Source: Bacteroidia bacterium (GTDB lineage Bacteria; Bacteroidota; Bacteroidia; CAIKAF01). Taken from it: 62,902 nt of DNA. How positions within the stretch are numbered: position 1 is the first letter of the stretch; every line of letters starts with the position of its first letter. The position numbers and the translations under genes were made by a program. The stretch is from contig JAUHWY010000020.1 in assembly GCA_030427255.1 (NCBI GenBank), positions 1 through 62,902 on the forward strand, given 5' to 3'. The notes below the pieces were generated by a model. That model had not been told where the DNA came from. It was given only the letters and a program-made list of their open reading frames with translations, and did no database searches. Shown here piece by piece: positions 1 through 62,902 of this stretch.

Positions 1-120
1 ATGGGGTCGCGGGTCCCGACGCATTGCGCCTATTGGCGCAATGGTCGGGATACTGACCAGCGGGTTTCCCGCTGCGTCAGTATTCGAGTCTCGTCCGGAC
101 CGCCAACAGTATCCGCATAG
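1..120 (+). CDS. C-terminal end of an ORF, possibly a GIY-YIG-type protein tail (partial)
   Basis: The reading frame is open from the window edge to a TAG at 118-120 (39 codons; the true start lies outside). The peptide is rich in Arg, Ser and Val and resembles tails of short GIY-YIG ORFs in Bacteroidota; this rests on memory and on a GIY-YIG fragment 290 bp downstream. Two strong hairpins lie inside the frame (about 15-50 and 50-84), each with a 1-by-2 nt internal loop. It could equally be a non-coding palindromic repeat. Confidence 0.3.
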   Translation: MGSRVPTHCAYWRNGRDTDQRVSRCVSIRVSSGPPTVSA

Positions 121-130
121 ATACGGTCAA

Positions 131-159
131 AAGCCTTACCTCGGTAAGGCTTTTTTTTT
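131..159 (+). terminator. Rho-independent terminator
   Basis: AAGCCTTACC and GGTAAGGCTT form a 10-bp arm pair around a short loop, followed by a run of nine T. It sits 11 bp after the stop of the left-edge frame. Confidence 0.8.
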
Positions 160-221
160 AACATACCCTAGCTTGTAAAGCTTAAAATACCTAGAGAAAC
201 GCCCATATGGCTGTGGGATTA

Positions 222-258
222 GAAAAGCCGAAGATGTATCAATGTCTTCGGCTTTTTG
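222..258. terminator. Terminator hairpin
   Basis: AAAAGCCGAAGA pairs with TCTTCGGCTTTT, 12 bp, around a 10-nt loop. A- and T-rich flanks on both sides would let it work in either direction. No intact gene lies between it and the previous terminator. Confidence 0.7.
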
Positions 259-362
259 CTTTTATGAGTATTGTGTCAGATGTGGAACAACTCCCCCCCC
301 AAACACCTTGTAAGTAAAGAGTTTGTGCGAGAAGGTTCATTTTCTGTCCGGACCGCTGTCAT

Positions 363-398
363 AAAACCCTACTCAGTTCATCTGGTTAGGGTTTTTTT
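363..398 (+). terminator. Terminator hairpin
   Basis: AAACCCTA pairs with TAGGGTTT and is followed by a T run. The sequence GTCCGGACCGC shortly before it also occurs at 94-104 before the first terminator, so the two stretches look like degenerate copies of one unit. Confidence 0.65.
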
Positions 399-409
399 GA
401 TTGTACCAT

Positions 410-508
410 ATGGAGTATTGGGTTTATATTCTTTATTCTGAAACATTGAATGGTTTTTACAAGGGCCAAACACACCATGTTCAACAAAGACTTCAAAGGC
501 ATAATTAG
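410..508 (+). pseudogene. N-terminal fragment of a GIY-YIG endonuclease-like gene
   Basis: ATG at 410 opens a 32-codon frame beginning MEYWVYILYSETLNGFYKGQ and stopping with TAG at 506-508. This is the first half of the GIY-YIG (UvrC N-terminal) fold: the WVYIL strand, the FYKG equivalent of YIG, and QRLQRHN, which matches the RL..HN helix. The family normally needs about 80-90 residues. The frame ends just before family A repeat copy 1, so it is a truncated remnant. Confidence 0.6.
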
Positions 509-520
509 ACTCTTTTTAGA

Positions 521-785
521 ACCGCTACAATTGTAGCCATTGCACCACAATTGTAGCAACTCTAAATGCAAAATGCCTTCCCAAAACACACTTCTTTGAA
601 CGATAGATTTTGGTTTTTGGGCGGCCGGGCGCGCCCTTACTGCAAGTCCTCAGCGGTCAAGCACCGTGGGCTAAGGCCTGCGGGGTCCCCCTCTAAGGAG
701 TGGGCCTCCGCTGCCTAAGCCCACGGGCTTTCCCGCTTCCGGGCTTTCCGTGCGGTCGCTGCCGCAGTGCGTCGCTCATGGGTAA
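521..785. repeat. Dispersed repeat family A, copy 1
   Basis: About 265 bp, repeated with high identity at 10157-10424 and 32761-33028. It opens with two CTACAATTGTAG-type palindromes about 20 bp apart (the second is degenerate here), then a spacer ending near TTTTGGGCGGCCGGGCGCGCCC, then a GC-rich structured part in which CCGTGGGCT pairs with AGCCCACGG. No long reading frame is shared by the copies, so it is probably a non-coding mobile or palindromic repeat. It abuts the 3' end of hsdR. Confidence 0.85.
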
Positions 786-791
786 AACCTA

Positions 792-3700
792 TTACGCCGC
801 TATAGCATTGGCATTTATTTGCTCTACAATCCTAAGTAACCTATGCGCTTCGGCATCATCAAATACGCCCAAAAGGCCTTGATCGTTGATATCTGTAAAG
901 GGTGGCTCAAACAACATGCTTGGTTCCACAAGGCCGTTTTTCTCCAAAAACATAATGATATTGTCAATAAAGGTCATTTGATTGGCGCTAAGCTTGCCTG
1001 CTTGTATGAATTCTGCAAATGCCTCTTTGGCCGCTTTTATATCCAAACCAACAATGCTGCGGATAAAGACCCCTAGTGGCTGCTCGCCATAGGCATTGAC
1101 ATAGTCTTGCTTTGTACCCAACTCTTCTACAAAAAGCATGCGTTCCAATTCCATTAGGTCCAGCGAACTTATGGGTTGGTTCTTACGCAGCTTTTGAATG
1201 GTTTGGTGGTGTTTGTTCTTTCGGATATAAGCTTCAACTCTGTCGCGGTAAGGTTTTGCCGTAATGGCCACTTCGAGCAGCGCATGTTCTTTTATTCCAG
1301 CCTCATCTATCTCATCTTCTAAAGATGTATATACTTCCGTTCTGCTTTCTTTGTCAAGAAACTTCATTAGCTCCCTTAAGGCCACACGAACATCTTCCAG
1401 TTGCCTCAGGTTAGTGCTCTTCCAAAAATGTTCCGTCTGAAGCTCATGTATTAATTGGATATGGGCCGCTACTGCCGGAATGTTTGATTTTTTGGATAAG
1501 GCATTAGCTATAGAACCGATCTTAAAAATGTATTTCGAAGATTCCCTTCCGGTAACCATGGCAAGTTTTAAGCTCAACAATAGAATATCAAAGCGCCTCG
1601 ATAATTCATGGTCCTCTTTGTCGGGGAGGCTTAATCCTGCAAGGTTGGTTTTTATGTCCAATACATCACTTTTGCTCAGGTTTTCCCATCTGCTTTTGGT
1701 GCTGTATTCAATAACGTAGCGCAGTTTTGCTTTTACCACGAAGCGCTCCCTGTCTAGACCATTAACCAAACCGCAAAGGGAATCGACATGGTGTTCGGCA
1801 AGTCCGCGCTCTATTTCTGTTGACTGATCCGAATCTCGAATGGCCACGACCAGATCTAGTTTGAGCTCAAAAATGCGCCTCGTTAAGCTTTTTACTTTAT
1901 GGCCAGAAACTCCTTCAGGATTTTCTTGAAAGAAATCCAAGTTTCCACAAAGGTCAAAGATTAAAAAATGCTCTTTGTCCATTTCCGGGCCAAACAAATC
2001 AGGACACAATCGGGTGCCCCTGCCTATCATTTGCCAGAATTTGGTATAAGATTTAACGGCCTTAAAGAAAACCAGATTCACCACCCTAGGAGCATCTACC
2101 CCGGTATCCATCATGTCTACGGATACGGCGATTTGAGGATCAATCTCTTCATGTTCATCGCAAAACTTTTCCAATAAATCCTGAGCTTTGGTCTCATGGT
2201 TGTCTATCACGCGCAAAAAATCTCCTTTGTGCTCAGGAAACATGGCATTGAATCGTTTTTCTATGAATATGGCATGTTGGTGATTCTTAGCGAAAATGAT
2301 GGTCTTCCCAAGCTTGTCCCCTCCTTGTACCTTGATGCCTTGATCCATTAAATATTCGAGTGCTCTGTCAACAGTTCCGGTATTAAACAGCCAAGAATTG
2401 AGGGCCTCACTTCCTATTTCATCAGGCACTTCCCCGGTGCTGGGATCCCCAAACTTTTCTTCATACTCTTGCTTCTCTCTTTCTGAAAGCTCATGGTACT
2501 TAATGCCTTCTCTCGGAAATTTAATGGGAACATCAAAGGCCTTTGGAGGTACCAAATATTCGTCATTCACTGCTTGATCCAACTCATAGGCAAAGCTTGG
2601 GTTGTCGTCTTCAATGTCAAATAATTCGTAGGTATTGCGATCAATTTCCTTTTTGGGAGTAGCGGTAAGGCCAACGAGCAAGGAATCAAAATACTCAAAA
2701 ATGGCCCCGTATTTCTGATACACCGAACGGTGCGCTTCATCAATGATGATAAGGTCAAAATGTCCCGGACCATAAAAACGATTGTCGGCTGTTTTAACAG
2801 CATCGATTTTATTCATAAGGGTTGGATAGGTACTGAAAACAAGTCGAGTACCTGCATCTTCCTTTTCTTTGGTAAGGTCTATGGCGGACAAATTGGGAAG
2901 AAACTCGCTAAAACGGCGTTTGGCTTGACTTACTAAGGCATTTCGGTCGGCAAGAAACAGTACCCGCTTTACCCAATGGCATTTGGTTAGCATATCCACA
3001 ATGGAAATGGCTACCCGTGTTTTTCCGGAACCGGTAGCCATAACCAATAAAGCCTTTCTTGCTCCACCCGAAAGCCGTCCCCTACTGTCTTGCCGGCTAA
3101 AGGATTCAGCTACACGCTTTACGGCTTCCAATTGATAGTAGCGTCCGGCAATGTTGGAATTTACCCTAAAGGTTTTAAGATCCAAACGGTCTTTGCGTCG
3201 ATCAATGGCCAGTTGAAGTTCGTCCTTGGTGTAAAATCCGGAAACCTCTCTTTCAGGATAAAACAAATCGTCCCACAAATAAGTCTCAAAACCATTCGTA
3301 TAGAAGATTAAAGGTCGTTGACCGTGCATTTGTTCCAAGCAATCGGCATACAATTTGGCTTGCTGTTTGCCTTTGCGTGGATCGGCCATGGTCTTTTTGG
3401 CTTCTATAAGGGCCAAAGGCTTTCCATCATCCCCCCACAGTACATAATCTACAAAGCCTTTTCCGGAGGGGTTGGTAGCCTGGGGCATACCCCTGACTTC
3501 GTATTCCAGTTCATAGCCTTCCCTTAGATTATCCCATCCCGACTCTTTGAGCGATTGGTCAATGTACAATTTGCGTGTACGAGCTTCAGAAACCAATAGT
3601 GGAATCTCTTTATTAATCGCAGGGTTCTGGGCCCTCTCTTTTTTGCGGATTTTTATTTCCTCTTCTTTGGCTTGGAGTTGGGCTTTAAGGACTTCAATAT

Positions 3701-4229
3701 GCTTGGCTTGCTCTTCCAATTGTTCGCGCTCCAGCCGTGCAGCCTCGTTCTGCTTTTCGAGCTGTTGCTCAAGTTTTTGAAGTTCAGCAAGCTTTTCATC
3801 ATGCGCTTTTCCTGTGGGAATAAGCCGCTCATTAAACGGATGAATTTGAGGTTCCTGCTCGGCATAATAAATGGCCAAAAAACTCAGGAACCTGAACAGG
3901 TTTTTAATGACCACCAACGATTCCTCTGGGCTTATGGTTTTACCATGAGCGGCATTATTCCCAAACTTTCGAATGAGGTTAATTTCCTGAAACATCGAAG
4001 GCTTGAGGATGTCTTTGAAGCATTGCTCATGCATTAAAGCTGCCAGCTTGGTATCGTAGGGTTCATGAAGGTCTGCATCGTGGGCATACAACCAAAGTAC
4101 TGCCTTTTCCAGGGCACTTCTACAAATAATGGCACAGGCCTTTGGGGAGGTTAAAGTCAATGACTCTGCCTCTTGAGCTTCCCTGAAAATGTCAGGCCAT
4201 GTGCTTTGTAGGAACCGAAAATTGCTCAT
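792..4229 (-). CDS. hsdR: Type I restriction enzyme, R subunit
   Basis: This 1145-residue motor and nuclease subunit of a type I restriction-modification complex translocates DNA and cuts unmodified sites. The N-terminus (about 1-140) resembles DUF4145, followed by a coiled coil of E/K/Q-rich heptads (about 145-205). An HsdR_N PDDEXK domain follows, with the motif D-X..EAKK near 265-280. The SF2 helicase shows MATGSGKTR (Walker A) and IIIDEAHRS (DEAD box), then helicase C with the MIGRGTRLC motif VI. The C-terminal part resembles the EcoEI R C-domain. The start overlaps the DUF1016 gene by 4 bp, placing it last in the hsdM-led operon. Confidence 0.95.
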   Translation of the reverse strand: MSNFRFLQSTWPDIFREAQEAESLTLTSPKACAIICRSALEKAVLWLYAHDADLHEPYDTKLAALMHEQCFKDILKPSMFQEINLIRKFGNNAAHGKTISPEESLVVIKNLFRFLSFLAIYYAEQEPQIHPFNERLIPTGKAHDEKLAELQKLEQQLEKQNEAARLEREQLEEQAKHIEVLKAQLQAKEEEIKIRKKERAQNPAINKEIPLLVSEARTRKLYIDQSLKESGWDNLREGYELEYEVRGMPQATNPSGKGFVDYVLWGDDGKPLALIEAKKTMADPRKGKQQAKLYADCLEQMHGQRPLIFYTNGFETYLWDDLFYPEREVSGFYTKDELQLAIDRRKDRLDLKTFRVNSNIAGRYYQLEAVKRVAESFSRQDSRGRLSGGARKALLVMATGSGKTRVAISIVDMLTKCHWVKRVLFLADRNALVSQAKRRFSEFLPNLSAIDLTKEKEDAGTRLVFSTYPTLMNKIDAVKTADNRFYGPGHFDLIIIDEAHRSVYQKYGAIFEYFDSLLVGLTATPKKEIDRNTYELFDIEDDNPSFAYELDQAVNDEYLVPPKAFDVPIKFPREGIKYHELSEREKQEYEEKFGDPSTGEVPDEIGSEALNSWLFNTGTVDRALEYLMDQGIKVQGGDKLGKTIIFAKNHQHAIFIEKRFNAMFPEHKGDFLRVIDNHETKAQDLLEKFCDEHEEIDPQIAVSVDMMDTGVDAPRVVNLVFFKAVKSYTKFWQMIGRGTRLCPDLFGPEMDKEHFLIFDLCGNLDFFQENPEGVSGHKVKSLTRRIFELKLDLVVAIRDSDQSTEIERGLAEHHVDSLCGLVNGLDRERFVVKAKLRYVIEYSTKSRWENLSKSDVLDIKTNLAGLSLPDKEDHELSRRFDILLLSLKLAMVTGRESSKYIFKIGSIANALSKKSNIPAVAAHIQLIHELQTEHFWKSTNLRQLEDVRVALRELMKFLDKESRTEVYTSLEDEIDEAGIKEHALLEVAITAKPYRDRVEAYIRKNKHHQTIQKLRKNQPISSLDLMELERMLFVEELGTKQDYVNAYGEQPLGVFIRSIVGLDIKAAKEAFAEFIQAGKLSANQMTFIDNIIMFLEKNGLVEPSMLFEPPFTDINDQGLLGVFDDAEAHRLLRIVEQINANAIAA

Positions 4230-5413
4230 TTCAGTAATTTTTTCAGTTCAGCAGCTGAAGGCATGAAGTTCTTAATGTCCTTTGGTAGCTCTTGTTTGGT
4301 TTTAAAGGTGGCCACTCCCATGGGTTGTTGGTTGTTTTGGAGTGCATACTCTACTACGGAATTGTTTTTCTCCCGACAAAGGACAATTCCAATACTTGGT
4401 TTTTCATGTGGTAAGCGTACTTTTTGATCCAGAACTTTTAGATAGAAACTTAGCTGCCCAAGGTGTTCCGGCTTGAATTTCCCGCGCTTTAGTTCAACTA
4501 CAACCATTGCTTGTAAGTGTCGATTATAAAACAATAGGTCTATAAAGAATTCATCCCCATCCACTTCTAGGCGATACTGATTACCCATGAATGCAAAGCC
4601 TTTACCCATGTGTAGAATGAAATCCTTGATATTCTGTACGATCTTGTCTTCTATGACACGTTCATTGTCGGCATCATCTATATTGATAAAGTCCAGCAGA
4701 TATTCGTCTCTGAATTGTGCAATAGCTTTACTTGGCTCAACCTGGGTGATGGTGGTGTCAAAATTGTTGGATAGCCCATCTTGCTCATGAAGTTTGCTTT
4801 TGATATGGTTTTCCAGAACTCTTTTGGACCATCCATTTTGTGCACAAGAACGGATATAAAAGGTTTTTTCAGCACGTGAATTCAACGCACTGTAAATAAT
4901 GACATGACTTGCAAATCCTATGTTCCAGAAGCTTTGTGTGAATTCGTTCTCCACTGGAGAACCATTTGGTATATTCAATTCTTTCTCCAGTGGAGGACCC
5001 TTTTGGATATTGAATTGGTTCTCCGTTGGAGAACCGATTGAAGCAGGCAATTCGTTCGACAGCGTCGAACCAATCTCAGCGACTCCTAAATTCTGATCTC
5101 CAGTCAGCTTTTCCAATAAAGGACACCTACCTAGCATTTCAGGATAGGCCTCATAAAACAGCTTCATTTTCTTCAGGTTCGGAGCAGAAAAACCACGCAG
5201 TCCCTTCAACTCCTTTTGCAACTCATTTGAAATAGATTCAAGTACTTTATCTCCCCATTGTGCTTCCTCAGTTTTCTTGGCAATTGCAGCACCGAGCAAA
5301 AAGTACAATTGTACCATTTCCGTATTGACTGCTTTTGCAGCCTTTAACTGACTTTGTTGAATAGCAGATTTCAAAAAGTAAACAAAGGTTTGTATCTCAT
5401 TGGGTTGTCCCAT
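4226..5413 (-). CDS. DUF1016 / YhcG-type PDDEXK nuclease family protein
   Basis: 395 residues. The N-terminal DUF1016 domain (about 1-110) includes the LRGFSAPNLKKMKLFY segment. The C-terminal PDDEXK-like nuclease domain (about 215-385) contains FFIDLLFYNRHLQAMVVVEL with D...E-L-K spacing (ELKRGK). Members are often found in type I restriction operons. Between the domains (about 125-165) lies a low-complexity linker made of repeated ENEFNI-x-x-GSP units. Its DNA contains four short palindromes of the form GGTTCTCC-NNN-GGAGAACC (4946-5070). The gene overlaps hsdR by 4 bp and starts 3 bp after the DUF1643 stop. Confidence 0.85.
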   Translation of the reverse strand: MGQPNEIQTFVYFLKSAIQQSQLKAAKAVNTEMVQLYFLLGAAIAKKTEEAQWGDKVLESISNELQKELKGLRGFSAPNLKKMKLFYEAYPEMLGRCPLLEKLTGDQNLGVAEIGSTLSNELPASIGSPTENQFNIQKGPPLEKELNIPNGSPVENEFTQSFWNIGFASHVIIYSALNSRAEKTFYIRSCAQNGWSKRVLENHIKSKLHEQDGLSNNFDTTITQVEPSKAIAQFRDEYLLDFINIDDADNERVIEDKIVQNIKDFILHMGKGFAFMGNQYRLEVDGDEFFIDLLFYNRHLQAMVVVELKRGKFKPEHLGQLSFYLKVLDQKVRLPHEKPSIGIVLCREKNNSVVEYALQNNQQPMGVATFKTKQELPKDIKNFMPSAAELKKLLK

Positions 5414-5416
5414 GCT

Positions 5417-6025
5417 TTAGTGTATTACTTGATATGTGATGTCTTGCGGTAAAGAGAGTTGCTCCCCGATCTTTCCAGCGTATGTCTTGAAATCAAAATC
5501 ATGCAGTTGAACGTTGTCAATACCTCCCAACTGAGTGTTTACTGGCTGTGGAGAAGGATGATAAGGATGTCCTGCATTTGTCACCCCGATTGCTGAGTAA
5601 GGCAAATCATGTTTCTCTAACACCTTGTAGAGGAAATAAGCTGCTTCTTTCAAGTAGGTGGCTGTGAAACTATCTATGTTGTTGCCCCATGCCAATAACA
5701 TCTGTGGGATCACGAATTGCTTCTTGATGATAAGCCCATCAATGAGTCTGAGATTTTGCCAAAAGAGTTCTTCATTTTTCTCAGAAACTAGATCTGAAGG
5801 ATGTAAAGCACGTTGCGGGTAAAGGTTAACCAATAACCATCCGTCATATCCATGTTTCTGAGCAATAGCTTCTATGTTACGGCTTGTAGGATCTAATCGG
5901 TTTTCATCAGCTGTACTTGGGTTTAACCCCACACACAGCAAGTTTTTGTTGCCTATTTTGCCTAAGACAAAACGCTTTTCAGCATCTCCATGTGGTGAAC
6001 ATAGTATTTCTGGATTTACCATCAT
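5417..6025 (-). CDS. DUF1643 domain protein
   Basis: 202 residues matching the DUF1643 pattern: an early FVLGKIGNKNLLCVGLNPSTADE segment, then DPTSRNIEAIAQKHGYDGWLLVNLYPQRA, and a later LAWGNN. The family's function is not established; members occur in accessory and defence contexts. It overlaps the upstream coiled-coil gene by 4 bp and lies within the restriction operon, so it is co-transcribed with hsdMSR. A role in restriction is inferred only from position. Confidence 0.8.
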   Translation of the reverse strand: MMVNPEILCSPHGDAEKRFVLGKIGNKNLLCVGLNPSTADENRLDPTSRNIEAIAQKHGYDGWLLVNLYPQRALHPSDLVSEKNEELFWQNLRLIDGLIIKKQFVIPQMLLAWGNNIDSFTATYLKEAAYFLYKVLEKHDLPYSAIGVTNAGHPYHPSPQPVNTQLGGIDNVQLHDFDFKTYAGKIGEQLSLPQDITYQVIH

Positions 6026-7281
6026 GTTACCTTCTGGTTTATTACCTCTAAGAGTTTTTTGATGGAGTCTAAAGTGTCTTTTGATGGAAAACGTGATTCA
6101 GAATCCCTTCTTGGCCTCAATGGATCCTTGTGAATTTCATCCAGAACTTTTGTCAGGTAAGTACTGATTTGCTTACCATCTCCCTCTTGGGCAGTTCGAC
6201 CTATTTCTTCTGTAAATGCAACAATTGATTTCGATAATGCAGCCTTGTAAGCATAGTCTTCAATGATATTTTTCTGCCTTACATATTGCTTGGCACAAAA
6301 GGCGGCGCCAGCTATTGAAATCGCAACCCCAACAACTCGGCCTAAAATAGAATTCAGCGAGTCCGGCTTTTCAATTCCCCACCCCCCAATAGCCCATGCA
6401 GTAAATCCAGCAGCCAAAAGAAGAAACATTACTGCACTCACTATCCAGGGTGTTTTATGCCATTTATTATTGGCTGCATCATGTTGTGAGCTGAAAGCAG
6501 CACTTACACCACTTGCTGAACCAAGCTTCAGCGCTTCTCTTGAGTCTTTTATCAGTCCATCAACAATCTTACGTTTTGAAAGTAATTCTTCAGCTCTTCC
6601 CTCTAAAGATTCAATTGACTCTTTGTACTCATCAATGTTTTCTGAAAATGTTTCAACCGAAAGCCTCTTCTCTTCAATTTGCTGCTGAATTTCTTTGACT
6701 TTTTGAAGAATCCTCTGAGTATCTGTTAATGCTGTTTCAGATTTTTGCAAGTTTATCTCAGCATCTTCCTTGCTATTACTGACATAAACTTTTGTGTTTT
6801 CAATCTGCTCGATCAGTTCTTCAAGCTCCTTCTTCTTGAGATCAATGAACTCAAGGCTCTTTTTTGTATTGCTGTACTTATTTTTGAAGTCAGTAATACT
6901 CCTTTTCAGTTTAGTCAAGCTTTTGAACTCATTTTCTAAATCCTTAGAACCAACCCTGCGATAAAACAAGCCTGCGATTGTCAAATGATCATACAAGGCT
7001 TCAACGTTTTTAATAACATTAGCTGGGTTGTTTGCATGTTGGCGTATATTCTGAAGCTGATTGAAAATTACATTCCTTCTATTGTGAGCAACGTCATCAA
7101 ACCTACCCGAGTTGATTTCTTCACTCAAAAGTCCAGAGAGTTCATTGAATCTTTCATATGCTTCTTTGAGCGTTACATCACCATACTCATTTTGTCCATT
7201 AGAATCAGTAATAACTTGTAATGAGCTAATCATCTGCTGATCCTGAAGAATACTCAATATTTGCTGGTTTAAACTTTTCAT
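6022..7281 (-). CDS. Coiled-coil membrane protein of the restriction operon
   Basis: 419 residues, no family recognised. Residues about 100-265 are strongly heptad-like and rich in K/E/L/S/Q (long coiled coil). Two predicted membrane helices follow, around WIVSAVMFLLLAAGFTAWAI and VVGVAISIAGAAFCAKQYV, then a soluble tail of about 90 residues. There is no signal peptide, so both large soluble parts probably face the cytoplasm. Start and stop overlap hsdS and DUF1643 by 4 bp each, making it an integral operon member. Its job is unknown; a membrane-anchored sensor or effector added to the restriction system is possible but unproven. Confidence 0.8.
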   Translation of the reverse strand: MKSLNQQILSILQDQQMISSLQVITDSNGQNEYGDVTLKEAYERFNELSGLLSEEINSGRFDDVAHNRRNVIFNQLQNIRQHANNPANVIKNVEALYDHLTIAGLFYRRVGSKDLENEFKSLTKLKRSITDFKNKYSNTKKSLEFIDLKKKELEELIEQIENTKVYVSNSKEDAEINLQKSETALTDTQRILQKVKEIQQQIEEKRLSVETFSENIDEYKESIESLEGRAEELLSKRKIVDGLIKDSREALKLGSASGVSAAFSSQHDAANNKWHKTPWIVSAVMFLLLAAGFTAWAIGGWGIEKPDSLNSILGRVVGVAISIAGAAFCAKQYVRQKNIIEDYAYKAALSKSIVAFTEEIGRTAQEGDGKQISTYLTKVLDEIHKDPLRPRRDSESRFPSKDTLDSIKKLLEVINQKVT

Positions 7282-8486
7282 AGTCTTGGGAATAATTCTC
7301 CATTAAACGCCTTCTTTATAAGGCTGTTGAATAGGTTTTCCGTTTTCTGAATTTGCAATTCAGTCTGATGCTTCTGTTCCTCAACCTGCCTTATGCGCTT
7401 CTCAAAGTCCATTTGTAATTCAATTGGTGGAACTATAAATGGAAAGGTTTTGAAGTCTTTCATAGGTGGGAAGTTTGGAATTCCTGCACCTCTTTTTGCG
7501 CCAAAAAACTTGTTTCTAAAGTTCTCTTGCCTAAAATGAAATGTGAAGAAGTGATTAGTCATTACAGACTGGTCTAGAGTCAGTTTAAGCAGAGCTTGAT
7601 TAATAATTCCGGGTCTTGCTTCTTCTGGGATGATTGCCAACTTTCCAAGATAAATCCCAGAACAACTTATGATAATGTCCCCCGGCTTCACTTCAAATCC
7701 TCTCATTTCCTCAAACTTGGATTCATCTATGAAGTATCTGGCGAACGTAAAGTCATTATTGAGAGCGTGATACTGCTCATAAACCAAGTACCCGTCTTCA
7801 ACAAAGATTTTCTTCTTCAAGGCACCACCAAAAGGACCTCTCTTGATTGAGCCTTTCTCTTGCTTAGCAAAGCTCTCAACTGTCATATTCTCCCACCCCT
7901 TCGGATTACGCACCGGATCCCCAAACATATCCAAAAACAAACTCTGCGCCAACGCATCGTACTTTTCAATAAGTGCTTTGGTCTTTTGGCGGTATGCATC
8001 TGCCGTGTCCAATATGGCCGCAATCTTGCGCTGGGTTTCTAGTGGGGGAAGGGGGATTTTAAATTTGGCAACAGTAGCTTTAGATACCTCCTTAAAGGTC
8101 GCTCCATTGCCAAGCGCTTGTAAATTAGGAGTGTATTTCTTGAGTGCGTAATAGAGATAACCAATTTCTACTTCTCCTTTGGGCACTAATGTTTTGAATC
8201 CTTGGTTGGTACATGCATCTTTTGTCGTGATTGCAATGTGTCCAATAGGAGCTCTTGAAGTATATAGTAATGATCCGGCTGGTACCATGGTGGTTGAACA
8301 ACTTTCGTAACCTTTTTCAGTAATCTTCTCTGGGGATTCTGACACGTACTTACTTTCCAGGCTTCCCAAATCTTTGGGTGTAAACCAGTTAATATCGCCG
8401 TTCCAATATTCCGGGTCTTTACGTGATGGAGTTGAACCATTCACAATTTCACATATCTCCGCTATTTCAACCAAAGAGTAACTCAT
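7278..8486 (-). CDS. hsdS: Type I restriction enzyme, specificity subunit
   Basis: 402 residues with the usual two target-recognition domains separated by a helical spacer. TRD1 is about 1-150 and ends in PLPPLETQRKIAAILDTADAYRQK. The central helix (about 155-195) runs into LFLDMFGDPVRNPKGWE, TRD2 occupies about 200-350, and the C-terminal helix contains FNSLIKKAFNGELF. It sets the DNA sequence that HsdM methylates and HsdR restricts. It overlaps hsdM by 4 bp. Confidence 0.93.
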   Translation of the reverse strand: MSYSLVEIAEICEIVNGSTPSRKDPEYWNGDINWFTPKDLGSLESKYVSESPEKITEKGYESCSTTMVPAGSLLYTSRAPIGHIAITTKDACTNQGFKTLVPKGEVEIGYLYYALKKYTPNLQALGNGATFKEVSKATVAKFKIPLPPLETQRKIAAILDTADAYRQKTKALIEKYDALAQSLFLDMFGDPVRNPKGWENMTVESFAKQEKGSIKRGPFGGALKKKIFVEDGYLVYEQYHALNNDFTFARYFIDESKFEEMRGFEVKPGDIIISCSGIYLGKLAIIPEEARPGIINQALLKLTLDQSVMTNHFFTFHFRQENFRNKFFGAKRGAGIPNFPPMKDFKTFPFIVPPIELQMDFEKRIRQVEEQKHQTELQIQKTENLFNSLIKKAFNGELFPRL

Positions 8487-9958
8487 TCAAGCATTGTCTT
8501 TAATGTCTTTAACAATTCTGAGCGATTATTATCAATATCTTCAATCTGCCGAATCAATGCACTAGGACTCTCAAATTCGACCTCTTCATACTCCACCTCC
8601 TTGTAGCGATTCACACTCAAATCCCAGTCATTGGCTTTAATCTCCTCAATCGGTACCATAAAACTCCGTTCGGTGCGGGCCCTATCCATTTCGGCCTTAA
8701 GCTTGGCCCAGCGTTCCAGTAGATCCGGTATGTCGTTTTCCTTTACCTCACTGCGCTTGTCGTCCAAACTGTAGCCGTCGTGGTGCATGTCGTAAAACCA
8801 TACATGATCCGTTCCTCCCGAATTGGTTTTGGTAAATATCAATATAGCAGTACTTACCCCGGCATAAGGCTTAAACACCCCACTAGGCATAGAGATCACG
8901 GCATCTAGTTTTTGCTTTTCTACCAACTCCCTGCGTATGGCTTTGTGGGCAGTGGAAGACCCAAATTGCACCCCTTGCGGCACAATAACCGCAGCACGCC
9001 CGCCGGTTTTGAGCATGCGCAACATCAAACCCAAAAACAACAATTCGGTTTTCTTGGTCTTTACGGTCTTAAGTATGGAACTTTCGACCGCATCATAATC
9101 CAAGCTGCCTGTAAAGGGAGGATTGGCAAGAATAAGCGAAAACCGGTCCCTCATGTCGGCATTGCTTTCGCTTAAGGCGTCTTTGGGCACCAAATGTGGG
9201 TTCTTTATGCCGTGCAATTGCAGGTTCATGGCACCAATACGGATCATGGTGCTGTCGAACTCTACTCCGGTAAACATGTTCTTGTCGTAATGCGCACGAA
9301 ACGCCTTTTCCGAAAACCAGTCTTTGTGGTGGTTGTGGATGTACTCTCCGGCGGCTACCAAAAAGCCGGCGGTCCCGCAGGATGGATCGCAAATGGTATC
9401 GTCTTTTTTCGGAGCCATCATTTCCACCATCATTTGAATGATGTGGCGGGGCGTCCGAAATTGTCCGTTCTCTCCGGCCGAAGCGATTTTGCTCAGCATG
9501 TATTCATACAAGTCGCCTTTGGTGTCGCGGTCGTGCATCTCTATGGCATCCATCATTTGCACCACTTGATCCAACAACCGGGGAGTTCCTATCATAAAGG
9601 TGGCCCCTTTCATGAACTCGCCAAACACGCCCCCTTCTTCTCCCAGGGTTTTCATGTGGTCAAACACCGTCATTCCTTCAATGGAAGGTCTGGTAAATAG
9701 CTCAAACATGCGCTCAGGTTCCAGATGCTTAAAGCGGTTCCATCTAAAGGGATAAAACTTCTCTTCATAAATCGGTTCCTTAATGGGCAGTTTGGTTATG
9801 CTGGCTTGCTTCTCCTTCAGTTGCTGGGTTTCATCCAATCGGCGGATAAACAAAAGGAAAGTAAACTGCTCAATTACGGTCAATGGATTGCTTATTCCAC
9901 CCGTCCAAAAGGTATTCCAAATTTTGTCTACCTGCGCCTTCAGTTCTCCTGTAATCAT
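8483..9958 (-). CDS. hsdM: Type I restriction enzyme, N6-adenine methyltransferase subunit
   Basis: 491 residues. An N-terminal HsdM_N helical domain is followed by the methyltransferase domain with motif I DPSCGTAGFL at 191-200 (SAM binding) and catalytic motif IV NPPF at 279-282. It methylates adenine in the site chosen by HsdS. It is the first gene of the six-gene operon hsdM-hsdS-coiled coil-DUF1643-DUF1016-hsdR; all junctions are 4-bp overlaps or a 3-bp gap. The start at 9958 (MITGELKAQVDKIW) fits the family. Confidence 0.95.
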   Translation of the reverse strand: MITGELKAQVDKIWNTFWTGGISNPLTVIEQFTFLLFIRRLDETQQLKEKQASITKLPIKEPIYEEKFYPFRWNRFKHLEPERMFELFTRPSIEGMTVFDHMKTLGEEGGVFGEFMKGATFMIGTPRLLDQVVQMMDAIEMHDRDTKGDLYEYMLSKIASAGENGQFRTPRHIIQMMVEMMAPKKDDTICDPSCGTAGFLVAAGEYIHNHHKDWFSEKAFRAHYDKNMFTGVEFDSTMIRIGAMNLQLHGIKNPHLVPKDALSESNADMRDRFSLILANPPFTGSLDYDAVESSILKTVKTKKTELLFLGLMLRMLKTGGRAAVIVPQGVQFGSSTAHKAIRRELVEKQKLDAVISMPSGVFKPYAGVSTAILIFTKTNSGGTDHVWFYDMHHDGYSLDDKRSEVKENDIPDLLERWAKLKAEMDRARTERSFMVPIEEIKANDWDLSVNRYKEVEYEEVEFESPSALIRQIEDIDNNRSELLKTLKTMLE

Positions 9959-10045
9959 AGCTGTTCTATTTTGCTTGGCCTATGGAATAAGTCTCGCATG
10001 GGCTCTTGTGCATCAAATGGTTGGTCGGTATGGTGTCTTGTTGTC

Positions 10046-10062
10046 ATTTTCAATCAAATATA
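10046..10062 (-). promoter_or_regulatory. Candidate -7 promoter element of the hsdM operon
   Basis: On the minus strand the 17-mer TATATTTGATTGAAAAT contains TATATTTG, matching the Bacteroidota -7 consensus TAnnTTTG, about 90 bp before hsdM. The identical 17-mer occurs at 43746-43762, upstream of hipB. No clear -33 TTG element is seen. Confidence 0.4.
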
Positions 10063-10156
10063 GTCAGTTTGAATTTTCATAGTTTAATTTGATTCAAGAA
10101 TTCGGCCATATCCCCAAAGGAAGGTCAAAAAATGGGCACACCGGGTACAGAAACCC

Positions 10157-10424
10157 TACCGCTACAATTGTAGCCAATCCGCCACAATGGTAGCATTCCT
10201 TGACCCAAAATGCCTTCCCAAAACACACTTCTTTGAACGATAGATTTTGGTTTTTGGGCGGCCGGGCGCGCCCTTACTGTAAGTCCTCAGCGGTCAAGCA
10301 CCGTGGGCTAAGGCCTACGGGGTCCCACTCTAAGGAGTGGGCCTCCGCCGCCTAAGCCCACGGGCTTTCCCGCTTCCGGGCTTTCCGTGCGGTCGCTGCC
10401 GCAGTGCATCGCCCATGGGCAAAG
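10157..10424. repeat. Dispersed repeat family A, copy 2
   Basis: Same order as copy 1: CTACAATTGTAG, a second imperfect palindrome (CCACAATGGTAG), the ATGCCTTCCC spacer, and the GC-rich structured part with CCGTGGGCT/AGCCCACGG arms. It lies upstream of hsdM, so copies 1 and 2 bracket the complete restriction operon in direct orientation. Confidence 0.85.
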
Positions 10425-10574
10425 CGTTCTCGCCTTTGGTTTTGCGCTAAAAATCGCTTTGTTTGCCCAGCTTTTTCAAAAGGGTGTTTTTTTGAATTAG
10501 GGAGGGGCTCCCCCCCCCTCCCCCCCGGTTATCCTACCCCCTTAGCCGGTTCTTGAACCACTTTGGGGCATGCC

Positions 10575-11165
10575 CAACCGAAGCCGGCTTAAGTCCAAAC
10601 AAAGCTGGCTCAGGCCTAACTGAAGCAGAGCCAAGTTTAACCGAAGCTGACTCAGGTTTAACCGAAGCGGAGTTAAGTCTAACAGAAGCTGGCTCAAGGC
10701 CAACCGAAGCGAAGCCAAGTTTAACCGAAGCTGACTCAGGTTTAACCGAAGCTGACTCAGGTTTAACCGAAGCGAAGTCAAGTCTAACAGAAGCTGGCTC
10801 AAGTTTAACAGAAGCTGGCTTAGGTTTAACCGAAGTGGAGTCAAGTCCAAACGAAGTGAAGGCAAGATTAACCGAAGCTGGGTCAAGTTCAACAGAAGCT
10901 GACTCAAGTTCACCAGAAGCTGACTCAAGTTCACCAGAAGCTGACTCAAGTTCACCAGAAGCTGACTCAAGTTCACCAGAAGCTGGCTTAACTTAAACCA
11001 AAGCTGGCCCAAGTTCAACCGAAGCAGGGCCAAGTCCAACCCAAGCGAAGCCAAGTTTGACCGAAGCTGGCTCAGGCCTAACCTAAGCTGGCTCAAGTTT
11101 AACCGAAGCGGAGTCAAGGCGAACAGAAGCTGGCTCAAGCCAAACCGAAGTGGAGGTAAGTCCAA
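10575..11165. repeat. 21-bp minisatellite, about 28 units
   Basis: Tandem degenerate units of the type AACCGAAGCTGACTCAGGTT, period 21 bp. Four units at 10904-10985 are nearly identical. Because 21 is a multiple of 3, frames stay open on both strands. The plus strand (10553-10996) encodes seven-residue LTEADSG/SPEADSS repeats; the minus strand (10542-11165) encodes LNLSQLL/LRLNLSQ repeats. Neither frame has a recognisable domain, signal peptide or convincing ribosome binding site. I call it a repeat; an expressed repetitive protein cannot be excluded. A homopolymer C tract precedes it at 10510-10527. Confidence 0.85.
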
Positions 11166-11995
11166 CTGAGGTCGGGGCTAACGCAAATCATGCCAAGGCG
11201 AAATCAACAAAACCATGGACACTTGAATTTGCCAAAAATCCAGCATACTGCTTTTATAAGAACTGAAAGAGGTGAACCGCCTCAACCCATAACGGATCTT
11301 TAAAATCAAATACAAATTGTGTAATTTTCGCTTAAGTAAAAGAAAGAGGTGTTTGTCTACATTTCTGAGCTTACGGGTTATTCGCTCTAAAAGATAAACC
11401 CATTCTTTTTTTTACACACTTTTTTGGGACAGTATCCACGATAGTCTTGAAAACATGCCGCCTGTGTTATTCGCAAACAAGCTTCTCGGTAAATGAGTTT
11501 TCTTAGGCATACCTACACAAAGAAAGAGTGCACACTTAATGCATGCACTCCTCTTTCTTCGTGGCCAGTATTTATTCCTGGTGAGTTGCTCTCCAGCAGA
11601 GCTCACTTCCGCTTCAATACTGACACTGCCAAGGTCTCAACTATTTTTTATATTTTCAACATGTCCAGTTTAGGGGAAGCTCACAGGAGCGATGGACCAC
11701 AAGTATAAAAATAGAAATCATTCTTTATGAATTGATGGTATTCCCTTTTGAGAAAAGGCAAGTTTTTCACCCATACTCCGATACGCTTTCTAAAGCATCT
11801 TTGGAAATACCTTGCTATTCCCTTTTTGAGGTGCTTTGGGAAAATTGCGTGCGCTTATTCAGCGTTCTTACACGGTGTAGGCTTCCCCTTTGGAAGGTTT
11901 TCAGTGATACTGCTATCCTATTTTCTACTCGTGGTCTTTCCATCGGTTTAACTTCGTCCCAACTTTAGCAAATATTTGGGACAAGGGTTGCTTTT
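11166..11995. other. Non-coding accessory spacer with IS and hairpin scars
   Basis: No credible gene. At 11411-11436 the sequence TACACACTTTTTTGGGACAG resembles an IS256-type terminal repeat; its inverse relative is at 20095-20120. GGGTTA..TAAACCC before a T run (about 11378-11420) resembles a terminator. Two adjacent hairpins stand at 11520-11559 and 11566-11622. At 11956-11982 GTCCCAA/TTGGGAC forms a hairpin just after the stop of the radical SAM gene, without a T run. Short frames at 11732-11968 show no family. Confidence 0.5.
11520..11622. other. Two consecutive stem-loops, function unknown
   Basis: Stem 1: AAGAAAGA+GTGCA (11520-11532) pairs with TGCAC+TCTTTCTT (11544-11559) with a 3-nt bulge. 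Stem 2: CAGTATT (11566-11572) pairs with AATACTG (11616-11622) and encloses GTGAG/CTCAC and CTCT/AGAG. The fold is compact enough for a structured RNA or a recombination site, but I match it to no known family. Confidence 0.35.
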
Positions 11996-13996
11996 TTATA
12001 CGCTTGCTGTCCTTTTGATTTTAGCTACTTCTGCTTCAAAGTCATAGGTCAGGGTTAAGTCCTTGAACTGGTCTTCCTTAATCAGTCTGTCAAAATAGTG
12101 TTTGGTCTTTTTGTAGTTTAAATCTTTCTCTTTTACATCTTTCACGTCCTCTCGCTTGATAGTGTAGTGCTTTAGTAATTCAAGGATTTTCTTGTTCTTG
12201 GTTTTTGATTGATAATCAGAAAAGTCGTTTGATTCGATAAGTTCAAAGGCAAATTCCTTTTCCTTTCCTGTAAGAGAGTAGTAAACTTTTCTCCATTCAT
12301 CTGTCAATCCTAGACCCTCAAAGAAGTATCTGTAAACAATATATGTTTCAGGCATATGGAGAATTTCTTGAAACTCGGTTAAGTCTTTCCCAAATGCTTT
12401 TTCAAAGAAACTTCTTCCTGGCGCAACAATACCTTTTGTTACGTTTAAAACTGACTGAATGGCTCGAATGTATTTCCTATTCCATTTTTTACCTATATAG
12501 TTTCTGTCTTTTGCTTCTTCGCCAAAAAGAGGAATATACTTCATTGGGAAAGAAAAAATGTGAATGTCCAATTCTTCACCCAAATCAACATTTAGTTTAA
12601 GTCGTTTATAAAGCTCTTCGGGAGTGTCTTTAAAGTTATAAAGTATATAATTTGAAAGTTCCTTGATTTCATATTTTGCAGCAAGACGAACAGCATTTTC
12701 ATATTGTTTTTTCATTCCCCAATAATCAAAGGCAATTCTTAATGGACGAATAGGAATTTCACTCATTAGTTTCATTAGCTCGTCCGTAACATATCTAGCG
12801 TCTGTTCCCTGATTGAAGTCAACAAATCTTTGCTTAGGCACTTTTGGTCTATATCGCTCATATGTCTCTTTGACTTCATCATACGCTTGTAAAATCCGGT
12901 CCTTTGTTGTGGTTTCGATTTTTATTAAACCATTAGCCACTAAAACATCATAAAATTTCTGTTGCCGTTCACCTCTTAATCTTTTTAATAAATCGTGAAG
13001 CAAGCGGTAACTTCTTTTTACATAAGCTTTATCGTTCAGCCCTTTTTTGAGATTATTAATAGCAATTTCTAGCTGATTTGGTTCAATGTAAGTTGCTCCT
13101 TTGTAAAACCCCATATCTTTAATTTCCTGAATTATTTCAGGAAATTTAGGAGAAGCCAGTACATTGTTGTCCATTAAAAGTAAATGCTGTTGCTCTCCGT
13201 ATATTTCTTTGATTTCAGCAAACTTATCAATAGTGTCTATTTTTGGTTTGTATGTAGGTTCTAAGATTGGAACGGAACAAAATGCGCATTTTCTAGTGCA
13301 TCCTTTTGTCATAAAAGTAAAATAGGCACTTCCTGTTGGATAAATATAATCTATCTCATCAAGTATGGAGTAATCAAGAGGTAAGTTGTCAACGATAAGT
13401 TTTTTGGCTTTTGGTAAATCAGGGTCTAACATTCCGGGTTTATCCAGAAGTCCTTCGTGTGGTTTTATGCCTGTTTCTTCTTCTACTTCCTTATGTAACA
13501 ATGAAGCCAATACACCTCCAACCATTATTTGGTCTTGGCTTTTTACAAGATGCTTAGCATAGTGAATAGCTTCAATAGTTATTTTCCAATAAAAGGTAAA
13601 TAGTGTAGTAACATAAATTCTATCCCACTTCGGAAAATTATCGTAATCTTTCTTTCTGTAAGTGTCAGCAAATGAATAAATAGCGTTATGCAGCAAAGCA
13701 TTATATTTTGAAATGCCTAAGTCAAGTTCTTCCAATACGGTAGATTTCCTTGATTTGATAAAATCTCGAATGAGTGCGAAGCTATTTTTCCATTCTCGTT
13801 CCTTATCTATTTTGTAAAATTTATCGATGCAATTTTCAGTCATTTGGTCAAGAACCAAATCCTTTAAATTACCTTTAAAAAATTTCACATTGTCACCTAA
13901 CATTTTGTGATAGGTAGCAATCTTCATAAGTCCTATCGGGGGATACTTATTACGGTATTTAGGCTCTATTAAGAGTATATTTCTTTTTTTACTCAT
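11996..13996 (-). CDS. Radical SAM protein of a NurA-HerA-GHKL operon
   Basis: 666 residues. The N-terminus (about 1-170) looks like the Rossmann region of B12-binding radical SAM enzymes (ILLIEPKYRNKYPPIGLMKIATYHKM..VKFF, then IMVGGVLAS). The radical SAM centre is C233-x3-C237-x2-C240 in KGCTRKCAFCSVP, giving a 4Fe-4S cluster for SAM cleavage. The C-terminal 250 residues are helical, charged and unassigned. The substrate is unknown. It overlaps the GHKL gene by 4 bp and is the last gene of the operon. Base composition is more AT-rich than the metabolic genes, consistent with acquisition. Confidence 0.8.
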   Translation of the reverse strand: MSKKRNILLIEPKYRNKYPPIGLMKIATYHKMLGDNVKFFKGNLKDLVLDQMTENCIDKFYKIDKEREWKNSFALIRDFIKSRKSTVLEELDLGISKYNALLHNAIYSFADTYRKKDYDNFPKWDRIYVTTLFTFYWKITIEAIHYAKHLVKSQDQIMVGGVLASLLHKEVEEETGIKPHEGLLDKPGMLDPDLPKAKKLIVDNLPLDYSILDEIDYIYPTGSAYFTFMTKGCTRKCAFCSVPILEPTYKPKIDTIDKFAEIKEIYGEQQHLLLMDNNVLASPKFPEIIQEIKDMGFYKGATYIEPNQLEIAINNLKKGLNDKAYVKRSYRLLHDLLKRLRGERQQKFYDVLVANGLIKIETTTKDRILQAYDEVKETYERYRPKVPKQRFVDFNQGTDARYVTDELMKLMSEIPIRPLRIAFDYWGMKKQYENAVRLAAKYEIKELSNYILYNFKDTPEELYKRLKLNVDLGEELDIHIFSFPMKYIPLFGEEAKDRNYIGKKWNRKYIRAIQSVLNVTKGIVAPGRSFFEKAFGKDLTEFQEILHMPETYIVYRYFFEGLGLTDEWRKVYYSLTGKEKEFAFELIESNDFSDYQSKTKNKKILELLKHYTIKREDVKDVKEKDLNYKKTKHYFDRLIKEDQFKDLTLTYDFEAEVAKIKRTASV

Positions 13997-15546
13997 TTCA
14001 ATTCTTCTTCAATTTTTTGAATCAAACTTTCAGCGGTTGCAGGGTCAAGAACATCACGTATGATGGCAAATATTCTTCCTGCAAATTTTCGTTGCTCTTT
14101 ATTCAAGCTACTCAAATTATCAGTTCTGAATTTGGGTTTTTCGGTCTCAGGTTCGGGTTCTGCAACATCAACATCTGACGAAGAAACTGGCTGGGCAACA
14201 CGGTTCAAAATTTTTTGAACTGGAATAGCCGAACTATTCGTTGCTTCTTGCTCTATCTTTTCAATTTTCTTCTTTGCTTTTAAAGCGTCCTCTTTCTTTT
14301 TGTCAAAACGCTCTTTGTATTCCTGATGCTCCTTTTTATCAGTAAAGCCTTGCGACTGCTTTTTCTTATATTCTTCTTCAAAGTTTTTAAGTTCCTCTAT
14401 CTTTCTAACAGAACTGTTAATTTCAGAAGCCGTGTAGCAAAGTTTGTAAATATGAGTGTGAAAATAGTTTTTGAGTTTTTTCTCAAATTCAAAATATGTG
14501 TCGTTTTCAGTAAAATAGTCCCTTCTTGAATTTGGAATTAAATCAGGATGCGCTCCGTGAACTTCACCAAAAAAATAGAAGTGAAAACGTCTGTCTCTTT
14601 GAAGTTTTAACAAGGTGTATTCATCTCCAACTTGAATGTTTGCTTTTCTAAGTCTAAAACCCCTTGTATAATTAACTTGATTTAAAGATTGGTTCTTTTC
14701 GGAAACACTATGCCAACCCCAAAAAAGTAGTTTTCCATCACTGGCATATTCTTTAAAGAATACAATGTCTATGACCTCATCTTCTTTCTTTTTATCATTT
14801 TCGTCTCCTTTGTAAATAATGGTTGAATAACCTTTAAAAATTTGCTCAGAATTAAGATAGATGCGGTATTCATCAAACGAAAAGTTATCATTCTTTAGTT
14901 CTTTGATAATTTCCGATTTGTAAATGAATCGAGTAGGGAATGGCAAGGGTGCTACCATAGCCAAATATTTTTCAATTTCCTTCCTATCTAATAAATCATC
15001 ATTGGTTACATCTTCAAGTATGACTTTGAAATAGTGTGAGTCTTCTGATTCTTTGGTAGTTTCTAAAGTTGTTACCTTTCTAATTACAGAAATGGCATCT
15101 TCTTTTTCACTTCTGTTATTTATGATGTTCTTTAGTTGGGCAGCATCCCAAACCAATCTTGATTTTGTGTTCTCTCCTGCAAATGAGGTCTCAAAAATTA
15201 ATTTATCACAATATGCCAAACCTCCAAGTCTTCCAATACCTCTAAAGCCTTTGTCCACGCCTCTTTGTTTGGTTGACTGTGCGATGTTCTGAAGGATTGG
15301 TTGAACTTGGCTTTGTGAAATCCCTGTCGCATTATCTTCGATTGTTATGGTTCTTTTTTCGGAATCAATTTTTATATGTATTTCTCCTTCATTCGGAGTA
15401 ATTAAGTTCTCTCTTACTGCTTTATCTATTTGGTCAGCAGAGTTTTGAATATACTCACGGAATATAAATCGGGAATCCTCATACATCCCAATCGTAAGCG
15501 ATTCAATTACATCCTTACCTATAACTGGTTTAAACTGTTTATCCAT
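13993..15546 (-). CDS. GHKL / Hsp90-like ATPase
   Basis: 517 residues. The N-terminal Bergerat-fold ATPase shows REYIQNSADQ (N box, N35), EDNATGIS (G1 box, 71-77) and GFRGIGRLGGLAYCD (G2 box, about 100-114). A middle domain of about 200 residues resembles the Hsp90/MutL-type transducer. Residues about 385-470 are a charged coiled coil, followed by an acidic/proline linker and a short conserved tail. It overlaps HerA by 8 bp at its start and the radical SAM gene by 4 bp. Such ATPases act as ATP-gated clamps or remodelers; its client is unknown and the HerA/NurA partners suggest DNA. Confidence 0.85.
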   Translation of the reverse strand: MDKQFKPVIGKDVIESLTIGMYEDSRFIFREYIQNSADQIDKAVRENLITPNEGEIHIKIDSEKRTITIEDNATGISQSQVQPILQNIAQSTKQRGVDKGFRGIGRLGGLAYCDKLIFETSFAGENTKSRLVWDAAQLKNIINNRSEKEDAISVIRKVTTLETTKESEDSHYFKVILEDVTNDDLLDRKEIEKYLAMVAPLPFPTRFIYKSEIIKELKNDNFSFDEYRIYLNSEQIFKGYSTIIYKGDENDKKKEDEVIDIVFFKEYASDGKLLFWGWHSVSEKNQSLNQVNYTRGFRLRKANIQVGDEYTLLKLQRDRRFHFYFFGEVHGAHPDLIPNSRRDYFTENDTYFEFEKKLKNYFHTHIYKLCYTASEINSSVRKIEELKNFEEEYKKKQSQGFTDKKEHQEYKERFDKKKEDALKAKKKIEKIEQEATNSSAIPVQKILNRVAQPVSSSDVDVAEPEPETEKPKFRTDNLSSLNKEQRKFAGRIFAIIRDVLDPATAESLIQKIEEELK

Positions 15547-17197
15547 TTTTAAATTGCTTGTAAATCGGTCTTGGGAATTTTATGTTCAATAACGACCTGA
15601 AAACAGGGTTTTGAACTACATACTCACCTTGCTTCAATCTTGTTAGCATTGATTTGTAAACGGGTGGAACATATTGATAATCTGGTTTGGAAACCTCTAT
15701 AGCATTGGTTCTTCCGTATGCGTGTGTAGCGCAGTTTCCTTTTACACGGTCGTGAATATCGCTTTTGAATTGTTCAGCAGAAAACAAGATGATTCCCAAT
15801 GAACGTCCTCTTTCCGTTATATCAAGTAACTGTCTCAAAATAGGTGAACTTTTAGGAACTTCTTTTGATGCGTATTTGTTCAATTCATCAATGAATATCA
15901 CAATTTTTGAAGGAATATCTGCTTCGCTTCTATCGTATGCCTGTCCAAGTTTTAATTCATAAATCGAACGCATCACGTCTCCGAAAACAAATCCTTGAGT
16001 TTCTTCGTCAAGTTTTGCTACATCAATTACGTAAACATCATTTTTCTTAATGTTTAAAATTGAATCTTTAAGCCTTGTTTCATTGTCCTTTGGCTTACTA
16101 CTCAATGAGTTTGAAAATATGGTTGTTTTTTCTATGGTTTTTCTGAAAAGTCGGTAGAATTTTCTCCAACTCAATACAGTAATTTCTTTGTCTTTACCTG
16201 TTGCTCCTGCTTTTGTATGTTCGTAAACTTCATTCAGAAGTTCATTCCAATTTGTAATTCCGTTGAAACCTCCTTGACCTGTGGCTATATAATTCACTAT
16301 AGATTCCATAGTTTGATTAGGGTCGTCAACATTGGAGAAAAGTAAGTCAATGCTCTCTTTATCATCTTCAAAGATGTATTTGTAAAGTTCAGCCTTACCG
16401 AGTTCCATTTGACTTTTTACATCTCTGCCATAGGTCGATGAAACTATATCTTTTGAGTAAGGGTAAAAATATTTTACATTTTGAAATGGTGTAGTGCTTA
16501 AGTCAAGCATTTTATATATGCTCTTGTCATCTTCTGTAAGTTCTTCATTAGGTTCATCTATGGCCAATAAATCACGTCCTTTTACGTTCAATAACACATA
16601 GGCAACAGATTCACCATTATCTTTTCCAAGATATTGGTCTTGAATAGCTTTAAGTAAAAACATTGCATAGGATGTTTTTGAAGCTAAACCTGAAATTCCT
16701 GAAATGTTCAAATGCGCTCCTTCAGGACCAATGAGAAACTGCGAATTGAAATGAACTGGAATTGTAATTTGGTCGGGCTCTTCATACATTTCAATGTAGC
16801 CTGACGGTAGCGGGTTTTTGATGTCTTTAAGTCCAAGGGCTTCTTTTACATCATCTTCACTTGCAAGACTAACATAAGATCCATCTAAAACGGGTGTGTA
16901 TATGCCTTGTGAATTTCCAACTACTTTCGCCCTCACATAATTCATCCCAATTCGTTGTGTGTATTGTTGATAGTTAACATCACCGAAATCACTCGAAATA
17001 TAGCCTGCTAAAAAACTGGAATTATCTGTTAAATGAGAAATTTCCTCAACTACACCAAAGGTGATTGAGTTTTTAATGTGGTTTACCTTAATTACATCAA
17101 AGGGTTTTATGATGAGTTCTTTGTCTGTCCAAAAGAAAAACTCATCTACGGTTGTAGGGACTTTTTCAGTGGCTATTATTTTTCCTATTTGTTTCAT
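15539..17197 (-). CDS. HerA-like (DUF87 family) hexameric ATPase/translocase
   Basis: 552 residues. The N-terminal beta-rich HAS-barrel-like domain (about 1-150) is followed by a FtsK/HerA-type ATPase core. Walker A is the variant NISGISGLASKTSYAM (about 165-179), with Ser where Gly of GKT is usual, a form I associate with a HerA-like subfamily. Walker B is KIVIFIDELN. The late arginine-rich region (GRTNAIEVSKPDYQYVPP) fits the fold. HerA pumps DNA for the NurA nuclease in end resection and in several defence systems. It is separated from the NurA-like gene by 8 bp and overlaps the GHKL gene. Confidence 0.88.
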   Translation of the reverse strand: MKQIGKIIATEKVPTTVDEFFFWTDKELIIKPFDVIKVNHIKNSITFGVVEEISHLTDNSSFLAGYISSDFGDVNYQQYTQRIGMNYVRAKVVGNSQGIYTPVLDGSYVSLASEDDVKEALGLKDIKNPLPSGYIEMYEEPDQITIPVHFNSQFLIGPEGAHLNISGISGLASKTSYAMFLLKAIQDQYLGKDNGESVAYVLLNVKGRDLLAIDEPNEELTEDDKSIYKMLDLSTTPFQNVKYFYPYSKDIVSSTYGRDVKSQMELGKAELYKYIFEDDKESIDLLFSNVDDPNQTMESIVNYIATGQGGFNGITNWNELLNEVYEHTKAGATGKDKEITVLSWRKFYRLFRKTIEKTTIFSNSLSSKPKDNETRLKDSILNIKKNDVYVIDVAKLDEETQGFVFGDVMRSIYELKLGQAYDRSEADIPSKIVIFIDELNKYASKEVPKSSPILRQLLDITERGRSLGIILFSAEQFKSDIHDRVKGNCATHAYGRTNAIEVSKPDYQYVPPVYKSMLTRLKQGEYVVQNPVFRSLLNIKFPRPIYKQFKNG

Positions 17198-17205
17198 TCT
17201 GTTAT

Positions 17206-18390
17206 TTAAAATAAGTTTAAGAAGTGGATGTCGCTCAAATATTTACTTTTCAAAAAGAGTTCGGTCAGGTAAACAGGATAAAGATGGTTTGCCCACCTAC
17301 TATCCTTTCCATAGCAAACAGGATTTCTTTCATTGATTATGTTTGCTGTTATCACATCAACAAGGTCAGATTCCAAGCCATATTCATTCTCATTTTCTGT
17401 GATTAATATCTTCTCAATTTTTACAATCCCCGCAAAAGGGCTTTCCGTATGTTTAGAATCTCTAATTCTAACATACCAAACACTGTATTTGTAATCGCCC
17501 AAATAAGACCATTTGTCACGGTCATGTTGAAACATAAAAGCAGGAGTTCTGTGATATAAAGGCAATTTTGCCAATGCTGCTGCATTGCTTTTTCCACTTC
17601 TGTCTTTGCTAAATTCAGGATTGAAAAGTTTTGAAACTCCAATAACCCAACGGTAATTATTCTTGATTTTGGAAAGTTCTTTATACTCTCCTGTTTTCAT
17701 TGGTTTATATTGTAAGGAACCGTCTTTTAATAAATAGCTGTTTTCATTGAGAAGATTTTTAGCAGTTAGACTGGATACAATTTTCTTTTCACTATCCACC
17801 ATTTCGTCTTGAATTGCAGCAATTCCTAAATGCTCATATTTTAACTCCTTCGTATCTTGATTTGCCTTTGAGGAATAGCTAAGAACATTTGAAAACTTGA
17901 TTCCTGCTCTTTTTACTCTTTCTACGTTGTTTATTTTTTCTTTTAAATTATTGAAGAACAACTCCGTATTTCTTGTTTCAGGGTTTGCTTCTGTAGGAAG
18001 TGAAATAACAAGATTGTTTTCTAATTCTTTACATTTAAATTGATTCGGAGATTGTCTTTCGCAACAGGCGACTCCAATCTGCCCTGCCATAATTGGGAAA
18101 ATTCGTTTGTTGATTTCAATGTCATCTACTTTATATGTTCGCCTTGACCCGTCTAGAAAGTAATTGAACAATGGCTCTGCGTTTGATAGTTGTTTTGCCT
18201 TTTGGGAAATGTCTTTTGTTTGTTTTAATGAGGTATCAGTTTCTCCGTAACGGTCTTTAAGTAAAGTAAAATTTTGAGATTCTTCGTAGTTGATGGTAGG
18301 AACTCGTAATTCCTCGTCAGCACAATACCTGTAGGAATCGTAACAAATTCCGTTTGTAGCATCTTCTAATAGTTTTCGAATATTTCTCAT
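17206..18390 (-). CDS. NurA-like 5'-3' nuclease domain protein
   Basis: 394 residues from the ATG at 18390 (a TTG codon just before it is a less likely start). The NurA pattern is visible: YFLDGSRRTY at about residues 78-87 gives the first catalytic Asp, YLLKDGSLQY at about 219-228 the second, and a conserved C-terminal RWANHLYPVYLTELFLK element. Together with the HerA partner 8 bp downstream this is a NurA-HerA pair. It is the first gene of the four-gene operon. Its leader begins at the attC-like junction at 18651. Confidence 0.75.
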   Translation of the reverse strand: MRNIRKLLEDATNGICYDSYRYCADEELRVPTINYEESQNFTLLKDRYGETDTSLKQTKDISQKAKQLSNAEPLFNYFLDGSRRTYKVDDIEINKRIFPIMAGQIGVACCERQSPNQFKCKELENNLVISLPTEANPETRNTELFFNNLKEKINNVERVKRAGIKFSNVLSYSSKANQDTKELKYEHLGIAAIQDEMVDSEKKIVSSLTAKNLLNENSYLLKDGSLQYKPMKTGEYKELSKIKNNYRWVIGVSKLFNPEFSKDRSGKSNAAALAKLPLYHRTPAFMFQHDRDKWSYLGDYKYSVWYVRIRDSKHTESPFAGIVKIEKILITENENEYGLESDLVDVITANIINERNPVCYGKDSRWANHLYPVYLTELFLKSKYLSDIHFLNLF

Positions 18391-18643
18391 CAAATTAAAA
18401 TCTTCAAATGTAGATAATAGTCTCTGTTAGTGGGGCAAAAAAATGGCTCTTTTGGCTTTGTGAAGCGTAGGCTTGTGTGTCGTGAAAAGCCAAATGTGCC
18501 AATTGAGCGTAGGCAGAAAAAAAAAAATGCGGGTCGGGCAAAAATTAAATCTTTCCGTCTCGGTTCGTTTTCGGTCTTCATTATTTCTTTTTCTTTTGTC
18601 ATTGTCCGTTACTTTGTTTAAGGTCGGTGTCTTTCTACCATTA
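18391..18643 (-). promoter_or_regulatory. Leader of the NurA-HerA-GHKL-radical SAM operon
   Basis: About 250 bp without a credible gene between the attC-like site and the NurA-like start. It is pyrimidine-rich on the plus strand and should hold the operon promoter. I cannot point to a clear -33/-7 pair. Short overlapping frames here have biased, low-complexity translations. Confidence 0.35.
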
Positions 18644-18713
18644 CCCACAACGGTTCGGCTATGTGCCGTGCCGACGTTTAGGAGGCATGGACACATAGCC
18701 TTTGTTGGCTGCA
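18644..18713 (-). repeat. attC-like recombination site (cassette DUF3825 / operon junction)
   Basis: Minus strand, about 70 nt: GCAGCCAAC, then GGCTATGTGTCC..GGCACATAGCC (the CTATGTG/CACATAG arms pair), then GAACCGTTGTGGG. The outer GCAGCCAAC (18704-18712) is the exact reverse complement of GTTGGCTGC, the first bases of the DUF3825 cassette at 19583-19591. This is the signature of a site split across a cassette by attI x attC insertion. Confidence 0.75.
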
Positions 18714-18733
18714 GGATGAATCCTAATTCATAA

Positions 18734-19561
18734 TCATTCTCCACTTGCCTCCGGATTCTCTATCTCTTCTTTATTTAATTGACGAGAAAATTCCTTCCAT
18801 GTATCAATCAACCAAGGAGGTAATTGGTCGTGTCTTTTCACAGCAACCCTTGCATTGGCATATGGCATATGAGGGGCCAATACAGTTCTTACCAATAAAT
18901 TATTTGGGTTTAATTGAATAGGAGCAACTAGATCAGGCATTTCTGCAATATTTTCTCTGCTTCGCAAATAAAGCGGAACGATGTATTGCATCTTGCCATA
19001 GTACCAATATGGTATTTGAAGGTTTCGATTTAAAGACCACTGAATAGCCCCTGCAACTGCACACATTTGTGCCACTGGAGGAGCATCCCTTAAAAACTCT
19101 ACTCTTTCAAAATTATCTCCAAGAATATGATCATGCATCATCACTATTTCTACTCCATTTGGAATTTCGGGTTCATCTGGAGGTTGTGGAGCTGATGGTA
19201 AATCTGGTGCAGATATTTGGGAACCAACAGTCCTTAAATACCAAGGTTGCCTATTCTCTATTTGGTTTCTTTCAATTACCAAATAAATAGGAGTTCCATA
19301 TCTAGTCTGAAGATTGCCTGCTGTTACATACCATTGGTTTTCACCAAGAGTAAATAACCCTTGTTCAATGCTCCATGGGACTTGAACAGCCAAATACTTT
19401 GTTAAGGCAAAATTGTCATTACCCCATTCCTCACTTAATGCAATCGAATTAAGTTGGTCCAATACTTCCTCCGGGGTATAAATGAAATTATGGAACCTGC
19501 TTACCACTCTATTAGTGAAAGGGCTTCCTAATGCATCCAAAAGTTCTTCCTTATCAACCAT
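18734..19561 (-). CDS. DUF3825-like protein, cassette gene
   Basis: 275 residues. The stretch IQWSLNRNLQIPYWYYGKMQYIVPLYLRSRE (about 168-200) and the earlier PWYLRTVGSQ match my recollection of DUF3825, a family of unknown function, sometimes fused to nucleic-acid-related domains. No signal peptide or membrane segment. The gene fills its cassette: 30 bp separate its start from the attI-like junction at 19591, and its stop is 21 bp from the attC-like site. It has no promoter of its own that I can see. Confidence 0.65.
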   Translation of the reverse strand: MVDKEELLDALGSPFTNRVVSRFHNFIYTPEEVLDQLNSIALSEEWGNDNFALTKYLAVQVPWSIEQGLFTLGENQWYVTAGNLQTRYGTPIYLVIERNQIENRQPWYLRTVGSQISAPDLPSAPQPPDEPEIPNGVEIVMMHDHILGDNFERVEFLRDAPPVAQMCAVAGAIQWSLNRNLQIPYWYYGKMQYIVPLYLRSRENIAEMPDLVAPIQLNPNNLLVRTVLAPHMPYANARVAVKRHDQLPPWLIDTWKEFSRQLNKEEIENPEASGE

Positions 19562-19590
19562 TGTTTTATGTTTTTAATTCTTGCAGCCAA

Positions 19591-20058
19591 CTCACTTATA
19601 AGAACCATAAATTAACATCCATCCCACAACCCTCTGCTGCGTTAGTACGACTCCGTTGATATTTATTTTACTAGTGAAATGTACACAAAAAACTCTAAAG
19701 ATCATCAAAAGGACTACGCATTTGTTCCAAAGCGCCTACTCACATGGGTGTAAATCTCTGTCGTGCGTGAGCTCTTGTGACCCAATAGCTCTTGAATGTA
19801 CCACAAATCGGTACTCGCCTCAGGCAAATGCCTCGCATAGCTGTCCATTAGCAAATGAAGCGTTGCTTTCCTGTTGATTGATGTTTAACCCACCGCCCAC
19901 GGTTTCCCCCACACGGAGCTTAAGCGCCCCGGCGTAGGCCAATTAGCCTGCCGCAGTGGGCTGCTCAGCCGCTGCGGGGGTAAGAGCGACCACAGGAAGC
20001 TCCTTGCCCACGCTTAGCGGCGTAGCTGGCCCACAAGGCAGCTAATGGCCGGAGACGG
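19591..20058. repeat. Integron-head repeat family B, copy 1
   Basis: About 470 bp. The first ~100 bp (19591-19694, TAAGAACCATAAATTAACAT..TGTACACAA) is shared with copies at 22308, 35058 and 62602 and stands where attI would be, next to the first cassette. Then comes a tyrosine recombinase C-terminal remnant, then a GC-rich palindromic tail (about 19900-20058) shared only with copy 3. Confidence 0.85.
19695..19880 (-). pseudogene. Tyrosine recombinase (integrase) C-terminal remnant
   Basis: Read on the minus strand the segment gives LHLLMDSYARHLPEAST, then [20 protein letters not shown], then THVSRR. It contains the LGH-x-SS box and the nucleophile Tyr context (TTEIYTH) of XerC/D- and IntI-type recombinases. 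The HxxR box reads HLLM, losing the Arg, and a 2-bp deletion relative to copies 3 and 4 shifts the frame after VSRR. Only about 55 residues remain, so it is inactive. Its direction is the same as the cassette genes after it. Confidence 0.8.
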
Positions 20059-20349
20059 ATGAGGCGCCCTCTACACTGACTTCGCTACTAAATCGGTAGT
20101 GTCTAAAAAAGTGTGTAAAGGGTTTTCTGTAGAGCGATTATTCAATATAAGTAATTAGCTGGTTGTTTAGGCCTCTTAGGGGGGGGCAATTTGCTCCAGT
20201 ACATCCATTGGTACAGTTTCCAGCGATGCACGCCGCCCATCTTTCTGCACATATGGTGAAGCTGAAAAATCCGCTTTACCCATAGCTCTAATGGAAAGCT
20301 TGGCAACTCCCCCGGTGAAGCCTGCCCTGCGCGCAGCCGAAGGGTGCAA
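20059..20349. other. Spacer with IS256-like end and unassigned short frame
   Basis: At 20092-20125 GGTAGTGTCTAAAAAAGTGT resembles an IS256-family terminal repeat; a partial copy is at 22453. No transposase is present. A 61-codon minus-strand frame (20176-20361) starts inside the Fic attC-like palindrome; it matches no family I know and is probably not a gene. Confidence 0.4.
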
Positions 20350-20403
20350 CAGCGGTTTCATTCTAGGCCTTGCAGGCCGAACGAAATCTTAGTTGTTACC
20401 AGC
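20350..20403 (-). repeat. attC-like site after the fic cassette
   Basis: GTTACCAGC on the plus strand (20395-20403) is the reverse complement of GCTGGTAAC at 21622-21630, that is, of the first bases of the fic cassette. The site overlaps the last Fic codons (PAGNN-stop). Inside, TTTCATTC/GAACGAAA and AGGCCT/AGGCC arms form a stem with a bulge. The distal core is degenerate. Confidence 0.55.
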
Positions 20404-21507
20404 TGGCATTCCTATCAGTTCATAACTTGTACTTCTTCCTCCTGCTGATTCTTTTTGTAAGATTCCTTTTTCAATCAAGTCGTTAATGTCCCTAACTGCA
20501 GAATCTTTCGAGCATTTTGCAATTTTTGCCCATTTAGAAGATGTTAACTTTCCGTCAAAACCATCCATTAATTTATTCAATAATTTTCTTTGACGGTCAT
20601 TAATTGCAGTATCTATGTGTTTTTGCCAAAAATCAGCTTTGAATAACACTCTTGTAAGTACTGAATCTGTCGATTTTAGAGCGTTAGTCAAACAATTTAA
20701 GAACCAAGAAATCCATTCGGTTATGTCTAAATTTCCTTTTTGAGTCTTTTCCAATATCTCATAATATTGCTTTCTTTCCAAACTAATCTGTGCTGACATG
20801 CTATAGAAACGTTGATTACTCTTGTCGGACTGGGCAAGAAGCATATCTGTCAATGCTCTAGTTATTCTACCGTTTCCATCTTCAAAGGGGTGAATAGTCA
20901 CAAACCATAAGTGTGCTATCGAAGCTTTAATTACCAAATCAACCTTACTGTTATTAAACCAATCTATAAATCGGGTCATTTCTTTTTCCACCAAATCATA
21001 GTCAGGAGCTTGAAAATGCACTTTTTCTTTTCCCATTGCTCCAGATACAACCTGCATTGGTCCTGTAGTATCTTTTCTCCAGTCTGCTACCGTAATTTTG
21101 TACATTCCACTTCTTCCAGTCGGAAATAAGGCAGCATGCCAATCAAAAAGTCTATCAGCTGTTAAAGGCTCAAAGCATCTTTGAGTTGCGTCAAGCATCA
21201 TTTCAACTATTCCTTCTACATTCCTGTCAGATTCAACTGCTCCCGCTATTTCCATTCCTAATCTGCGAGCAATTGATGAACGCACTTGGTCTGGATTAAG
21301 AAATTCACCCTCAATCTCAGATGATTTTAATACATCAAGAGTCAGCGTATCAAGTAGTGCCTCATTTCTCAAATCGAAACCTAATGTTTCCATTTTTCCA
21401 ATAAGTCTGCCCTGTAAATTTCTTGCCTCACTTAATATTTCCAAGAAATCATTACTGTTCCAAGTAAATGCTGGCCAATTGTCTTTTTGATGTATAAAAG
21501 TTTCCAT
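20389..21507 (-). CDS. Fic family protein with DUF4172-type N-terminus
   Basis: 372 residues from the ATG at 21507 (METFIHQKDNWPAFTW, the usual DUF4172 start; two in-frame ATGs lie upstream). An inhibitory helix motif SSEIEG is at about 62-67. The Fic core motif HPFEDGNGR at about 206-214 is complete with catalytic His. A C-terminal winged-helix-like part (SSKWAKIAKCSKDSAVRDINDLIEKGIL) follows. Fic enzymes AMPylate or otherwise modify proteins from ATP; the inhibitory helix keeps them self-restrained. The target is unknown. The gene is a cassette: its 3' end runs into an attC-like site. Confidence 0.9.
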   Translation of the reverse strand: METFIHQKDNWPAFTWNSNDFLEILSEARNLQGRLIGKMETLGFDLRNEALLDTLTLDVLKSSEIEGEFLNPDQVRSSIARRLGMEIAGAVESDRNVEGIVEMMLDATQRCFEPLTADRLFDWHAALFPTGRSGMYKITVADWRKDTTGPMQVVSGAMGKEKVHFQAPDYDLVEKEMTRFIDWFNNSKVDLVIKASIAHLWFVTIHPFEDGNGRITRALTDMLLAQSDKSNQRFYSMSAQISLERKQYYEILEKTQKGNLDITEWISWFLNCLTNALKSTDSVLTRVLFKADFWQKHIDTAINDRQRKLLNKLMDGFDGKLTSSKWAKIAKCSKDSAVRDINDLIEKGILQKESAGGRSTSYELIGMPAGNN

Positions 21508-21621
21508 TCGATGCATTTTTCGCAACGAAAATAATCTTTATTCGTAGCAAATCAAAATTAATCGTTGCACAATCTGCATTAAATGCCCTCGTTATTCGTT
21601 GCACTGTCGTTTCTTCTGCTT

Positions 21622-21755
21622 GCTGGTAACGGTTTGGCTATGGCTTGTAGCGGTTTTGAAGCACTTTCCTGTCCACCTAAACCAAAGCTGGCTACGCAGC
21701 GAAAACCTTTCTGGTGGCCGTTCACCCGCCATAAGCTATATGCGTTGTTGTGGTG
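21622..21755 (-). repeat. attC-like site between the membrane-protein and fic cassettes
   Basis: About 134 nt, long like a VCR. The outer plus-strand GTTGTGGTG (21747-21755) is the reverse complement of CACCACAAC at 22299-22307, the start of the preceding cassette. Inner arms GGCTATGGC and GCCATAAGC plus GGTTTT/AAAACC pair imperfectly. The other end, GCTGGTAAC|CGTT style, starts the fic cassette. Confidence 0.7.
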
Positions 21756-21775
21756 TCGTTTTTTTTCATTTTTCT

Positions 21776-22285
21776 TCACGGAAATTTCAGTCCGAGTTCA
21801 TTTACTTCTTTGTCTACTCTCACCCATTCAACTCTTTTGTCAATGTCCTTTTCTACGGGACTAACTATCATAAACAAGTCAGTCAGGTAAATTACTTCAA
21901 CAGTTCGTTTGTTGTACCCTAAGGCTCCAACGTCTTGCATTTGAAATTCAACTTTCTTAAAGGTCAAATGTCCATTTTGATAAATTACCTTTTGAGTTCT
22001 CCAAGCGGATGCAGAAAATGCAATTTTTAAAGGTCCGATTATTAAAATTCCAATTAAAGTCAATGTCGGAATTGTCGAGCCGATTATTTTCCATTTTCTT
22101 GTTTTAAAAGTCCATAGATTCCAAATCAAGGTCAGAGGAGCCAACATCATAATTCCAAAATAGGTAAATGATTTTATCGCTTGGCTTTTAATCTCGAATG
22201 AAGTTAGTCCGTCAAGGGCAAAGAGCAGAATTGTCAGAATGAAAATTCCATTCAATATTGGCGATATGTACTTCTTAATCGTCAT
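21776..22285 (-). CDS. Small membrane protein, cassette gene
   Basis: 169 residues, not recognised. Three to four hydrophobic segments: about 8-28 (ILNGIFILTILLFALDGLT), 38-58 (SFTYFGIMMLAPLTLIWNL) and 70-90 (IGSTIPTLTLIGILIIGPL). A charged C-terminal half (about 95-169) contains KKVEFQMQDVGALGYNKRTVEVIYLTD. It probably sits in the inner membrane. The start is 22 bp from the attI-like junction of head copy 2 and the stop lies 20 bp from the attC-like site. Confidence 0.65.
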   Translation of the reverse strand: MTIKKYISPILNGIFILTILLFALDGLTSFEIKSQAIKSFTYFGIMMLAPLTLIWNLWTFKTRKWKIIGSTIPTLTLIGILIIGPLKIAFSASAWRTQKVIYQNGHLTFKKVEFQMQDVGALGYNKRTVEVIYLTDLFMIVSPVEKDIDKRVEWVRVDKEVNELGLKFP

Positions 22286-22307
22286 TTTTTTTCAAATGCA
22301 CCACAAC

Positions 22308-22416
22308 TTACTTATAAGAACCATAAATTAACATCCATCCCACAACCCTCTGCTGCGTTAGTACGACTCCGTTGATGTTTATTCTACTTGTGAAATGTAC
22401 ACAAAAAACTCTAAAG
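22308..22416. repeat. Integron-head repeat family B, copy 2 (truncated)
   Basis: Carries the shared ~100-bp attI-like segment up to CTCTAAAG, the recombinase stop region, and is then cut by TGTAGTGGTCAGCCAAAACT at 22417, an IS3-type end. No recombinase sequence is left. Confidence 0.85.
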
Positions 22417-22823
22417 TGTAGTGGTCAGCCAAAACTAGACAACAAAATCCGGTAGTGTCTAAAAAGAGTCTGGAAACAGAGGAGAGCATTTATCCCATAG
22501 CTTCCAAAAACTCCAAAGAGTGGCCCTCCCGATGCTCCATGCCGGCCCTTTGCCTGCACTTCGATCGGGACCTGCGGCCCGGCCCTTCCCCAACCCATAA
22601 AATCTAAAAACTCCAAAGAGTGGCCCTCCGGACCCACCGGAGGCCTCCTGACGCTTTGGTCAGGACTAAAAGCGCCCGCAGCAGCCGGTACTGAGTGGCA
22701 GGCCGAGGAGGCGGTCCCCTTTTCGGGAAAGCCTCCACAGGCTGCCACGAAATGCCGGGTGCAAGGGAGGCCGCAGGCAAGGGCCGGATAGATTCCATAT
22801 ACCTTCCTTGGAACCTGGGCCCG
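22417..22823. repeat. IS scars and GC-rich palindromic repeats
   Basis: An IS3-like end (22417-22445) runs directly into an IS256-like end (GGTAGTGTCTAAAAAG at 22453), nested scars without transposases. A 25-bp block including CTCCAAAGAGTGGCCCTCC occurs twice (22510 and 22610). The rest is GC-rich repeat sequence with no credible gene; a long minus-strand frame spanning this region and preA is a shadow. Confidence 0.5.
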
Positions 22824-22850
22824 CAAAAAAAAGCCACCCGAAGGTGGCTT
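22824..22850 (-). terminator. Terminator of the pyrimidine-degradation operon
   Basis: On the minus strand AAGCCACC-TTCG-GGTGGCTT is followed by a run of eight T. It lies 6 bp after the preA stop codon. Confidence 0.85.
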
Positions 22851-22855
22851 GCCAT

Positions 22856-24220
22856 TTATTTGTTGCGGATTCCGGAGCGGTCTTTGCGTCGCGTTTTTAG
22901 CGCGTCCGCCGGTGGTGGCACAAAGTGGCCTACCCCACCGCCTCTTTGGTCGTTGAAGCTGCTGGGCGCATTTCCGGCTAAGGTTCGCTCTTCCCAGGAT
23001 TCGAAGCGGCTGCCGTCGTCGCGGCGCTCCATGGTTATGCAATCTTCTACCGGACAAACCAAGGAGCATAGGTTGCACCCTACGCAATTCTCCTCAATAA
23101 TTTCGGGTACCCTGGATCCGTTTTCAGGCAAGGCAATGGCCTGATGCGCTCCATCGTCACAGGCAATATGGCAAAGGTCACAGCCTATGCACTTGTCTGC
23201 GTTGATGCTGGCCACTACTTTGTAATGGAGGTTCAGGTTTTTCCATTCCAATACATTGGGCACGGCTTTTCCGGCAAAGTCATAAATGGTTTGGTAGCCT
23301 TTGTCGGACATGAATTGCCTTAGGCCGGCTTCCATTTCGCGCACGATGCCAAATCCATAGTGCATAACGGCGGTACAGACCTGCACGGAGGTAGCGCCCA
23401 AGAGGATAAATTCCACTACATCGCGCCAGGTTTCGATTCCGCCAATGCCCGAAATGGGTGTTTTTTGGATGTCGGGATGGCCCGCCAACTCTTTAAGCAT
23501 ATGCAAGGCAATGGGCTTTACGGCCGGTCCACAGTAGCCGCCATTGGTTCCTTTTCCATCCACCACCGGATAAGGCGCATAGGTATCCAAATCGATACCC
23601 ACAATGCTTTTGATGGTATTGATGAGCGATAAGGCGTCGGTTCCACCGGATACGGCCGCCAATGCCGGTTCGCGAATGTCGGATATGTTTGGCGTTAGCT
23701 TGGTAATCACCGGAATGTTGGAGGCTTCCATTACCCATTGTACAATGGTATTTAGGACTTCGGGCTCCTGACCAACCGCAGAACCCATGCCACGCTCACA
23801 CATTCCGTGAGGACAGCCGAAATTGAGTTCAATGCCATCGGCTCCTGCGTTCTCTACGTCCTTAATGATTTGTTGCCATTCGGCTTTGGACTCTACCATT
23901 AAGGAGGCAATTACTGCATGGTCGGGGAAATATTTTTTGACTTCCTCAATCTCCTTTAGGTTGTCGGCCAGTGGACGATCGGTAATCAGCTCAATGTTGT
24001 TGAGTCCGGCCATGCGCGTATCGCGGTAATTGGTGGACCCATAGCGGCTGGAGACATTCACGACGGGTACGCCGAGGGTTTTCCACACGGCCCCACCCCA
24101 ACCTGCGTCAAAGGCTTTCATGACCTGATATCCGGAGTTTGTAGGTGGTGCTGAGGCCAGCCAAAACGGGTTTGGTGACTTTATTCCGGCAAAATTTATC
24201 GAAAGATCTGTTTTGTTCAT
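22856..24220 (-). CDS. preA: NAD-dependent dihydropyrimidine dehydrogenase, PreA subunit
   Basis: 454 residues. An FMN TIM-barrel dihydroorotate-dehydrogenase-like domain (about 1-310; NFGCPHGMCERGMG, then GTNGGYCGPAVKPIAL) is followed by a ferredoxin domain with two 4Fe-4S motifs (CIGCDLCHIAC and CVGCNLCSLVCPVEDC). With PreT it reduces uracil or thymine to the 5,6-dihydro form using NAD(P)H, the first step of reductive pyrimidine degradation. It overlaps preT by 4 bp and is last in the seven-gene operon. The tail after the second cluster is about 55 residues, Arg- and Gly-rich. Confidence 0.95.
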   Translation of the reverse strand: MNKTDLSINFAGIKSPNPFWLASAPPTNSGYQVMKAFDAGWGGAVWKTLGVPVVNVSSRYGSTNYRDTRMAGLNNIELITDRPLADNLKEIEEVKKYFPDHAVIASLMVESKAEWQQIIKDVENAGADGIELNFGCPHGMCERGMGSAVGQEPEVLNTIVQWVMEASNIPVITKLTPNISDIREPALAAVSGGTDALSLINTIKSIVGIDLDTYAPYPVVDGKGTNGGYCGPAVKPIALHMLKELAGHPDIQKTPISGIGGIETWRDVVEFILLGATSVQVCTAVMHYGFGIVREMEAGLRQFMSDKGYQTIYDFAGKAVPNVLEWKNLNLHYKVVASINADKCIGCDLCHIACDDGAHQAIALPENGSRVPEIIEENCVGCNLCSLVCPVEDCITMERRDDGSRFESWEERTLAGNAPSSFNDQRGGGVGHFVPPPADALKTRRKDRSGIRNK

Positions 24221-25518
24221 ACCGTTTTATTTTGGATAAATTGATGGATACCCAAGGCCGCCTTTTTTCCTTCGTAAGCCGCGTTGACTACTTCGGCGCC
24301 TCCGTTTACGGCATCCCCACCTGCAAAGAAATTTGGGGCTGAGGTTTGGTAGCTCTCGTTCACTTCAATTCGACCCTTAGCATCCAGCGTGATTTCGGGA
24401 AGCATTTCCATGAATTTGCCTTGTTTTGCTTGTCCGGTGGCTTTAATCACTAAATCGCATTCTATTTCGAAGGTGCTGCCGTCGGTCTTTTTGAATTGGA
24501 CTGCGGTGGCTTTTTCCTTGCCTAAAATGGCTAAGGGCGAAGCTTCGAACACTCCTTTGACCCCGGCAGACAAGGCCGTTGCATATTCGAAATCGTAGGC
24601 TCCCATATCTTGTTTGGTACGCCGGTAGACCAAATACACTTGCTCGGCACCCATTCTAGCGCTTTCTGAAGCGGCATCCATGGCTGTGTTGCCACCGCCA
24701 ATCACCACTACCCTATCGGGAATCCTCATGGAATGCTTGGTCATGCGGAGCTCTTCTACAAATTCAACCGCACCTACCACTCCGGGAAGGTCCTCTCCGG
24801 GAATCCCAAGCCAAGCGGTAGCTCCTAAACCAAGGCCAAGAAAAACAGCCTCATAGTTATCGGTAATCTCCTTGAGTTTTTCAGGACTATCGATGGGAGC
24901 GCGGAAATGGATTTTAAAACCCAGTTGGTTTTGGAGGTAGTCCATTTCGCGCAAGGCCTCTTCGTTGGTGATTTTGTAAGGCGCCGTTCCATAAACGGTA
25001 AGCCCTGAGGGCTTGTCTTTGGCTTCAAAAATATGGACATCGTATCCTAAGACCCGAAGTTCGCAGGCGGTAGCAATCCCTGCGGGTCCGGCGCCAATAA
25101 TGGCTACTTTATGGCCATTGTCGGGTCCCGGAGCAAACAAGGTTTTGTTGCTTTGCATAACGGCTTCGGTAGCATAGTTTTGCAACCTTCCGATATCGAT
25201 AGGCTTGATGTCTTGGTGGTTGTATACACAGGCACCTTCGCAAAGTTCTTGGGTTGGGCACACCTTTCCACAGGCGTTGCCAAACCAATTGGCTTCGTAA
25301 ATGGTGCGGGCTGCTCCTTCTACATTTCCGGTGTGGATTTGTTTGATAAACAAGGGGATATCGATGTGTGTTGGACAAGCGTCCATACAAGGAGCATCGT
25401 AGCAATAAAGGCAACGAGAGCTTTCGTAAAAAGCCTCCGATTTATTCATGAGCGGCTTTTTAGCCGGGAAGTTTTCGAGGAAGTCGCTTTCGGACTCCGG
25501 ACGTTTAAATTCAGCCAT
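24217..25518 (-). CDS. preT: Dihydropyrimidine dehydrogenase, PreT subunit (NAD(P)H:FAD)
   Basis: 433 residues related to the small subunit of glutamate synthase. The N-terminal Fe-S domain shows CLYCYDAPCMDACPTHIDIP and CGKVCPTQELCEGACV (about 36-105). Then come an FAD site (VAIIGAGPAGIATACELRVLGY, about 135) and an NAD(P)H site (VVVIGGGNTAMDAASES, about 265). It passes electrons from NAD(P)H to PreA. The stop is shared in a 4-bp overlap with preA; the upstream beta-ureidopropionase ends 8 bp before its start. Confidence 0.95.
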   Translation of the reverse strand: MAEFKRPESESDFLENFPAKKPLMNKSEAFYESSRCLYCYDAPCMDACPTHIDIPLFIKQIHTGNVEGAARTIYEANWFGNACGKVCPTQELCEGACVYNHQDIKPIDIGRLQNYATEAVMQSNKTLFAPGPDNGHKVAIIGAGPAGIATACELRVLGYDVHIFEAKDKPSGLTVYGTAPYKITNEEALREMDYLQNQLGFKIHFRAPIDSPEKLKEITDNYEAVFLGLGLGATAWLGIPGEDLPGVVGAVEFVEELRMTKHSMRIPDRVVVIGGGNTAMDAASESARMGAEQVYLVYRRTKQDMGAYDFEYATALSAGVKGVFEASPLAILGKEKATAVQFKKTDGSTFEIECDLVIKATGQAKQGKFMEMLPEITLDAKGRIEVNESYQTSAPNFFAGGDAVNGGAEVVNAAYEGKKAALGIHQFIQNKTV

Positions 25519-25526
25519 ACCAGAAA

Positions 25527-26393
25527 TTAAAGTTCGGTGAGTTTGTCATAGGTCTCCGGGCGGCGATCCCTAAAGAATTGCCAAGTAGAACGGACTTCAT
25601 CAATCATATCCAAATCAAACTCCGCCACGAGTAGCTCATCGTTGTCCTCTGAAGCTTCGGCAAAAATTTGTCCTCTAGGATCTACAAAGTAGCTGGTTCC
25701 ATAAAACTTACCTAAGTTCCACGGCTTTTCGGTACCTACTCTATTTATACATCCCATGAAATATCCATTGGCAGCAGCGTGTGCGGGTTGTTCCAACTTC
25801 CATAGGTACTGAGATAGTCCGGCAACGGTTGCGCTTGGGTTGTACACGATTTCGGCTCCATTAAGACCTAAGATACGTGCTCCGTCAGGAAAATGGCGGT
25901 CGTAGCAAATGTAGACACCTACTTTAGCATACTTGGTTTGGAACACCGGGTAGCCTAGGTTTCCGGGCTTAAAGAAGAATTTCTCCCAAAAGCCGGTGGT
26001 GTGAGGAATATGATTTTTGCGGTATTTCCCAAGATAGGTACCGTCGGCATCAATAACAGCAGCGGTATTGTAAAACACGCCGGGCATGGCCTTTTCGTAA
26101 ATGGGTGCAATAATGACCATATCGTACTGCTTGGCGAATTCTTGGAGTTTGGCCACGGTGGGTCCGGGAACCGGCTCCGCTGATTCGTACCATTTTTTGT
26201 CTTGCCCCGGACAGAAATAAGGCGTATTAAAAATCTCTTGAAAGCAAAGGATTTGCACCCCTTGTTTTCCGGCTTCGTGAATGTAGGGCACATGCTTTTC
26301 GTACATGGCTTCGCAAATCTCCTCGATGGTGCCTTCGCCCTCGGTCATGGGCAAGGACAATTGAATTAGCGCGCTTTTTACTTTTCTAGGCAT
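25527..26393 (-). CDS. Beta-ureidopropionase (N-carbamoyl-beta-alanine amidohydrolase)
   Basis: 288 residues of the nitrilase superfamily. The Glu-Lys-Cys triad is visible: LCFQEIFNTPYFC (Glu), GKYRKNHIPH (Lys) and VGVYICYDRHFPDGARIL (Cys). It hydrolyses N-carbamoyl-beta-alanine to beta-alanine, CO2 and ammonia, the third step of the pathway. The family assignment is strong; the substrate is inferred from its position between hydA and preTA and from the F-W-E-K-F-F-F-K-P-G-N segment typical of this subgroup. Confidence 0.92.
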   Translation of the reverse strand: MPRKVKSALIQLSLPMTEGEGTIEEICEAMYEKHVPYIHEAGKQGVQILCFQEIFNTPYFCPGQDKKWYESAEPVPGPTVAKLQEFAKQYDMVIIAPIYEKAMPGVFYNTAAVIDADGTYLGKYRKNHIPHTTGFWEKFFFKPGNLGYPVFQTKYAKVGVYICYDRHFPDGARILGLNGAEIVYNPSATVAGLSQYLWKLEQPAHAAANGYFMGCINRVGTEKPWNLGKFYGTSYFVDPRGQIFAEASEDNDELLVAEFDLDMIDEVRSTWQFFRDRRPETYDKLTEL

Positions 26394-26418
26394 TTTTAAA
26401 AAAATTAATGATGAATAA

Positions 26419-27804
26419 TTAACCCAAGAATTGTGTTGGGCCTCGTTTAATAAACTTTCCTGTTCCCGGTTTTAGGAGACATTCGTTGTTATGGATGGCT
26501 TTTTGACCGCGTAGGAACACGGTTTCGGTTTTTCCGGTAACTTCTACACCTTCGTAGGCCGAATAATCGCAATTCATATGGTGCGTTTTGGCCGAAATTT
26601 TGTGCTTGGTGGTTGGGTTGAATATGACCACATCGGCATCCGTTCCCACCGCTAAGGTTCCCTTTTGCGGATACATCCCAAATATTTGAGCCGCTCGGGT
26701 TGAAGTGGCTTCCACAAATTTGCTTAGTGTGATTTTGTTTTTGGCCACGCCTTCCGAAAACAACAATTCCACACGGTGCTCAATGGCCGGGTGCCCATTG
26801 GGTATTTTGGAGAAATCGTCTTTTCCGAGTTCTTTTTGATTCCACATAAATGGACAGTGATCGGTACCCACCACTTGAATCAAGCCCTGATTAAGTCCTG
26901 CCCACAAGGCGGTTTGGTCTTTTTTCTCCCGTAATGGCGGACTCATAACCCATTTGGCCGATTCAAAACCCTTATCGTACAAAGAGGCATCGAGCATTAA
27001 GTACTGAATGCAGGTTTCCACCATGACCCTTTGGTTTCGGAGGGTTGCACGCCTAACGGCATTCAAGGCACCCTCACAGGTCATGTGCACAATGTATCCC
27101 GGGCAACCGGTATAATGAAGCAGGTCAGAAAAGCGAGCAGAGGCTTCTGCTTCGGTTACCTCCGGCTGGGATAGGTAATGGTATAAGGGGGATGTTTTTC
27201 CGTCTTGAAGAAATTTAGCCACTAAGGCATCAATCATATCCCCATTGGTGGCGTGTACGGTAACCAATCCACCATGTTCTTTTACCACCTTCATAAGGCC
27301 AACCATTTGGCCATCGTCGATCATGAGGGCCCCTTTGTAGGCCATAAAGGTTTTGAAAGAGGTAATTCCCTCTTTTTGAATCATTTCTTTTACCTCTTCG
27401 GCTACTTGATCGTTAAAATCAGTAACCGCCATGTGGTAACTATAGTCGCCTACGGCCTTATCCTTAGATTTTGCCTGCCAAGTGGTGAGTGCATTTCTTA
27501 GGGTATCGCCTTGTTTTTGAAGAATAAAGTCAATAACCATAGTGGTGCCGCCGTGCATGGCAGCACGGGTACCGGTGGTATAATCATCGCTGGAAAAGGT
27601 GCCCATAAAAGGCATGTCCAAATGGACATGAGGGTCAATTCCCCCGGGAATAACCAATTTATCGGTGGCATCAAGCACCTCATCTACCCCTTCTTTAGAC
27701 AAATTATGTCCAATGGCAGCTATTTTATCGTCTTCGATGAGCAGGTCAGCGCCAAAAGAAGCTTCCGCGGTAGCCAAGGTGCCGTTCTTGATTAATGTTT
27801 TCAT
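26419..27804 (-). CDS. hydA: Dihydropyrimidinase
   Basis: 461 residues, amidohydrolase superfamily. GGIDPHVHLDMPF gives the HxH zinc ligands (about 55-62) and FKTFMAYKG contains the lysine that becomes carboxylated to bridge the two zincs (about 150-158). Later ligands sit in the VTVHATNGD and VHMTCEGAL segments, with the terminal Asp in VGTDHCPF. It opens dihydrouracil or dihydrothymine to the N-carbamoyl beta-amino acid. It follows the permease by 5 bp and precedes beta-ureidopropionase by 25 bp in one operon. Confidence 0.95.
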   Translation of the reverse strand: MKTLIKNGTLATAEASFGADLLIEDDKIAAIGHNLSKEGVDEVLDATDKLVIPGGIDPHVHLDMPFMGTFSSDDYTTGTRAAMHGGTTMVIDFILQKQGDTLRNALTTWQAKSKDKAVGDYSYHMAVTDFNDQVAEEVKEMIQKEGITSFKTFMAYKGALMIDDGQMVGLMKVVKEHGGLVTVHATNGDMIDALVAKFLQDGKTSPLYHYLSQPEVTEAEASARFSDLLHYTGCPGYIVHMTCEGALNAVRRATLRNQRVMVETCIQYLMLDASLYDKGFESAKWVMSPPLREKKDQTALWAGLNQGLIQVVGTDHCPFMWNQKELGKDDFSKIPNGHPAIEHRVELLFSEGVAKNKITLSKFVEATSTRAAQIFGMYPQKGTLAVGTDADVVIFNPTTKHKISAKTHHMNCDYSAYEGVEVTGKTETVFLRGQKAIHNNECLLKPGTGKFIKRGPTQFLG

Positions 27805-27809
27805 AGATG

Positions 27810-29534
27810 TTATGGTTTAGAAGTGGTTGGTTTCATTAAAAGTGCATAGGAAAAGAACGCTACAAAAAAGCCTGTAAACCAAGCCAATTTATACAGGATT
27901 TCAAGGCTTGGTATCCACAAGCCCAATAGGGCCAATAAAATTCCGAGTGCCACGGCAAAGAAGGCTTTGAGGTTTAGCCCATGGGTGTAAGAGTACTTGC
28001 CCTTAAGCAAAAACAAATCCTTAACCGACAGTTGCCCCTTTCGAACCCAAAAGAAGTCGGCCAAAAGCACGCCAAGCACAGGTCCCAAAAAGGCACTTAC
28101 CAGCACCAAAATGGCCGATATTTCATCGAGCAGCCACCAAGGACAAATTACAATGCCCAAAATGCCGGTAATTAGTCCACCCATTTTAAAGGAAACCTTT
28201 TTAGGAAACATGTTAGAAAATGCAGTGGCAGGTGCAATTAGGTTGGCGGCTAAGTTGGTGCTAAGGGTGGCAATCATTAATATAATTTGCGTGCCGACAA
28301 TGACCATAGGCTGATCAAAATGGGCCAAAAGGGAAGCCGGATCCCAGGGGGCATCTTCTTGAATAAGAATGTCATCAAAAGCTACAATAGCCGCACTGGT
28401 TACAAAGAGACCCACAAAAGAAAAAAGCATCATGGTGGCCGGCAAGCCCATAAACTGACCCGCCACTTGGTCTTTTTGAGATTTAGCAAATCTGGTAATA
28501 TCGCTAATGCTAATGGCCATGGTTGCCCAAAAACCTACCATGGCGGTAAACCAAAGCAAATAATCCAACCATTTGCTCCCTTTAGGGCTGAGCGAAGGAG
28601 GCGACAGCAATACCCAAGAGGACTGTTGAATAGCAGTTCCCTCAGCATCTGTAGCTAAAAACCGCGCCAACAGGTCACTTTTTTCCAAATCATAAATGGC
28701 CCCTTGTTTGGGAGCTAAGGATGCCAATGGAGTTTTTGACTCCAGTTCCTCCAAGGGCCTCTCAAAAACTTGAGAGCTGTCTTGGCCCTGAACAAACTGC
28801 CACTGCAGATGACTGGCTTTGAAGGTTCCATCCGGATGCCTCAAAGGATTCAGGTGAAGCATGGAAGTGCCCTCCTCTACCGATCGACTCATCGAGGAAG
28901 TTTTAAGTTGTTCCGACTGCTGAAGCACCACTGAAAAGCCGCCACCGGCAGAGCTGCCCCAAACAATCAGGGCAATGCCAATGGCCAACAACACCGGCGC
29001 TGCATATTCTTCAAGCCATTTGATGCCTTCAAATCCCTTGAAAACAAAAAACATGGAAATCGCCCAAAACACGCCGAAGCCAATAAAATTGCTCGGATTT
29101 AAGCCGGAAGTATAGGGAGTCCCGGTCAAGGCGTGCCAAATAGCACTTACGGCCAAACCTCCAATCCAAGTTTGTACGCCAAACCAGCCACAGGCTACCA
29201 AACCTCTCAAGAGCGAGGCCAAATGCACTCCATGCACTCCAAAAGCAGCCCGTCCAATCACCGGAAAGCTCAGGCCGTACCGAACACCGGGAAACCCATT
29301 TAATACCATGGGTAGCGTAATAACCAAGTTCCCCAAACCAATAATTATCAAGGCTTCTATCCAATTCAGGCCTGCCTTAAGCATGTAAGAGGCCAGTACC
29401 CAAGTTGGAATGCAAACGGCCATTCCCACCCATAGGGCAGCTAAATGCCATTTGCTCCAAGTACGCTTTTCCTTGGGAACAGGAGCAAGCTCCTGGCTAT
29501 AGAGCGGTGAATCTTTTAGGTTTAGGTCATCCAT
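27810..29534 (-). CDS. NCS1 family nucleobase:cation symporter
   Basis: 574 residues, about 12 membrane helices. The N-terminal region (SKWHLAALWVGMAVCIPTWVLASYMLKAGL), the FPVIGRAAFGVHG and GWFGVQTWIGGLAV motifs and the later DITRFAKSQKDQVAGQF are typical of NCS1 uracil/allantoin permeases. Between about residues 200 and 315 there is a hydrophilic insertion of about 110 residues absent from ordinary 480-500 residue members. It probably imports uracil or thymine for the enzymes encoded around it. It starts 11 bp after the aminotransferase stop. Confidence 0.9.
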   Translation of the reverse strand: MDDLNLKDSPLYSQELAPVPKEKRTWSKWHLAALWVGMAVCIPTWVLASYMLKAGLNWIEALIIIGLGNLVITLPMVLNGFPGVRYGLSFPVIGRAAFGVHGVHLASLLRGLVACGWFGVQTWIGGLAVSAIWHALTGTPYTSGLNPSNFIGFGVFWAISMFFVFKGFEGIKWLEEYAAPVLLAIGIALIVWGSSAGGGFSVVLQQSEQLKTSSMSRSVEEGTSMLHLNPLRHPDGTFKASHLQWQFVQGQDSSQVFERPLEELESKTPLASLAPKQGAIYDLEKSDLLARFLATDAEGTAIQQSSWVLLSPPSLSPKGSKWLDYLLWFTAMVGFWATMAISISDITRFAKSQKDQVAGQFMGLPATMMLFSFVGLFVTSAAIVAFDDILIQEDAPWDPASLLAHFDQPMVIVGTQIILMIATLSTNLAANLIAPATAFSNMFPKKVSFKMGGLITGILGIVICPWWLLDEISAILVLVSAFLGPVLGVLLADFFWVRKGQLSVKDLFLLKGKYSYTHGLNLKAFFAVALGILLALLGLWIPSLEILYKLAWFTGFFVAFFSYALLMKPTTSKP

Positions 29535-29545
29535 AGGCCGGTCAA

Positions 29546-30886
29546 TCAGCTAGTACAGTATTCATCGGCGATATCCAAGGCTTTTTCTATAATTCCTAAG
29601 CCTTCATCTATTTGATCTTTGGTTATGCATAAAGGCGGCGCCATAAAAATCCAATTCCACCGCACAAAGGTGAACATGCCGGCCTTTCTCAGCGCAGCAG
29701 CCATTCTATTGGTGGGTTCAGCATCCTTTGGTGCTGCGTTCCAGGGCACGGTTGGTTCTTTGGTTTTGCGGTCTTTCACCAGCTCTATACAGCCCAGAAG
29801 GCCTGTATTGCGCACATCCCCTATGGAAGGGTGACGTTCGCTAAGCAAGGCCACCCTTTGCTCCAAATATGCCCCCATTTGGGCTGCGTTTTGAATCATG
29901 GATTCCTCTTCCATTATGGCAAGGTTTTCCAGCGCAGCCGCACAAGCCACCGGGTGGGCCGAATAAGTCAATCCTGCCACTAAAGGGTGTTCTTCAAAAA
30001 ACGCGGCAATTGGTTCGCTAACCATGGTGCATCCCAGAGGAACATAACCTGAGGTAAGGCCTTTGGCCATGCACATAATGTCGGGAGTAACGCCGTGGTG
30101 GTCAATACCAAACCACTTACCGGTACGACCAAAGCCGCTCATTACTTCGTCGCAAATAATGAGTATGCCGTACTTGTCGGCAATTTCTCGAACCTTTTTC
30201 CAATAGCCCGAAGGATATTTTATGCATCCCGAACTTCCGCTTTCGCCTTCCATAAGGATGGCCGCAATGGAATTCGGGTTTTGATACAAAATGGTTTGCT
30301 CCAAATTCCTGGCCGCCATTTCGCCACATGCTTCCGGACTATTGGTACCCCAAGGGCAGCGGTAGCTGTAGGGGTTTTCTACATGCACCACATTGGGCAT
30401 GGCTTGACTGTCCATGGCATGCCTTCTGGGATCGCCGCCGGCCGATGCTGCACCATAAGTGGCTCCATGATAGGAACGGTACTGGGCAATGATTTTATGC
30501 CGGCCCGTGTACATACGCGCAATTTTTATGGCATTTTCTATGGCATCCGCTCCACCTAGTGTAAAAAAGGCTTTCGTGAGGTTTCCGGGCGTAATGGCTG
30601 CCAGTTTTTTGCCCAAATCTGCACGTGCTTGGGTTACCATACCCGGATAAACGTAACTCACTTGTTCCATTTGCCGGGCTACTGCCTGAGTAATCCGTTG
30701 TTGGCCATGCCCCACGTTTACGTTCATAAGCTGGGACGAAAAATCGATGATTCGATTTCCTTGACTGTCCCATAAATACACACCTTCTGCCTTTTGTATT
30801 TCAATAGGAAGAAGACCGCTCTGTTTCGACCACGAAAAGAGGGTATAGTCCAAGGCGTCTTGAACTGTCGTCGATGCAACACTCAT
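29546..30886 (-). CDS. Omega-amino acid (beta-alanine) aminotransferase, class III
   Basis: 446 residues, PLP-dependent fold type I, class III. Signatures: the FTLGGADAIENAIKIARMYTGR cofactor region, CDEVMSGFGRTGKWFG, and CMAKGLTSGYVPLG with the Schiff-base Lys. In this operon the likely reaction is beta-alanine (or 3-aminoisobutyrate) to malonate (or methylmalonate) semialdehyde. The amino acceptor cannot be told from sequence. The downstream permease and the upstream semialdehyde dehydrogenase (4-bp gap) support the role. Confidence 0.9.
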   Translation of the reverse strand: MSVASTTVQDALDYTLFSWSKQSGLLPIEIQKAEGVYLWDSQGNRIIDFSSQLMNVNVGHGQQRITQAVARQMEQVSYVYPGMVTQARADLGKKLAAITPGNLTKAFFTLGGADAIENAIKIARMYTGRHKIIAQYRSYHGATYGAASAGGDPRRHAMDSQAMPNVVHVENPYSYRCPWGTNSPEACGEMAARNLEQTILYQNPNSIAAILMEGESGSSGCIKYPSGYWKKVREIADKYGILIICDEVMSGFGRTGKWFGIDHHGVTPDIMCMAKGLTSGYVPLGCTMVSEPIAAFFEEHPLVAGLTYSAHPVACAAALENLAIMEEESMIQNAAQMGAYLEQRVALLSERHPSIGDVRNTGLLGCIELVKDRKTKEPTVPWNAAPKDAEPTNRMAAALRKAGMFTFVRWNWIFMAPPLCITKDQIDEGLGIIEKALDIADEYCTS

Positions 30887-30890
30887 AAAA

Positions 30891-32363
30891 TTAGCTCATC
30901 CAATTGGTACGCGCTTCGGGATTCCATTTGGTAGAAGTCTTTTTGTTCTGAGTCCAGAATTCAATAGAAGACTTTCCGGTAATATCGGCCACCCCGAATT
31001 TCGATTCATTCCATCCTCCAAAGGCAAAGGGTTCTCTGGGTACGGGCACACCGATGTTTACCCCGATCATTCCGGCGGAAGCCTTTTCCATAACTACTTT
31101 GGCCATAGCGCCACTTTGGGTAAATACAGCCGCGGCATTCCCATAATTTGAGCTATTCTCAATAGCAATGGCTTCGTCCAAGGTTTTGGTACGAATAATG
31201 GAAATAACCGGTCCAAAGATTTCCTCTTTGGCTACCGACATATCGGGCGTTACATAATCAATAATGGTAGGGCCTACATAAAAGCCACCTTCTTTGCCGG
31301 GAACCGTAGCTCCTCTGCCATCCACCAAAATTTTGGCTCCGGCAGCTTCGGCTTCGGAAATGTATTTTTCGATACGTTCTTTGGCGGCAGCGCTAATGAC
31401 CGAGCCCAGGTTTTCACCCGGAACTATGGTTTTAGCATCTTCTACCATTTTATCAATGATATGTTGCACTTGGTCTACCCCAACCATTACAGAGGCTGCC
31501 ATGCAGCGCTGACCTGCACAACCGCTCATGGAGGCCACCACATTGGATGCCGTCATTTCCAAATGCGCATCGGGAAGCACCAATAAGTGGTTTTTGGCGC
31601 CACCCAAAGCTACGCAGCGCTTTAAGTTAGAGGTAGCACGTATGTATACCAATTTCGCTACGGCTGTAGAGCCTACGAAGGAAACCGCTTCAATTTGCTT
31701 ATGGTCGCAAATGGCTTCTACCACTTCTTTTCCGCCATGTACAATATTAAAGCATCCATCGGGCAAACCGGCTTCTTTTAAAAGCTCCGCCATACGCATG
31801 GCGCTCAAAGGCACCATTTCAGAAGGCTTCAATACCACCGTATTGCCTAGCACCAGCGCATTGGGCACGGTCCAGTGGGGCACCATATTGGGGAAATTAA
31901 ACGGAGAAATACAAGCCACCACACCCAAAGGTTTGCGTTCGATGCGGCACTCTACCCCACGGCTTACTTCTTGCACTTCATTGACCACAATTTGTGGCAT
32001 AGACACGGCAAATTCGCACAATTCAATGCTCTTTTCGATTTCGGCTTTGGCCTCGTCCCAGGTTTTACCGTTTTCTATATGCACCAATTCGGTGAGCTCA
32101 TCCATATGCTTTTCGAGCAAGGCCCGGTAACGAAAAAACACCTGAACTCTTTCCTTAAGCGTTTTGGAAGACCAATTTGGAAAAGCCTCTTTGGCGGCTT
32201 TAACGGCGGCATCTACCTCCGGCATGCCGCTCATGGGCACCTCAGACAAACGTGCTCCGTCGAGCGGACTAATCACCTCCATGGTAGTCCCCTGAAAATC
32301 TGCTACCTGCCCATTTATATAGTTTTTTGCTTCGGGCAATTTGATTTGTGTTGGTGTAATCAT
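30891..32363 (-). CDS. mmsA: CoA-acylating (methyl)malonate-semialdehyde dehydrogenase
   Basis: 490 residues of the aldehyde dehydrogenase superfamily. GCAGQRCMAASV holds the catalytic Cys (about 285). The NFPNMVPHWTVPNAL stretch, FVGSTAVAKLVY (NAD site) and the C-terminal NIGVPVPREPFAFGGWNESKFG are typical of MmsA. It converts malonate semialdehyde or methylmalonate semialdehyde with CoA and NAD to acetyl-CoA or propionyl-CoA. It is the promoter-proximal gene of the seven-gene pyrimidine operon, completing the route from uracil/thymine to central metabolism. Confidence 0.93.
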   Translation of the reverse strand: MITPTQIKLPEAKNYINGQVADFQGTTMEVISPLDGARLSEVPMSGMPEVDAAVKAAKEAFPNWSSKTLKERVQVFFRYRALLEKHMDELTELVHIENGKTWDEAKAEIEKSIELCEFAVSMPQIVVNEVQEVSRGVECRIERKPLGVVACISPFNFPNMVPHWTVPNALVLGNTVVLKPSEMVPLSAMRMAELLKEAGLPDGCFNIVHGGKEVVEAICDHKQIEAVSFVGSTAVAKLVYIRATSNLKRCVALGGAKNHLLVLPDAHLEMTASNVVASMSGCAGQRCMAASVMVGVDQVQHIIDKMVEDAKTIVPGENLGSVISAAAKERIEKYISEAEAAGAKILVDGRGATVPGKEGGFYVGPTIIDYVTPDMSVAKEEIFGPVISIIRTKTLDEAIAIENSSNYGNAAAVFTQSGAMAKVVMEKASAGMIGVNIGVPVPREPFAFGGWNESKFGVADITGKSSIEFWTQNKKTSTKWNPEARTNWMS

Positions 32364-32760
32364 AAGTTTTAGCGACTAATTTTTGGCGTCGAATTTTGGT
32401 TATCTTTTGTTAACGTCCAAGCAATTTATTGATAATACATTAAGCGAGAAGCCACAAACAGGTCTCTAAGCGGATTAAATCCGAAATTTTTGTTTATTTT
32501 ATTGAAAATCAGCCTATTCAAACCCTTTCAAAAAAATGGGCATATCTTACGTCCTGCAAAAAGCCTCTCAAAACAGCTGCGGCGGCCAGATTTTCAGCTT
32601 AGATTTCCTTCTCAAAAAACGCTTAGGCTAAGACCGAAAAAACGGCTTGTTGGAACAATAGGTATTGCCGGACCTAGGATTAGGACCATAAAAAGCAGAA
32701 ATGCAGGCAACAGCTCCAGCCTAAAGCACCTCGGAAGACAAGATAAACGGTTGCTTATCA
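32364..32760. promoter_or_regulatory. Upstream region of the pyrimidine operon
   Basis: About 400 bp without a convincing gene. The operon promoter should lie near 32370-32470. An imperfect inverted repeat GTTATC-TTTT-GTTAAC stands at 32399-32414 and could be an operator, but no regulator gene is adjacent. A short plus-strand frame (32490-32777) is basic and low complexity; I do not accept it. Confidence 0.35.
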
Positions 32761-33028
32761 AACCGCTACAATTGTAGCCATTCCGCTACAATTGTAGCAC
32801 CTCTTGATTCAGTAGACTTTCCAAACACAGATTTTCTTGACGGATAGATTTTGTTTTTTGGGCGGCCGGGCGCGCCCTTACTGCAAGTCCTCAGCGGTCA
32901 AGCACCGTGGGCTAAGGCGTACGGGGTCCCCCTCTAAGGAGTGGGCCTCCGCTGCCTAAGCCCACGGGCTTTCCCGCTTCCGGGCTTTCCGAGCGGTCGC
33001 TGCCGCGGGGTACCTTGCCCATTGGGAA
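32761..33028. repeat. Dispersed repeat family A, copy 3
   Basis: Two good CTACAATTGTAG palindromes (32765-32776 and 32786-32797) open the element, followed by the diverged spacer and the nearly identical GC-rich part. It ends in GTACCTTGCCC. It lies beyond the 3' end of a cassette gene that has lost its attC partner. Confidence 0.85.
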
Positions 33029-33142
33029 ATCCCCTTGTACAAATGTGGGCTTCCACAAAACTGGCTTTGGAACACGAAAACCCGCCTATTGCAAATCTGC
33101 TGCTAGCAACTGTTTTTTTTCAATGCTGAGTTTTATAAGAAT

Positions 33143-33529
33143 TTAGTAAAAATGAGGTGCATTTGTAGCTTGACATGTTCCTAAGATTGTTTTAACTAGT
33201 CCTTTCTTTCTGTAAACATATTTTATGGTTCGTCCTGAATTTGTATCAATGATAAATACCTTTTTTAATTGGCCATCATTTACTGTAATTTCCCTTTTAG
33301 CAAATGCCGGAGCATTTCCTTTTTTAAATTCATTATTAAAATTTAAAGAGCCAATATCAGTAATTACTGTGTCTCCCATTTTACTGTAGTCATATAGATT
33401 GAAGTAGTCAACTTTAATTAAGTTTGTAAGTTTTCTGATACTGTCATTGGCTGTTTGTGCGTTCGCAGTTGTCAGAAAGAGAAAAACAGCAAAGAGGAGA
33501 ACTGCAGTCGAGGAGAGAAGACGTTTCAT
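33143..33529 (-). CDS. Secreted hypothetical protein, cassette gene
   Basis: 128 residues from the ATG at 33529; a longer frame to 33580 would run through the attC-like site and is rejected. MKRLLSSTAVLLFAVFLFLT with ANAQ is a clean signal peptide. The mature protein (about 105 residues) is beta-rich with a V-Y-R-K-K-G-L-V-K-T end and no recognisable domain. The cassette starts at GTTAGCGCC (33557). The matching reverse-complement core is not found past the stop, so the 3' end of this cassette appears lost. Confidence 0.7.
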   Translation of the reverse strand: MKRLLSSTAVLLFAVFLFLTTANAQTANDSIRKLTNLIKVDYFNLYDYSKMGDTVITDIGSLNFNNEFKKGNAPAFAKREITVNDGQLKKVFIIDTNSGRTIKYVYRKKGLVKTILGTCQATNAPHFY

Positions 33530-33548
33530 TTTTTTGTCTTTTAAAATT

Positions 33549-33603
33549 GGCGCTAACGTTTTGGCTAAAACCAGTTTCAATTGGTTTTAGGTTTTGTTAG
33601 AAC
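33549..33603 (-). repeat. attC-like site
   Basis: About 55 nt. CTAAAACCA pairs with TGGTTTTAG, nine bp, around TTTCAAT-type loop sequence. The outer GTTAGAAC (33596-33603) is the exact reverse complement of GTTCTAAC at 34356-34363, where the WG-like cassette begins. The AAAACGTTAGCG end starts the next cassette. It overlaps the last codons of the WG-like gene. Confidence 0.75.
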
Positions 33604-34350
33604 AGGTTGTTTTTTTACAAAAGAGTCTATGATATTTCTTGATGCATCAATATAATACGAGGTCTCTTGGTTGTCGTTTTTACATTGAGCCCAGATGCCA
33701 GGACTATCAGATTGATATAGTTTGATGTCTGAGTAAATAGGAGGAATACCAATTTTACCGTTTACAATTACTCCATGATAGTTATCACTTGTTTTGAAAT
33801 GAACAACGCCATTAAAACTCGATCCTTCAAAATGTTTTTGAAGTGACATAGAAAATATGAAATCCATTCCTTTTATTTTTAAAGAACGACCTGAAGTATC
33901 TGTAACGAACCAATTGCCATTGTACGAAATCACGTAGCCGTTACTAAATGAAGTAGCCCAGTTATTCTCAAAACAACATGAACACAAATGCCCTAAAGTG
34001 ATTATTTCTTTTCCAGAATTATCTAGATATGTAACTCCTTTGTCTCCATTTGATACTTTAAGAAGACCTTCCCTAAATTCCAGATCAGAACCACATACAT
34101 GATAAGTTGGAGGCATAATTATGTTGAAATTCGAGTCAAGCAAACCAATATAAGAGTTTCTAACAAAAGGAATTACTGTTTTAAAAGGAATACCAACTTG
34201 ATCAACATTTTCAAGCTTTAGTAGTGTGTCTCTTTCATCTACTATGAAAAGAGAATTGTTCTTTAATATGATACTATCACTTTGCCCAAGTACAGATGAG
34301 CAGGTCAAACTGGCGAATAAAATTAAAATGAGATATTTTTTTTCCTTCAT
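33577..34350 (-). CDS. Secreted WG-repeat-like protein, cassette gene
   Basis: 257 residues. The N-terminus MKEKKYLILILFASLTCSSV followed by LGQ is a signal peptide (lipobox-like Cys at about 17 possible). The rest contains beta-hairpin repeats of WG type: YIGLLDSNFNIIMPPTY, then GVTYLDNSGKEII, WFVTDTSGRSL and GVIVNGKIGIPPIYSDI. WG-repeat proteins are common in Bacteroidota and mostly of unknown role. It starts 6 bp after the attC-like junction and its final residues are encoded inside the next attC-like site. Confidence 0.75.
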   Translation of the reverse strand: MKEKKYLILILFASLTCSSVLGQSDSIILKNNSLFIVDERDTLLKLENVDQVGIPFKTVIPFVRNSYIGLLDSNFNIIMPPTYHVCGSDLEFREGLLKVSNGDKGVTYLDNSGKEIITLGHLCSCCFENNWATSFSNGYVISYNGNWFVTDTSGRSLKIKGMDFIFSMSLQKHFEGSSFNGVVHFKTSDNYHGVIVNGKIGIPPIYSDIKLYQSDSPGIWAQCKNDNQETSYYIDASRNIIDSFVKKQPVLTKPKTN

Positions 34351-34355
34351 AATAT

Positions 34356-34419
34356 GTTCTAACGGTTAGGCTATGCGCAGGGTCCCGAAGGGCATTGCGT
34401 ATAGGCATTGTTGTGCAAC
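34356..34419 (-). repeat. attC-like site
   Basis: 64 nt. On the minus strand it runs GTTGCACAAC, then GCCTATACGCA, an inner GGGACCC-type loop, TGCGCATAGCC, and TAACCGTTAGAAC. TGCGCATAGC pairs with GCCTATACGCA with one unpaired base and a G-T pair, the expected asymmetry of attC. GTTGCACAAC is the exact reverse complement of GTTGTGCAAC at 35048-35057, the start of the cassette. GCCTAAC fits RYYYAAC and GTTAGAA fits GTTRRRY. Confidence 0.8.
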
Positions 34420-34428
34420 GTATTTATT

Positions 34429-35040
34429 TTATAAACTGTCAAGGAAACATTCAAAAAAGGGTCTTTCTCTATACACAACAGCATCTCTGTATTCTCCTGG
34501 TCGAGTTTCAGATCCTTGTCTGTGGGAACGTAATTCACCATTTTTGAGTATGAAGCTGTGATTTATAATTACTTCAATATCATTTACAGAATACCCTTCT
34601 GGCATTTGAAAGAATTCCCAATGAAATGAAGTTCCAAATCCAAAATGATTACCATCTTTCTTTTTAGCTGCAAAACCTGTCCACCCCATGGTTGTTTCGC
34701 CTTTAATTTGATTTTGAACCTTTAATGGAAAAGCAAAATCACTTTTCTCAATTCTCTCAATGTCATATTCATTCAACCTGTTTCCACTAGTTACGAAGTG
34801 TTTAACTATGTTGAGATATCCTGAGCCTGGTGATTTATTAAAGATTCCCTTGCCTTTCTGCTCTTCATTAAATCTCCTAATAGCGAGTTTTGTAATCTCT
34901 CTAGAGTTTCTAAAAATCACGCAAGGGATAAATGTCCCATCAGTCAAATAGACAGAGGCTCTATATCCATCACCAAAGTTGTTATCTGGTAAAGGCTCAA
35001 TATTATTCCTTAGATATTTTATAATTTCCTCCGTTCTCAT
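34429..35040 (-). CDS. Hypothetical cytoplasmic protein, cassette gene
   Basis: 203 residues, no family recognised, no signal peptide or membrane segment. It has an N-terminal helix (MRTEEIIKYLRNNIEPL), a DGTFIPCVIFRNSREITKLAIRRF segment, then a Trp/Phe-rich stretch (TTMGWTGFAAKKKDGNHFGFGTSFHWEFF). It starts 17 bp after the attI-like junction of head copy 3 and ends 9 bp before the attC-like site, so it fills its cassette. Confidence 0.7.
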   Translation of the reverse strand: MRTEEIIKYLRNNIEPLPDNNFGDGYRASVYLTDGTFIPCVIFRNSREITKLAIRRFNEEQKGKGIFNKSPGSGYLNIVKHFVTSGNRLNEYDIERIEKSDFAFPLKVQNQIKGETTMGWTGFAAKKKDGNHFGFGTSFHWEFFQMPEGYSVNDIEVIINHSFILKNGELRSHRQGSETRPGEYRDAVVYRERPFFECFLDSL

Positions 35041-35160
35041 TTTTTATGTTGCACAACTTACTTTTAAGAACCATAAATTAACATCCATCCAACACCCCTC
35101 TGCTGCGTTAGTAAGACTCCGTTGATGTTTATTTTACCTGTTCAATGTACACAAGAAACG

Positions 35161-35335
35161 CTAAAGATCATCAAATGGATTTCGCATTTGTTCCAAAGCG
35201 CGCCTACGCACATGGGTGTACATCTCTGTCGTGCGTGAGCTCTTGTGCCCCAACAACTCTTGATTGACCCGCAAATCGGTGCCCGCCTCAAGCAAATGCC
35301 TCGGATAGCTATCCCTTAGCTAATGAAGCGTTGCT
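35161..35335 (-). pseudogene. Tyrosine recombinase C-terminal remnant
   Basis: Minus-strand translation: LH[22 protein letters not shown], then [19 protein letters not shown], then [15 protein letters not shown]-stop. The HxLR box, the LGHKSS box and the catalytic Tyr are all present, and the NPFDDL terminus is intact, but an in-frame TAG interrupts box II and nothing upstream codes. It is the best-preserved of the three remnants. It belongs to the XerC/D-like or IntI group; the fragment is too short to say which. Confidence 0.85.
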
Positions 35336-35387
35336 TTCCTGTTGATTGATGTTTAACCCACGATGGAAGCCAAGACCCACGATTTCC

Positions 35388-35421
35388 CCCATAGCCCACG
35401 GTTGAAACCATGGGCTATGGG
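35388..35421. repeat. Hairpin inserted in family B copy 3
   Basis: CCCATAGCCCA and TGGGCTATGGG form an 11-bp perfect stem, continued by GG/CC, around a short loop. It is absent from copy 1 at the equivalent point. Confidence 0.7.
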
Positions 35422-35621
35422 AAAATCCCCCACACGGAGCTTAAGCGCCCCGGCGCAGGCCAATTAGCCTGCCGCAGTGGGCTGCTCAGCCGCTGCGGGG
35501 GCAAGAGCGACCACAGGAAGCTCCTTGCCCTCGCTTAGCGGCGTAGCTAGCCCACAAGGCAGCTAATGGCCGGAGACGGATGAGGCGCCCAAAACCTACT
35601 TCCTTCCTTAAACATGGAGCA

Positions 35622-36425
35622 TCACGCCAGTTGGAGCACCCAAAACAGGCCCCAGGTGAGCGGAACGGCCAATAAAAAGGAATCGAAGCGGTCCAAAAAC
35701 CCGCCGTGGCCGGGCATGATGCGGCCAGAGTCTTTTTTGCCTACACGGCGTTTGAGAAAGCTTTGAAATAAATCGCCTGCAACGGCTAAGGGGACAAAAA
35801 TTAAGGCAAATAAGGGCCAGCGGTACCAGTCGGCCTCCAGCCAAAAATGGCCCAGTGCAGCCGCAGCAGCCAAGGCCGAAATCCAACCCACGGCAAAACC
35901 TTCGACCGATTTGCCGGGGCTTATGGAAGGCGCCAATTTGTGTTTGCCGAGGAGTTTGCCCCCCACGTAGGCCATGGTATCGTTTATCCAGACCATTAAA
36001 AACATCATGAGCAGTGGTTTAAAAGATCCACCCTCGGCAAACGACAAACGACTCAACAACCAAAAGGGAAGCATGGAAAAAAGTAGGCCAACGCCCGACT
36101 CCAACCAAAGTTCGGAGGATTTGGATTTGCCCAGTGCCATTAAAAAGCCAAGCACGGCAAGCAAAAGCAAGGCCCAAACTGCTTTGTGGGCAACCAAGGG
36201 AAACAAAAAGCTAATGGCGAACAAAAGGCCCGGAAGCCACAAAATCCAGCGTAAGGCGCCTTTGGGTTGTTGCGGAAGAAGGCCCAGGTATTCCCACCAA
36301 CACCCTATGGCTACTAAGGCCATAAATAAAGGAAAATAGGGAGGCCCAAACCACAGCGAGGCACTAAGGATTCCGACATACACTATGCCGGAAATGCTTC
36401 GCTTTACCAGTTCAGAGGCGGCCAT
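35622..36425 (-). CDS. cdsA: Phosphatidate cytidylyltransferase
   Basis: 267 residues, about eight membrane helices. The CDP-alcohol-forming signature is seen at GDLFQSFLKRRVGKKDSGRI followed by MPGHGGFLDRFDSF near residues 212-250. It makes CDP-diacylglycerol from phosphatidic acid and CTP in the inner membrane. Its ATG overlaps the ftsH stop (TAATG), as in the conserved Bacteroidota order ftsH-cdsA. Confidence 0.95.
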   Translation of the reverse strand: MAASELVKRSISGIVYVGILSASLWFGPPYFPLFMALVAIGCWWEYLGLLPQQPKGALRWILWLPGLLFAISFLFPLVAHKAVWALLLLAVLGFLMALGKSKSSELWLESGVGLLFSMLPFWLLSRLSFAEGGSFKPLLMMFLMVWINDTMAYVGGKLLGKHKLAPSISPGKSVEGFAVGWISALAAAAALGHFWLEADWYRWPLFALIFVPLAVAGDLFQSFLKRRVGKKDSGRIMPGHGGFLDRFDSFLLAVPLTWGLFWVLQLA

Positions 36426-38524
36426 TATTCATCGCGGCTTAGCGGCGCATCGTTGGATGGCCCTGCCGGTTTTTCATGCGCTTCGGTAGGCGTTTCCCCT
36501 TGTTCGATAGAGCTTGCTTCACCGGAGGCTTGCTCTGTTTCGGCTTGTTTGGGGAAAATGGGAATGTGCTCCTTGAACACCCGTTCTCCAAAAATTTCTA
36601 CCAAGTCCTCGCGGTACAATACTTCGCGTTCAAGCAAGCGTTTGGCTAGGCTGTCTAGCTTATCGCGGTGGTTTTTGAGCAGTTCAATGGCTCTTTGGTA
36701 GGCTTCTTCTACCATTAATTTCACTTCCTCATCGATGACCTCTGCGGTCTTTTCGGAATAGGGTTTGCCAAAGCTGTATTCGGACTGTCCGGTGGAGTCG
36801 TAGAAACTGATGTTTCCTATGCGTTTGTTCAAGCCATACATGGATACCATGGCATAGGCTTGTTTGGTCACTTTTTCCAGGTCAGAAAGTGCACCGGTGC
36901 TAATTTTACCAAACACCACTTCTTCGGCAGCGCGACCACCCAAGGCGGCGGCCATTTCGTCGAGCAATTGTTCGGTGGTGGTAATTTGTCGCTCTTCGGG
37001 CAGGTACCAGGCGGCGCCAAGGGATTGTCCTCTGGGAATGATGGTGACCTTTACCAAAGGGCTGGCATATTCCAGCATCCAGCTCACGGTAGCGTGGCCA
37101 GCTTCATGGTAGGCAATGGCTTCTTTTTCGCGCAAGGAAATGACCTTGTTTTTCTTTTCCAAACCACCAATTACTCGGTCGATGGCATCGTTAAAATCTT
37201 CGCGGGTAATGGTAGCTTTATTTCTTCGAGCGGCAATCAATGCGGCTTCGTTGCAAATGTTGGCAATATCTGCACCGGAGAAACCGGGGGTTTGCTTGGC
37301 CAACAAATCTACATCGATGGAGGCATCCAGTTTTTTGTCGCGCATATGCACTTTAAAGATTTCCTTGCGGCCATTTAAGTCGGGGAGATCTACGGCAATT
37401 TGGCGGTCAAAACGTCCGGGGCGCAACAAGGCCTTGTCGAGCACGTCGGCACGGTTGGTAGCTGCCAAAATGATGATTCCGGTATTGCTTTCGAAGCCAT
37501 CCATTTCGGTGAGGAGCTGGTTGAGGGTATTTTCGCGTTCGTCATTGGCTCCTTGGGCCATAGAACGACCACGAGCGCGGCCGATGGCATCGATTTCATC
37601 GATAAAGACAATCACCGGGGCTTTTTCTTTGGCTTGTTTAAACAGGTCCCTCACTCTGGAGGCGCCTACACCCACAAACATTTCAACAAAATCGGAGCCT
37701 GACAAACTAAAGAAAGGAACTTTGGCTTCGCCTGCCACGGCTTTTGCCAGGAGGGTTTTTCCGGTTCCCGGAGGGCCAATCAACAATGCCCCTTTAGGGA
37801 TTTTGGCACCAAGGGTGGTGTATTTTTTTGGGTTTCTCAGGAAATCCACGATTTCCATAAGTTCTACCTTGGCTTCATCCAATCCGGCAACGCTATCGAA
37901 GTTAACCAAGACATTGGTGTCTTTGTCGAACAGCTTGGCTTTTGATTTTCCGATGTTAAAAATTTGACCGCCTCCGGCACCACCGCCCATGCGGCGCATG
38001 ATAAAGACCCAGAACAAGATCATGAGTCCAATGGGAATGAGCCAAGAGAGCATTTGCTGAAAAAAGTCATTGCGCGGGATTTGCCTTATTTCCACCTCTT
38101 TGGCAAAGGCATGTTGTTCGCGAAGTTTCACAATTTCATCGTCGAAGATGTTCTTATTCACGTTAGGAATAAGAAAATGCGGACCTTTTTCCACAAATTC
38201 CGGGTCGGGGTTCTCGAACAGCTCTTTAAACTCCTCTTCTCCTTTGTGTGCTTGAATAGAATCCTTTTTTAGGAACACTTCCACCTGCGGGGGGCTTCCT
38301 TCGAAGAAATTGATTTTTTCCACAAAGCCTTTTTCCATCCACCCATAGAGCTTATTTGTGGTAGCTTTTGGCATGGTGGTTTCAAACACATCGAGAAAGT
38401 TGATGGCAATAAAAGCGACAATAGCCGCACCATACAACCAATAAAGGTTGAAATTGATGCGGGGCTTTTTATTGGGATCACCCGGCTTTTTGGGGGTATT
38501 ATTTGATTGCTGTGGATTACTCAT
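36425..38524 (-). CDS. ftsH: ATP-dependent zinc metalloprotease FtsH
   Basis: 699 residues. Two membrane helices (about 28-48 and 160-178) flank a periplasmic domain. The AAA+ module has Walker A GPPGTGKT at 250-257 and Walker [10 protein letters not shown], with the SRH arginines in [17 protein letters not shown]. The zinc protease has HEAGH near residue 475. The cytoplasmic tail is acidic with P/E/S. It degrades misfolded and regulatory membrane proteins. It lies downstream of rsfS with a 44-bp gap and is followed by cdsA. Confidence 0.97.
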
Positions 38525-38568
38525 ACATTAAATCACTACCTATGGAACGAACAAGAGGCTAAAGGGGT

Positions 38569-38943
38569 TTAGGCAGAAGGGTCAAAACGGGTTATACGGG
38601 CATCGGCCCATAAGGATTCAAGGCCGTAAAAAGCCCTATCTTCGGGCAAAAATACGTGTACAACAATATTCACAAAATCTATTAAAACCCAAGTTTTGTT
38701 TGCCATGCCTTCTACATGCCAGGGTTTTTCACCTAAGGATTTGTGCACCGACTCTTGCACACTTTTGGCAATGGCTTCTACTTGGGTATCGGAATTGCCT
38801 GTACATATCACAAAGCCGTCGCAAACGGCATGTTCAATGTTTTGCAAGTCCAAATGGCAGATGTCCGCCGCCTTTTTATCTTCCATTCCTTTAAGAATGG
38901 CATCAACTAATTCAGACCGGGCACTTCCGTTTTTGTTTGTCAT
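38569..38943 (-). CDS. rsfS: Ribosomal silencing factor RsfS
   Basis: 124 residues matching RsfS/Iojap. KKAADICHLDLQNIEHAVCDGFVICTGNSDTQVEAIAKSV, then KPWHVEGMANKTWVLIDFVNIVVHVFLPEDRAFYGLESLW, are the hallmark segments. It binds ribosomal protein uL14 and blocks subunit joining when nutrients are scarce. It is transcribed divergently from birA, with starts about 60 bp apart, and co-oriented with ftsH. Confidence 0.96.
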   Translation of the reverse strand: MTNKNGSARSELVDAILKGMEDKKAADICHLDLQNIEHAVCDGFVICTGNSDTQVEAIAKSVQESVHKSLGEKPWHVEGMANKTWVLIDFVNIVVHVFLPEDRAFYGLESLWADARITRFDPSA

Positions 38944-39000
38944 TCAATTTTTTTGTTGAAGTGCAAAGGTAATACAAATGATGGCTATCCTGTGAGGAAG

Positions 39001-39768
39001 ATGTTAATGAATGGTAAGTGGCTTGAAGTTTACGAAAGCCTAGGCTCCACCAACGACCGAGCCATGGAAGCGGCGCGCTTGGGCGAACTGGGTCATGGTG
39101 CGGCGGTGCTGAGCCGAGTGCAAACCGCCGGGAAGGGACAGCGTGGAAACGCTTGGCAAAGTGGACCAAACGAGGGGCTTTTGGTCAGTTGGATTTGGGA
39201 GCCACTGCCCCACTCGGCCGATTTGGATTGGCCGGTTCGTTTCCAGTGGGCTTCCTCCCTTTGGGTACTTCAGGTGCTCAAAGGACTTCTACATAAGGGA
39301 ACTGGCCCTAAGCTCAAATGGCCCAACGATGTATATGTAGGGTCCAAAAAGCTGGCGGGAATGCTCATTGAAATCCAATGGCAACAACAGCGCCCCAAAC
39401 TTGGAGTATTTGGTTTGGGTTTAAATCTAAACCAAAGGCAATTTTCTTCGGAATTGAGTTCGGCAATTTCTCTTGCTGGGCTGGGCATGCCATGGGTTGA
39501 CCCCTTGGAAGCTTTTCAATGGTTTCAAAGCACCCTTCCAGAGGGCTTGGATCAATGGATTCAAATGCCCGGGAAGGAGCTTAAAAAGGCCTATGAACGG
39601 GCGCTCTTAGGTATGGGCGAATGGCATTATTTTGAGAAGGATGGAAGTCGTTGGAACGCCCAAATTGTTGGGGTGAACGATCAAAACCAACTGTTGCTGC
39701 AAAGCAAAGAAGGGGTCTGCAGGGCTTATGAGTTAAAAAGCCTGCGGATGCTTACGGATTTGCCTTAG
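39001..39768 (+). CDS. birA: Biotin--[acetyl-CoA-carboxylase] ligase
   Basis: 255 residues from the ATG at 39001 (39007 also possible; an upstream in-frame ATG at 38953 adds a segment with no homology to the family). Motifs: YESLGSTNDRAME, the biotin-binding QTAGKGQRGNAWQS, LKWPNDVYVGSKKLAGMLIE, and a C-terminal SH3-like domain. There is no DNA-binding N-terminal domain, so it is a class I ligase that biotinylates carboxylase carrier protein only. The 3' end overlaps the convergent SRPBCC gene by 17 bp. Confidence 0.94.
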   Translation: MLMNGKWLEVYESLGSTNDRAMEAARLGELGHGAAVLSRVQTAGKGQRGNAWQSGPNEGLLVSWIWEPLPHSADLDWPVRFQWASSLWVLQVLKGLLHKGTGPKLKWPNDVYVGSKKLAGMLIEIQWQQQRPKLGVFGLGLNLNQRQFSSELSSAISLAGLGMPWVDPLEAFQWFQSTLPEGLDQWIQMPGKELKKAYERALLGMGEWHYFEKDGSRWNAQIVGVNDQNQLLLQSKEGVCRAYELKSLRMLTDLP

Positions 39769-40168
39769 CGGCCAATTTTTGTTGCGCCGTTTTAAGCAAA
39801 TGGCCTAAAAAGCCCTCCAAGGGTTTTTCTACCATCATTTTTAAAAAGGGATTGAGCTTGGCCTCAAAGGACATACCCACTTCGCTATGGCTTGCATCTA
39901 TTTCTTTAATGGAAATGATTAAGCTAAAGGGGAAGGGCTTTCCTTCTGCATCGCCAATAAGCAACTCGCCTGGTCGGGTTAGTTTTTTCTGCTCCATGGA
40001 AATGGGGCCCAAAGCGCCTAATTTTAATTTACAGCCGCTAGGGCTTGCTTGCCAATCCTTTACTGCATCGGGCATTAAAGGTTCAAAGTTTCTAAAATCA
40101 GACAGCCAATCGAATACCGTTTCGGCAGAGGCGTCCAAAATCCTGGGGCGAATCGTGATTTTTGTCAT
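39752..40168 (-). CDS. SRPBCC (START-like) family protein
   Basis: 138 residues from the ATG at 40168, which overlaps the pyrE stop by 4 bp; a start 15 bp upstream is less likely. MTKITIRPRILDASAETVFDWLSDFRNFEPLMP and the later SEVGMSFEAKLNPFLKMMVEKPLEGFLGHLLK fit the helix-grip ligand-binding fold. No ligand is known. In Bacteroidota such genes commonly accompany pyrE and a NUDIX gene, as here. Confidence 0.88.
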   Translation of the reverse strand: MTKITIRPRILDASAETVFDWLSDFRNFEPLMPDAVKDWQASPSGCKLKLGALGPISMEQKKLTRPGELLIGDAEGKPFPFSLIISIKEIDASHSEVGMSFEAKLNPFLKMMVEKPLEGFLGHLLKTAQQKLAAKANP

Positions 40169-40812
40169 GCGGTGGGATTCCATTGTTCAGGAGCCAAGCT
40201 CCAAGCATTCAATACGCGCAGATCCTCTTGGCTGATTCGATTTTCAGCAAGTGATGCTTCAAGTAAGTGAGCATAGTCACTTATCGAATAAGCGCTTATG
40301 CCTTCCTTTTCGCAGCGGTCTTTAGCTATTTCGAAACCGTAGTCGAATAAAGCAAACAGGTGCTTTACTTGGGCTCCGGCTTCACGTAGGGCTTGGATAG
40401 CATCTAAGCTGCTTCCTCCCGTCGAAATCAAATCTTCCACAACCAAGACCTCTCCGGTATCGGGAAGCAGACCTTCAATGCGCTTTCCCTTGCCGTGTGC
40501 TTTGGCTTGGCTTCTAACGTACAAAAAGGGCAATTCCAAAGCTTCGGCCAGCAAGAGTCCGTGGGCAATGCCCCCGGTAGCCACCCCTGCAATCGCTGCA
40601 GGCTCTAGCTCCAGTTTTTCTGCCATTTGCTTAAATCCGGCAGCAATCTCTTTGCGTAGCTTCGGGTAAGAGAGGCTGAGGCGGTTGTCGCAATAAATGG
40701 GAGATTTCCAACCCGAGGCCCACGTGAAAGGGTGTTTGGGTTGAAGCTGAATTGCGTTAATTTGCAGCAGCGAACCCGCAAAACGTCGGGCCAGCTCAGA
40801 ATTGAGGATCAT
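40165..40812 (-). CDS. pyrE: Orotate phosphoribosyltransferase
   Basis: 215 residues, type I PRTase fold. VLVVEDLISTGGSS (about 122-135) is the PRPP-binding motif; the flexible loop contains RSQAKAHGKGKRIEG, and FTWASGWKSPIYCDNR is the orotate-site region. It makes orotidine 5'-phosphate in de novo pyrimidine synthesis. The start is only 8 bp from that of the divergent NUDIX gene, so each promoter must lie within or beside the other gene. Confidence 0.96.
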   Translation of the reverse strand: MILNSELARRFAGSLLQINAIQLQPKHPFTWASGWKSPIYCDNRLSLSYPKLRKEIAAGFKQMAEKLELEPAAIAGVATGGIAHGLLLAEALELPFLYVRSQAKAHGKGKRIEGLLPDTGEVLVVEDLISTGGSSLDAIQALREAGAQVKHLFALFDYGFEIAKDRCEKEGISAYSISDYAHLLEASLAENRISQEDLRVLNAWSLAPEQWNPTA

Positions 40813-40819
40813 AGGTCAA

Positions 40820-41482
40820 ATGTATAAAGTTTTCATCAAGGAACATGTACTGGTGTTAAGCACCCAAGCCCCGGCTCAGGTGCGTGGTTTCGATACGGTT
40901 CATCTTATGCCCTACCGCAACCCCCATAGTTTGATTCAGGTGGTGGAGGATTTGATGGAAAGAGAAGACCAGAAGCCGCGCTGTGTGGCGCTGTTTGGGG
41001 TCGAAGAGGCTTTGCTTTGGCAGGCATGCACCAGGGTTTTTGAAATCGTAGATGCCGGAGGAGGTTTGGTTAAACACAGCCAAACCGGCGATTTACTCTT
41101 TATTTTTAGGCATAAAAAGTGGGATCTTCCCAAAGGAAAAGCTGAAAAGGGCGAAACCATGGAAGAAACCGCCTTGAGGGAAGTTCAAGAAGAATGCGGC
41201 CTGGAAGAACTGCACCTTGGCCCTGCTTTATGTACTACCTACCATGTGTTTGGCTCTCCGGGTGCCCGAAAAATCAAACGTAGCTTTTGGTATGCCATGG
41301 AAACTGGTCAGGAAGCGCTTCAACCTCAAACCGAAGAAGGAATAAGCCATATTGAATGGGTGCCACCGGAGAAAGTGCACAAAAAACTAAAGAAGGCTTA
41401 CAACAGCATTTATGAAGTAGTTCAGGCCTATTGGCATCAGGTAGGTTGGTCTGCGGCAAACCATCGCTTTCGACTAAAATAA
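40820..41482 (+). CDS. NUDIX hydrolase
   Basis: 220 residues from the ATG at 40820. The N-terminal 90 residues are family-specific and unassigned. The Nudix box [23 protein letters not shown] is complete (G-x5-E-x7-REUXEEXGU), and the core begins at [19 protein letters not shown]. It hydrolyses a nucleoside-diphosphate-linked compound; the substrate cannot be read from sequence. It is divergent from pyrE. Confidence 0.93.
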
Positions 41483-41537
41483 GGGAAATCCTAGCCCCGG
41501 GGTTGCAGAATTGAGAAAGACTCGTACTTTTGCCCCC

Positions 41538-41622
41538 GGAGAGATGGCAGAGTGGTCGATTGCGGCGGTCTTGAAAACCGTTGAGGGTAACACCTCCGGG
41601 GGTTCGAATCCCTCTCTCTCCG
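41538..41622 (+). tRNA. tRNA-Ser (UGA)
   Basis: GGAGAGA pairs with TCTCTCC as acceptor stem, with discriminator G. The anticodon loop CTTGAAA gives anticodon TGA. A long variable arm (GTTGAGGGTAACACCTC region) and the T-arm GGGGGTTCGAATCCC are present. CCA is not encoded. Confidence 0.96.
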
Positions 41623-41623
41623 C

Positions 41624-41656
41624 AAAGCAAAAGCCCTAAAAGGGCTTTAATTTTTC
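41624..41656 (+). terminator. Terminator after tRNA-Ser
   Basis: AAAGCCCT-AAA-AGGGCTTT stem followed by AATTTTT, directly after the tRNA. Confidence 0.75.
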
Positions 41657-41662
41657 CAAAAA

Positions 41663-41704
41663 AAAACTCGGAGCCAAACTTGTTTGAGCTCCGAGTTTTT
41701 TTTT
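41663..41704. terminator. Second terminator hairpin, seed of a repeated motif
   Basis: AAAACTCGGAGC pairs with GCTCCGAGTTTT, 12 bp, followed by nine T. Its right arm, GAGCTCCGAGTTTTTT, recurs at about 41926 and 42073. Confidence 0.75.
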
Positions 41705-42200
41705 GGGAAATTACCAAAGTCGCCCAAGCGGCTTTGGCTTTGCTGCTCCCCCCTTGGGGATCAGTCCCACTAATCCCTTCTTCATACCAAGCTATGCTAA
41801 ATCCGCTTCTGCGGATTTGCCTTTGCAGCTCCCCCCATTGGGAAAAGCCTCAGCTAATCCCTCTTTCAACAAAGTAAAAGCCCTAACGACATAGTTTGAT
41901 ACAAAGCAACCCCATAAGGTTTGAGCTCCGAGTTTTTTGAAAGAATACCAAAGTCGCCCCAGCGGATTTGCCTTTGCAGCTCCCCCCATTGGGAAAAGCC
42001 TCAGCTAATCCCTCTTTCAACAAAGTAAAAGCCCTAACGACATAGTTTGATACAAAGCAACCCCATAAGGTTTGAGCTCCGAGTTTTTTTTGGAAAATTA
42101 CCAAAGTCGCCTAAGCGGCTTTGGCTTTGCAGCTCCCCCCCCTTTGGGATCAGTCCCACCAATCCCTTATTCATGCCAAGCAAAGCAAAACAACTGGGCA
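41688..42200. repeat. Three degenerate tandem copies of a terminator-linked repeat
   Basis: Each copy starts with GAGCTCCGAGTTTTTT and continues ACCAAAGTCGCC...GCGG...TTTGCAGCTCCCCCC...CCC (starts at about 41688, 41926 and 42073). A ~130-bp block from GCGGATTTGCCTTTGCAGCT to CCCCATAAGGTTTGAGCTCC is nearly identical in the first and second copies. No credible gene. Similarity of blocks suggests recent local duplication. Confidence 0.75.
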
Positions 42201-42255
42201 AAAAGGTTGAGGCCCGATTTCTTTTTAAATAATACAGCCTAATGGCCATCCGCCC

Positions 42256-43197
42256 TTACAGCTCCAGTCTCAAATACCTCTCCGAAATAATATTCCTATA
42301 CGCCGATTTCATTTCCTCGGACAAAAAAGACCTATCTATTAGCTTCCATGCTTTTGACTTGTTCTTTTGCATCCTGTGGAATGCTCCTTTTATCTGTTTG
42401 AGGGTGAGGCCCATTCCTAAGGCCAATTGTTCAAAGTGGCCTCTGTTCAGTTTCTTTTTCTTCCCTGCAAGCGTCAAGGCAAGTTCTTCCTCATCCTCCG
42501 GAAATACCAGGGCCACACTTAACAAATCATAGGCAGGCGCAAGCCCCCATCCAGAGGGAGTTTCTATCATGGAAAAATTTTTGAGGTGCATATCGTTATT
42601 GCCCGTCAAAAACGAAAACAGGGCCAGATCAAAGAAATAGGTTTTGTCCAGTAAGGTATTGCTGGAGTAGGCATCCAAAGCCTTACCAATTTTCTCCATG
42701 GAGCCTTTGTATTTGTCAAAGGCTTCCGTAATCTGAAACATATCAAGCATGTGTAGCTTTTCTCCTTGGCCACCACGGTCTATTCGCTGCGTAATGTAAC
42801 AGAGCTCCCCGGATTTCAGCTTAATCAAGGAGGAAGGTGCTACAGGAATTCCAAAGGCAGCTGCCATTCGCATAGTAAGATGCTCATTTTCGGGCATTTC
42901 CGGGAAACGACCCGAAGGTGGTTTTAATATGTATTGTCCGCCCAATGCGCCCACAATGGTAAGTCTGGCATTTGCGGCCTTGGCAGATTCCCTTATCAGA
43001 GACATGGATAATTTAGGTTGCATTCCCGGAACCGCAACCCTTCGCTCCACTACCTGTTTAGCGAGTTCGTCCATTTGATCCCAACTATACTCGATGTGAG
43101 GAGGTGATGCAGTTCCAAAAAAAGCTAAAGAGCACTTTTTGTGAAAGTCCTTCCCACCCTCGATGGGATCGTAGCAATACAGACATTTATTCTTCAT
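42256..43197 (-). CDS. hipT: HipT-like serine/threonine kinase toxin (HipA C-terminal)
   Basis: 313 residues. It has an N-terminal CLYC..DFHKKC segment (possible small zinc site), VPGMQPKLSMSL as the HipA Gly-rich region, and YILKPPSGRFPEMPENEHLTMRMA. The catalytic loop is TGNNDMHLKNFS and the metal site PAYDLL. HipA-type kinases phosphorylate aminoacyl-tRNA synthetases and stop growth. The N-terminal subdomain normally fused in HipA is encoded by the separate upstream gene, which overlaps by 11 bp; this is the HipBST arrangement. Confidence 0.9.
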   Translation of the reverse strand: MKNKCLYCYDPIEGGKDFHKKCSLAFFGTASPPHIEYSWDQMDELAKQVVERRVAVPGMQPKLSMSLIRESAKAANARLTIVGALGGQYILKPPSGRFPEMPENEHLTMRMAAAFGIPVAPSSLIKLKSGELCYITQRIDRGGQGEKLHMLDMFQITEAFDKYKGSMEKIGKALDAYSSNTLLDKTYFFDLALFSFLTGNNDMHLKNFSMIETPSGWGLAPAYDLLSVALVFPEDEEELALTLAGKKKKLNRGHFEQLALGMGLTLKQIKGAFHRMQKNKSKAWKLIDRSFLSEEMKSAYRNIISERYLRLEL

Positions 43198-43522
43198 CCT
43201 GCCCCTCTATTGGTTCCACACCTACTGCACCAATGCAATGCTGACAACAGGCCAGCAGCAAGCCCATTCGATCGTTTTTATTGATTTTCCAGCTCTTTGA
43301 CGCGATATCCAGCAGCCATCCTTCCGGAATCAACCCTTCAAAAAAGGGGAAGAGCCGTTTGTCCGTATAGGGTTCTAATCTAACCGGCATGGAAAAAGTG
43401 ATGAAGGCATTCGGATATTCCCTAACGTAGTGCGCATCGTAGGTAAATACATATTCCCCATCATCGGTTTCTGTAAGAATACCAGCCAAAATGCCTTTGT
43501 ACCGTACTTTTCCCTGCCTCAT
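43187..43522 (-). CDS. hipS: HipS-like (HipA N-subdomain) protein
   Basis: 111 residues equivalent to HipA N-subdomain 1: GKVRYKGILAGILTETDDGEYVFTYD, then FITFSMPVRLEPY and LFPFFEGLIPEGWLLDIASKSWKI. In the described HipBST systems this small protein is the antitoxin. It starts in a 4-bp overlap with hipB and overlaps hipT, so the three are translationally coupled. Confidence 0.88.
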   Translation of the reverse strand: MRQGKVRYKGILAGILTETDDGEYVFTYDAHYVREYPNAFITFSMPVRLEPYTDKRLFPFFEGLIPEGWLLDIASKSWKINKNDRMGLLLACCQHCIGAVGVEPIEGQDEE

Positions 43523-43728
43523 TCAACCGGTTTTTTACTGTATACGGGAGCTAGTTCATGGCCAAACATTTTGAGGACGAGGTTTACCTTGTCCATATGT
43601 AAATTGGTTTTCCCCTGCTCTATTTTGCGCACCACCGTAAGCGCCACCCCGGCCCGGTCGGCAAATTCTTCCTGGGTGAGATTCACTTCCTTTCGGCGTT
43701 GCTTTACAAAGTCGGCTAAGCGATTCAT
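43519..43728 (-). CDS. hipB: HipB-like XRE family regulator
   Basis: 69 residues forming a helix-turn-helix of the Cro/CI (XRE) class: FVKQRRKEVNLTQEEFADRAGVALTVVRKIEQGKTNLHMDKV. As in HipB it probably represses its own operon and assists toxin control. It is the first gene of hipB-hipS-hipT, with inverted repeats directly upstream. Confidence 0.92.
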   Translation of the reverse strand: MNRLADFVKQRRKEVNLTQEEFADRAGVALTVVRKIEQGKTNLHMDKVNLVLKMFGHELAPVYSKKPVE

Positions 43729-43742
43729 TATATGTCCTAAGA

Positions 43743-43825
43743 TATATTTTCAATCAAATATAATGAATTATATGTAATAGAATATAAAAATGGATAAAAA
43801 GATAGAATCATATGCATTAGCATAT
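43743..43825 (-). promoter_or_regulatory. Promoter/operator region of hipBST
   Basis: TATATTT-TCAATC-AAATATA (43743-43762) and ATATGC-ATTA-GCATAT (43810-43825) are inverted repeats suited to a dimeric XRE repressor. The first overlaps the TATATTTG -7-like element and the 17-mer shared with the hsdM promoter. Confidence 0.5.
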
Positions 43826-43949
43826 AATTTAATTAATTGATAAGTTACCTTTAATCACTAAATAGGCCTAAATCCCCCTCCTTGAATCGGTTTTAAAAAT
43901 CTCCCCTCTTACCAAAACCAAATCCAACAAAGGTTTTCTTCATAAAAAA

Positions 43950-44160
43950 CAATGGGTCAATTGGTGGTTTGCTTTTTTGGCCGGCTTATCCGGCTGCACG
44001 CTGCAAGTCCTCGCCGCTCCATTAAGGGAAGCGGGGCCGGTTGGGTCTTTCCGAAGGATCGGAAAGCCGCACCCGGCCCACGCTTCCCTAAATGTCGCTG
44101 CTCCGGGCTTTCCGCTGCATCCGGGCCGGATGTTCATCCCAAGCATCTCCTCACCTAAGG
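43950..44160. repeat. GC-rich palindromic element, distant family A relative
   Basis: It shares GGCCGG and CTGCAAGTCCTC with family A. At 44025-44089 AGGGAAGCG, GGGCCGG and CTTTCCGA pair in order with TCGGAAAG, CCGGCCC and CGCTTCCCT in one long hairpin. No gene seen; the rest of 43860-43950 holds nothing recognisable. Confidence 0.6.
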
Positions 44161-44167
44161 AATAGCC

Positions 44168-44413
44168 TCAATCTTTAATAAACAGGTTGAAAATCAATAG
44201 CCCAAATACCACGGCCACATGCACCAGCAACCAAGCTTTTTGCCACCATGGACGTTCTTTCCAATGCCGGTTGGGCTGAAAAGGATCAAAGGCCAAAGCA
44301 ATGCCAAAGGATGCCATGCCGTCCCCCAAATCGCTCCAAACCATTTGACTAATACCCATAAGCGTAAACAATCCGTATAGCCAAGGGCTGTAATGCTCAT
44401 GCCAAGGTTTCAT
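44168..44413 (-). CDS. Small two-helix membrane protein
   Basis: 81 residues, unrecognised. Hydrophobic segments at about 11-27 (WLYGLFTLMGISQMVW) and 57-78 (WLLVHVAVVFGLLIFNLFI) flank a loop with DPFQPNRHWKERPWWQKA. The start overlaps the stop of the upstream small gene by 4 bp (ATGA), evidence that both are real and co-translated. Confidence 0.75.
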   Translation of the reverse strand: MKPWHEHYSPWLYGLFTLMGISQMVWSDLGDGMASFGIALAFDPFQPNRHWKERPWWQKAWLLVHVAVVFGLLIFNLFIKD

Positions 44414-44589
44414 AGCCGTGTATTGGTTTTCTTAAACACAGGATGAGTTCCAACCAAACCACCTCCCAAACCCAGCATTACAAAACAGCTAGCCCATAAA
44501 TACCAGGCACCATCTTCCGGATGAGCAAACAACCATCCTATGCCCAATCCCGCCAATAACATCAACAACAATCCCAATAAACGCTTCAT
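44410..44589 (-). CDS. Small membrane protein of 59 residues
   Basis: The frame begins MKRLLGLLLMLLAGLGIGWL, continues FAHPEDGAWYLWASCFVMLG, and ends in VFKKTNTRL. Two hydrophobic helices are separated by a short loop with HPEDG. The 4-bp overlap with the downstream 81-residue membrane protein supports it as the first gene of a two-gene unit. Function unknown. Confidence 0.65.
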   Translation of the reverse strand: MKRLLGLLLMLLAGLGIGWLFAHPEDGAWYLWASCFVMLGLGGGLVGTHPVFKKTNTRL

Positions 44590-44736
44590 GTATTTCTGTT
44601 TTGAATGCTAATTTACCCCTTATCGGAGGCTTTTTATGGACTGTTTTTGCGAAAAAACTTTTAGATTCCCTAAAAATGTTAAAATGTACATTGCTCTTAA
44701 CCGTTTTACACCTAAGATGTGTCTAATTTGTAGTAC

Positions 44737-45501
44737 ATGAAAAATCTTAGCTATTACATCTCCCCCTTCATCTTTGCCCTAAGCTTGGCATTTCTCTTTA
44801 GTTCCTGCGCTAAAGAGCAAATCAGCTGGCAATTGGAACCCCAATTTGAGTGGGAAGGCCAAAGCCTTTCCCTTGAACAAGATTACACTTGGCAAGGGAA
44901 AAAAATTCGTTTCACCACCATTCAAATGTACCTCAGCGGACTTAGCGTACTTGGCTCCGATGACCTCATGCACCTCTTTCCTCAATCCGAATATTTAATT
45001 TCCCCCGCTTCAGAGCCTTTGTCGTTTAATCTAACCGAAGGTATTTTTCCGGTAATGTGGTATGGAAATATCGGAGTGGACCCATTACGCAACGACTCCA
45101 CCGGAGATTTAGCCATTCCGGCTTGGGAATACCCAAACAGCCATCCTCTTTCCGCAACCCAAGGAATGTATTGGTCCTGGAATCCCGGCTATATTTTTAT
45201 GAAGCTCGAAGGACGTATTGATTTAGACAACGACGGCCAATACCTAAGTGCCGGTGAAACCTTTAGCCTTCATCCCGGATTAAGTCCTTTGTATACGCCA
45301 TTAATTATGGAAGTAATAGGGCAAGGCGAACAAAACCGCTTGGATCTTAAAATTAACTTGGCGGCCTTTTTTGCCAATTACCCTTTAGACGGTGCAGGTC
45401 AAAACGTGCATGCCATGCATACCGGCGATCCAAGTTTCCCATACGCCCAACAACTTATGCTTTCAGGCTTAGAAGCATTTTATGCCATTGAAGCTAAATA
45501 G
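44737..45501 (+). CDS. mbnP: MbnP-family lipoprotein
   Basis: 254 residues. The lipobox LFSSC (about 21-25) marks a lipoprotein. The MbnP fold is indicated by KIRFTTIQMYLSGLSVL, MYWSWNPGYIFMKLEG (the conserved W-x-W-x-x-G-Y-x-F-x-K-x-E-G), and HAMHTGDPSFPYAQQL near the end. In characterised pairs the diheme partner MbnH oxidises a Trp of MbnP to kynurenine, creating a copper site. The partner gene overlaps its 3' end by 20 bp. Confidence 0.88.
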   Translation: MKNLSYYISPFIFALSLAFLFSSCAKEQISWQLEPQFEWEGQSLSLEQDYTWQGKKIRFTTIQMYLSGLSVLGSDDLMHLFPQSEYLISPASEPLSFNLTEGIFPVMWYGNIGVDPLRNDSTGDLAIPAWEYPNSHPLSATQGMYWSWNPGYIFMKLEGRIDLDNDGQYLSAGETFSLHPGLSPLYTPLIMEVIGQGEQNRLDLKINLAAFFANYPLDGAGQNVHAMHTGDPSFPYAQQLMLSGLEAFYAIEAK

Positions 45502-46378
45502 CATTGCCTTTGCCCTGTGCATGGCTGCCTTGGCTTCCTGTGGAGCGGATTCCAAAGCTCCTATGCCTCCAGCCTCTCAAGATTCGCTTCAATCTTTAGG
45601 GAAACGTTTGTTTTTCAGCACAATCCTTGACCAAAACGGACAAAAAAGTTGTGCAAGCTGCCATAACCCTCAATCAGGATTTAGCTCCGAGGTTTCGGTT
45701 CATGCCGGCCCAAACCCAAAACTTCCGGCCAGAAATGCTCCTTCCCTCTGGCATCTTTCCTTCAAAAGTGCATTCCATTGGGATGGAGGAGTGCCTAGCT
45801 TGACTCAACAGGTTTTGGTACCTCTGCACCCTATGGGTGATTTTGAAACCCTACCTCAAGCCTCTGTAGAAAGGTGGAATAAAGCACATCCCCATGAAAC
45901 ACCCATTGACTTAGCCACCTTATGCTTGGCTTTGGAAGCTTTTCAGAAATCCATACCAGTTCCTGCTACTCCATGGGACACCTACAGCAAGCAAGCCCAA
46001 AAATGGAACAAGAATGCCAAACTTGCCTGGCAAGAATTTAATCAGAAAGGTTGTGCCTCCTGCCATACACCGCCTAGTTTTACAGATGGTAAATTTCACA
46101 ATACCGGGCTGCCTAACTTAACCGGAGACGAAGGCAGGTATCGCATCACCGGAAACCCGGAGGACCGTTACGCTTTTGGAACCCCTAGCCTACGCGGCTT
46201 AAACGCTACAACACCCTACTTTCACGACGGGCGGTCTTTTGCCTTAGATTCAGCCGTCCTTATCCATTACCGCGGCATGCACGGTCGGGAACTTAGCGCA
46301 GAATCCTTAGCAAGAATTATGGAGGTGCTTCAAAGCTTGTTTGTCGACAGCACGCAAGCGCAGAGCCACATACCCTAG
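45482..46378 (+). CDS. mbnH: MbnH-family diheme cytochrome c peroxidase-like protein
   Basis: 298 residues. The N-terminus with LASCGAD is a lipoprotein-type signal. Two CxxCH haem sites: CASCHNPQSGF (about 55-65) and CASCHTPPSFTDG (about 190-202). Also seen are LPARNAPSLWHLSFKSAFHWDGGVPSL and the late TPYFHDGRS, typical of the CCP/MauG superfamily. It probably oxidises a Trp in the neighbouring MbnP. The two genes form a coupled unit. Confidence 0.88.
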   Translation: MPLKLNSIAFALCMAALASCGADSKAPMPPASQDSLQSLGKRLFFSTILDQNGQKSCASCHNPQSGFSSEVSVHAGPNPKLPARNAPSLWHLSFKSAFHWDGGVPSLTQQVLVPLHPMGDFETLPQASVERWNKAHPHETPIDLATLCLALEAFQKSIPVPATPWDTYSKQAQKWNKNAKLAWQEFNQKGCASCHTPPSFTDGKFHNTGLPNLTGDEGRYRITGNPEDRYAFGTPSLRGLNATTPYFHDGRSFALDSAVLIHYRGMHGRELSAESLARIMEVLQSLFVDSTQAQSHIP

Positions 46379-46410
46379 GAGGTAATTCAAAAGAAATACC
46401 AACCATTCCC

Positions 46411-47448
46411 TTAGTTGCCATGCGCCGAAACGAGTTCGGCCCACAACTGTTGGGCTGCTAAAAAGGGACTCATTTGGGCAGAAGACACCTGTGCCTTCAA
46501 ATCCAAATAGCGCTGATGCACCTTTGAGTTTCGTTCCAAAATATGCTCCCATTGCCCTTGCAAAGCTTCCTGAAACCAAAACACGGCTTGGTCTTTTCTA
46601 CGTTTTTCCATGGCTCCGCTGTCCCTAGCCTTTAAAAGCATGCTTTCTAAGTGATCTACAGATGCTTTGATGCCTTGATTTTTCAAAGCAGACATTAAAA
46701 GCACTTGGGGCTCCATCCCATAGGGATGTTTCGGGAATAAATGCAAGGCGTTGCGCAATTCTGCAGCTGCCATTTTTGCTTTTTGCTCGGCAGGTGGCTC
46801 GGCTTTATTAATTAAAATGGTATCCGCCATTTCCATAATGCCCCTTTTGATTCCTTGCAATTCATCCCCGGCTCCGGGTATGGCAATTAAAGTAAATAAA
46901 TCCACCATGGAATGCACAGCAATCTCGGACTGTCCAACGCCCACTGTTTCAACAAGTATCAGATCATATCCGGCCGCTTCACACAAAAGCATAGCCTCAC
47001 GGGTCCTTAATCCAACCCCACCCAAGGCACCTGCAGAAGCCGAGGGCCGAATAAACACTTCCGGATTCCGGCTTAAGTGCTCCATTCTTGTCTTATCGCC
47101 TAAAATGGACCCTCCCGTGCGTTGTGAACTTGGGTCAACGGCAAGAATGGCCATCCGGTAGCCTTTTTGTAGCCAGTATTGGCCGGCTTGCTCTATGTAG
47201 GTAGATTTTCCTGCACCGGGAATTCCGGTGATGCCCAAGCGCAAAGACTTGCCACTGTAGGGTAAACACAAATCCAATAAAGCATTAGCTGTGCTCCGAG
47301 CTTCTTGTTTGTGATTTTCCAACAAACTTATGGCTCTGGACAATCCGGGCATTCCCCCATGACGCACTAGTTCTAACCAAGCCTCCGGGCTTTTGGGAGC
47401 GCTTTGCCCATTGCCCTTCTTATAATTGGGATTTATGGCTCCTGCCAT
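46411..47448 (-). CDS. meaB: Methylmalonyl-CoA mutase-associated GTPase MeaB
   Basis: 345 residues of the G3E family (MeaB/ArgK). Walker A is GITGIPGAGKSTYIE (about 73-87). The VDPSSQRTGGSILGDKTRM switch region, VETVGVGQSE and the NKAE guanine motif follow. It loads and protects the B12 cofactor of methylmalonyl-CoA mutase. It overlaps the thioredoxin-like gene by 1 bp. The propionyl-CoA that mmsA can yield from thymine would flow into this route, though the mutase itself is not in the window. Confidence 0.95.
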   Translation of the reverse strand: MAGAINPNYKKGNGQSAPKSPEAWLELVRHGGMPGLSRAISLLENHKQEARSTANALLDLCLPYSGKSLRLGITGIPGAGKSTYIEQAGQYWLQKGYRMAILAVDPSSQRTGGSILGDKTRMEHLSRNPEVFIRPSASAGALGGVGLRTREAMLLCEAAGYDLILVETVGVGQSEIAVHSMVDLFTLIAIPGAGDELQGIKRGIMEMADTILINKAEPPAEQKAKMAAAELRNALHLFPKHPYGMEPQVLLMSALKNQGIKASVDHLESMLLKARDSGAMEKRRKDQAVFWFQEALQGQWEHILERNSKVHQRYLDLKAQVSSAQMSPFLAAQQLWAELVSAHGN

Positions 47449-47939
47449 CAGGGATTTAAATAATCGTTCAGCTTTTTGGCCAAATCTTCTTCCAAGCTTT
47501 TTTCCGGCAGTTCTACCACTCTACCTATTTCTCTCTTGTCATAGTACATGATAATGGTAGGAACATAGCTGATATTTAAAGCATTAAACCCCTCAAATGC
47601 CGCTTGTTTCTCCTCATTTACGGCAAACACTTTATAATCGTCCTCGTCAATGTTGGCCTCATCCATGATTTTGAAAAAATAAGGGGTATACACTTGACTA
47701 TCCTCGCACCAAAAACCCATAACGCACTTGAAGCTCAGGTGTTTTCTCTCCGACTTCAATGTGGCAATGGCTTCTTTATTAGGTTCGTATGCCTTAAATC
47801 CGGGCTCAAATACCGGCCCATGCACACGGTTAAAGAAAATATGCCGGTGCACCCGACCCACCGGATAGTCGGCTCCTTGAGCTCCAACAGTGGAAAATAC
47901 AGTCATTGCCAAAACTAACATCGTCCATTTCATACCCAA
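47448..47939 (-). CDS. Secreted thioredoxin-fold protein
   Basis: 163 residues. A signal peptide (MKWTMLVLAMTVFSTVGAQG, from the second Met) precedes a thioredoxin fold: FKCVMGFWCEDSQVYTPYFF, then KVFAVNEEKQAAFEGFNALN and ISYVPTIIMYYDKREIGRVV with the cis-Pro. The active-site WCxxC is changed to WCEDS, keeping only the first Cys, so it is not a classical dithiol oxidoreductase. It is translationally linked to meaB. Confidence 0.85.
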   Translation of the reverse strand: MGMKWTMLVLAMTVFSTVGAQGADYPVGRVHRHIFFNRVHGPVFEPGFKAYEPNKEAIATLKSERKHLSFKCVMGFWCEDSQVYTPYFFKIMDEANIDEDDYKVFAVNEEKQAAFEGFNALNISYVPTIIMYYDKREIGRVVELPEKSLEEDLAKKLNDYLNP

Positions 47940-47964
47940 AAGTAAGTAAAATCGTGCGGCTGTT

Positions 47965-50130
47965 TTATTCTTGTTTTACCCAAAGCCGTTGATGGGTTGC
48001 GCCTAAAGCATCCAACCACTCCATGAGATAAGTACCGCTGGTCAATTGGGAGGGAAATTGAGGATCCCACGCGCTTCCTGCTCCTAGCACTCGTCCGCTC
48101 AAGTCCATGCATCGCCAGCCTGATTGTGCTTCCGGATAAAGCATAAGGACTGCATCGCCTTTTAATGGATTAGGATACACATAAGCTGCTCCATGGGTCT
48201 CAAATGTGGGTTTTTCAATGGCCAGATTTCCCACCTTTCCATCAAAAAACTGAAGCCCTCCTCTTCCATTTCCTACCACCAAATCCAACAAACCATCGCT
48301 ATTTCTGTCCAAGGATATGGGAGCTGCATACAAACCTACATCTAGGAAACCTGCCGACTGGGTGACCAATTGAGCATTGCTTTCACTTACGTTTTGGTAG
48401 TGGTAAAGCGTGCCTCGATAGCTCCCTACCAACAATTCTACTCCTTGGCTTCCTTGATACAAGTGAGGAACCGCGTGCCCCTGATTGCCCACCAAAGGAT
48501 CGGTAACTTGCACATTGGCCCAGCTGCTCACTAAGGCGTTGGATGAGTAAAATGGAGCACCCGATGCGCCATTATGCGGCACATAACTCAATTGACCATC
48601 GGCAGCGCCTATCAGCAAATCCAAATAGCCGTCTTGATTTAAATCAAACAAACAAGGCGCACTATATCCGGCAGCTATAGAAATACCTAAGCTTTGCGGA
48701 TTACCTGAGAATACCGCCTGCTGAACGGTTCCGGTATTTTCAAGCCAAAACAAATCTCCTTGCCTCCTTCCAAATACCAAATCCAAATCGCCATCATTAT
48801 CCAAATCGCCTAGACTTGGGCTTAAATCAAAGCTGTTGGGTGGAGCATTCAGCCCTACCAAAGTACTTTTTCTAAATGCGCTTCCTTGACTTCCGGGAGT
48901 GCTTAAGTACAGGTGCCAGGAAGCCGGCCCTTGGTTTACTCCTCCATGACCCAACAAAAAATCCGCTTGGCCATCTCCATTTAAATCTCCTAAAGCAGGA
49001 CGACAATTGCTTCCTAAATCCAACACCTGCTCGTTGAAGTAATGATACTCCTGCGCTTGAAACTTGGGTGGATTAGGATCTGTGACCTGCAAAAAGCCCA
49101 CTACCTGTCCCGAATCCAATGCATCGCTATCGGTATTTGGGGCCACCAATACATCCCATAAATTATCGTTGTTTAGGTCTGCCGAAAAGGCTCCAAGAAA
49201 CACCTCCATAGAAAAGGCTCCACTGCCAAAGCCTTGAGGAAATCCGGCTTGAGCAAAAACCATTTCGGCTTGCTGTGCAGTTCCTCCATTTAGCATTATG
49301 GCCAATCGATTGTCGCCGGCATCTCCCAAAATCAAGTCGGTAAGGCCATCTTGGTTCAAATCTTTTGCCAATAAGCTGCTTCCCGCATGACGATTACCTC
49401 CTGGCAGGTTTCCACCCTGACCACAACTGTCTTGCAGTTGCAAATCGTCCAAACTGGCGCCTTCCCTAAACTTGCCCCAATTTCCTGTTTCAAGTGTGAA
49501 AATTAAACTGTCCGAATGCCCATATTGCTCTTGACTAAGGTTCCTGTGCCACTCCAGACAACTGCCCAAAAAATTAAAAGTGAGTACGTCCATATCCCCA
49601 TCCCCATCCACGTCGGCAAGGCCGGGCAAATCCGATTGAGAAATGAAAAAGGCAGAGGGACCAAAGCCAAAATCGGTCTTAAGGGGACTTCCATAGGCCT
49701 GCCATGTAGAGGAACTCGCTTGAGTACCCCTGTGCAACCAAGCTTGTAGCCCATTGATATTATAACCTATCAAATCCGGAAATCCATCGCCATTGGCATC
49801 AAAGGGAAGACACCAGTTTCGAATACCAGGCAACTGGGGCTTTAAATCCGGCCGGTATACCCAAGAATTTCCGGAGCGCACCAAAGGCAAAACGACATTT
49901 CCCATGCGGTCAAAAACCCACAAATCGTTTTCTCCGTCTAAATCCCAATCTACTTCTCCAAATTGAGGCTGATTGAAACCTCCAAGCCATGCCAAACCCA
50001 GGGTATCTCCCTGAGCATTGAGCATCAAGGGGGGATTCATGGACTCATCAAATGCCAAACTTTGTTGGCCAAAGCTGCTCAGTGGAAAACCACAAAAACA
50101 CAAGAAAATCAGGAAACCGGGTCGAACCAT
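47965..50130 (-). CDS. Secreted FG-GAP/VCBS repeat protein with T9SS sorting domain
   Basis: 721 residues. The signal peptide is MVRPGFLIFLCFCGFPLSSFG. About ten calcium-type repeats follow, with D-x-D-x-D-G cores such as DLDGENDLW, DANGDGFPDL, DVDGDGDMDV, DLNQDGLTDL, DLDNDGDLDLVF and DLNQDGYLDLL, forming a probable beta-propeller. The C-terminus (YVYPNPLKGDAVLMLYP..LTSGTYLMEW) is a type A sorting signal of the type IX secretion system. The protein is expected at the cell surface. Ligand unknown. It is divergent from secDF. Confidence 0.9.
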   Translation of the reverse strand: MVRPGFLIFLCFCGFPLSSFGQQSLAFDESMNPPLMLNAQGDTLGLAWLGGFNQPQFGEVDWDLDGENDLWVFDRMGNVVLPLVRSGNSWVYRPDLKPQLPGIRNWCLPFDANGDGFPDLIGYNINGLQAWLHRGTQASSSTWQAYGSPLKTDFGFGPSAFFISQSDLPGLADVDGDGDMDVLTFNFLGSCLEWHRNLSQEQYGHSDSLIFTLETGNWGKFREGASLDDLQLQDSCGQGGNLPGGNRHAGSSLLAKDLNQDGLTDLILGDAGDNRLAIMLNGGTAQQAEMVFAQAGFPQGFGSGAFSMEVFLGAFSADLNNDNLWDVLVAPNTDSDALDSGQVVGFLQVTDPNPPKFQAQEYHYFNEQVLDLGSNCRPALGDLNGDGQADFLLGHGGVNQGPASWHLYLSTPGSQGSAFRKSTLVGLNAPPNSFDLSPSLGDLDNDGDLDLVFGRRQGDLFWLENTGTVQQAVFSGNPQSLGISIAAGYSAPCLFDLNQDGYLDLLIGAADGQLSYVPHNGASGAPFYSSNALVSSWANVQVTDPLVGNQGHAVPHLYQGSQGVELLVGSYRGTLYHYQNVSESNAQLVTQSAGFLDVGLYAAPISLDRNSDGLLDLVVGNGRGGLQFFDGKVGNLAIEKPTFETHGAAYVYPNPLKGDAVLMLYPEAQSGWRCMDLSGRVLGAGSAWDPQFPSQLTSGTYLMEWLDALGATHQRLWVKQE

Positions 50131-50134
50131 AACA

Positions 50135-50160
50135 TTTGTAGCTATAAAAGTATATCTTTG
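50135..50160 (+). promoter_or_regulatory. Candidate secDF promoter
   Basis: TTTG (50135-50138) and TATCTTTG (50153-50160) resemble the Bacteroidota -33 TTTG and -7 TAnnTTTG boxes. The spacer of 14 bp is shorter than usual, so the -33 assignment is weak. The intergenic space to secDF (50201) fits. Confidence 0.4.
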
Positions 50161-50200
50161 CGTTCATTTTGAAAAGCTAAAAGCATAATAGATAACGCAT

Positions 50201-53200
50201 ATGCAGAATAAGGGAGCCATCCAGACATTTGCCATATTGCTGGCGCTGGCCTGTGTGTTTCACTTGTCGTTTACCTTCATTACGCAACGTACTGAAGCTA
50301 AAGCGATGGAAGAAGCGGGAGGAGATGTTGTAAAACAACGAGCTATTCTAGATTCTATCGGCAACGATGCTGCCTTAGACCTAGGCTTGTTTTCTGTTAG
50401 CTACAACGATGCCAAAAGAAGAGAAATGAACTTGGGACTTGACCTCCGCGGAGGAATCAACGTCACCGTAGAAGTTTCTATTTCGGACCTGCTCCGAAAA
50501 ATGGCCAACAATCCAAACGACCCGGCTTTTGAACAGGCCATTGCCAAAGCAAAAGAAACACAAAAGACCAGCCAAGAGCCTTTTGTAGACCTTTTTGCCA
50601 ATGCATACCAAGAGGCTAATCCGGGAGCTCGTCTTGCTGCACCGGGCTTGTTTGGCCATGCCGGCCAAAAGTTGATTAACGGCAATATGAGCAACGAAGA
50701 GGTGCTCGCCTTGCTTCGTAACGAAGCCGATATGGCCCTCTCGCGCACCTTCGAAGTGCTCGACGCCCGTATCAACAACTTTGGCATGACCCAAGCCAGC
50801 ATCCAAAAGGTGGGAACCACCGGACGCATCCGCGTAGAACTTCCCGGGGTGCAAAACGAAACTCACGTACGTGAATTGATCGAAAAACCGGCCAAGCTTG
50901 AGTTCTGGGAAACCTACGAGGCCGCTGAAGTACTTAATCGCTTTGGTCAAATCGACGAACTCCTCCGCCGTCAAGAAGTGGCAGAATCTGCAGCAAAAGA
51001 CGTGGACACGAGTCAAACCGCAAACCCGGAGTCTGCATCTGCCGAAGAGAATCCGGCCGAGGCCCCTGAAGCATCCTTGGCAGCCAATGCCCCCGACCTT
51101 CAGAATCCGGAATTGCCCGAGGACACCTCCTCATTAAATACCGAAGACACAGAATTTGGCGGTCAAGAAGATCTTGGTCCTCTTTTCCGTCACTTTGTAA
51201 CCAATATTGTAGAAATCGAAGGGCAAGCTCAATATGGATTTGGTCCTACCCTCGGCTACACCCGCAACGGACCTAGAGATACCATTGTATTGAACCGCCT
51301 CTTTGCGCGCAAAGACGTGAAAGGCCTGCTCCCTCCCGACCTTAAATTGGCTTGGGGCAACAAAGCCATTCAAGACGAGTCCAATGAGTTGATCGACGGT
51401 CAATTCGCGCTTATTGCTTTGCGCTCTAACTCCCGTGATGGAAGTCCGGCCATGGAAGGCGATGTAGTGGTTAATGCACGTTTCCAAAACGACGAAAACT
51501 CCGGTGGCTTCGAAGTGGTCATGGAAATGAACGCCGATGGTGCCAGGGATTGGGCCAAATTGACCGAAAAGAACGTAAATAAATCAGTGGCCATCGTGTT
51601 GGATGGAAGGGTCTACTCCTACCCCAACGTAAACGAAAAAATTGCCGGTGGTATCTCCAGCATCTCCGGAAACTTCGGTTTGGAAGAAGCCAAAGCTTTG
51701 GCCTCCATTCTCAAATCAGGTAAACTGCCTGCCCGCAACGAAATTGTGGAAATGGCCATCGTAGGTCCTAGCTTGGGCAGCAAAGCTCGTGCCGCTGGTA
51801 TCTCTTCCTTGGCCATCGCTTTCTTGTTGGTGCTCCTCTACATGGCATTTTACTACGGAAAAGCAGGTATCACTGCCGACTTAGCCTTGTTTACCAACCT
51901 TTTCTTCTTATTGGGAGCCTTAGCAGGCTTTGGAACTACCCTTACCCTACCCGGTATCACCGGTATTGTCCTGACCATCGGTATGTCCGTGGACGCCAAC
52001 GTGCTTATTTACGAACGTATTCGTGAAGAACTGCGCGCCGGAAAAGGGGTGAAAATGGCGCTTGCCGACGGCTACAAAAGAGCTTACCGGGCCATCATTG
52101 ACTCCAACATCACCACAGCCTTAATTGCTTTGGTGTTGATCGTATTCGGCGCCGGTCCGGTACGTGGATTTGCAATTACCCTCTTCTTAGGTATCCTTAC
52201 CTCTTTGTTCTCCGCCATCTTTATTACCCGTTTGTTGTTCGAATGGCAGCTGAACAAAAACCGCAGCATCTCTTTTTCCAGCAAGGCCACCGAAAAGCTG
52301 TTCAGCCGCATGTCTTACGATTTTGTAGGCAAGCGCAAGCCTTTCTACATCGTTTCAGCGGCGCTTATGATTGCCGGATTTGTGAGCTTCGCTACCAAAG
52401 GCTTCAATCTGGGGGTTGACCTCAATGGAGGAAGATCTTATGTGGTGGCTTTCGACAACAGCGATTTTAGTACTTCAGAGGTCTCCACAGCCGTTACCGA
52501 AGCCTTCGGTGGGGCCAGTACCCAGGTGAAGTATTATGGCGACCAAAAGACGGTTTTGTTGGTTTCTAAATATAAAATCGACGATCAGTCCGAAGAGGTA
52601 GACAACCAAGTAAAATCTGAGCTTTTTGCTGCACTAAGCGGATTCTACACCAATCCTCCATCCGAGGAAACCTTTGTGACCATCAACGAAAACAAGCCGG
52701 CAAATTCCGGTATTGAGCGTGTGGAAACCGTAGGTCCCACCATGGCGCGCGATGTGGCCATCAAGTCCATTTGGGCGGTTGTGATTTCACTCATCATTAT
52801 GTTTGCTTACATTCTGTTGAGGTTCCGTGGTTGGCAGTATGGATTGGGAGCGCTTGCTGCACTTGTGCACGACGTGGTTCTTGTATTGGCCGTATTTTCC
52901 ATTTTTGATGGCATATTGCCCTTCTCTTTGGAAATTGACCAAGCCATCATTGCCGCGGTTCTTACCGTAATTGGTTACTCCATCAACGACACGGTAATCA
53001 TCTTTGACCGCATCCGCGAATACGTCAGCGAAGCCAGAAAAGGCACTATGGGCGACATGATCAACAACGCCCTCAACAGCACCATGGGCCGGACTATCAA
53101 CACCTCAATGACCGTGCTGTTTGTGTTGTTGGTAGCCTTTTTGTTTGGTGGCGAAGGCATCCGCGGCTTGTCGTTTGCCGTACTCATAGGGGTATTGGTA

Positions 53201-53269
53201 GGAACCTACTCCTCCATTTTTATTGCATCGCCCATTGTATTGGACCTGCAAAAAAAGAAGGCCAAATAA
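50201..53269 (+). CDS. secDF: Protein translocase SecD-SecF fusion
   Basis: 1022 residues. The SecD half begins with a membrane helix and LGLDLRGGINVTVEV, continues through the large periplasmic domain, and has helices around YMAFYYGKAGITADLALFTN and IVLTIGMSVDANVLIYERIREEL. The SecF half starts at YVVAFDNSDF (preceded by LGVDLNGGR) and ends with VIGYSINDTVIIFDRIREYV. An acidic A/E/P/S-rich insert stands at about 265-325. It uses the proton gradient to pull secreted proteins out of SecYEG. The single-chain form and length of about 1000 residues are typical of Bacteroidota. Confidence 0.97.
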   Translation: MQNKGAIQTFAILLALACVFHLSFTFITQRTEAKAMEEAGGDVVKQRAILDSIGNDAALDLGLFSVSYNDAKRREMNLGLDLRGGINVTVEVSISDLLRKMANNPNDPAFEQAIAKAKETQKTSQEPFVDLFANAYQEANPGARLAAPGLFGHAGQKLINGNMSNEEVLALLRNEADMALSRTFEVLDARINNFGMTQASIQKVGTTGRIRVELPGVQNETHVRELIEKPAKLEFWETYEAAEVLNRFGQIDELLRRQEVAESAAKDVDTSQTANPESASAEENPAEAPEASLAANAPDLQNPELPEDTSSLNTEDTEFGGQEDLGPLFRHFVTNIVEIEGQAQYGFGPTLGYTRNGPRDTIVLNRLFARKDVKGLLPPDLKLAWGNKAIQDESNELIDGQFALIALRSNSRDGSPAMEGDVVVNARFQNDENSGGFEVVMEMNADGARDWAKLTEKNVNKSVAIVLDGRVYSYPNVNEKIAGGISSISGNFGLEEAKALASILKSGKLPARNEIVEMAIVGPSLGSKARAAGISSLAIAFLLVLLYMAFYYGKAGITADLALFTNLFFLLGALAGFGTTLTLPGITGIVLTIGMSVDANVLIYERIREELRAGKGVKMALADGYKRAYRAIIDSNITTALIALVLIVFGAGPVRGFAITLFLGILTSLFSAIFITRLLFEWQLNKNRSISFSSKATEKLFSRMSYDFVGKRKPFYIVSAALMIAGFVSFATKGFNLGVDLNGGRSYVVAFDNSDFSTSEVSTAVTEAFGGASTQVKYYGDQKTVLLVSKYKIDDQSEEVDNQVKSELFAALSGFYTNPPSEETFVTINENKPANSGIERVETVGPTMARDVAIKSIWAVVISLIIMFAYILLRFRGWQYGLGALAALVHDVVLVLAVFSIFDGILPFSLEIDQAIIAAVLTVIGYSINDTVIIFDRIREYVSEARKGTMGDMINNALNSTMGRTINTSMTVLFVLLVAFLFGGEGIRGLSFAVLIGVLVGTYSSIFIASPIVLDLQKKKAK

Positions 53270-53292
53270 TCAAGACACACTTGGAATATTGA

Positions 53293-53326
53293 AAAAGGTA
53301 CAAGCTCCGGCTTGTACCTTTTTTTG
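53293..53326 (+). terminator. secDF terminator
   Basis: AAAAAGGTACAAG-CTCCGG-CTTGTACCTTTTTTT, 24 bp after the secDF stop. Confidence 0.9.
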
Positions 53327-53389
53327 TGCCCTGAAATTTTGGGAAGACGCATGTACATTTTTGATTTTTTGATGTATGGTGGTGTTTGG

Positions 53390-53560
53390 TGGGGACGCGG
53401 GGCAATGCGTGGGTGCAGACGCGGGGCAATGCGTGGGTACACCACAACGGCGCGGGGTAATGCGTGGGTGCAGACGCGGGGCAATGCGGCGAAACAGACG
53501 CAATATATTGCGTCTCTACCCTCCAAACTCTTGCTGTAGACGCATGGCAATGCGTCTCTA
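53390..53560. repeat. GACGC-type palindromic repeats, diverged cluster
   Basis: Repeated GACGCGGGGCAATGCGTGGG units, then GACGCAATATATTGCGTCTC (a perfect palindrome core) and TAGACGCATGGCAATGCGTC. All are variants of one short inverted repeat, GACGCAT-n-n-ATGCGTC, alternating with TGGGTGCA or GAAACA spacers. No gene; frames here are repeat translations. Confidence 0.75.
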
Positions 53561-53589
53561 CACCCTCTTGCTCCCCCTACCCCCTCTTG

Positions 53590-53770
53590 CTCTTTCGGGG
53601 CCTTCTCCGTAGCAAATTTTACTATTCTATCCGGCACTTTTTCCGGCCAGCCTCGGCCCCGGTGGTTGGGAGCGGGCTATGGTAGCTTCCTCCGGTCGCT
53701 TCCTCGCCCTGCTCCCAACAACACCGGCGCCCACGGCGGGTCCTCCCTTGGTGCCGGGGGCCAATATGTA
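53590..53770. repeat. GC-rich hairpin element
   Basis: TTGGGAGCGGGC (about 53667-53678) pairs with GCCCTGCTCCCAA (about 53708-53720). CCGG-rich arms flank it. It resembles the other GC-rich palindromic islands at intergenic positions in this window. Confidence 0.5.
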
Positions 53771-53880
53771 CCTAATTCATGGATATGAATCGGGCGTCTG
53801 TTGCAATGCATGGCCATGCGTCGAAACAGACGCAATAAATTGGGTTTCTTCATCCTTTCGACGCATGGCAATCCGTCGCA

Positions 53881-53976
53881 ACAGACGCATGGCAATGCGT
53901 TGAAACAGACGCATGGCAATGCGTTGAAACAGACGCATGGCAATGCGTTGAAACAGACGCATGGCAATGCGTCTCT
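53881..53976. repeat. 24-bp tandem palindromic repeat, four units
   Basis: Units start at 53881, 53905, 53929 and 53953. Each contains GACGCATGGCAATGCGT, itself an inverted repeat, followed by TGAAACA. The last unit ends in the TCTCTAAC flank. More diverged units precede at 53800-53880. There are no unique spacers. Confidence 0.9.
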
Positions 53977-54046
53977 AACCTCTTGCTGTCCCTTCTCGCC
54001 TGCAGGCTGTGTGCCCGGTTGCCGCCTGTGGTTGGTTGCGTCCTGG

Positions 54047-54074
54047 GTAGAGACAGGGCATGCCCTGTCTCTAC
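54047..54074. repeat. 28-bp perfect palindrome
   Basis: GTAGAGACAGGGCA and its exact reverse complement meet without spacer. The core GGGCATGCCC is followed by a half-copy (GGCATGTCCTGTCTCT) at 54075-54092. Confidence 0.85.
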
Positions 54075-54189
54075 GGCATGTCCTGTCTCTGTGGCATGGA
54101 TTCTCCAATTTCGAAAACGCGTACATGAAAACATTTTCAAAAATAAGGCCCACATGCATCGAAAGGCCTCCTGACGCATCGGTCAAGGT

Positions 54190-54396
54190 TTAAGAATCTT
54201 CCGCTTTGGGCAGGTCAAAAAGGTTTAATTGCTTGGGATGGGTAGTATCCAACGTTCGTTTCTCGCTTTTGGAGCTAGGAATCAAACGCATGAGCTCTTT
54301 AAGCTGGAATTCAAGCTCCTGGTTTCTTAGTAGCAGGCGTTCATTCGGCGCTTTTAAATCGCCAACAAGTTGCTTGATTTCTGCCAATTCGGACAT
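54190..54396 (-). pseudogene. tnpC: IS66 transposase TnpC, N-terminal fragment
   Basis: 68 residues of the roughly 500 of TnpC. The N-terminal coiled coil (LAEIKQLVGDLKAPNERLLL) and the LNLFD segment are visible, then a stop. The zinc-finger, DDE core and C-terminal domains are absent. Confidence 0.8.
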
Positions 54397-54450
54397 GTAA
54401 TAAAAGTACGAAAAAAGCAGCTGAAGCCCTTGTTTTTACTGCCATTTTAT

Positions 54451-54795
54451 TCACTTTTTATGTGGATAAAATCGGGTGTTTTTCCTTGCATTTTCCAAAC
54501 GAATACCATGGATAATCATCACCAATGCATCATAGCTCAAATCTGCCTTTTTGCCCTCTTTGGGCAGGGGAAATGTACCTTTTTCCAAACGTTTGTAAAA
54601 CAAAACCAAGCCTCCCGGCTCCCACCGCAGCAATTTCATGCGGTTGCGGCTGCGGTTGATGAACACAAACACATCCCCACTCAATACATTGAGCTGCATT
54701 TGATTGGTCACAAGGCCACAAAGTCCATCGAAACTTTTGCGCATATCTGTGGGAGCTTTGTACAGAAAAAAGCGCCCACCGGTAATAGAAAACAT
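54451..54795 (-). CDS. tnpB: IS66 family accessory protein TnpB
   Basis: 114 residues of the IS66 Orf2 family: FLYKAPTDMRKSFDGLCGLV, then DVFVFINRSRNRMKLLRWEP, GGLVLFYKRLEKGTFPLP. It assists IS66 transposition; its exact activity is unclear. Not to be confused with the RNA-guided TnpB of IS200/IS605. It starts 3 bp after tnpA. Confidence 0.93.
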   Translation of the reverse strand: MFSITGGRFFLYKAPTDMRKSFDGLCGLVTNQMQLNVLSGDVFVFINRSRNRMKLLRWEPGGLVLFYKRLEKGTFPLPKEGKKADLSYDALVMIIHGIRLENARKNTRFYPHKK

Positions 54796-54798
54796 GGC

Positions 54799-55080
54799 TT
54801 AGTACCCGATAAAAGTCAGCACTTGAGCAGCTGCCATTCCGGGAGGAAGCAAAAGCTCTACTCCGTTGGGATAGCGTACACAAATCTGTCCTGAACTTGG
54901 CAAGGGCAGTTCCAAAAATTCCTCCGGTGTAGCGGCGGCCTTACTTTTTCGAACCCAGTATTGAAATTTAGCGAAAGAGATTTGGTGTTTTGCAGCAAAA
55001 TGAGCCGGGGTTTCTCCGCTTTGACGCCATCCCTCTACCAAAGCCAGCATTGCCTCTCGTTTTTGATCGTTATTGGACAT
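54799..55080 (-). CDS. tnpA: IS66 family TnpA (helix-turn-helix)
   Basis: 93 residues: the HTH region MLALVEGWRQSGETPAHFAAKHQIS with FAKFQYWVRK, followed by a tail VRYPNGVELLLPPGMAAAQVLTFI. It is the first gene of the IS66 element. Confidence 0.9.
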   Translation of the reverse strand: MSNNDQKREAMLALVEGWRQSGETPAHFAAKHQISFAKFQYWVRKSKAAATPEEFLELPLPSSGQICVRYPNGVELLLPPGMAAAQVLTFIGY

Positions 55081-55150
55081 AATTTTTTGGTTTGCCCAAA
55101 GGTGAGAGGAGTTTTGGAGGTGAGGAATATGGGGTTGGCTGAATGCTTAC

Positions 55151-55220
55151 GTTTATCCGCCGATTTCCAAAGTTGCTTTTCTAGCGGTTCTTCGGTTCCG
55201 ATTCCGTTCTTTTTGGCCAT
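55151..55220 (-). pseudogene. hsdM 5' fragment interrupted by IS66
   Basis: ATG at 55220 opens MAKKNGIGTEEPLEKQLWKS followed by ADK, the conserved N-terminus of type I methyltransferase subunits (E-x-x-LW-x-x-ADKLR). The match ends exactly where the IS66 end begins. It is different from the intact hsdM at 8483-9958, so it marks a second, lost type I restriction locus. Confidence 0.6.
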
Positions 55221-55607
55221 GTATTTTAGGTGCTTGTTAGGTGTTTCAAATTTCAGGTATTCTGTTTGAGGGTAGGTGAAAATAGGGTTTTTTGGGGTTT
55301 TGGGTTGGGAAAAACCAGATGTGCTGTTTACTTTTTTTGTTTGCCGAACAACGTTTTGGCGCTTGGCGCAGTGGCTGATTTCGGAGCTCATAGCTGTCAA
55401 TACACCTTAAAAGTTAATGCAAGGTAGAATGTTCAATTAACCACTTCACCCGCCATTGAGCCAAATGCCTGTTACCGCCTAGTGCTTCTTTTTCTTCGTC
55501 CGTATGTCGGTCAGTCGTGCAGTTGGGCAGACACACTCTTTGCCAAGTTTTGGCTTGCGTGTTGGCTGGTGCGACTTGGCAATGTGTGTGGCTGTGAAGG
55601 GTTGGCA
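55221..55607. repeat. Spacer with a long palindrome and attC-like core
   Basis: 55221-55430 is the probable upstream region of the broken hsdM. At 55528-55597 CACAC, TTGCCAAGT and TGGC pair with GGCT, ACTTGGCAA and GTGTG in a long imperfect palindrome just after the helicase stop. At 55471-55477 GTTACCG is the reverse complement of CGGTAAC at 60142-60148, the start of the helicase cassette, so the cassette 3' core lies here. Its inner arms are poor. Confidence 0.5.
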
Positions 55608-58600
55608 TCAGTTCTTTACTTCAATTATTTCTACAAAATTGTCAAGATTACCCACTTTCACTATGTCACCAACTGTATGTCCAAGGATTGATGACGCTAA
55701 CGGAGATTTTAAACTTATTTTTTGAATTCCATTAGATAATTCATTCTTGTTCGCTGTCTCAACGATATGTACTTTTATGTCCTTACCATTGTTCATATAC
55801 TTTACTGTGACTTTACTTCCCAAGCAAATTTCATCTTTAAAAAGTTTGGCTTGCTTTTCTTCTTTTCTTTCAATGCTTTTTATTGTCGCAATTTCATTGT
55901 CGGTATCTATGATAGTAGTTTGAGCAACATAATTTTCAACCATTTGAAACTCGTCTGTAAAGGCAAATGAAGTTTTAGAATGGTCAGCTAGATTGTAGTC
56001 ATTTCTCGATTCAACATTTTTGATGAATTCAATTAAACGCTTTGTTTCTTTCTGTGGATTACGCCACCAATTTGTACTCCATATTCTATGAAAAACAAAA
56101 CCGTGGCTTTCAAGAATTTTTTGTCTGTGTCGGTCGTGTAAATATGCTTCTCTGCTCGAATGATACTTTGCTCCATCACATTCAATTGCAATTTTAGGCA
56201 CTCCTGCAATTTTTGGGTCGTAAACAATATCAATTCTAAACTCCGAGACTTTCATTTGCGGAATCAGCTTTGATTCGTCTACTTCATCAACTAAAAGTTG
56301 ATAAACTTCTTCCTCAAAAGGCGATTCTAACTCTCCGAAACTACCAACATTGAAAGAAGTGCTTTTTGTTGAATTCTCGCTAAGTGCAGTTAAAATTCCA
56401 ATTCTTGAATCGTTATTCCCTTCGCTTACGGCTTTGCTGTATGCTAAATATGCGTAAAAAACTGCTCGTTTATTGTTAGAGCCTTCCGTTATTAGAAAAT
56501 CTTTGTAGTCCATAAATGCCTGTTCAGGTACTGATGAACAGACATAAACTTTATACTTAGCTCTTGTGATAATTACGTTTAAAAGTTTGTAGCCTTTGGA
56601 ATGATTAATCGGACCAAAACGCTGTGCAAATTTTCCGTCTTTTCCGGGGCCATAAGTGGTTGAGAGAATAATAACATCTCGTTCATCACCCTGAATATTT
56701 TCTAAGTTCTTAATGAACATTCCGTTCTCTTCTAATTCTTGGATTTTGGCATTGAACTCTTCAAATTTTGAGAATTTTTGCCTTTCTAAAATTTTGCTTT
56801 TTATATGATTTCGCTGAGCAATATTAAAGGTAGCAATACCGACTGTTGGATATTCTCCGTTTGGAAGTCGATTTATATTATTCTCAAGAATTGACAAAAC
56901 CATTTCGGCTTCTGCATCATTGATGTGGTCTGAAAAAGTACCATTAACTTGAATGTATTTTATTGGTGTATAATCAAATGTATTTGGTAATGGTTTAAGT
57001 CTTTGATTGTAGAATGCGTAATTTGAAAAATCTATAAGGTACGGATGTCTTGACCTATAGTGAAAATCAAGGTGACGTTTCTCAAAATTGAGTTCAGCTC
57101 CAAAGTCCAAAAGGGATTCACAAGACAAAAGGATATTATCCCTATCTACTACAATTTCATCATCTTCTTCAAGGTCGTCTTCGTCTTCAATTGTACCGTC
57201 AAAGACTTTACTAAAATAATTTGAAGGTGGCATTTGGTGTTCATCACCTGCAATAACTATCTGCTTTCCTTTTAAAATTGCTGGCAAGTTGTCCTCTAAA
57301 CGTAATTGGCTCGCTTCATCAAACATTACAATGTCGAAATAGCCATTCATTCCTTTAAACAGGTTACTTGCTACATCTGGTGAAGTTAGAATAATTGGAA
57401 AAAAGGTAGTGAACAAATCAGCATCATATTGAACTATTTGTCGTAATGAAAGCCGTTTAAATCTATTGCTACTCCGCTTATTATATAAGTTTTCAACCGA
57501 AAGATTTGCATTTCTTTGTGCAAAATCTCTTGTCGTGTCAATCTGCTTTGAGAACCAAAACTCACGAATATACTTTAATTGTTCTCTTTCTAGTCCACTC
57601 AAAGTGCTGGTTAGTTCAATGTGTTCGGAATCACTTGTTGGCAAATCAATACTTGCTGAATTTACGAGCATTGAATTTAGATAGTGAATTAAAAATGACT
57701 TCCGCCAATCTTTTTTCCCCTTCAATGCATTTATTAGTAGTTTAGCTTCATTAGAAAGTCCATTGTAAAATTGAAACCATTTAAACTCTGTTGTGAAAAT
57801 GTCATTTTCATAATTGTAGTAATCCCTTTTTTCTTGAATAATTTTCTCAACTGCATTAATGAGTCCTTTGAAGTCATTGGCTGTGACTTTATGATTTGTC
57901 CAACTATCAGACTTGATTTTCTCCCTTAAAAGTGAACTATTTTCTTTAAGTGATTTTAAAATATCTGTTTGATATTCAGATATTGAAAATTCTAGAACAT
58001 CAATTGAATCATATTCATATTCAATTTTGGACTGAAAATCCGAGCTAGTTTTATCAATCAATTTATTTGCTTCTTCAATTTGATATAGATTGCTCTTAAT
58101 TGATTTTGATACTTGAAATTCTTTTAGGTCAGCACAATTTGAGTAATGATTTTCAAGGTTTGTAAAAAGTTCTTTGATTCTCTTTTGGTCTTTGACGACC
58201 TTCTTTTTAGGTTGAGAAAAAATAGCTATTGCTTTATAAAGTAGTCCATTTGTTTTTTCTTCATCAAGAAAATCGGAATTGGTTTTGTGTTCTGCATAAA
58301 TAGCATTAATTGATTCTTGAATTTGCTTTCCACTTTGGATTTGCTCAGCAAACTCAGCTTTTCTTATTTTGAAATACTCACTTTTATATTTTGATTCAAG
58401 TTCCTTTAGTTTTTGAAGGGACTTTTCATATTCTTCAAAGGAATCGTTGATTCCTTGTTCAATAACATACGGATTATCCCCAACTAATTTTTTTGAATTC
58501 AGAAATGAGGTTGAATCATATTCTTGATAATTAGAATAAAGATTTTGGCCTTTCTGAACTAGTTCTAATAGTCTGTTCAATTCTTGTGAATTATACTTGA

Positions 58601-59987
58601 ATTGAGATTTGTCGATGTTTAAAGTATGGTCTTCATCTGTGCCGTTAAGTTCAGATAAAAGCGTTCCGACTATATCAGTCCAAGATTTGTCTCCTAGAAG
58701 CTTTTCATCAAGTTTTTTATGTTTTCCGTTAATGGAATCAATAAGTCCTTTTGCTTTTTTGATTAGATTATCTAGTGATTCTTTGGAATATTTGTAGCGG
58801 TAACTTCGATAGGATGAATTGTCAACCCTATCTCTAACTGAATCAACAACTGTTTTTCGGTCTTTAACAATATCACGAATTAAAACGCAGTGATAGTTTA
58901 AGTCTTTTTCAATTAAAGCATTATGTAAAACTTCTAAAGCCGTTCTCTTTTCGCAAACTACAATTGTCTTTTTATGATTCTCTAGGGCATTAATAAGGAT
59001 TGCGGATAATGTTTGGCTTTTTCCTGTTCCTGGAGGTCCTTGAATTAAAATGTTTCTTTTTGCTTCTAAGGAATGTAAAATACCTTGTTGTGATGGGTCA
59101 GTTTCGACTGATGAAATAGGTTGGAAAGTATGGTTTTCTAAATCGTCAAGGTCAATAGACAGCCCTTCCAAATCCATTAAATTACCATAGTCGTTTATTA
59201 TGTTTTGCTTTTGGACTTCAAAAATTGAAAACAGACCACCAAAGTCAATATGTGCATTAGTGGAATTTATGAGTAGTTTTTCGTAATGATTTTTATCTCC
59301 AATTGAAACTATGTTGTCAAGTTTCTTGATAAATGCTTCTTTGATGTCGGAAGGAACGGAAGTATTAATCTCTTTGATGAGCTTAACGCAAATTTCAATT
59401 AACTCATCTTTTGTAATTAGCCCATCATCCAACATTTCACTTGGAATCTGTTCAATTTCAATGTTTGAATCCGATTGTAAGTGATTTATTAAAACTTCAT
59501 TTAAGTAAATCGGGTCGTCTTCATTTCTGTTAATTTCCCAAGTATTAAATTCTTTAGTCCGTTTAATTCTTAATGACCAAATCAGGATAGGAGCAACCGT
59601 GAGTTTGTTGTCTGATTGGTCTCGTCTGACAAGTATTGGAAAACCGAATCCAAATGTGTTGATACCTTTTTCAGATTCGATTGCTTCTGTCTGATTGATT
59701 AAATTCTCAAAGGATTTTGTGATTCTAACTAGTTGTGTTTGGTCTTCTTCAAAAAGCGTATTCAAGTCTGGAACGTTGTCCTTCCAACTAATTCTGAATT
59801 TTAATGGCTGTTCAGAAAGTAATGATTTTATGAAACTGTCAGGAAGATTCTTGTCAATATGTGATAGTCTGTTTAAGTCAAACTTGTATCTTGAATTTGC
59901 AGGTATTGCATTTAGATGAACGCCTCTGCGATTACCTATCTTCAGTCTCCTTTGAAGTTCATTTAATAATTTTTCTGTCAGTTCCAT
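55608..59987 (-). CDS. SF1 helicase-nuclease with GreA/B-like C-terminal domain
   Basis: 1459 residues. An N-terminal domain of about 300 residues (FGFGFPILVRR..LTVAPILIW) precedes a COG1112-type SF1 helicase. Walker A GPPGTGKS is at 317-324, with a long coiled-coil insertion (about 400-740), then MFDEASQLRLEDNLPAIL (Walker B), IAGDEHQMPPSNYF and the late VIILSTTYGPGKDGK and LNVIITRAKYKVYV. A PDDEXK/VSR-like nuclease (about 1255-1345) shows KIAIECDGAKYHSSREAYLH with DRHRQKILESHGFVFHRIW. The tail (about 1395-1459) matches the GreA/GreB C-domain: ISLKSPLASSILGHTVGDIV. Probably a single-gene defence protein. It forms its own cassette. Confidence 0.85.
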   Translation of the reverse strand: MELTEKLLNELQRRLKIGNRRGVHLNAIPANSRYKFDLNRLSHIDKNLPDSFIKSLLSEQPLKFRISWKDNVPDLNTLFEEDQTQLVRITKSFENLINQTEAIESEKGINTFGFGFPILVRRDQSDNKLTVAPILIWSLRIKRTKEFNTWEINRNEDDPIYLNEVLINHLQSDSNIEIEQIPSEMLDDGLITKDELIEICVKLIKEINTSVPSDIKEAFIKKLDNIVSIGDKNHYEKLLINSTNAHIDFGGLFSIFEVQKQNIINDYGNLMDLEGLSIDLDDLENHTFQPISSVETDPSQQGILHSLEAKRNILIQGPPGTGKSQTLSAILINALENHKKTIVVCEKRTALEVLHNALIEKDLNYHCVLIRDIVKDRKTVVDSVRDRVDNSSYRSYRYKYSKESLDNLIKKAKGLIDSINGKHKKLDEKLLGDKSWTDIVGTLLSELNGTDEDHTLNIDKSQFKYNSQELNRLLELVQKGQNLYSNYQEYDSTSFLNSKKLVGDNPYVIEQGINDSFEEYEKSLQKLKELESKYKSEYFKIRKAEFAEQIQSGKQIQESINAIYAEHKTNSDFLDEEKTNGLLYKAIAIFSQPKKKVVKDQKRIKELFTNLENHYSNCADLKEFQVSKSIKSNLYQIEEANKLIDKTSSDFQSKIEYEYDSIDVLEFSISEYQTDILKSLKENSSLLREKIKSDSWTNHKVTANDFKGLINAVEKIIQEKRDYYNYENDIFTTEFKWFQFYNGLSNEAKLLINALKGKKDWRKSFLIHYLNSMLVNSASIDLPTSDSEHIELTSTLSGLEREQLKYIREFWFSKQIDTTRDFAQRNANLSVENLYNKRSSNRFKRLSLRQIVQYDADLFTTFFPIILTSPDVASNLFKGMNGYFDIVMFDEASQLRLEDNLPAILKGKQIVIAGDEHQMPPSNYFSKVFDGTIEDEDDLEEDDEIVVDRDNILLSCESLLDFGAELNFEKRHLDFHYRSRHPYLIDFSNYAFYNQRLKPLPNTFDYTPIKYIQVNGTFSDHINDAEAEMVLSILENNINRLPNGEYPTVGIATFNIAQRNHIKSKILERQKFSKFEEFNAKIQELEENGMFIKNLENIQGDERDVIILSTTYGPGKDGKFAQRFGPINHSKGYKLLNVIITRAKYKVYVCSSVPEQAFMDYKDFLITEGSNNKRAVFYAYLAYSKAVSEGNNDSRIGILTALSENSTKSTSFNVGSFGELESPFEEEVYQLLVDEVDESKLIPQMKVSEFRIDIVYDPKIAGVPKIAIECDGAKYHSSREAYLHDRHRQKILESHGFVFHRIWSTNWWRNPQKETKRLIEFIKNVESRNDYNLADHSKTSFAFTDEFQMVENYVAQTTIIDTDNEIATIKSIERKEEKQAKLFKDEICLGSKVTVKYMNNGKDIKVHIVETANKNELSNGIQKISLKSPLASSILGHTVGDIVKVGNLDNFVEIIEVKN

Positions 59988-60141
59988 TCTTCTTCTTCTT
60001 TAGTGCGTTGGCAAATATTTAGGCTCTTTTGCTTGCGAAGCTGTCGCCCGTGTGTAGGGGAAAGCAAATGTGCCTGAATGTGCGGTTGGCATTTTATTTC
60101 TGTCGTTCATTTTGTTCACTGTCGTTGTCTTTTAGCATTAT

Positions 60142-60274
60142 CGGTAACGGTCACTTGTAAGTGGCGTAGCCGATTGCGTGAGATTTCATTTTCAAGATAC
60201 CACAACGTTGATGCGGGGTACAAGCTCCCAATTACGCACTATTTCGGCTATGACATTTACAAAATGTTATGGGT
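60142..60274 (-). repeat. attC-like site
   Basis: About 130 nt. On the minus strand TTGTAAATGTCATAGCCG pairs with CGGCTACGCCACTTACAA, 18 positions with two G-T pairs and one mismatch. The far core CCGTTACCG starts the helicase cassette. The near core CCCATAAC (60266-60273 complement) corresponds to the cassette start GTTAGGG at 62602 with one extra base. It overlaps the stop of the HEPN gene. Confidence 0.7.
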
Positions 60275-61367
60275 TGCTAGTTATGATATAATTAATAATA
60301 ATCTCAAATTGGAAAGTTATTTCATTGAGCAAGTTGAGTTTTTCATCTTTTATTTCTCTGTAGTTATGAACAATAATATTCCTTGTATCATAGATTAAAT
60401 CTCCAATCTCACTTTTTTCTTCCTCCCCAAACTCGGAAATAAAGGCATTGCAATCACGCTTCAAATTAATAAGCAAATCTTTTTCAAATGTCTGGTCGTT
60501 AGGATTTGTATCTTTCAATATTTTCCTTACGTTTTCACGTTCATTTCTAGTCTTATTTAACTTTTCTATAAAATTATTCTTAGTTATAGTTTTGTTGTTA
60601 TAATTTTCAAGTAAGTTGTCAAAGTCACTATTAAAAAGTTCTGTTATATGATATTCAATCACTTGATAAAGCAAATGAAATCGTATCAGGTGGTGATCTA
60701 AGGTTTTTAAGTAATTTGTATAAAGTTTTTTTGCAAAATCTGAAGTATATACTGGATTTTTCGTTTTTTGTATCCGAATCGATTTTTTGCCACGAAATTT
60801 ATCTGTGATTAAATTGTTAGGACAAACATATTTTAGTTCGTGTTCATTGTATACAAAATAGCCATATGTGGCAAGACTCGGTAGATATTTGAATATTTTA
60901 AACTCACTATCCGGTGCTAATTCATTTTTTGAAACAACAAGAACTATTAAATCACTATCAAACAATTCACTAAGAAGAAAACTTTCCTTTTTGTCATTTA
61001 TGGTAGCCTCTATGGAAAAGGATTTAGCTAGTATTTTTTGATATGCTAGAAAACGAAATTGATTAAAGAAGACTTTGTCAGAATAATCGTTCTCGTTACT
61101 TTCTAAAGCAGATATTGGAAAAATCCATCCGATTCCCTTTTTTAAATCGACCTCATTAACAAGAAATATGTCATTTTCGGCAGCTAGAGAATTACTTTCT
61201 AATATAAACAGTTCATAATCATTAAAACTAAACTCTTCATCTTCTTTCGTAGGAATATAAGAAATTGAAAATGTATCGGTTATTTCATTGTTGCCTAAAA
61301 TAAATGTTGAAGTTTCCTTGTCAAAGGATACTTTGTCAAGTAATTTCCCGTCATAAAATAGAGCCAT
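60267..61367 (-). CDS. HEPN-domain protein partner of a ParB/DGQR-like gene
   Basis: 366 residues, family not recognised. The N-terminal two-thirds is a mixed alpha/beta region without clear motifs. The C-terminal third is all-helical and ends DTRNIIVHNYREIKDEKLNL, giving an R-x4-H motif typical of HEPN ribonucleases/toxins; a second helix holds HHLIRFHLLYQVIEYHITELF. HEPN proteins commonly cleave RNA in toxin-antitoxin and abortive infection systems. It follows the partner gene by 3 bp, so the two are one operon within one cassette. Confidence 0.65.
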   Translation of the reverse strand: MALFYDGKLLDKVSFDKETSTFILGNNEITDTFSISYIPTKEDEEFSFNDYELFILESNSLAAENDIFLVNEVDLKKGIGWIFPISALESNENDYSDKVFFNQFRFLAYQKILAKSFSIEATINDKKESFLLSELFDSDLIVLVVSKNELAPDSEFKIFKYLPSLATYGYFVYNEHELKYVCPNNLITDKFRGKKSIRIQKTKNPVYTSDFAKKLYTNYLKTLDHHLIRFHLLYQVIEYHITELFNSDFDNLLENYNNKTITKNNFIEKLNKTRNERENVRKILKDTNPNDQTFEKDLLINLKRDCNAFISEFGEEEKSEIGDLIYDTRNIIVHNYREIKDEKLNLLNEITFQFEIIINYIITSNP

Positions 61368-61370
61368 AAC

Positions 61371-62555
61371 TTATTGCGTTTTCCTCAGATATGTAGAATA
61401 AGCCTCATCAACCGATTTATTCATATTTAAGTAAGAATCACCTTTTTTATCAAATAGTTCTCTAAACATAAAATGGAAAAACATCCTTTGGTCATTACCA
61501 ATTTTTTTTGCTACAGTTCTAATTTTATCAAGTTTAGATAATAAGTTTGGGAATGTTTCTTCTGGATTCGAAACATCTACTTTTTGAATTAATTCAATAG
61601 CATCTGTTATGTTTTCAATGATTCCAAAATCAATAAGTTTCCCAATTGCCGAACCAAATCCGGTCATAACCTGAGACTTTGTAAAAATCTTTTGAGCATT
61701 ACGTCCAAATGGCTGCCCTGAAAGTTCTAACATATCTTCCTCAAACTCCCAACCATTAGATTTTGTGTTAATATCTTCGACAAAATGATTATAGGTTGCT
61801 AAGAAATCTTTGAATAAATCCCTTTCTTGATTCTCTTTTGATAGTTTTTCTAAGGTTCGAATATTCTCTAATATGTTATTCCTATCAATAGTTAGGTAAT
61901 CTCGGTCAATATAAGAGTTGAATCCTTCAATAATATCTTTGAATTTGTATTCTCCCTTTTTCTTGGGAGGTTTGTCATCCGCTTCTAATAGTAATTTGAT
62001 ACCATCCAAATCCTCTTCTAAATAATCAGAATAAAGAATCTCTATTTGATGTCTTAAAGACATCGGTGTTTGACCAGTATTCAGTGTTAACATTCTGTAT
62101 AATATGCCGAGTTTATCAATTCCTACATATATTTCAATTCGAATTAAGTTTTTTGATAAGCTTTCGTATACTCCATCATCACCGGCATCTTTTAAGGAGT
62201 TGAATAAGTCTCGAATGGTATAAGTCCTTTGTAATCCATCAAGAATAATCAAATGTTCAAGATGCTCTCCAATTAATTCTTCAACTTTATCCCCATTTCC
62301 CTCAATTAGCTTTTTATCAAATATTTCTTTACTGTTTTTTGATAATGCCAATACTATCGGAGGTATAATGCATCCTGTTTTCAAATCCTCTTTAAGTAAA
62401 CTATAGACTGTCGATGAAGACTTTACTCTTCTCCGTTGGAATGAATTTTTTTTAAGTATTTTATTAGAAATATCTAAATACTCTTTCAATTCTATTTCAA
62501 AAAGTAAGTTATATGCTTTTACTTTTTTATCAAATAATTTGTGAATCAGTTTCAT
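61371..62555 (-). CDS. ParB/DGQHR-like (DUF262-related) protein
   Basis: 394 residues. HLIILDGLQRTYTIRDLFNSL (about 108-128) resembles the DGQHR/DGQQR motif of DndB-like and DUF262 proteins. It is followed by RIEIYVGIDKLGILYRMLTL with NTGQTPMSLRHQIE, the usual N-T-x-Q-x-P-x-S segment after it. The C-terminal half is helical. Such domains act as nucleotide-dependent regulators or endonucleases. It is the first gene after head copy 4 (start about 47 bp from the junction). Confidence 0.65.
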   Translation of the reverse strand: MKLIHKLFDKKVKAYNLLFEIELKEYLDISNKILKKNSFQRRRVKSSSTVYSLLKEDLKTGCIIPPIVLALSKNSKEIFDKKLIEGNGDKVEELIGEHLEHLIILDGLQRTYTIRDLFNSLKDAGDDGVYESLSKNLIRIEIYVGIDKLGILYRMLTLNTGQTPMSLRHQIEILYSDYLEEDLDGIKLLLEADDKPPKKKGEYKFKDIIEGFNSYIDRDYLTIDRNNILENIRTLEKLSKENQERDLFKDFLATYNHFVEDINTKSNGWEFEEDMLELSGQPFGRNAQKIFTKSQVMTGFGSAIGKLIDFGIIENITDAIELIQKVDVSNPEETFPNLLSKLDKIRTVAKKIGNDQRMFFHFMFRELFDKKGDSYLNMNKSVDEAYSTYLRKTQ

Positions 62556-62601
62556 TATTACTCATTTTATGTAAAGATAGCGTTTCCTTCTAATTGCCCT
62601 A

Positions 62602-62754
62602 ACTTAATTATAAGAACCATAAATTAAAATCCATCCCACAACCCTCTGCTGCGTCAGTACGACTCCGTCGATGTTTATTTTACTTGTGAAATGTACACAA
62701 GAAACTCTATAGATCATCAAATGGACTAGGCATTTGTTCCAAAGCGCGCCTACA
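62602..62754. repeat. Integron-head repeat family B, copy 4 (truncated)
   Basis: Contains the shared attI-like segment (62602-62706), with a clean CTTGTG-AAATGTA-CACAAG inverted repeat at 62684-62702, then 48 bp of recombinase 3' end. It is cut at CGCGCCTAC by the IS3-family end. Confidence 0.85.
62707..62754 (-). pseudogene. Tyrosine recombinase 3' end, cut by an IS
   Basis: Minus-strand translation RRALEQMPSPFDDL-stop, the same terminus as in copy 3. The gene is interrupted by the IS3-family element at 62755. The rest could lie beyond that element, outside the window. Confidence 0.75.
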
Positions 62755-62902
62755 TGTAAGCTTCCCCCAAAATCAGACAGTCCAAAACTAGAATTAAATT
62801 TGACTGTCTATGAAAAAGAGCAAGTTTTCCCCAACTCAAATTGTAAAGATTCTCCAAGAATGGGAATCCGGCACCCCGGTTGAAACGGTTTCTCGAACCC
62901 AT
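62755..62902 (+). mobile_element. IS3-family element, left end (partial)
   Basis: It starts TGTAAGCTTCCCCCAAAATC, a TG-initiated terminal sequence of IS3 type, 55 bp before an OrfA start. It continues past the window edge. A similar end remains alone at 22417. Confidence 0.85.
62810..62902 (+). CDS. IS3-family transposase OrfA, N-terminal part
   Basis: 31 codons to the window end, beginning MKKSKFSPTQIVKILQEWES and continuing GTPVETVSRTH. This is the HTH_Tnp_1 (transposase_8) start typical of IS3-family OrfA proteins. Confidence 0.9.
   Translation, partial: MKKSKFSPTQIVKILQEWESGTPVETVSRTH

What the first reader, a model, noticed from the sequence alone, without database searches (positions are those of the whole stretch)
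11996..18390. Four-gene operon: NurA-like nuclease, HerA-like ATPase, GHKL/Hsp90-like ATPase, radical SAM protein
All four genes overlap or abut (8-bp gap, 8-bp overlap, 4-bp overlap). NurA-HerA is a DNA-processing engine reused in defence; adding an Hsp90/MutL-like ATP clamp and a B12-type radical SAM enzyme is a combination I cannot match to a named system. It lies between a type I restriction locus and cassette genes. A plausible reading is an anti-phage system in which the radical SAM product or modification licenses or triggers DNA degradation.
Basis: partly seen in the sequence, partly recalled or inferred. Interest (0 to 1): 0.88.

Follow-up and report, generated by a model that had tools for sequence, protein, structure and literature searches.

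The report
Mobile radical-SAM/Hsp90-like NurA–HerA defence cassette
Bacteria across at least ten phyla share a mobile set of four genes that joins a DNA-chewing nuclease and its motor to an Hsp90-like ATP switch and a radical-chemistry enzyme; it is probably an uncatalogued anti-invader system in which the radical enzyme marks or senses DNA and the nuclease destroys what is not marked.

Summary
The operon is real and exactly as described: NurA nuclease, HerA translocase, a GHKL ATPase and a radical SAM (rSAM) enzyme, gaps +8/-8/-4 bp. It is a conserved unit. Of 54 related loci with enough upstream sequence, 48 carry all four genes; gene distances show co-inheritance (r 0.65-0.92; permuted maximum 0.27). 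In 395 genomes of the host's class, four have both HerA and rSAM; a fifth has HerA without the rSAM. It is patchy and mobile (low GC, absent from congeners, on predicted viral contigs). In the nearest congener the same slot holds other defence genes. The ATPase is Hsp90-type; the rSAM has the cobalamin-enzyme fold. The rSAM-GHKL pair also travels with Menshen NsnB-NsnC homologues, a DndB/DpdB-type protein, ParB-like proteins or a PIN nuclease. Short phage rSAM homologues lie near DNA methyltransferase genes. No library or paper found names the combination. Best guess: a restriction-like anti-invader system in which rSAM marks DNA and HerA-NurA destroys unmarked DNA. Mobile conflict cassette: well supported (about 0.8); DNA marking: inferred (about 0.4). 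Flanking genes of 20 loci were not richer in known defence genes than same-contig controls, and no phage experiment exists.

The parts
17206..18390 (-). NurA-family nuclease (394 aa)
   Evidence: PF09376 E 4e-4; profile hit to NurA of 7f6d; FLDGS (D81) and KDGSL (D224) motifs (numbered from the TTG start) conserved in at least 95% of 64 homologues
15539..17197 (-). HerA-type hexameric DNA translocase ATPase (552 aa) with variant Walker A NISGISGLAxKTS and Walker B FIDELNKY
   Evidence: phmmer E 5e-36 to HerA chain 7f6d_B; the variant Walker A is shared with that protein; conservation
13993..15546 (-). Hsp90-type GHKL ATPase (517 aa): N-terminal ATPase plus middle domain, helical C-terminus, no evident Hsp90 C-terminal domain
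   Evidence: PF13589 E 3e-9; AlphaFold model pLDDT 87 matches TRAP1/HtpG, Foldseek E 1e-18; E31, N35, D71, G75, G103, G105, R342 conserved
11996..13996 (-). Radical SAM enzyme (666 aa) with cobalamin-binding-type N-terminal Rossmann domain
   Evidence: PF04055; invariant CxxxCxxC; model pLDDT 90 matches AprD4 Z 13.5, TsrM 13.2, MgmA 13.0, RimO 11.5, MiaB 11.4
18405..18412 (-). Possible Bacteroidota-type -7 promoter box TACATTTG just upstream of nurA
   Evidence: read directly from sequence; consensus TAnnTTTG from general knowledge; may be chance
10403..22720 (.). Variable slot (hotspot) holding the operon, between HsdM of a type I R-M locus and a conserved PreA-like gene
   Evidence: congener G004 aligns on both sides (window 8577-10402 and 22720-26122) with a different 12.5-kb filling

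Best explanation
A horizontally mobile anti-invader system that works like restriction-modification with an unusual mark. Inferred steps: (1) the rSAM enzyme, with an Hsp90-like ATPase as ATP-gated clamp or loader and, in other lineages, a DndB/ParB-type DNA-site protein, chemically alters host DNA; (2) HerA, gated by its own Hsp90-like ATPase, loads on DNA lacking the mark, for example incoming phage or plasmid DNA; (3) HerA feeds that DNA into NurA, which degrades it. Shown here: protein identities, conserved catalytic motifs, the fixed operon unit, mobility, and interchangeable partner modules around an rSAM-GHKL core. Inferred: that DNA is the rSAM substrate, that absence of the mark is the trigger, and that the target is phage or plasmid DNA.
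For: Unit: 48/54 loci with full upstream context carry NurA+HerA+GHKL; mirror-tree r 0.65-0.92. In 395 genomes of the class, rSAM is in 4 and HerA of this subfamily in the same 4 plus one; the extra one pairs NurA-HerA with an Eco57I-type DNA methylase instead. Among plasmids, the GHKL query finds the 12 plasmids that carry full rSAM homologues and, beyond those, only a short fragment and HtpG-like matches. DNA-modification links: a DGQHR protein (TIGR03187 E 2e-41, also DpdB and DndB models) overlaps or abuts rSAM on alphaproteobacterial plasmids; ParB-like and SNF2 genes beside rSAM; short phage rSAM homologues (phrog_9298) near DNA methyltransferase and PAPS-reductase genes in three phages. 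Defence links: NsnB (E 1e-63) and NsnC (E 4e-9) homologues in the operon of a subset; a congener's slot filled with type IIG R-M, a DUF262/Orf5-type protein and PDC-M24/S13 genes; full set on a fecal phage-preparation scaffold and two IMG/VR contigs. Accessory modules change often on the rSAM tree (F4 with NurA-HerA: at least 9 changes). rSAM is basic (median pI 8.7), GHKL the fastest-evolving member.
Against: No phage-challenge, enzymatic or DNA-mass data. Flanks of 20 loci are not richer in PADLOC families than same-contig controls (61 vs 103 families matched at 1e-10; few proteins in either). PADLOC knows the NurA-HerA-GHKL-rSAM set as no system, so defence is by association. Closest rSAM folds act on sugars, peptides and proteins as well as tRNA. 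The standard four-gene form has no obvious sequence-specificity subunit. Distant relatives of this HerA lie beside SbcD-SbcC, which points to a repair ancestry.
Confidence: 0.42

Rival explanations
1. Trigger model: rSAM makes a protein modification or small molecule that licenses or activates NurA-HerA on infection; no DNA mark is made. The Hsp90-like ATPase senses an invader and gates the nuclease.
For: rSAM enzymes often modify peptides/proteins (MgmA and RimO are among the nearest folds); each swappable module has its own GHKL (NurA-HerA-GHKL; GHKL-F4; NsnB-NsnC-GHKL; PIN-GHKL), as if GHKL were a shared gate; GHKL evolves fastest, as a sensor might.
Against: Does not explain DndB/DpdB- and ParB-type partners of rSAM or the phage homologues near methyltransferase genes.
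Confidence: 0.22
2. DNA repair or end-processing complex: NurA-HerA resects ends with an Hsp90-like clamp in place of Mre11-Rad50, and rSAM repairs a lesion (as spore photoproduct lyase does).
For: Distant plasmid relatives of this HerA sit with SbcD-SbcC; HerA and NurA match the 7f6d pair; HerA-NurA end resection is reported in archaea (PMC12977600, abstract).
Against: Very patchy (4/395 class genomes; absent from all five congeners searched), mobile slot, frequent module swaps, several broken copies.
Confidence: 0.15
3. Type IV-like counter-modification: rSAM-GHKL acts on hypermodified phage DNA (recognition or chemical removal) so that NurA-HerA can degrade it.
For: Phage homologues of the rSAM lie near DNA-modification genes; no separate specificity gene is needed.
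Against: No evidence that rSAM acts on modified DNA; the recurring DndB/DpdB-type partner fits self-marking at least as well.
Confidence: 0.12
4. Mobile-element function (plasmid or ICE competition or maintenance) rather than anti-phage defence.
For: Related forms on conjugative plasmids and relaxase/coupling-protein-like genes near a few loci (families F14, F15; identity inferred from sequence).
Against: Most sampled loci are on chromosomal contigs without complete conjugation genes; not exclusive of defence.
Confidence: 0.09

Closest known systems
HerA-NurA(-Mre11-Rad50) DNA end-resection machinery
   Same: Homologous NurA and HerA, including the variant Walker A shared with the HerA of structure 7f6d; distant plasmid HerA relatives sit in SbcD-SbcC operons
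   Different: SbcD/SbcC absent; Hsp90-like ATPase and rSAM in their place; mobile and patchy
HerA/FtsK anti-invader capture systems (Dnd reappraisal, PMC10853773; BREX-related, PMC12839542)
   Same: HerA-type motor with a nuclease and variable sensory modules in a mobile setting
   Different: No DndF/G, ORC/Cdc6 ATPase or PglZ found in the four-gene form; neither paper mentions NurA, GHKL or Hsp90, and radical SAM only in connection with DndC
Menshen (NsnABC)
   Same: NsnB and NsnC homologues (F9, F5) sit inside the operon of a subset
   Different: Most loci, including the window, lack them; neither rSAM nor GHKL matches any PADLOC model
Dnd/Dpd DNA-modification systems
   Same: DGQHR (DndB/DpdB-type) partner in the rSAM-GHKL form on alphaproteobacterial plasmids
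   Different: No PT or 7-deazaguanine genes seen; DGQHR protein not in the window
Cobalamin-binding-type radical SAM enzymes (AprD4, TsrM, MgmA, MiaB/RimO)
   Same: Fold and CxxxCxxC motif
   Different: 10-16% identity; substrate and cobalamin use unknown
Hsp90/HtpG/TRAP1
   Same: N-terminal ATPase and middle-domain fold, conserved ATP-site residues
   Different: No evident C-terminal dimerisation domain; divergent helical C-terminus
Prokaryotic viperins
   Same: radical SAM enzyme linked to antiviral function (general knowledge)
   Different: Viperin chains appear only lower down (Z about 7) and match the rSAM barrel alone

Membership tests
NurA-HerA pair | NurA nuclease next to HerA hexameric motor with Walker A/B | tested here: met
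   Walker A is the variant form shared with 7f6d HerA
HerA-NurA-Mre11-Rad50 repair operon | Mre11/Rad50 (SbcD/SbcC) adjacent | tested here: not met
   none in the window ORFs; no such family stood out among recurrent neighbours in the loci
Hsp90/GHKL ATPase | Bergerat ATP site plus Hsp90-type middle domain | tested here: met
Hsp90 chaperone proper | C-terminal dimerisation domain | tested here: inconclusive
   517-aa model shows long C-terminal helices instead; no domain-level search was made of that part
Radical SAM superfamily | CxxxCxxC cluster motif in a partial TIM barrel | tested here: met
Cobalamin-dependent radical SAM | cobalamin binding | not testable with these tools
   fold matches both cobalamin users (TsrM, MgmA) and AprD4, which to my knowledge does not use it
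Menshen | NsnA, NsnB and NsnC all present | tested here: not met
   no Nsn hit for the window proteins; only NsnB/NsnC homologues in a subset of loci
Dnd/Dpd modification system | PT or 7-deazaguanine biosynthesis genes with DndB/DpdB | tested here: not met
   no such genes among the window proteins scanned; DGQHR only in related loci
Restriction-modification | a DNA mark made by the system protects from its nuclease | not testable with these tools
   needs wet-lab work
Anti-phage defence system | protects cells from phage | not testable with these tools
   context only; flank enrichment test negative

The most novel reading that the evidence does not exclude
A categorically new class of nucleic-acid immunity in which a radical SAM enzyme, worked by Hsp90-like ATP clamps, writes (or reads) a previously unknown chemical mark on DNA, with interchangeable nuclease modules (NurA-HerA, PIN, NsnB-NsnC, F4) that destroy DNA without it; phages would carry stripped-down versions of the enzyme as counter-defence.
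Probability: 0.33. Interest if true: 0.95.

Novelty: new variant of a known kind. Interest (0 to 1): 0.82.

Why it matters
If right, it adds radical chemistry and an Hsp90-type gate to prokaryotic immunity, and points to an undiscovered DNA modification in hosts as accessible as Bacteroidota and Clostridia. It would also explain the orphan radical SAM genes that phages carry near DNA methyltransferase genes, and would give HerA-NurA, known as a repair engine, a conflict role with a defined partner set. The prediction is sharp: nucleoside mass spectrometry of one native host plus single point mutants would decide it.

Tried and rejected
MutL-type clamp: the model's listed PDB matches are Hsp90s. 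Known system: PADLOC, NCBIfam and Pfam give no named system. Defence-island enrichment of flanking genes: tested with same-contig controls, not supported; the tool lists only 25 families and many are redundant, so power is low. Contaminant or single-lineage oddity: rejected, found in at least ten phyla with co-inherited trees, though some MAG assignments (the Woesearchaeota contig L047; near-identical L041/L042 assigned to different phyla) may be mis-binned. E. coli: no DNA-level relative of the one rSAM tried. Viral-contig scan with the single rSAM sequence found nothing; the alignment did. F4 remains without a known family. Literature searches for the combination found no paper describing it; the library lacks bioRxiv and most subscription journals. 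Promoter scan gave no more sites than shuffles.

Full report
Observation. The window has four minus-strand genes at 11996-18390 in the order NurA, HerA, GHKL ATPase, radical SAM, with an 8-bp gap, an 8-bp overlap and a 4-bp overlap. The block is 34% GC in a mostly 40-50% GC setting. Library matches are weak for NurA and rSAM and absent in Pfam for HerA, so identities were settled otherwise. HerA matches the HerA chain of 7f6d at E 5e-36 and shares its unusual Walker A NISGISG-x-A-x-KTS. The NurA profile finds the NurA chain of 7f6d (E 0.003). The GHKL model (pLDDT 87) matches Hsp90 N+M domains, TRAP1/HtpG, Foldseek E about 1e-18. The rSAM model (pLDDT 90) matches cobalamin-type radical SAM enzymes: AprD4 Z 13.5, TsrM 13.2, MgmA 13.0, then RimO and MiaB. 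Catalytic motifs are conserved across families: rSAM C233/C237/C240; GHKL E31, N35, D71, G75, G103, G105 and R342 (R342 lies in PNxRRDYF, which by eye resembles the Hsp90 catalytic-arginine loop); NurA D81 and D224; HerA K174-T175 and D437-E438.

Conserved unit. A profile scan of 84,980 species genomes found 347 relatives of the rSAM; the best 80 were kept. Of 54 loci with at least 7.5 kb upstream, 48 hold NurA+HerA+GHKL beside rSAM, five hold GHKL with another module, one holds none. These are the relatives closest to the window, so the share may differ among the rest. Spacings repeat those of the window (medians +3, -8, -4). Distances between the four proteins correlate at 0.65-0.92 over 58 loci; permuted maximum 0.27. 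In two less biased samples: among 395 genomes of the window's class four have the rSAM, and HerA of this subfamily is in the same four plus one more, where NurA-HerA sits beside an Eco57I-type methylase. Among 291 genomes of a clostridial genome's class, nine have the rSAM; six of these loci hold NurA and HerA, counting the query's own.

Distribution. Phyla include Bacteroidota, Bacillota, Thermodesulfobacteriota, Ignavibacteriota, Acidobacteriota, Kiritimatiellota, Lentisphaerota, Planctomycetota, Deferribacterota, Melainabacteria and a Woesearchaeota MAG; some MAG contigs may be mis-binned. A fecal phage-preparation scaffold (L011) and two IMG/VR contigs (L095, L096) carry all four genes. 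The five congeners searched lack it. Several copies are broken (for example split GHKL or HerA frames in L019, L084 and L181), as in dispensable accessory systems.

Insertion site. The congener G004 aligns with the window on both sides (HsdM at 8577-10402; PreA side at 22720-26122) but has a different 12.5-kb filling: type IIG R-M, a DUF262/Orf5-type protein, PDC-M24A/B and PDC-S13. The slot is a defence hotspot.

Modularity. The rSAM-GHKL pair is the constant; the rest varies. Form 1: NurA-HerA-GHKL-rSAM (the window). Form 2 inserts GHKL2 and an unknown protein, F4. Form 3 inserts F9-F5-GHKL, where F9 is NsnB-like (E 1e-63) and F5 NsnC-like (E 4e-9), so Menshen-related. Form 4, on alphaproteobacterial plasmids, has DGQHR (DndB/DpdB-type), rSAM and GHKL, often with ParB-like and SNF2 genes, and in three loci a PIN-like gene with another GHKL. 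Clostridial loci mix these: G582 has NurA-HerA-GHKL, an extra gene, rSAM and a second GHKL; G548 has ParB-like, SNF2 and rSAM genes with no GHKL. On the rSAM tree the accessory modules change repeatedly. Forms without NurA-HerA exist, so rSAM rather than HerA is the hub.

Phage homologues. Short rSAM proteins (phrog_9298) lie near DNA methyltransferase and PAPS-reductase genes in three phages read; a fourth (vir215) shows no such neighbours among its annotated genes. Marinitoga camini virus 1 has a short rSAM facing a HerA-NurA pair.

Origin. Distant plasmid relatives of this HerA sit beside SbcD-SbcC, the repair-type neighbourhood. Here Mre11-Rad50 are missing, and the Hsp90-like ATPase with rSAM takes their place. 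HerA evolves slowest and GHKL fastest; rSAM and NurA are basic.

Mechanism. I favour a restriction-like scheme: rSAM-GHKL marks host DNA; HerA-NurA with GHKL degrades unmarked DNA. Support is contextual: DndB/DpdB- and ParB-like partners, a methylase in place of rSAM in G350, phage homologues near methyltransferase genes. Rivals are a trigger or protein-modification model, a repair complex, a type IV-like model and mobile-element competition. None is excluded.

Negative result. Over 20 loci, 137 flanking proteins matched 61 PADLOC families at 1e-10, against 103 families for 123 proteins from the same contigs, the latter probably swollen by one or two R-M loci. This gives no support for residence in large defence islands; the listing limits its power.

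Literature. Searches of open-access full text found no paper describing the combination. A description in papers not held is possible.

Verdict. A mobile conflict cassette is likely (about 0.8); DNA marking by rSAM is the best guess (about 0.4). As a kind it is a new variant among HerA-nuclease anti-invader systems; if the DNA mark is proven it would be categorically new.

Noticed in passing
window 520-786, 10158-10423, 32761-33029: A repeat of about 250 bp, 87-93% identical, occurs three times, including the left edge of the operon's slot; pieces of it also occur at two places in congener G004. Possible recombination anchors of the hotspot.
   Followed up: partly
window 19571-20069, 22302-22416, 35041-35590, 62601-62753: A second dispersed repeat family (83-96% identical), also near the slot's right side and in G004.
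   Followed up: partly
window 10576-11150: Tandem array of 21-bp units, about 27 copies, which creates long artificial ORFs.
   Followed up: no
window 20389-21525: Fic protein with a strong PADLOC SoFic match (E 3e-47), a candidate abortive-infection gene beside the operon.
   Followed up: no
window 18734-19561: DUF3825 protein just upstream on the same strand; relation to the operon unknown.
   Followed up: no
window 4226-7281: Type I R-M locus with three accessory genes, one matching PADLOC candidate PDC-S02 strongly and one weakly JetC-like.
   Followed up: no
L182 1998-8007: NurA-HerA without rSAM or GHKL, paired with an Eco57I-type methylase: a possible separate R-M-like system.
   Followed up: partly
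L013 15275-20345; L200 8038-13403: ParB-like, SNF2 helicase, small F12 protein and second ParB-like gene recurring with rSAM on alphaproteobacterial plasmids and in one clostridial genome: a possible second system sharing the rSAM.
   Followed up: partly
L139, L141, L142: Short phage radical SAM genes in regions that also hold DNA methyltransferase and PAPS-reductase genes; possible counter-defence.
   Followed up: partly
L017 8871-9995: F4, an unknown protein family of about 330 aa seen beside GHKL2 and rSAM; no Pfam, NCBIfam, PADLOC or PDB match.
   Followed up: partly
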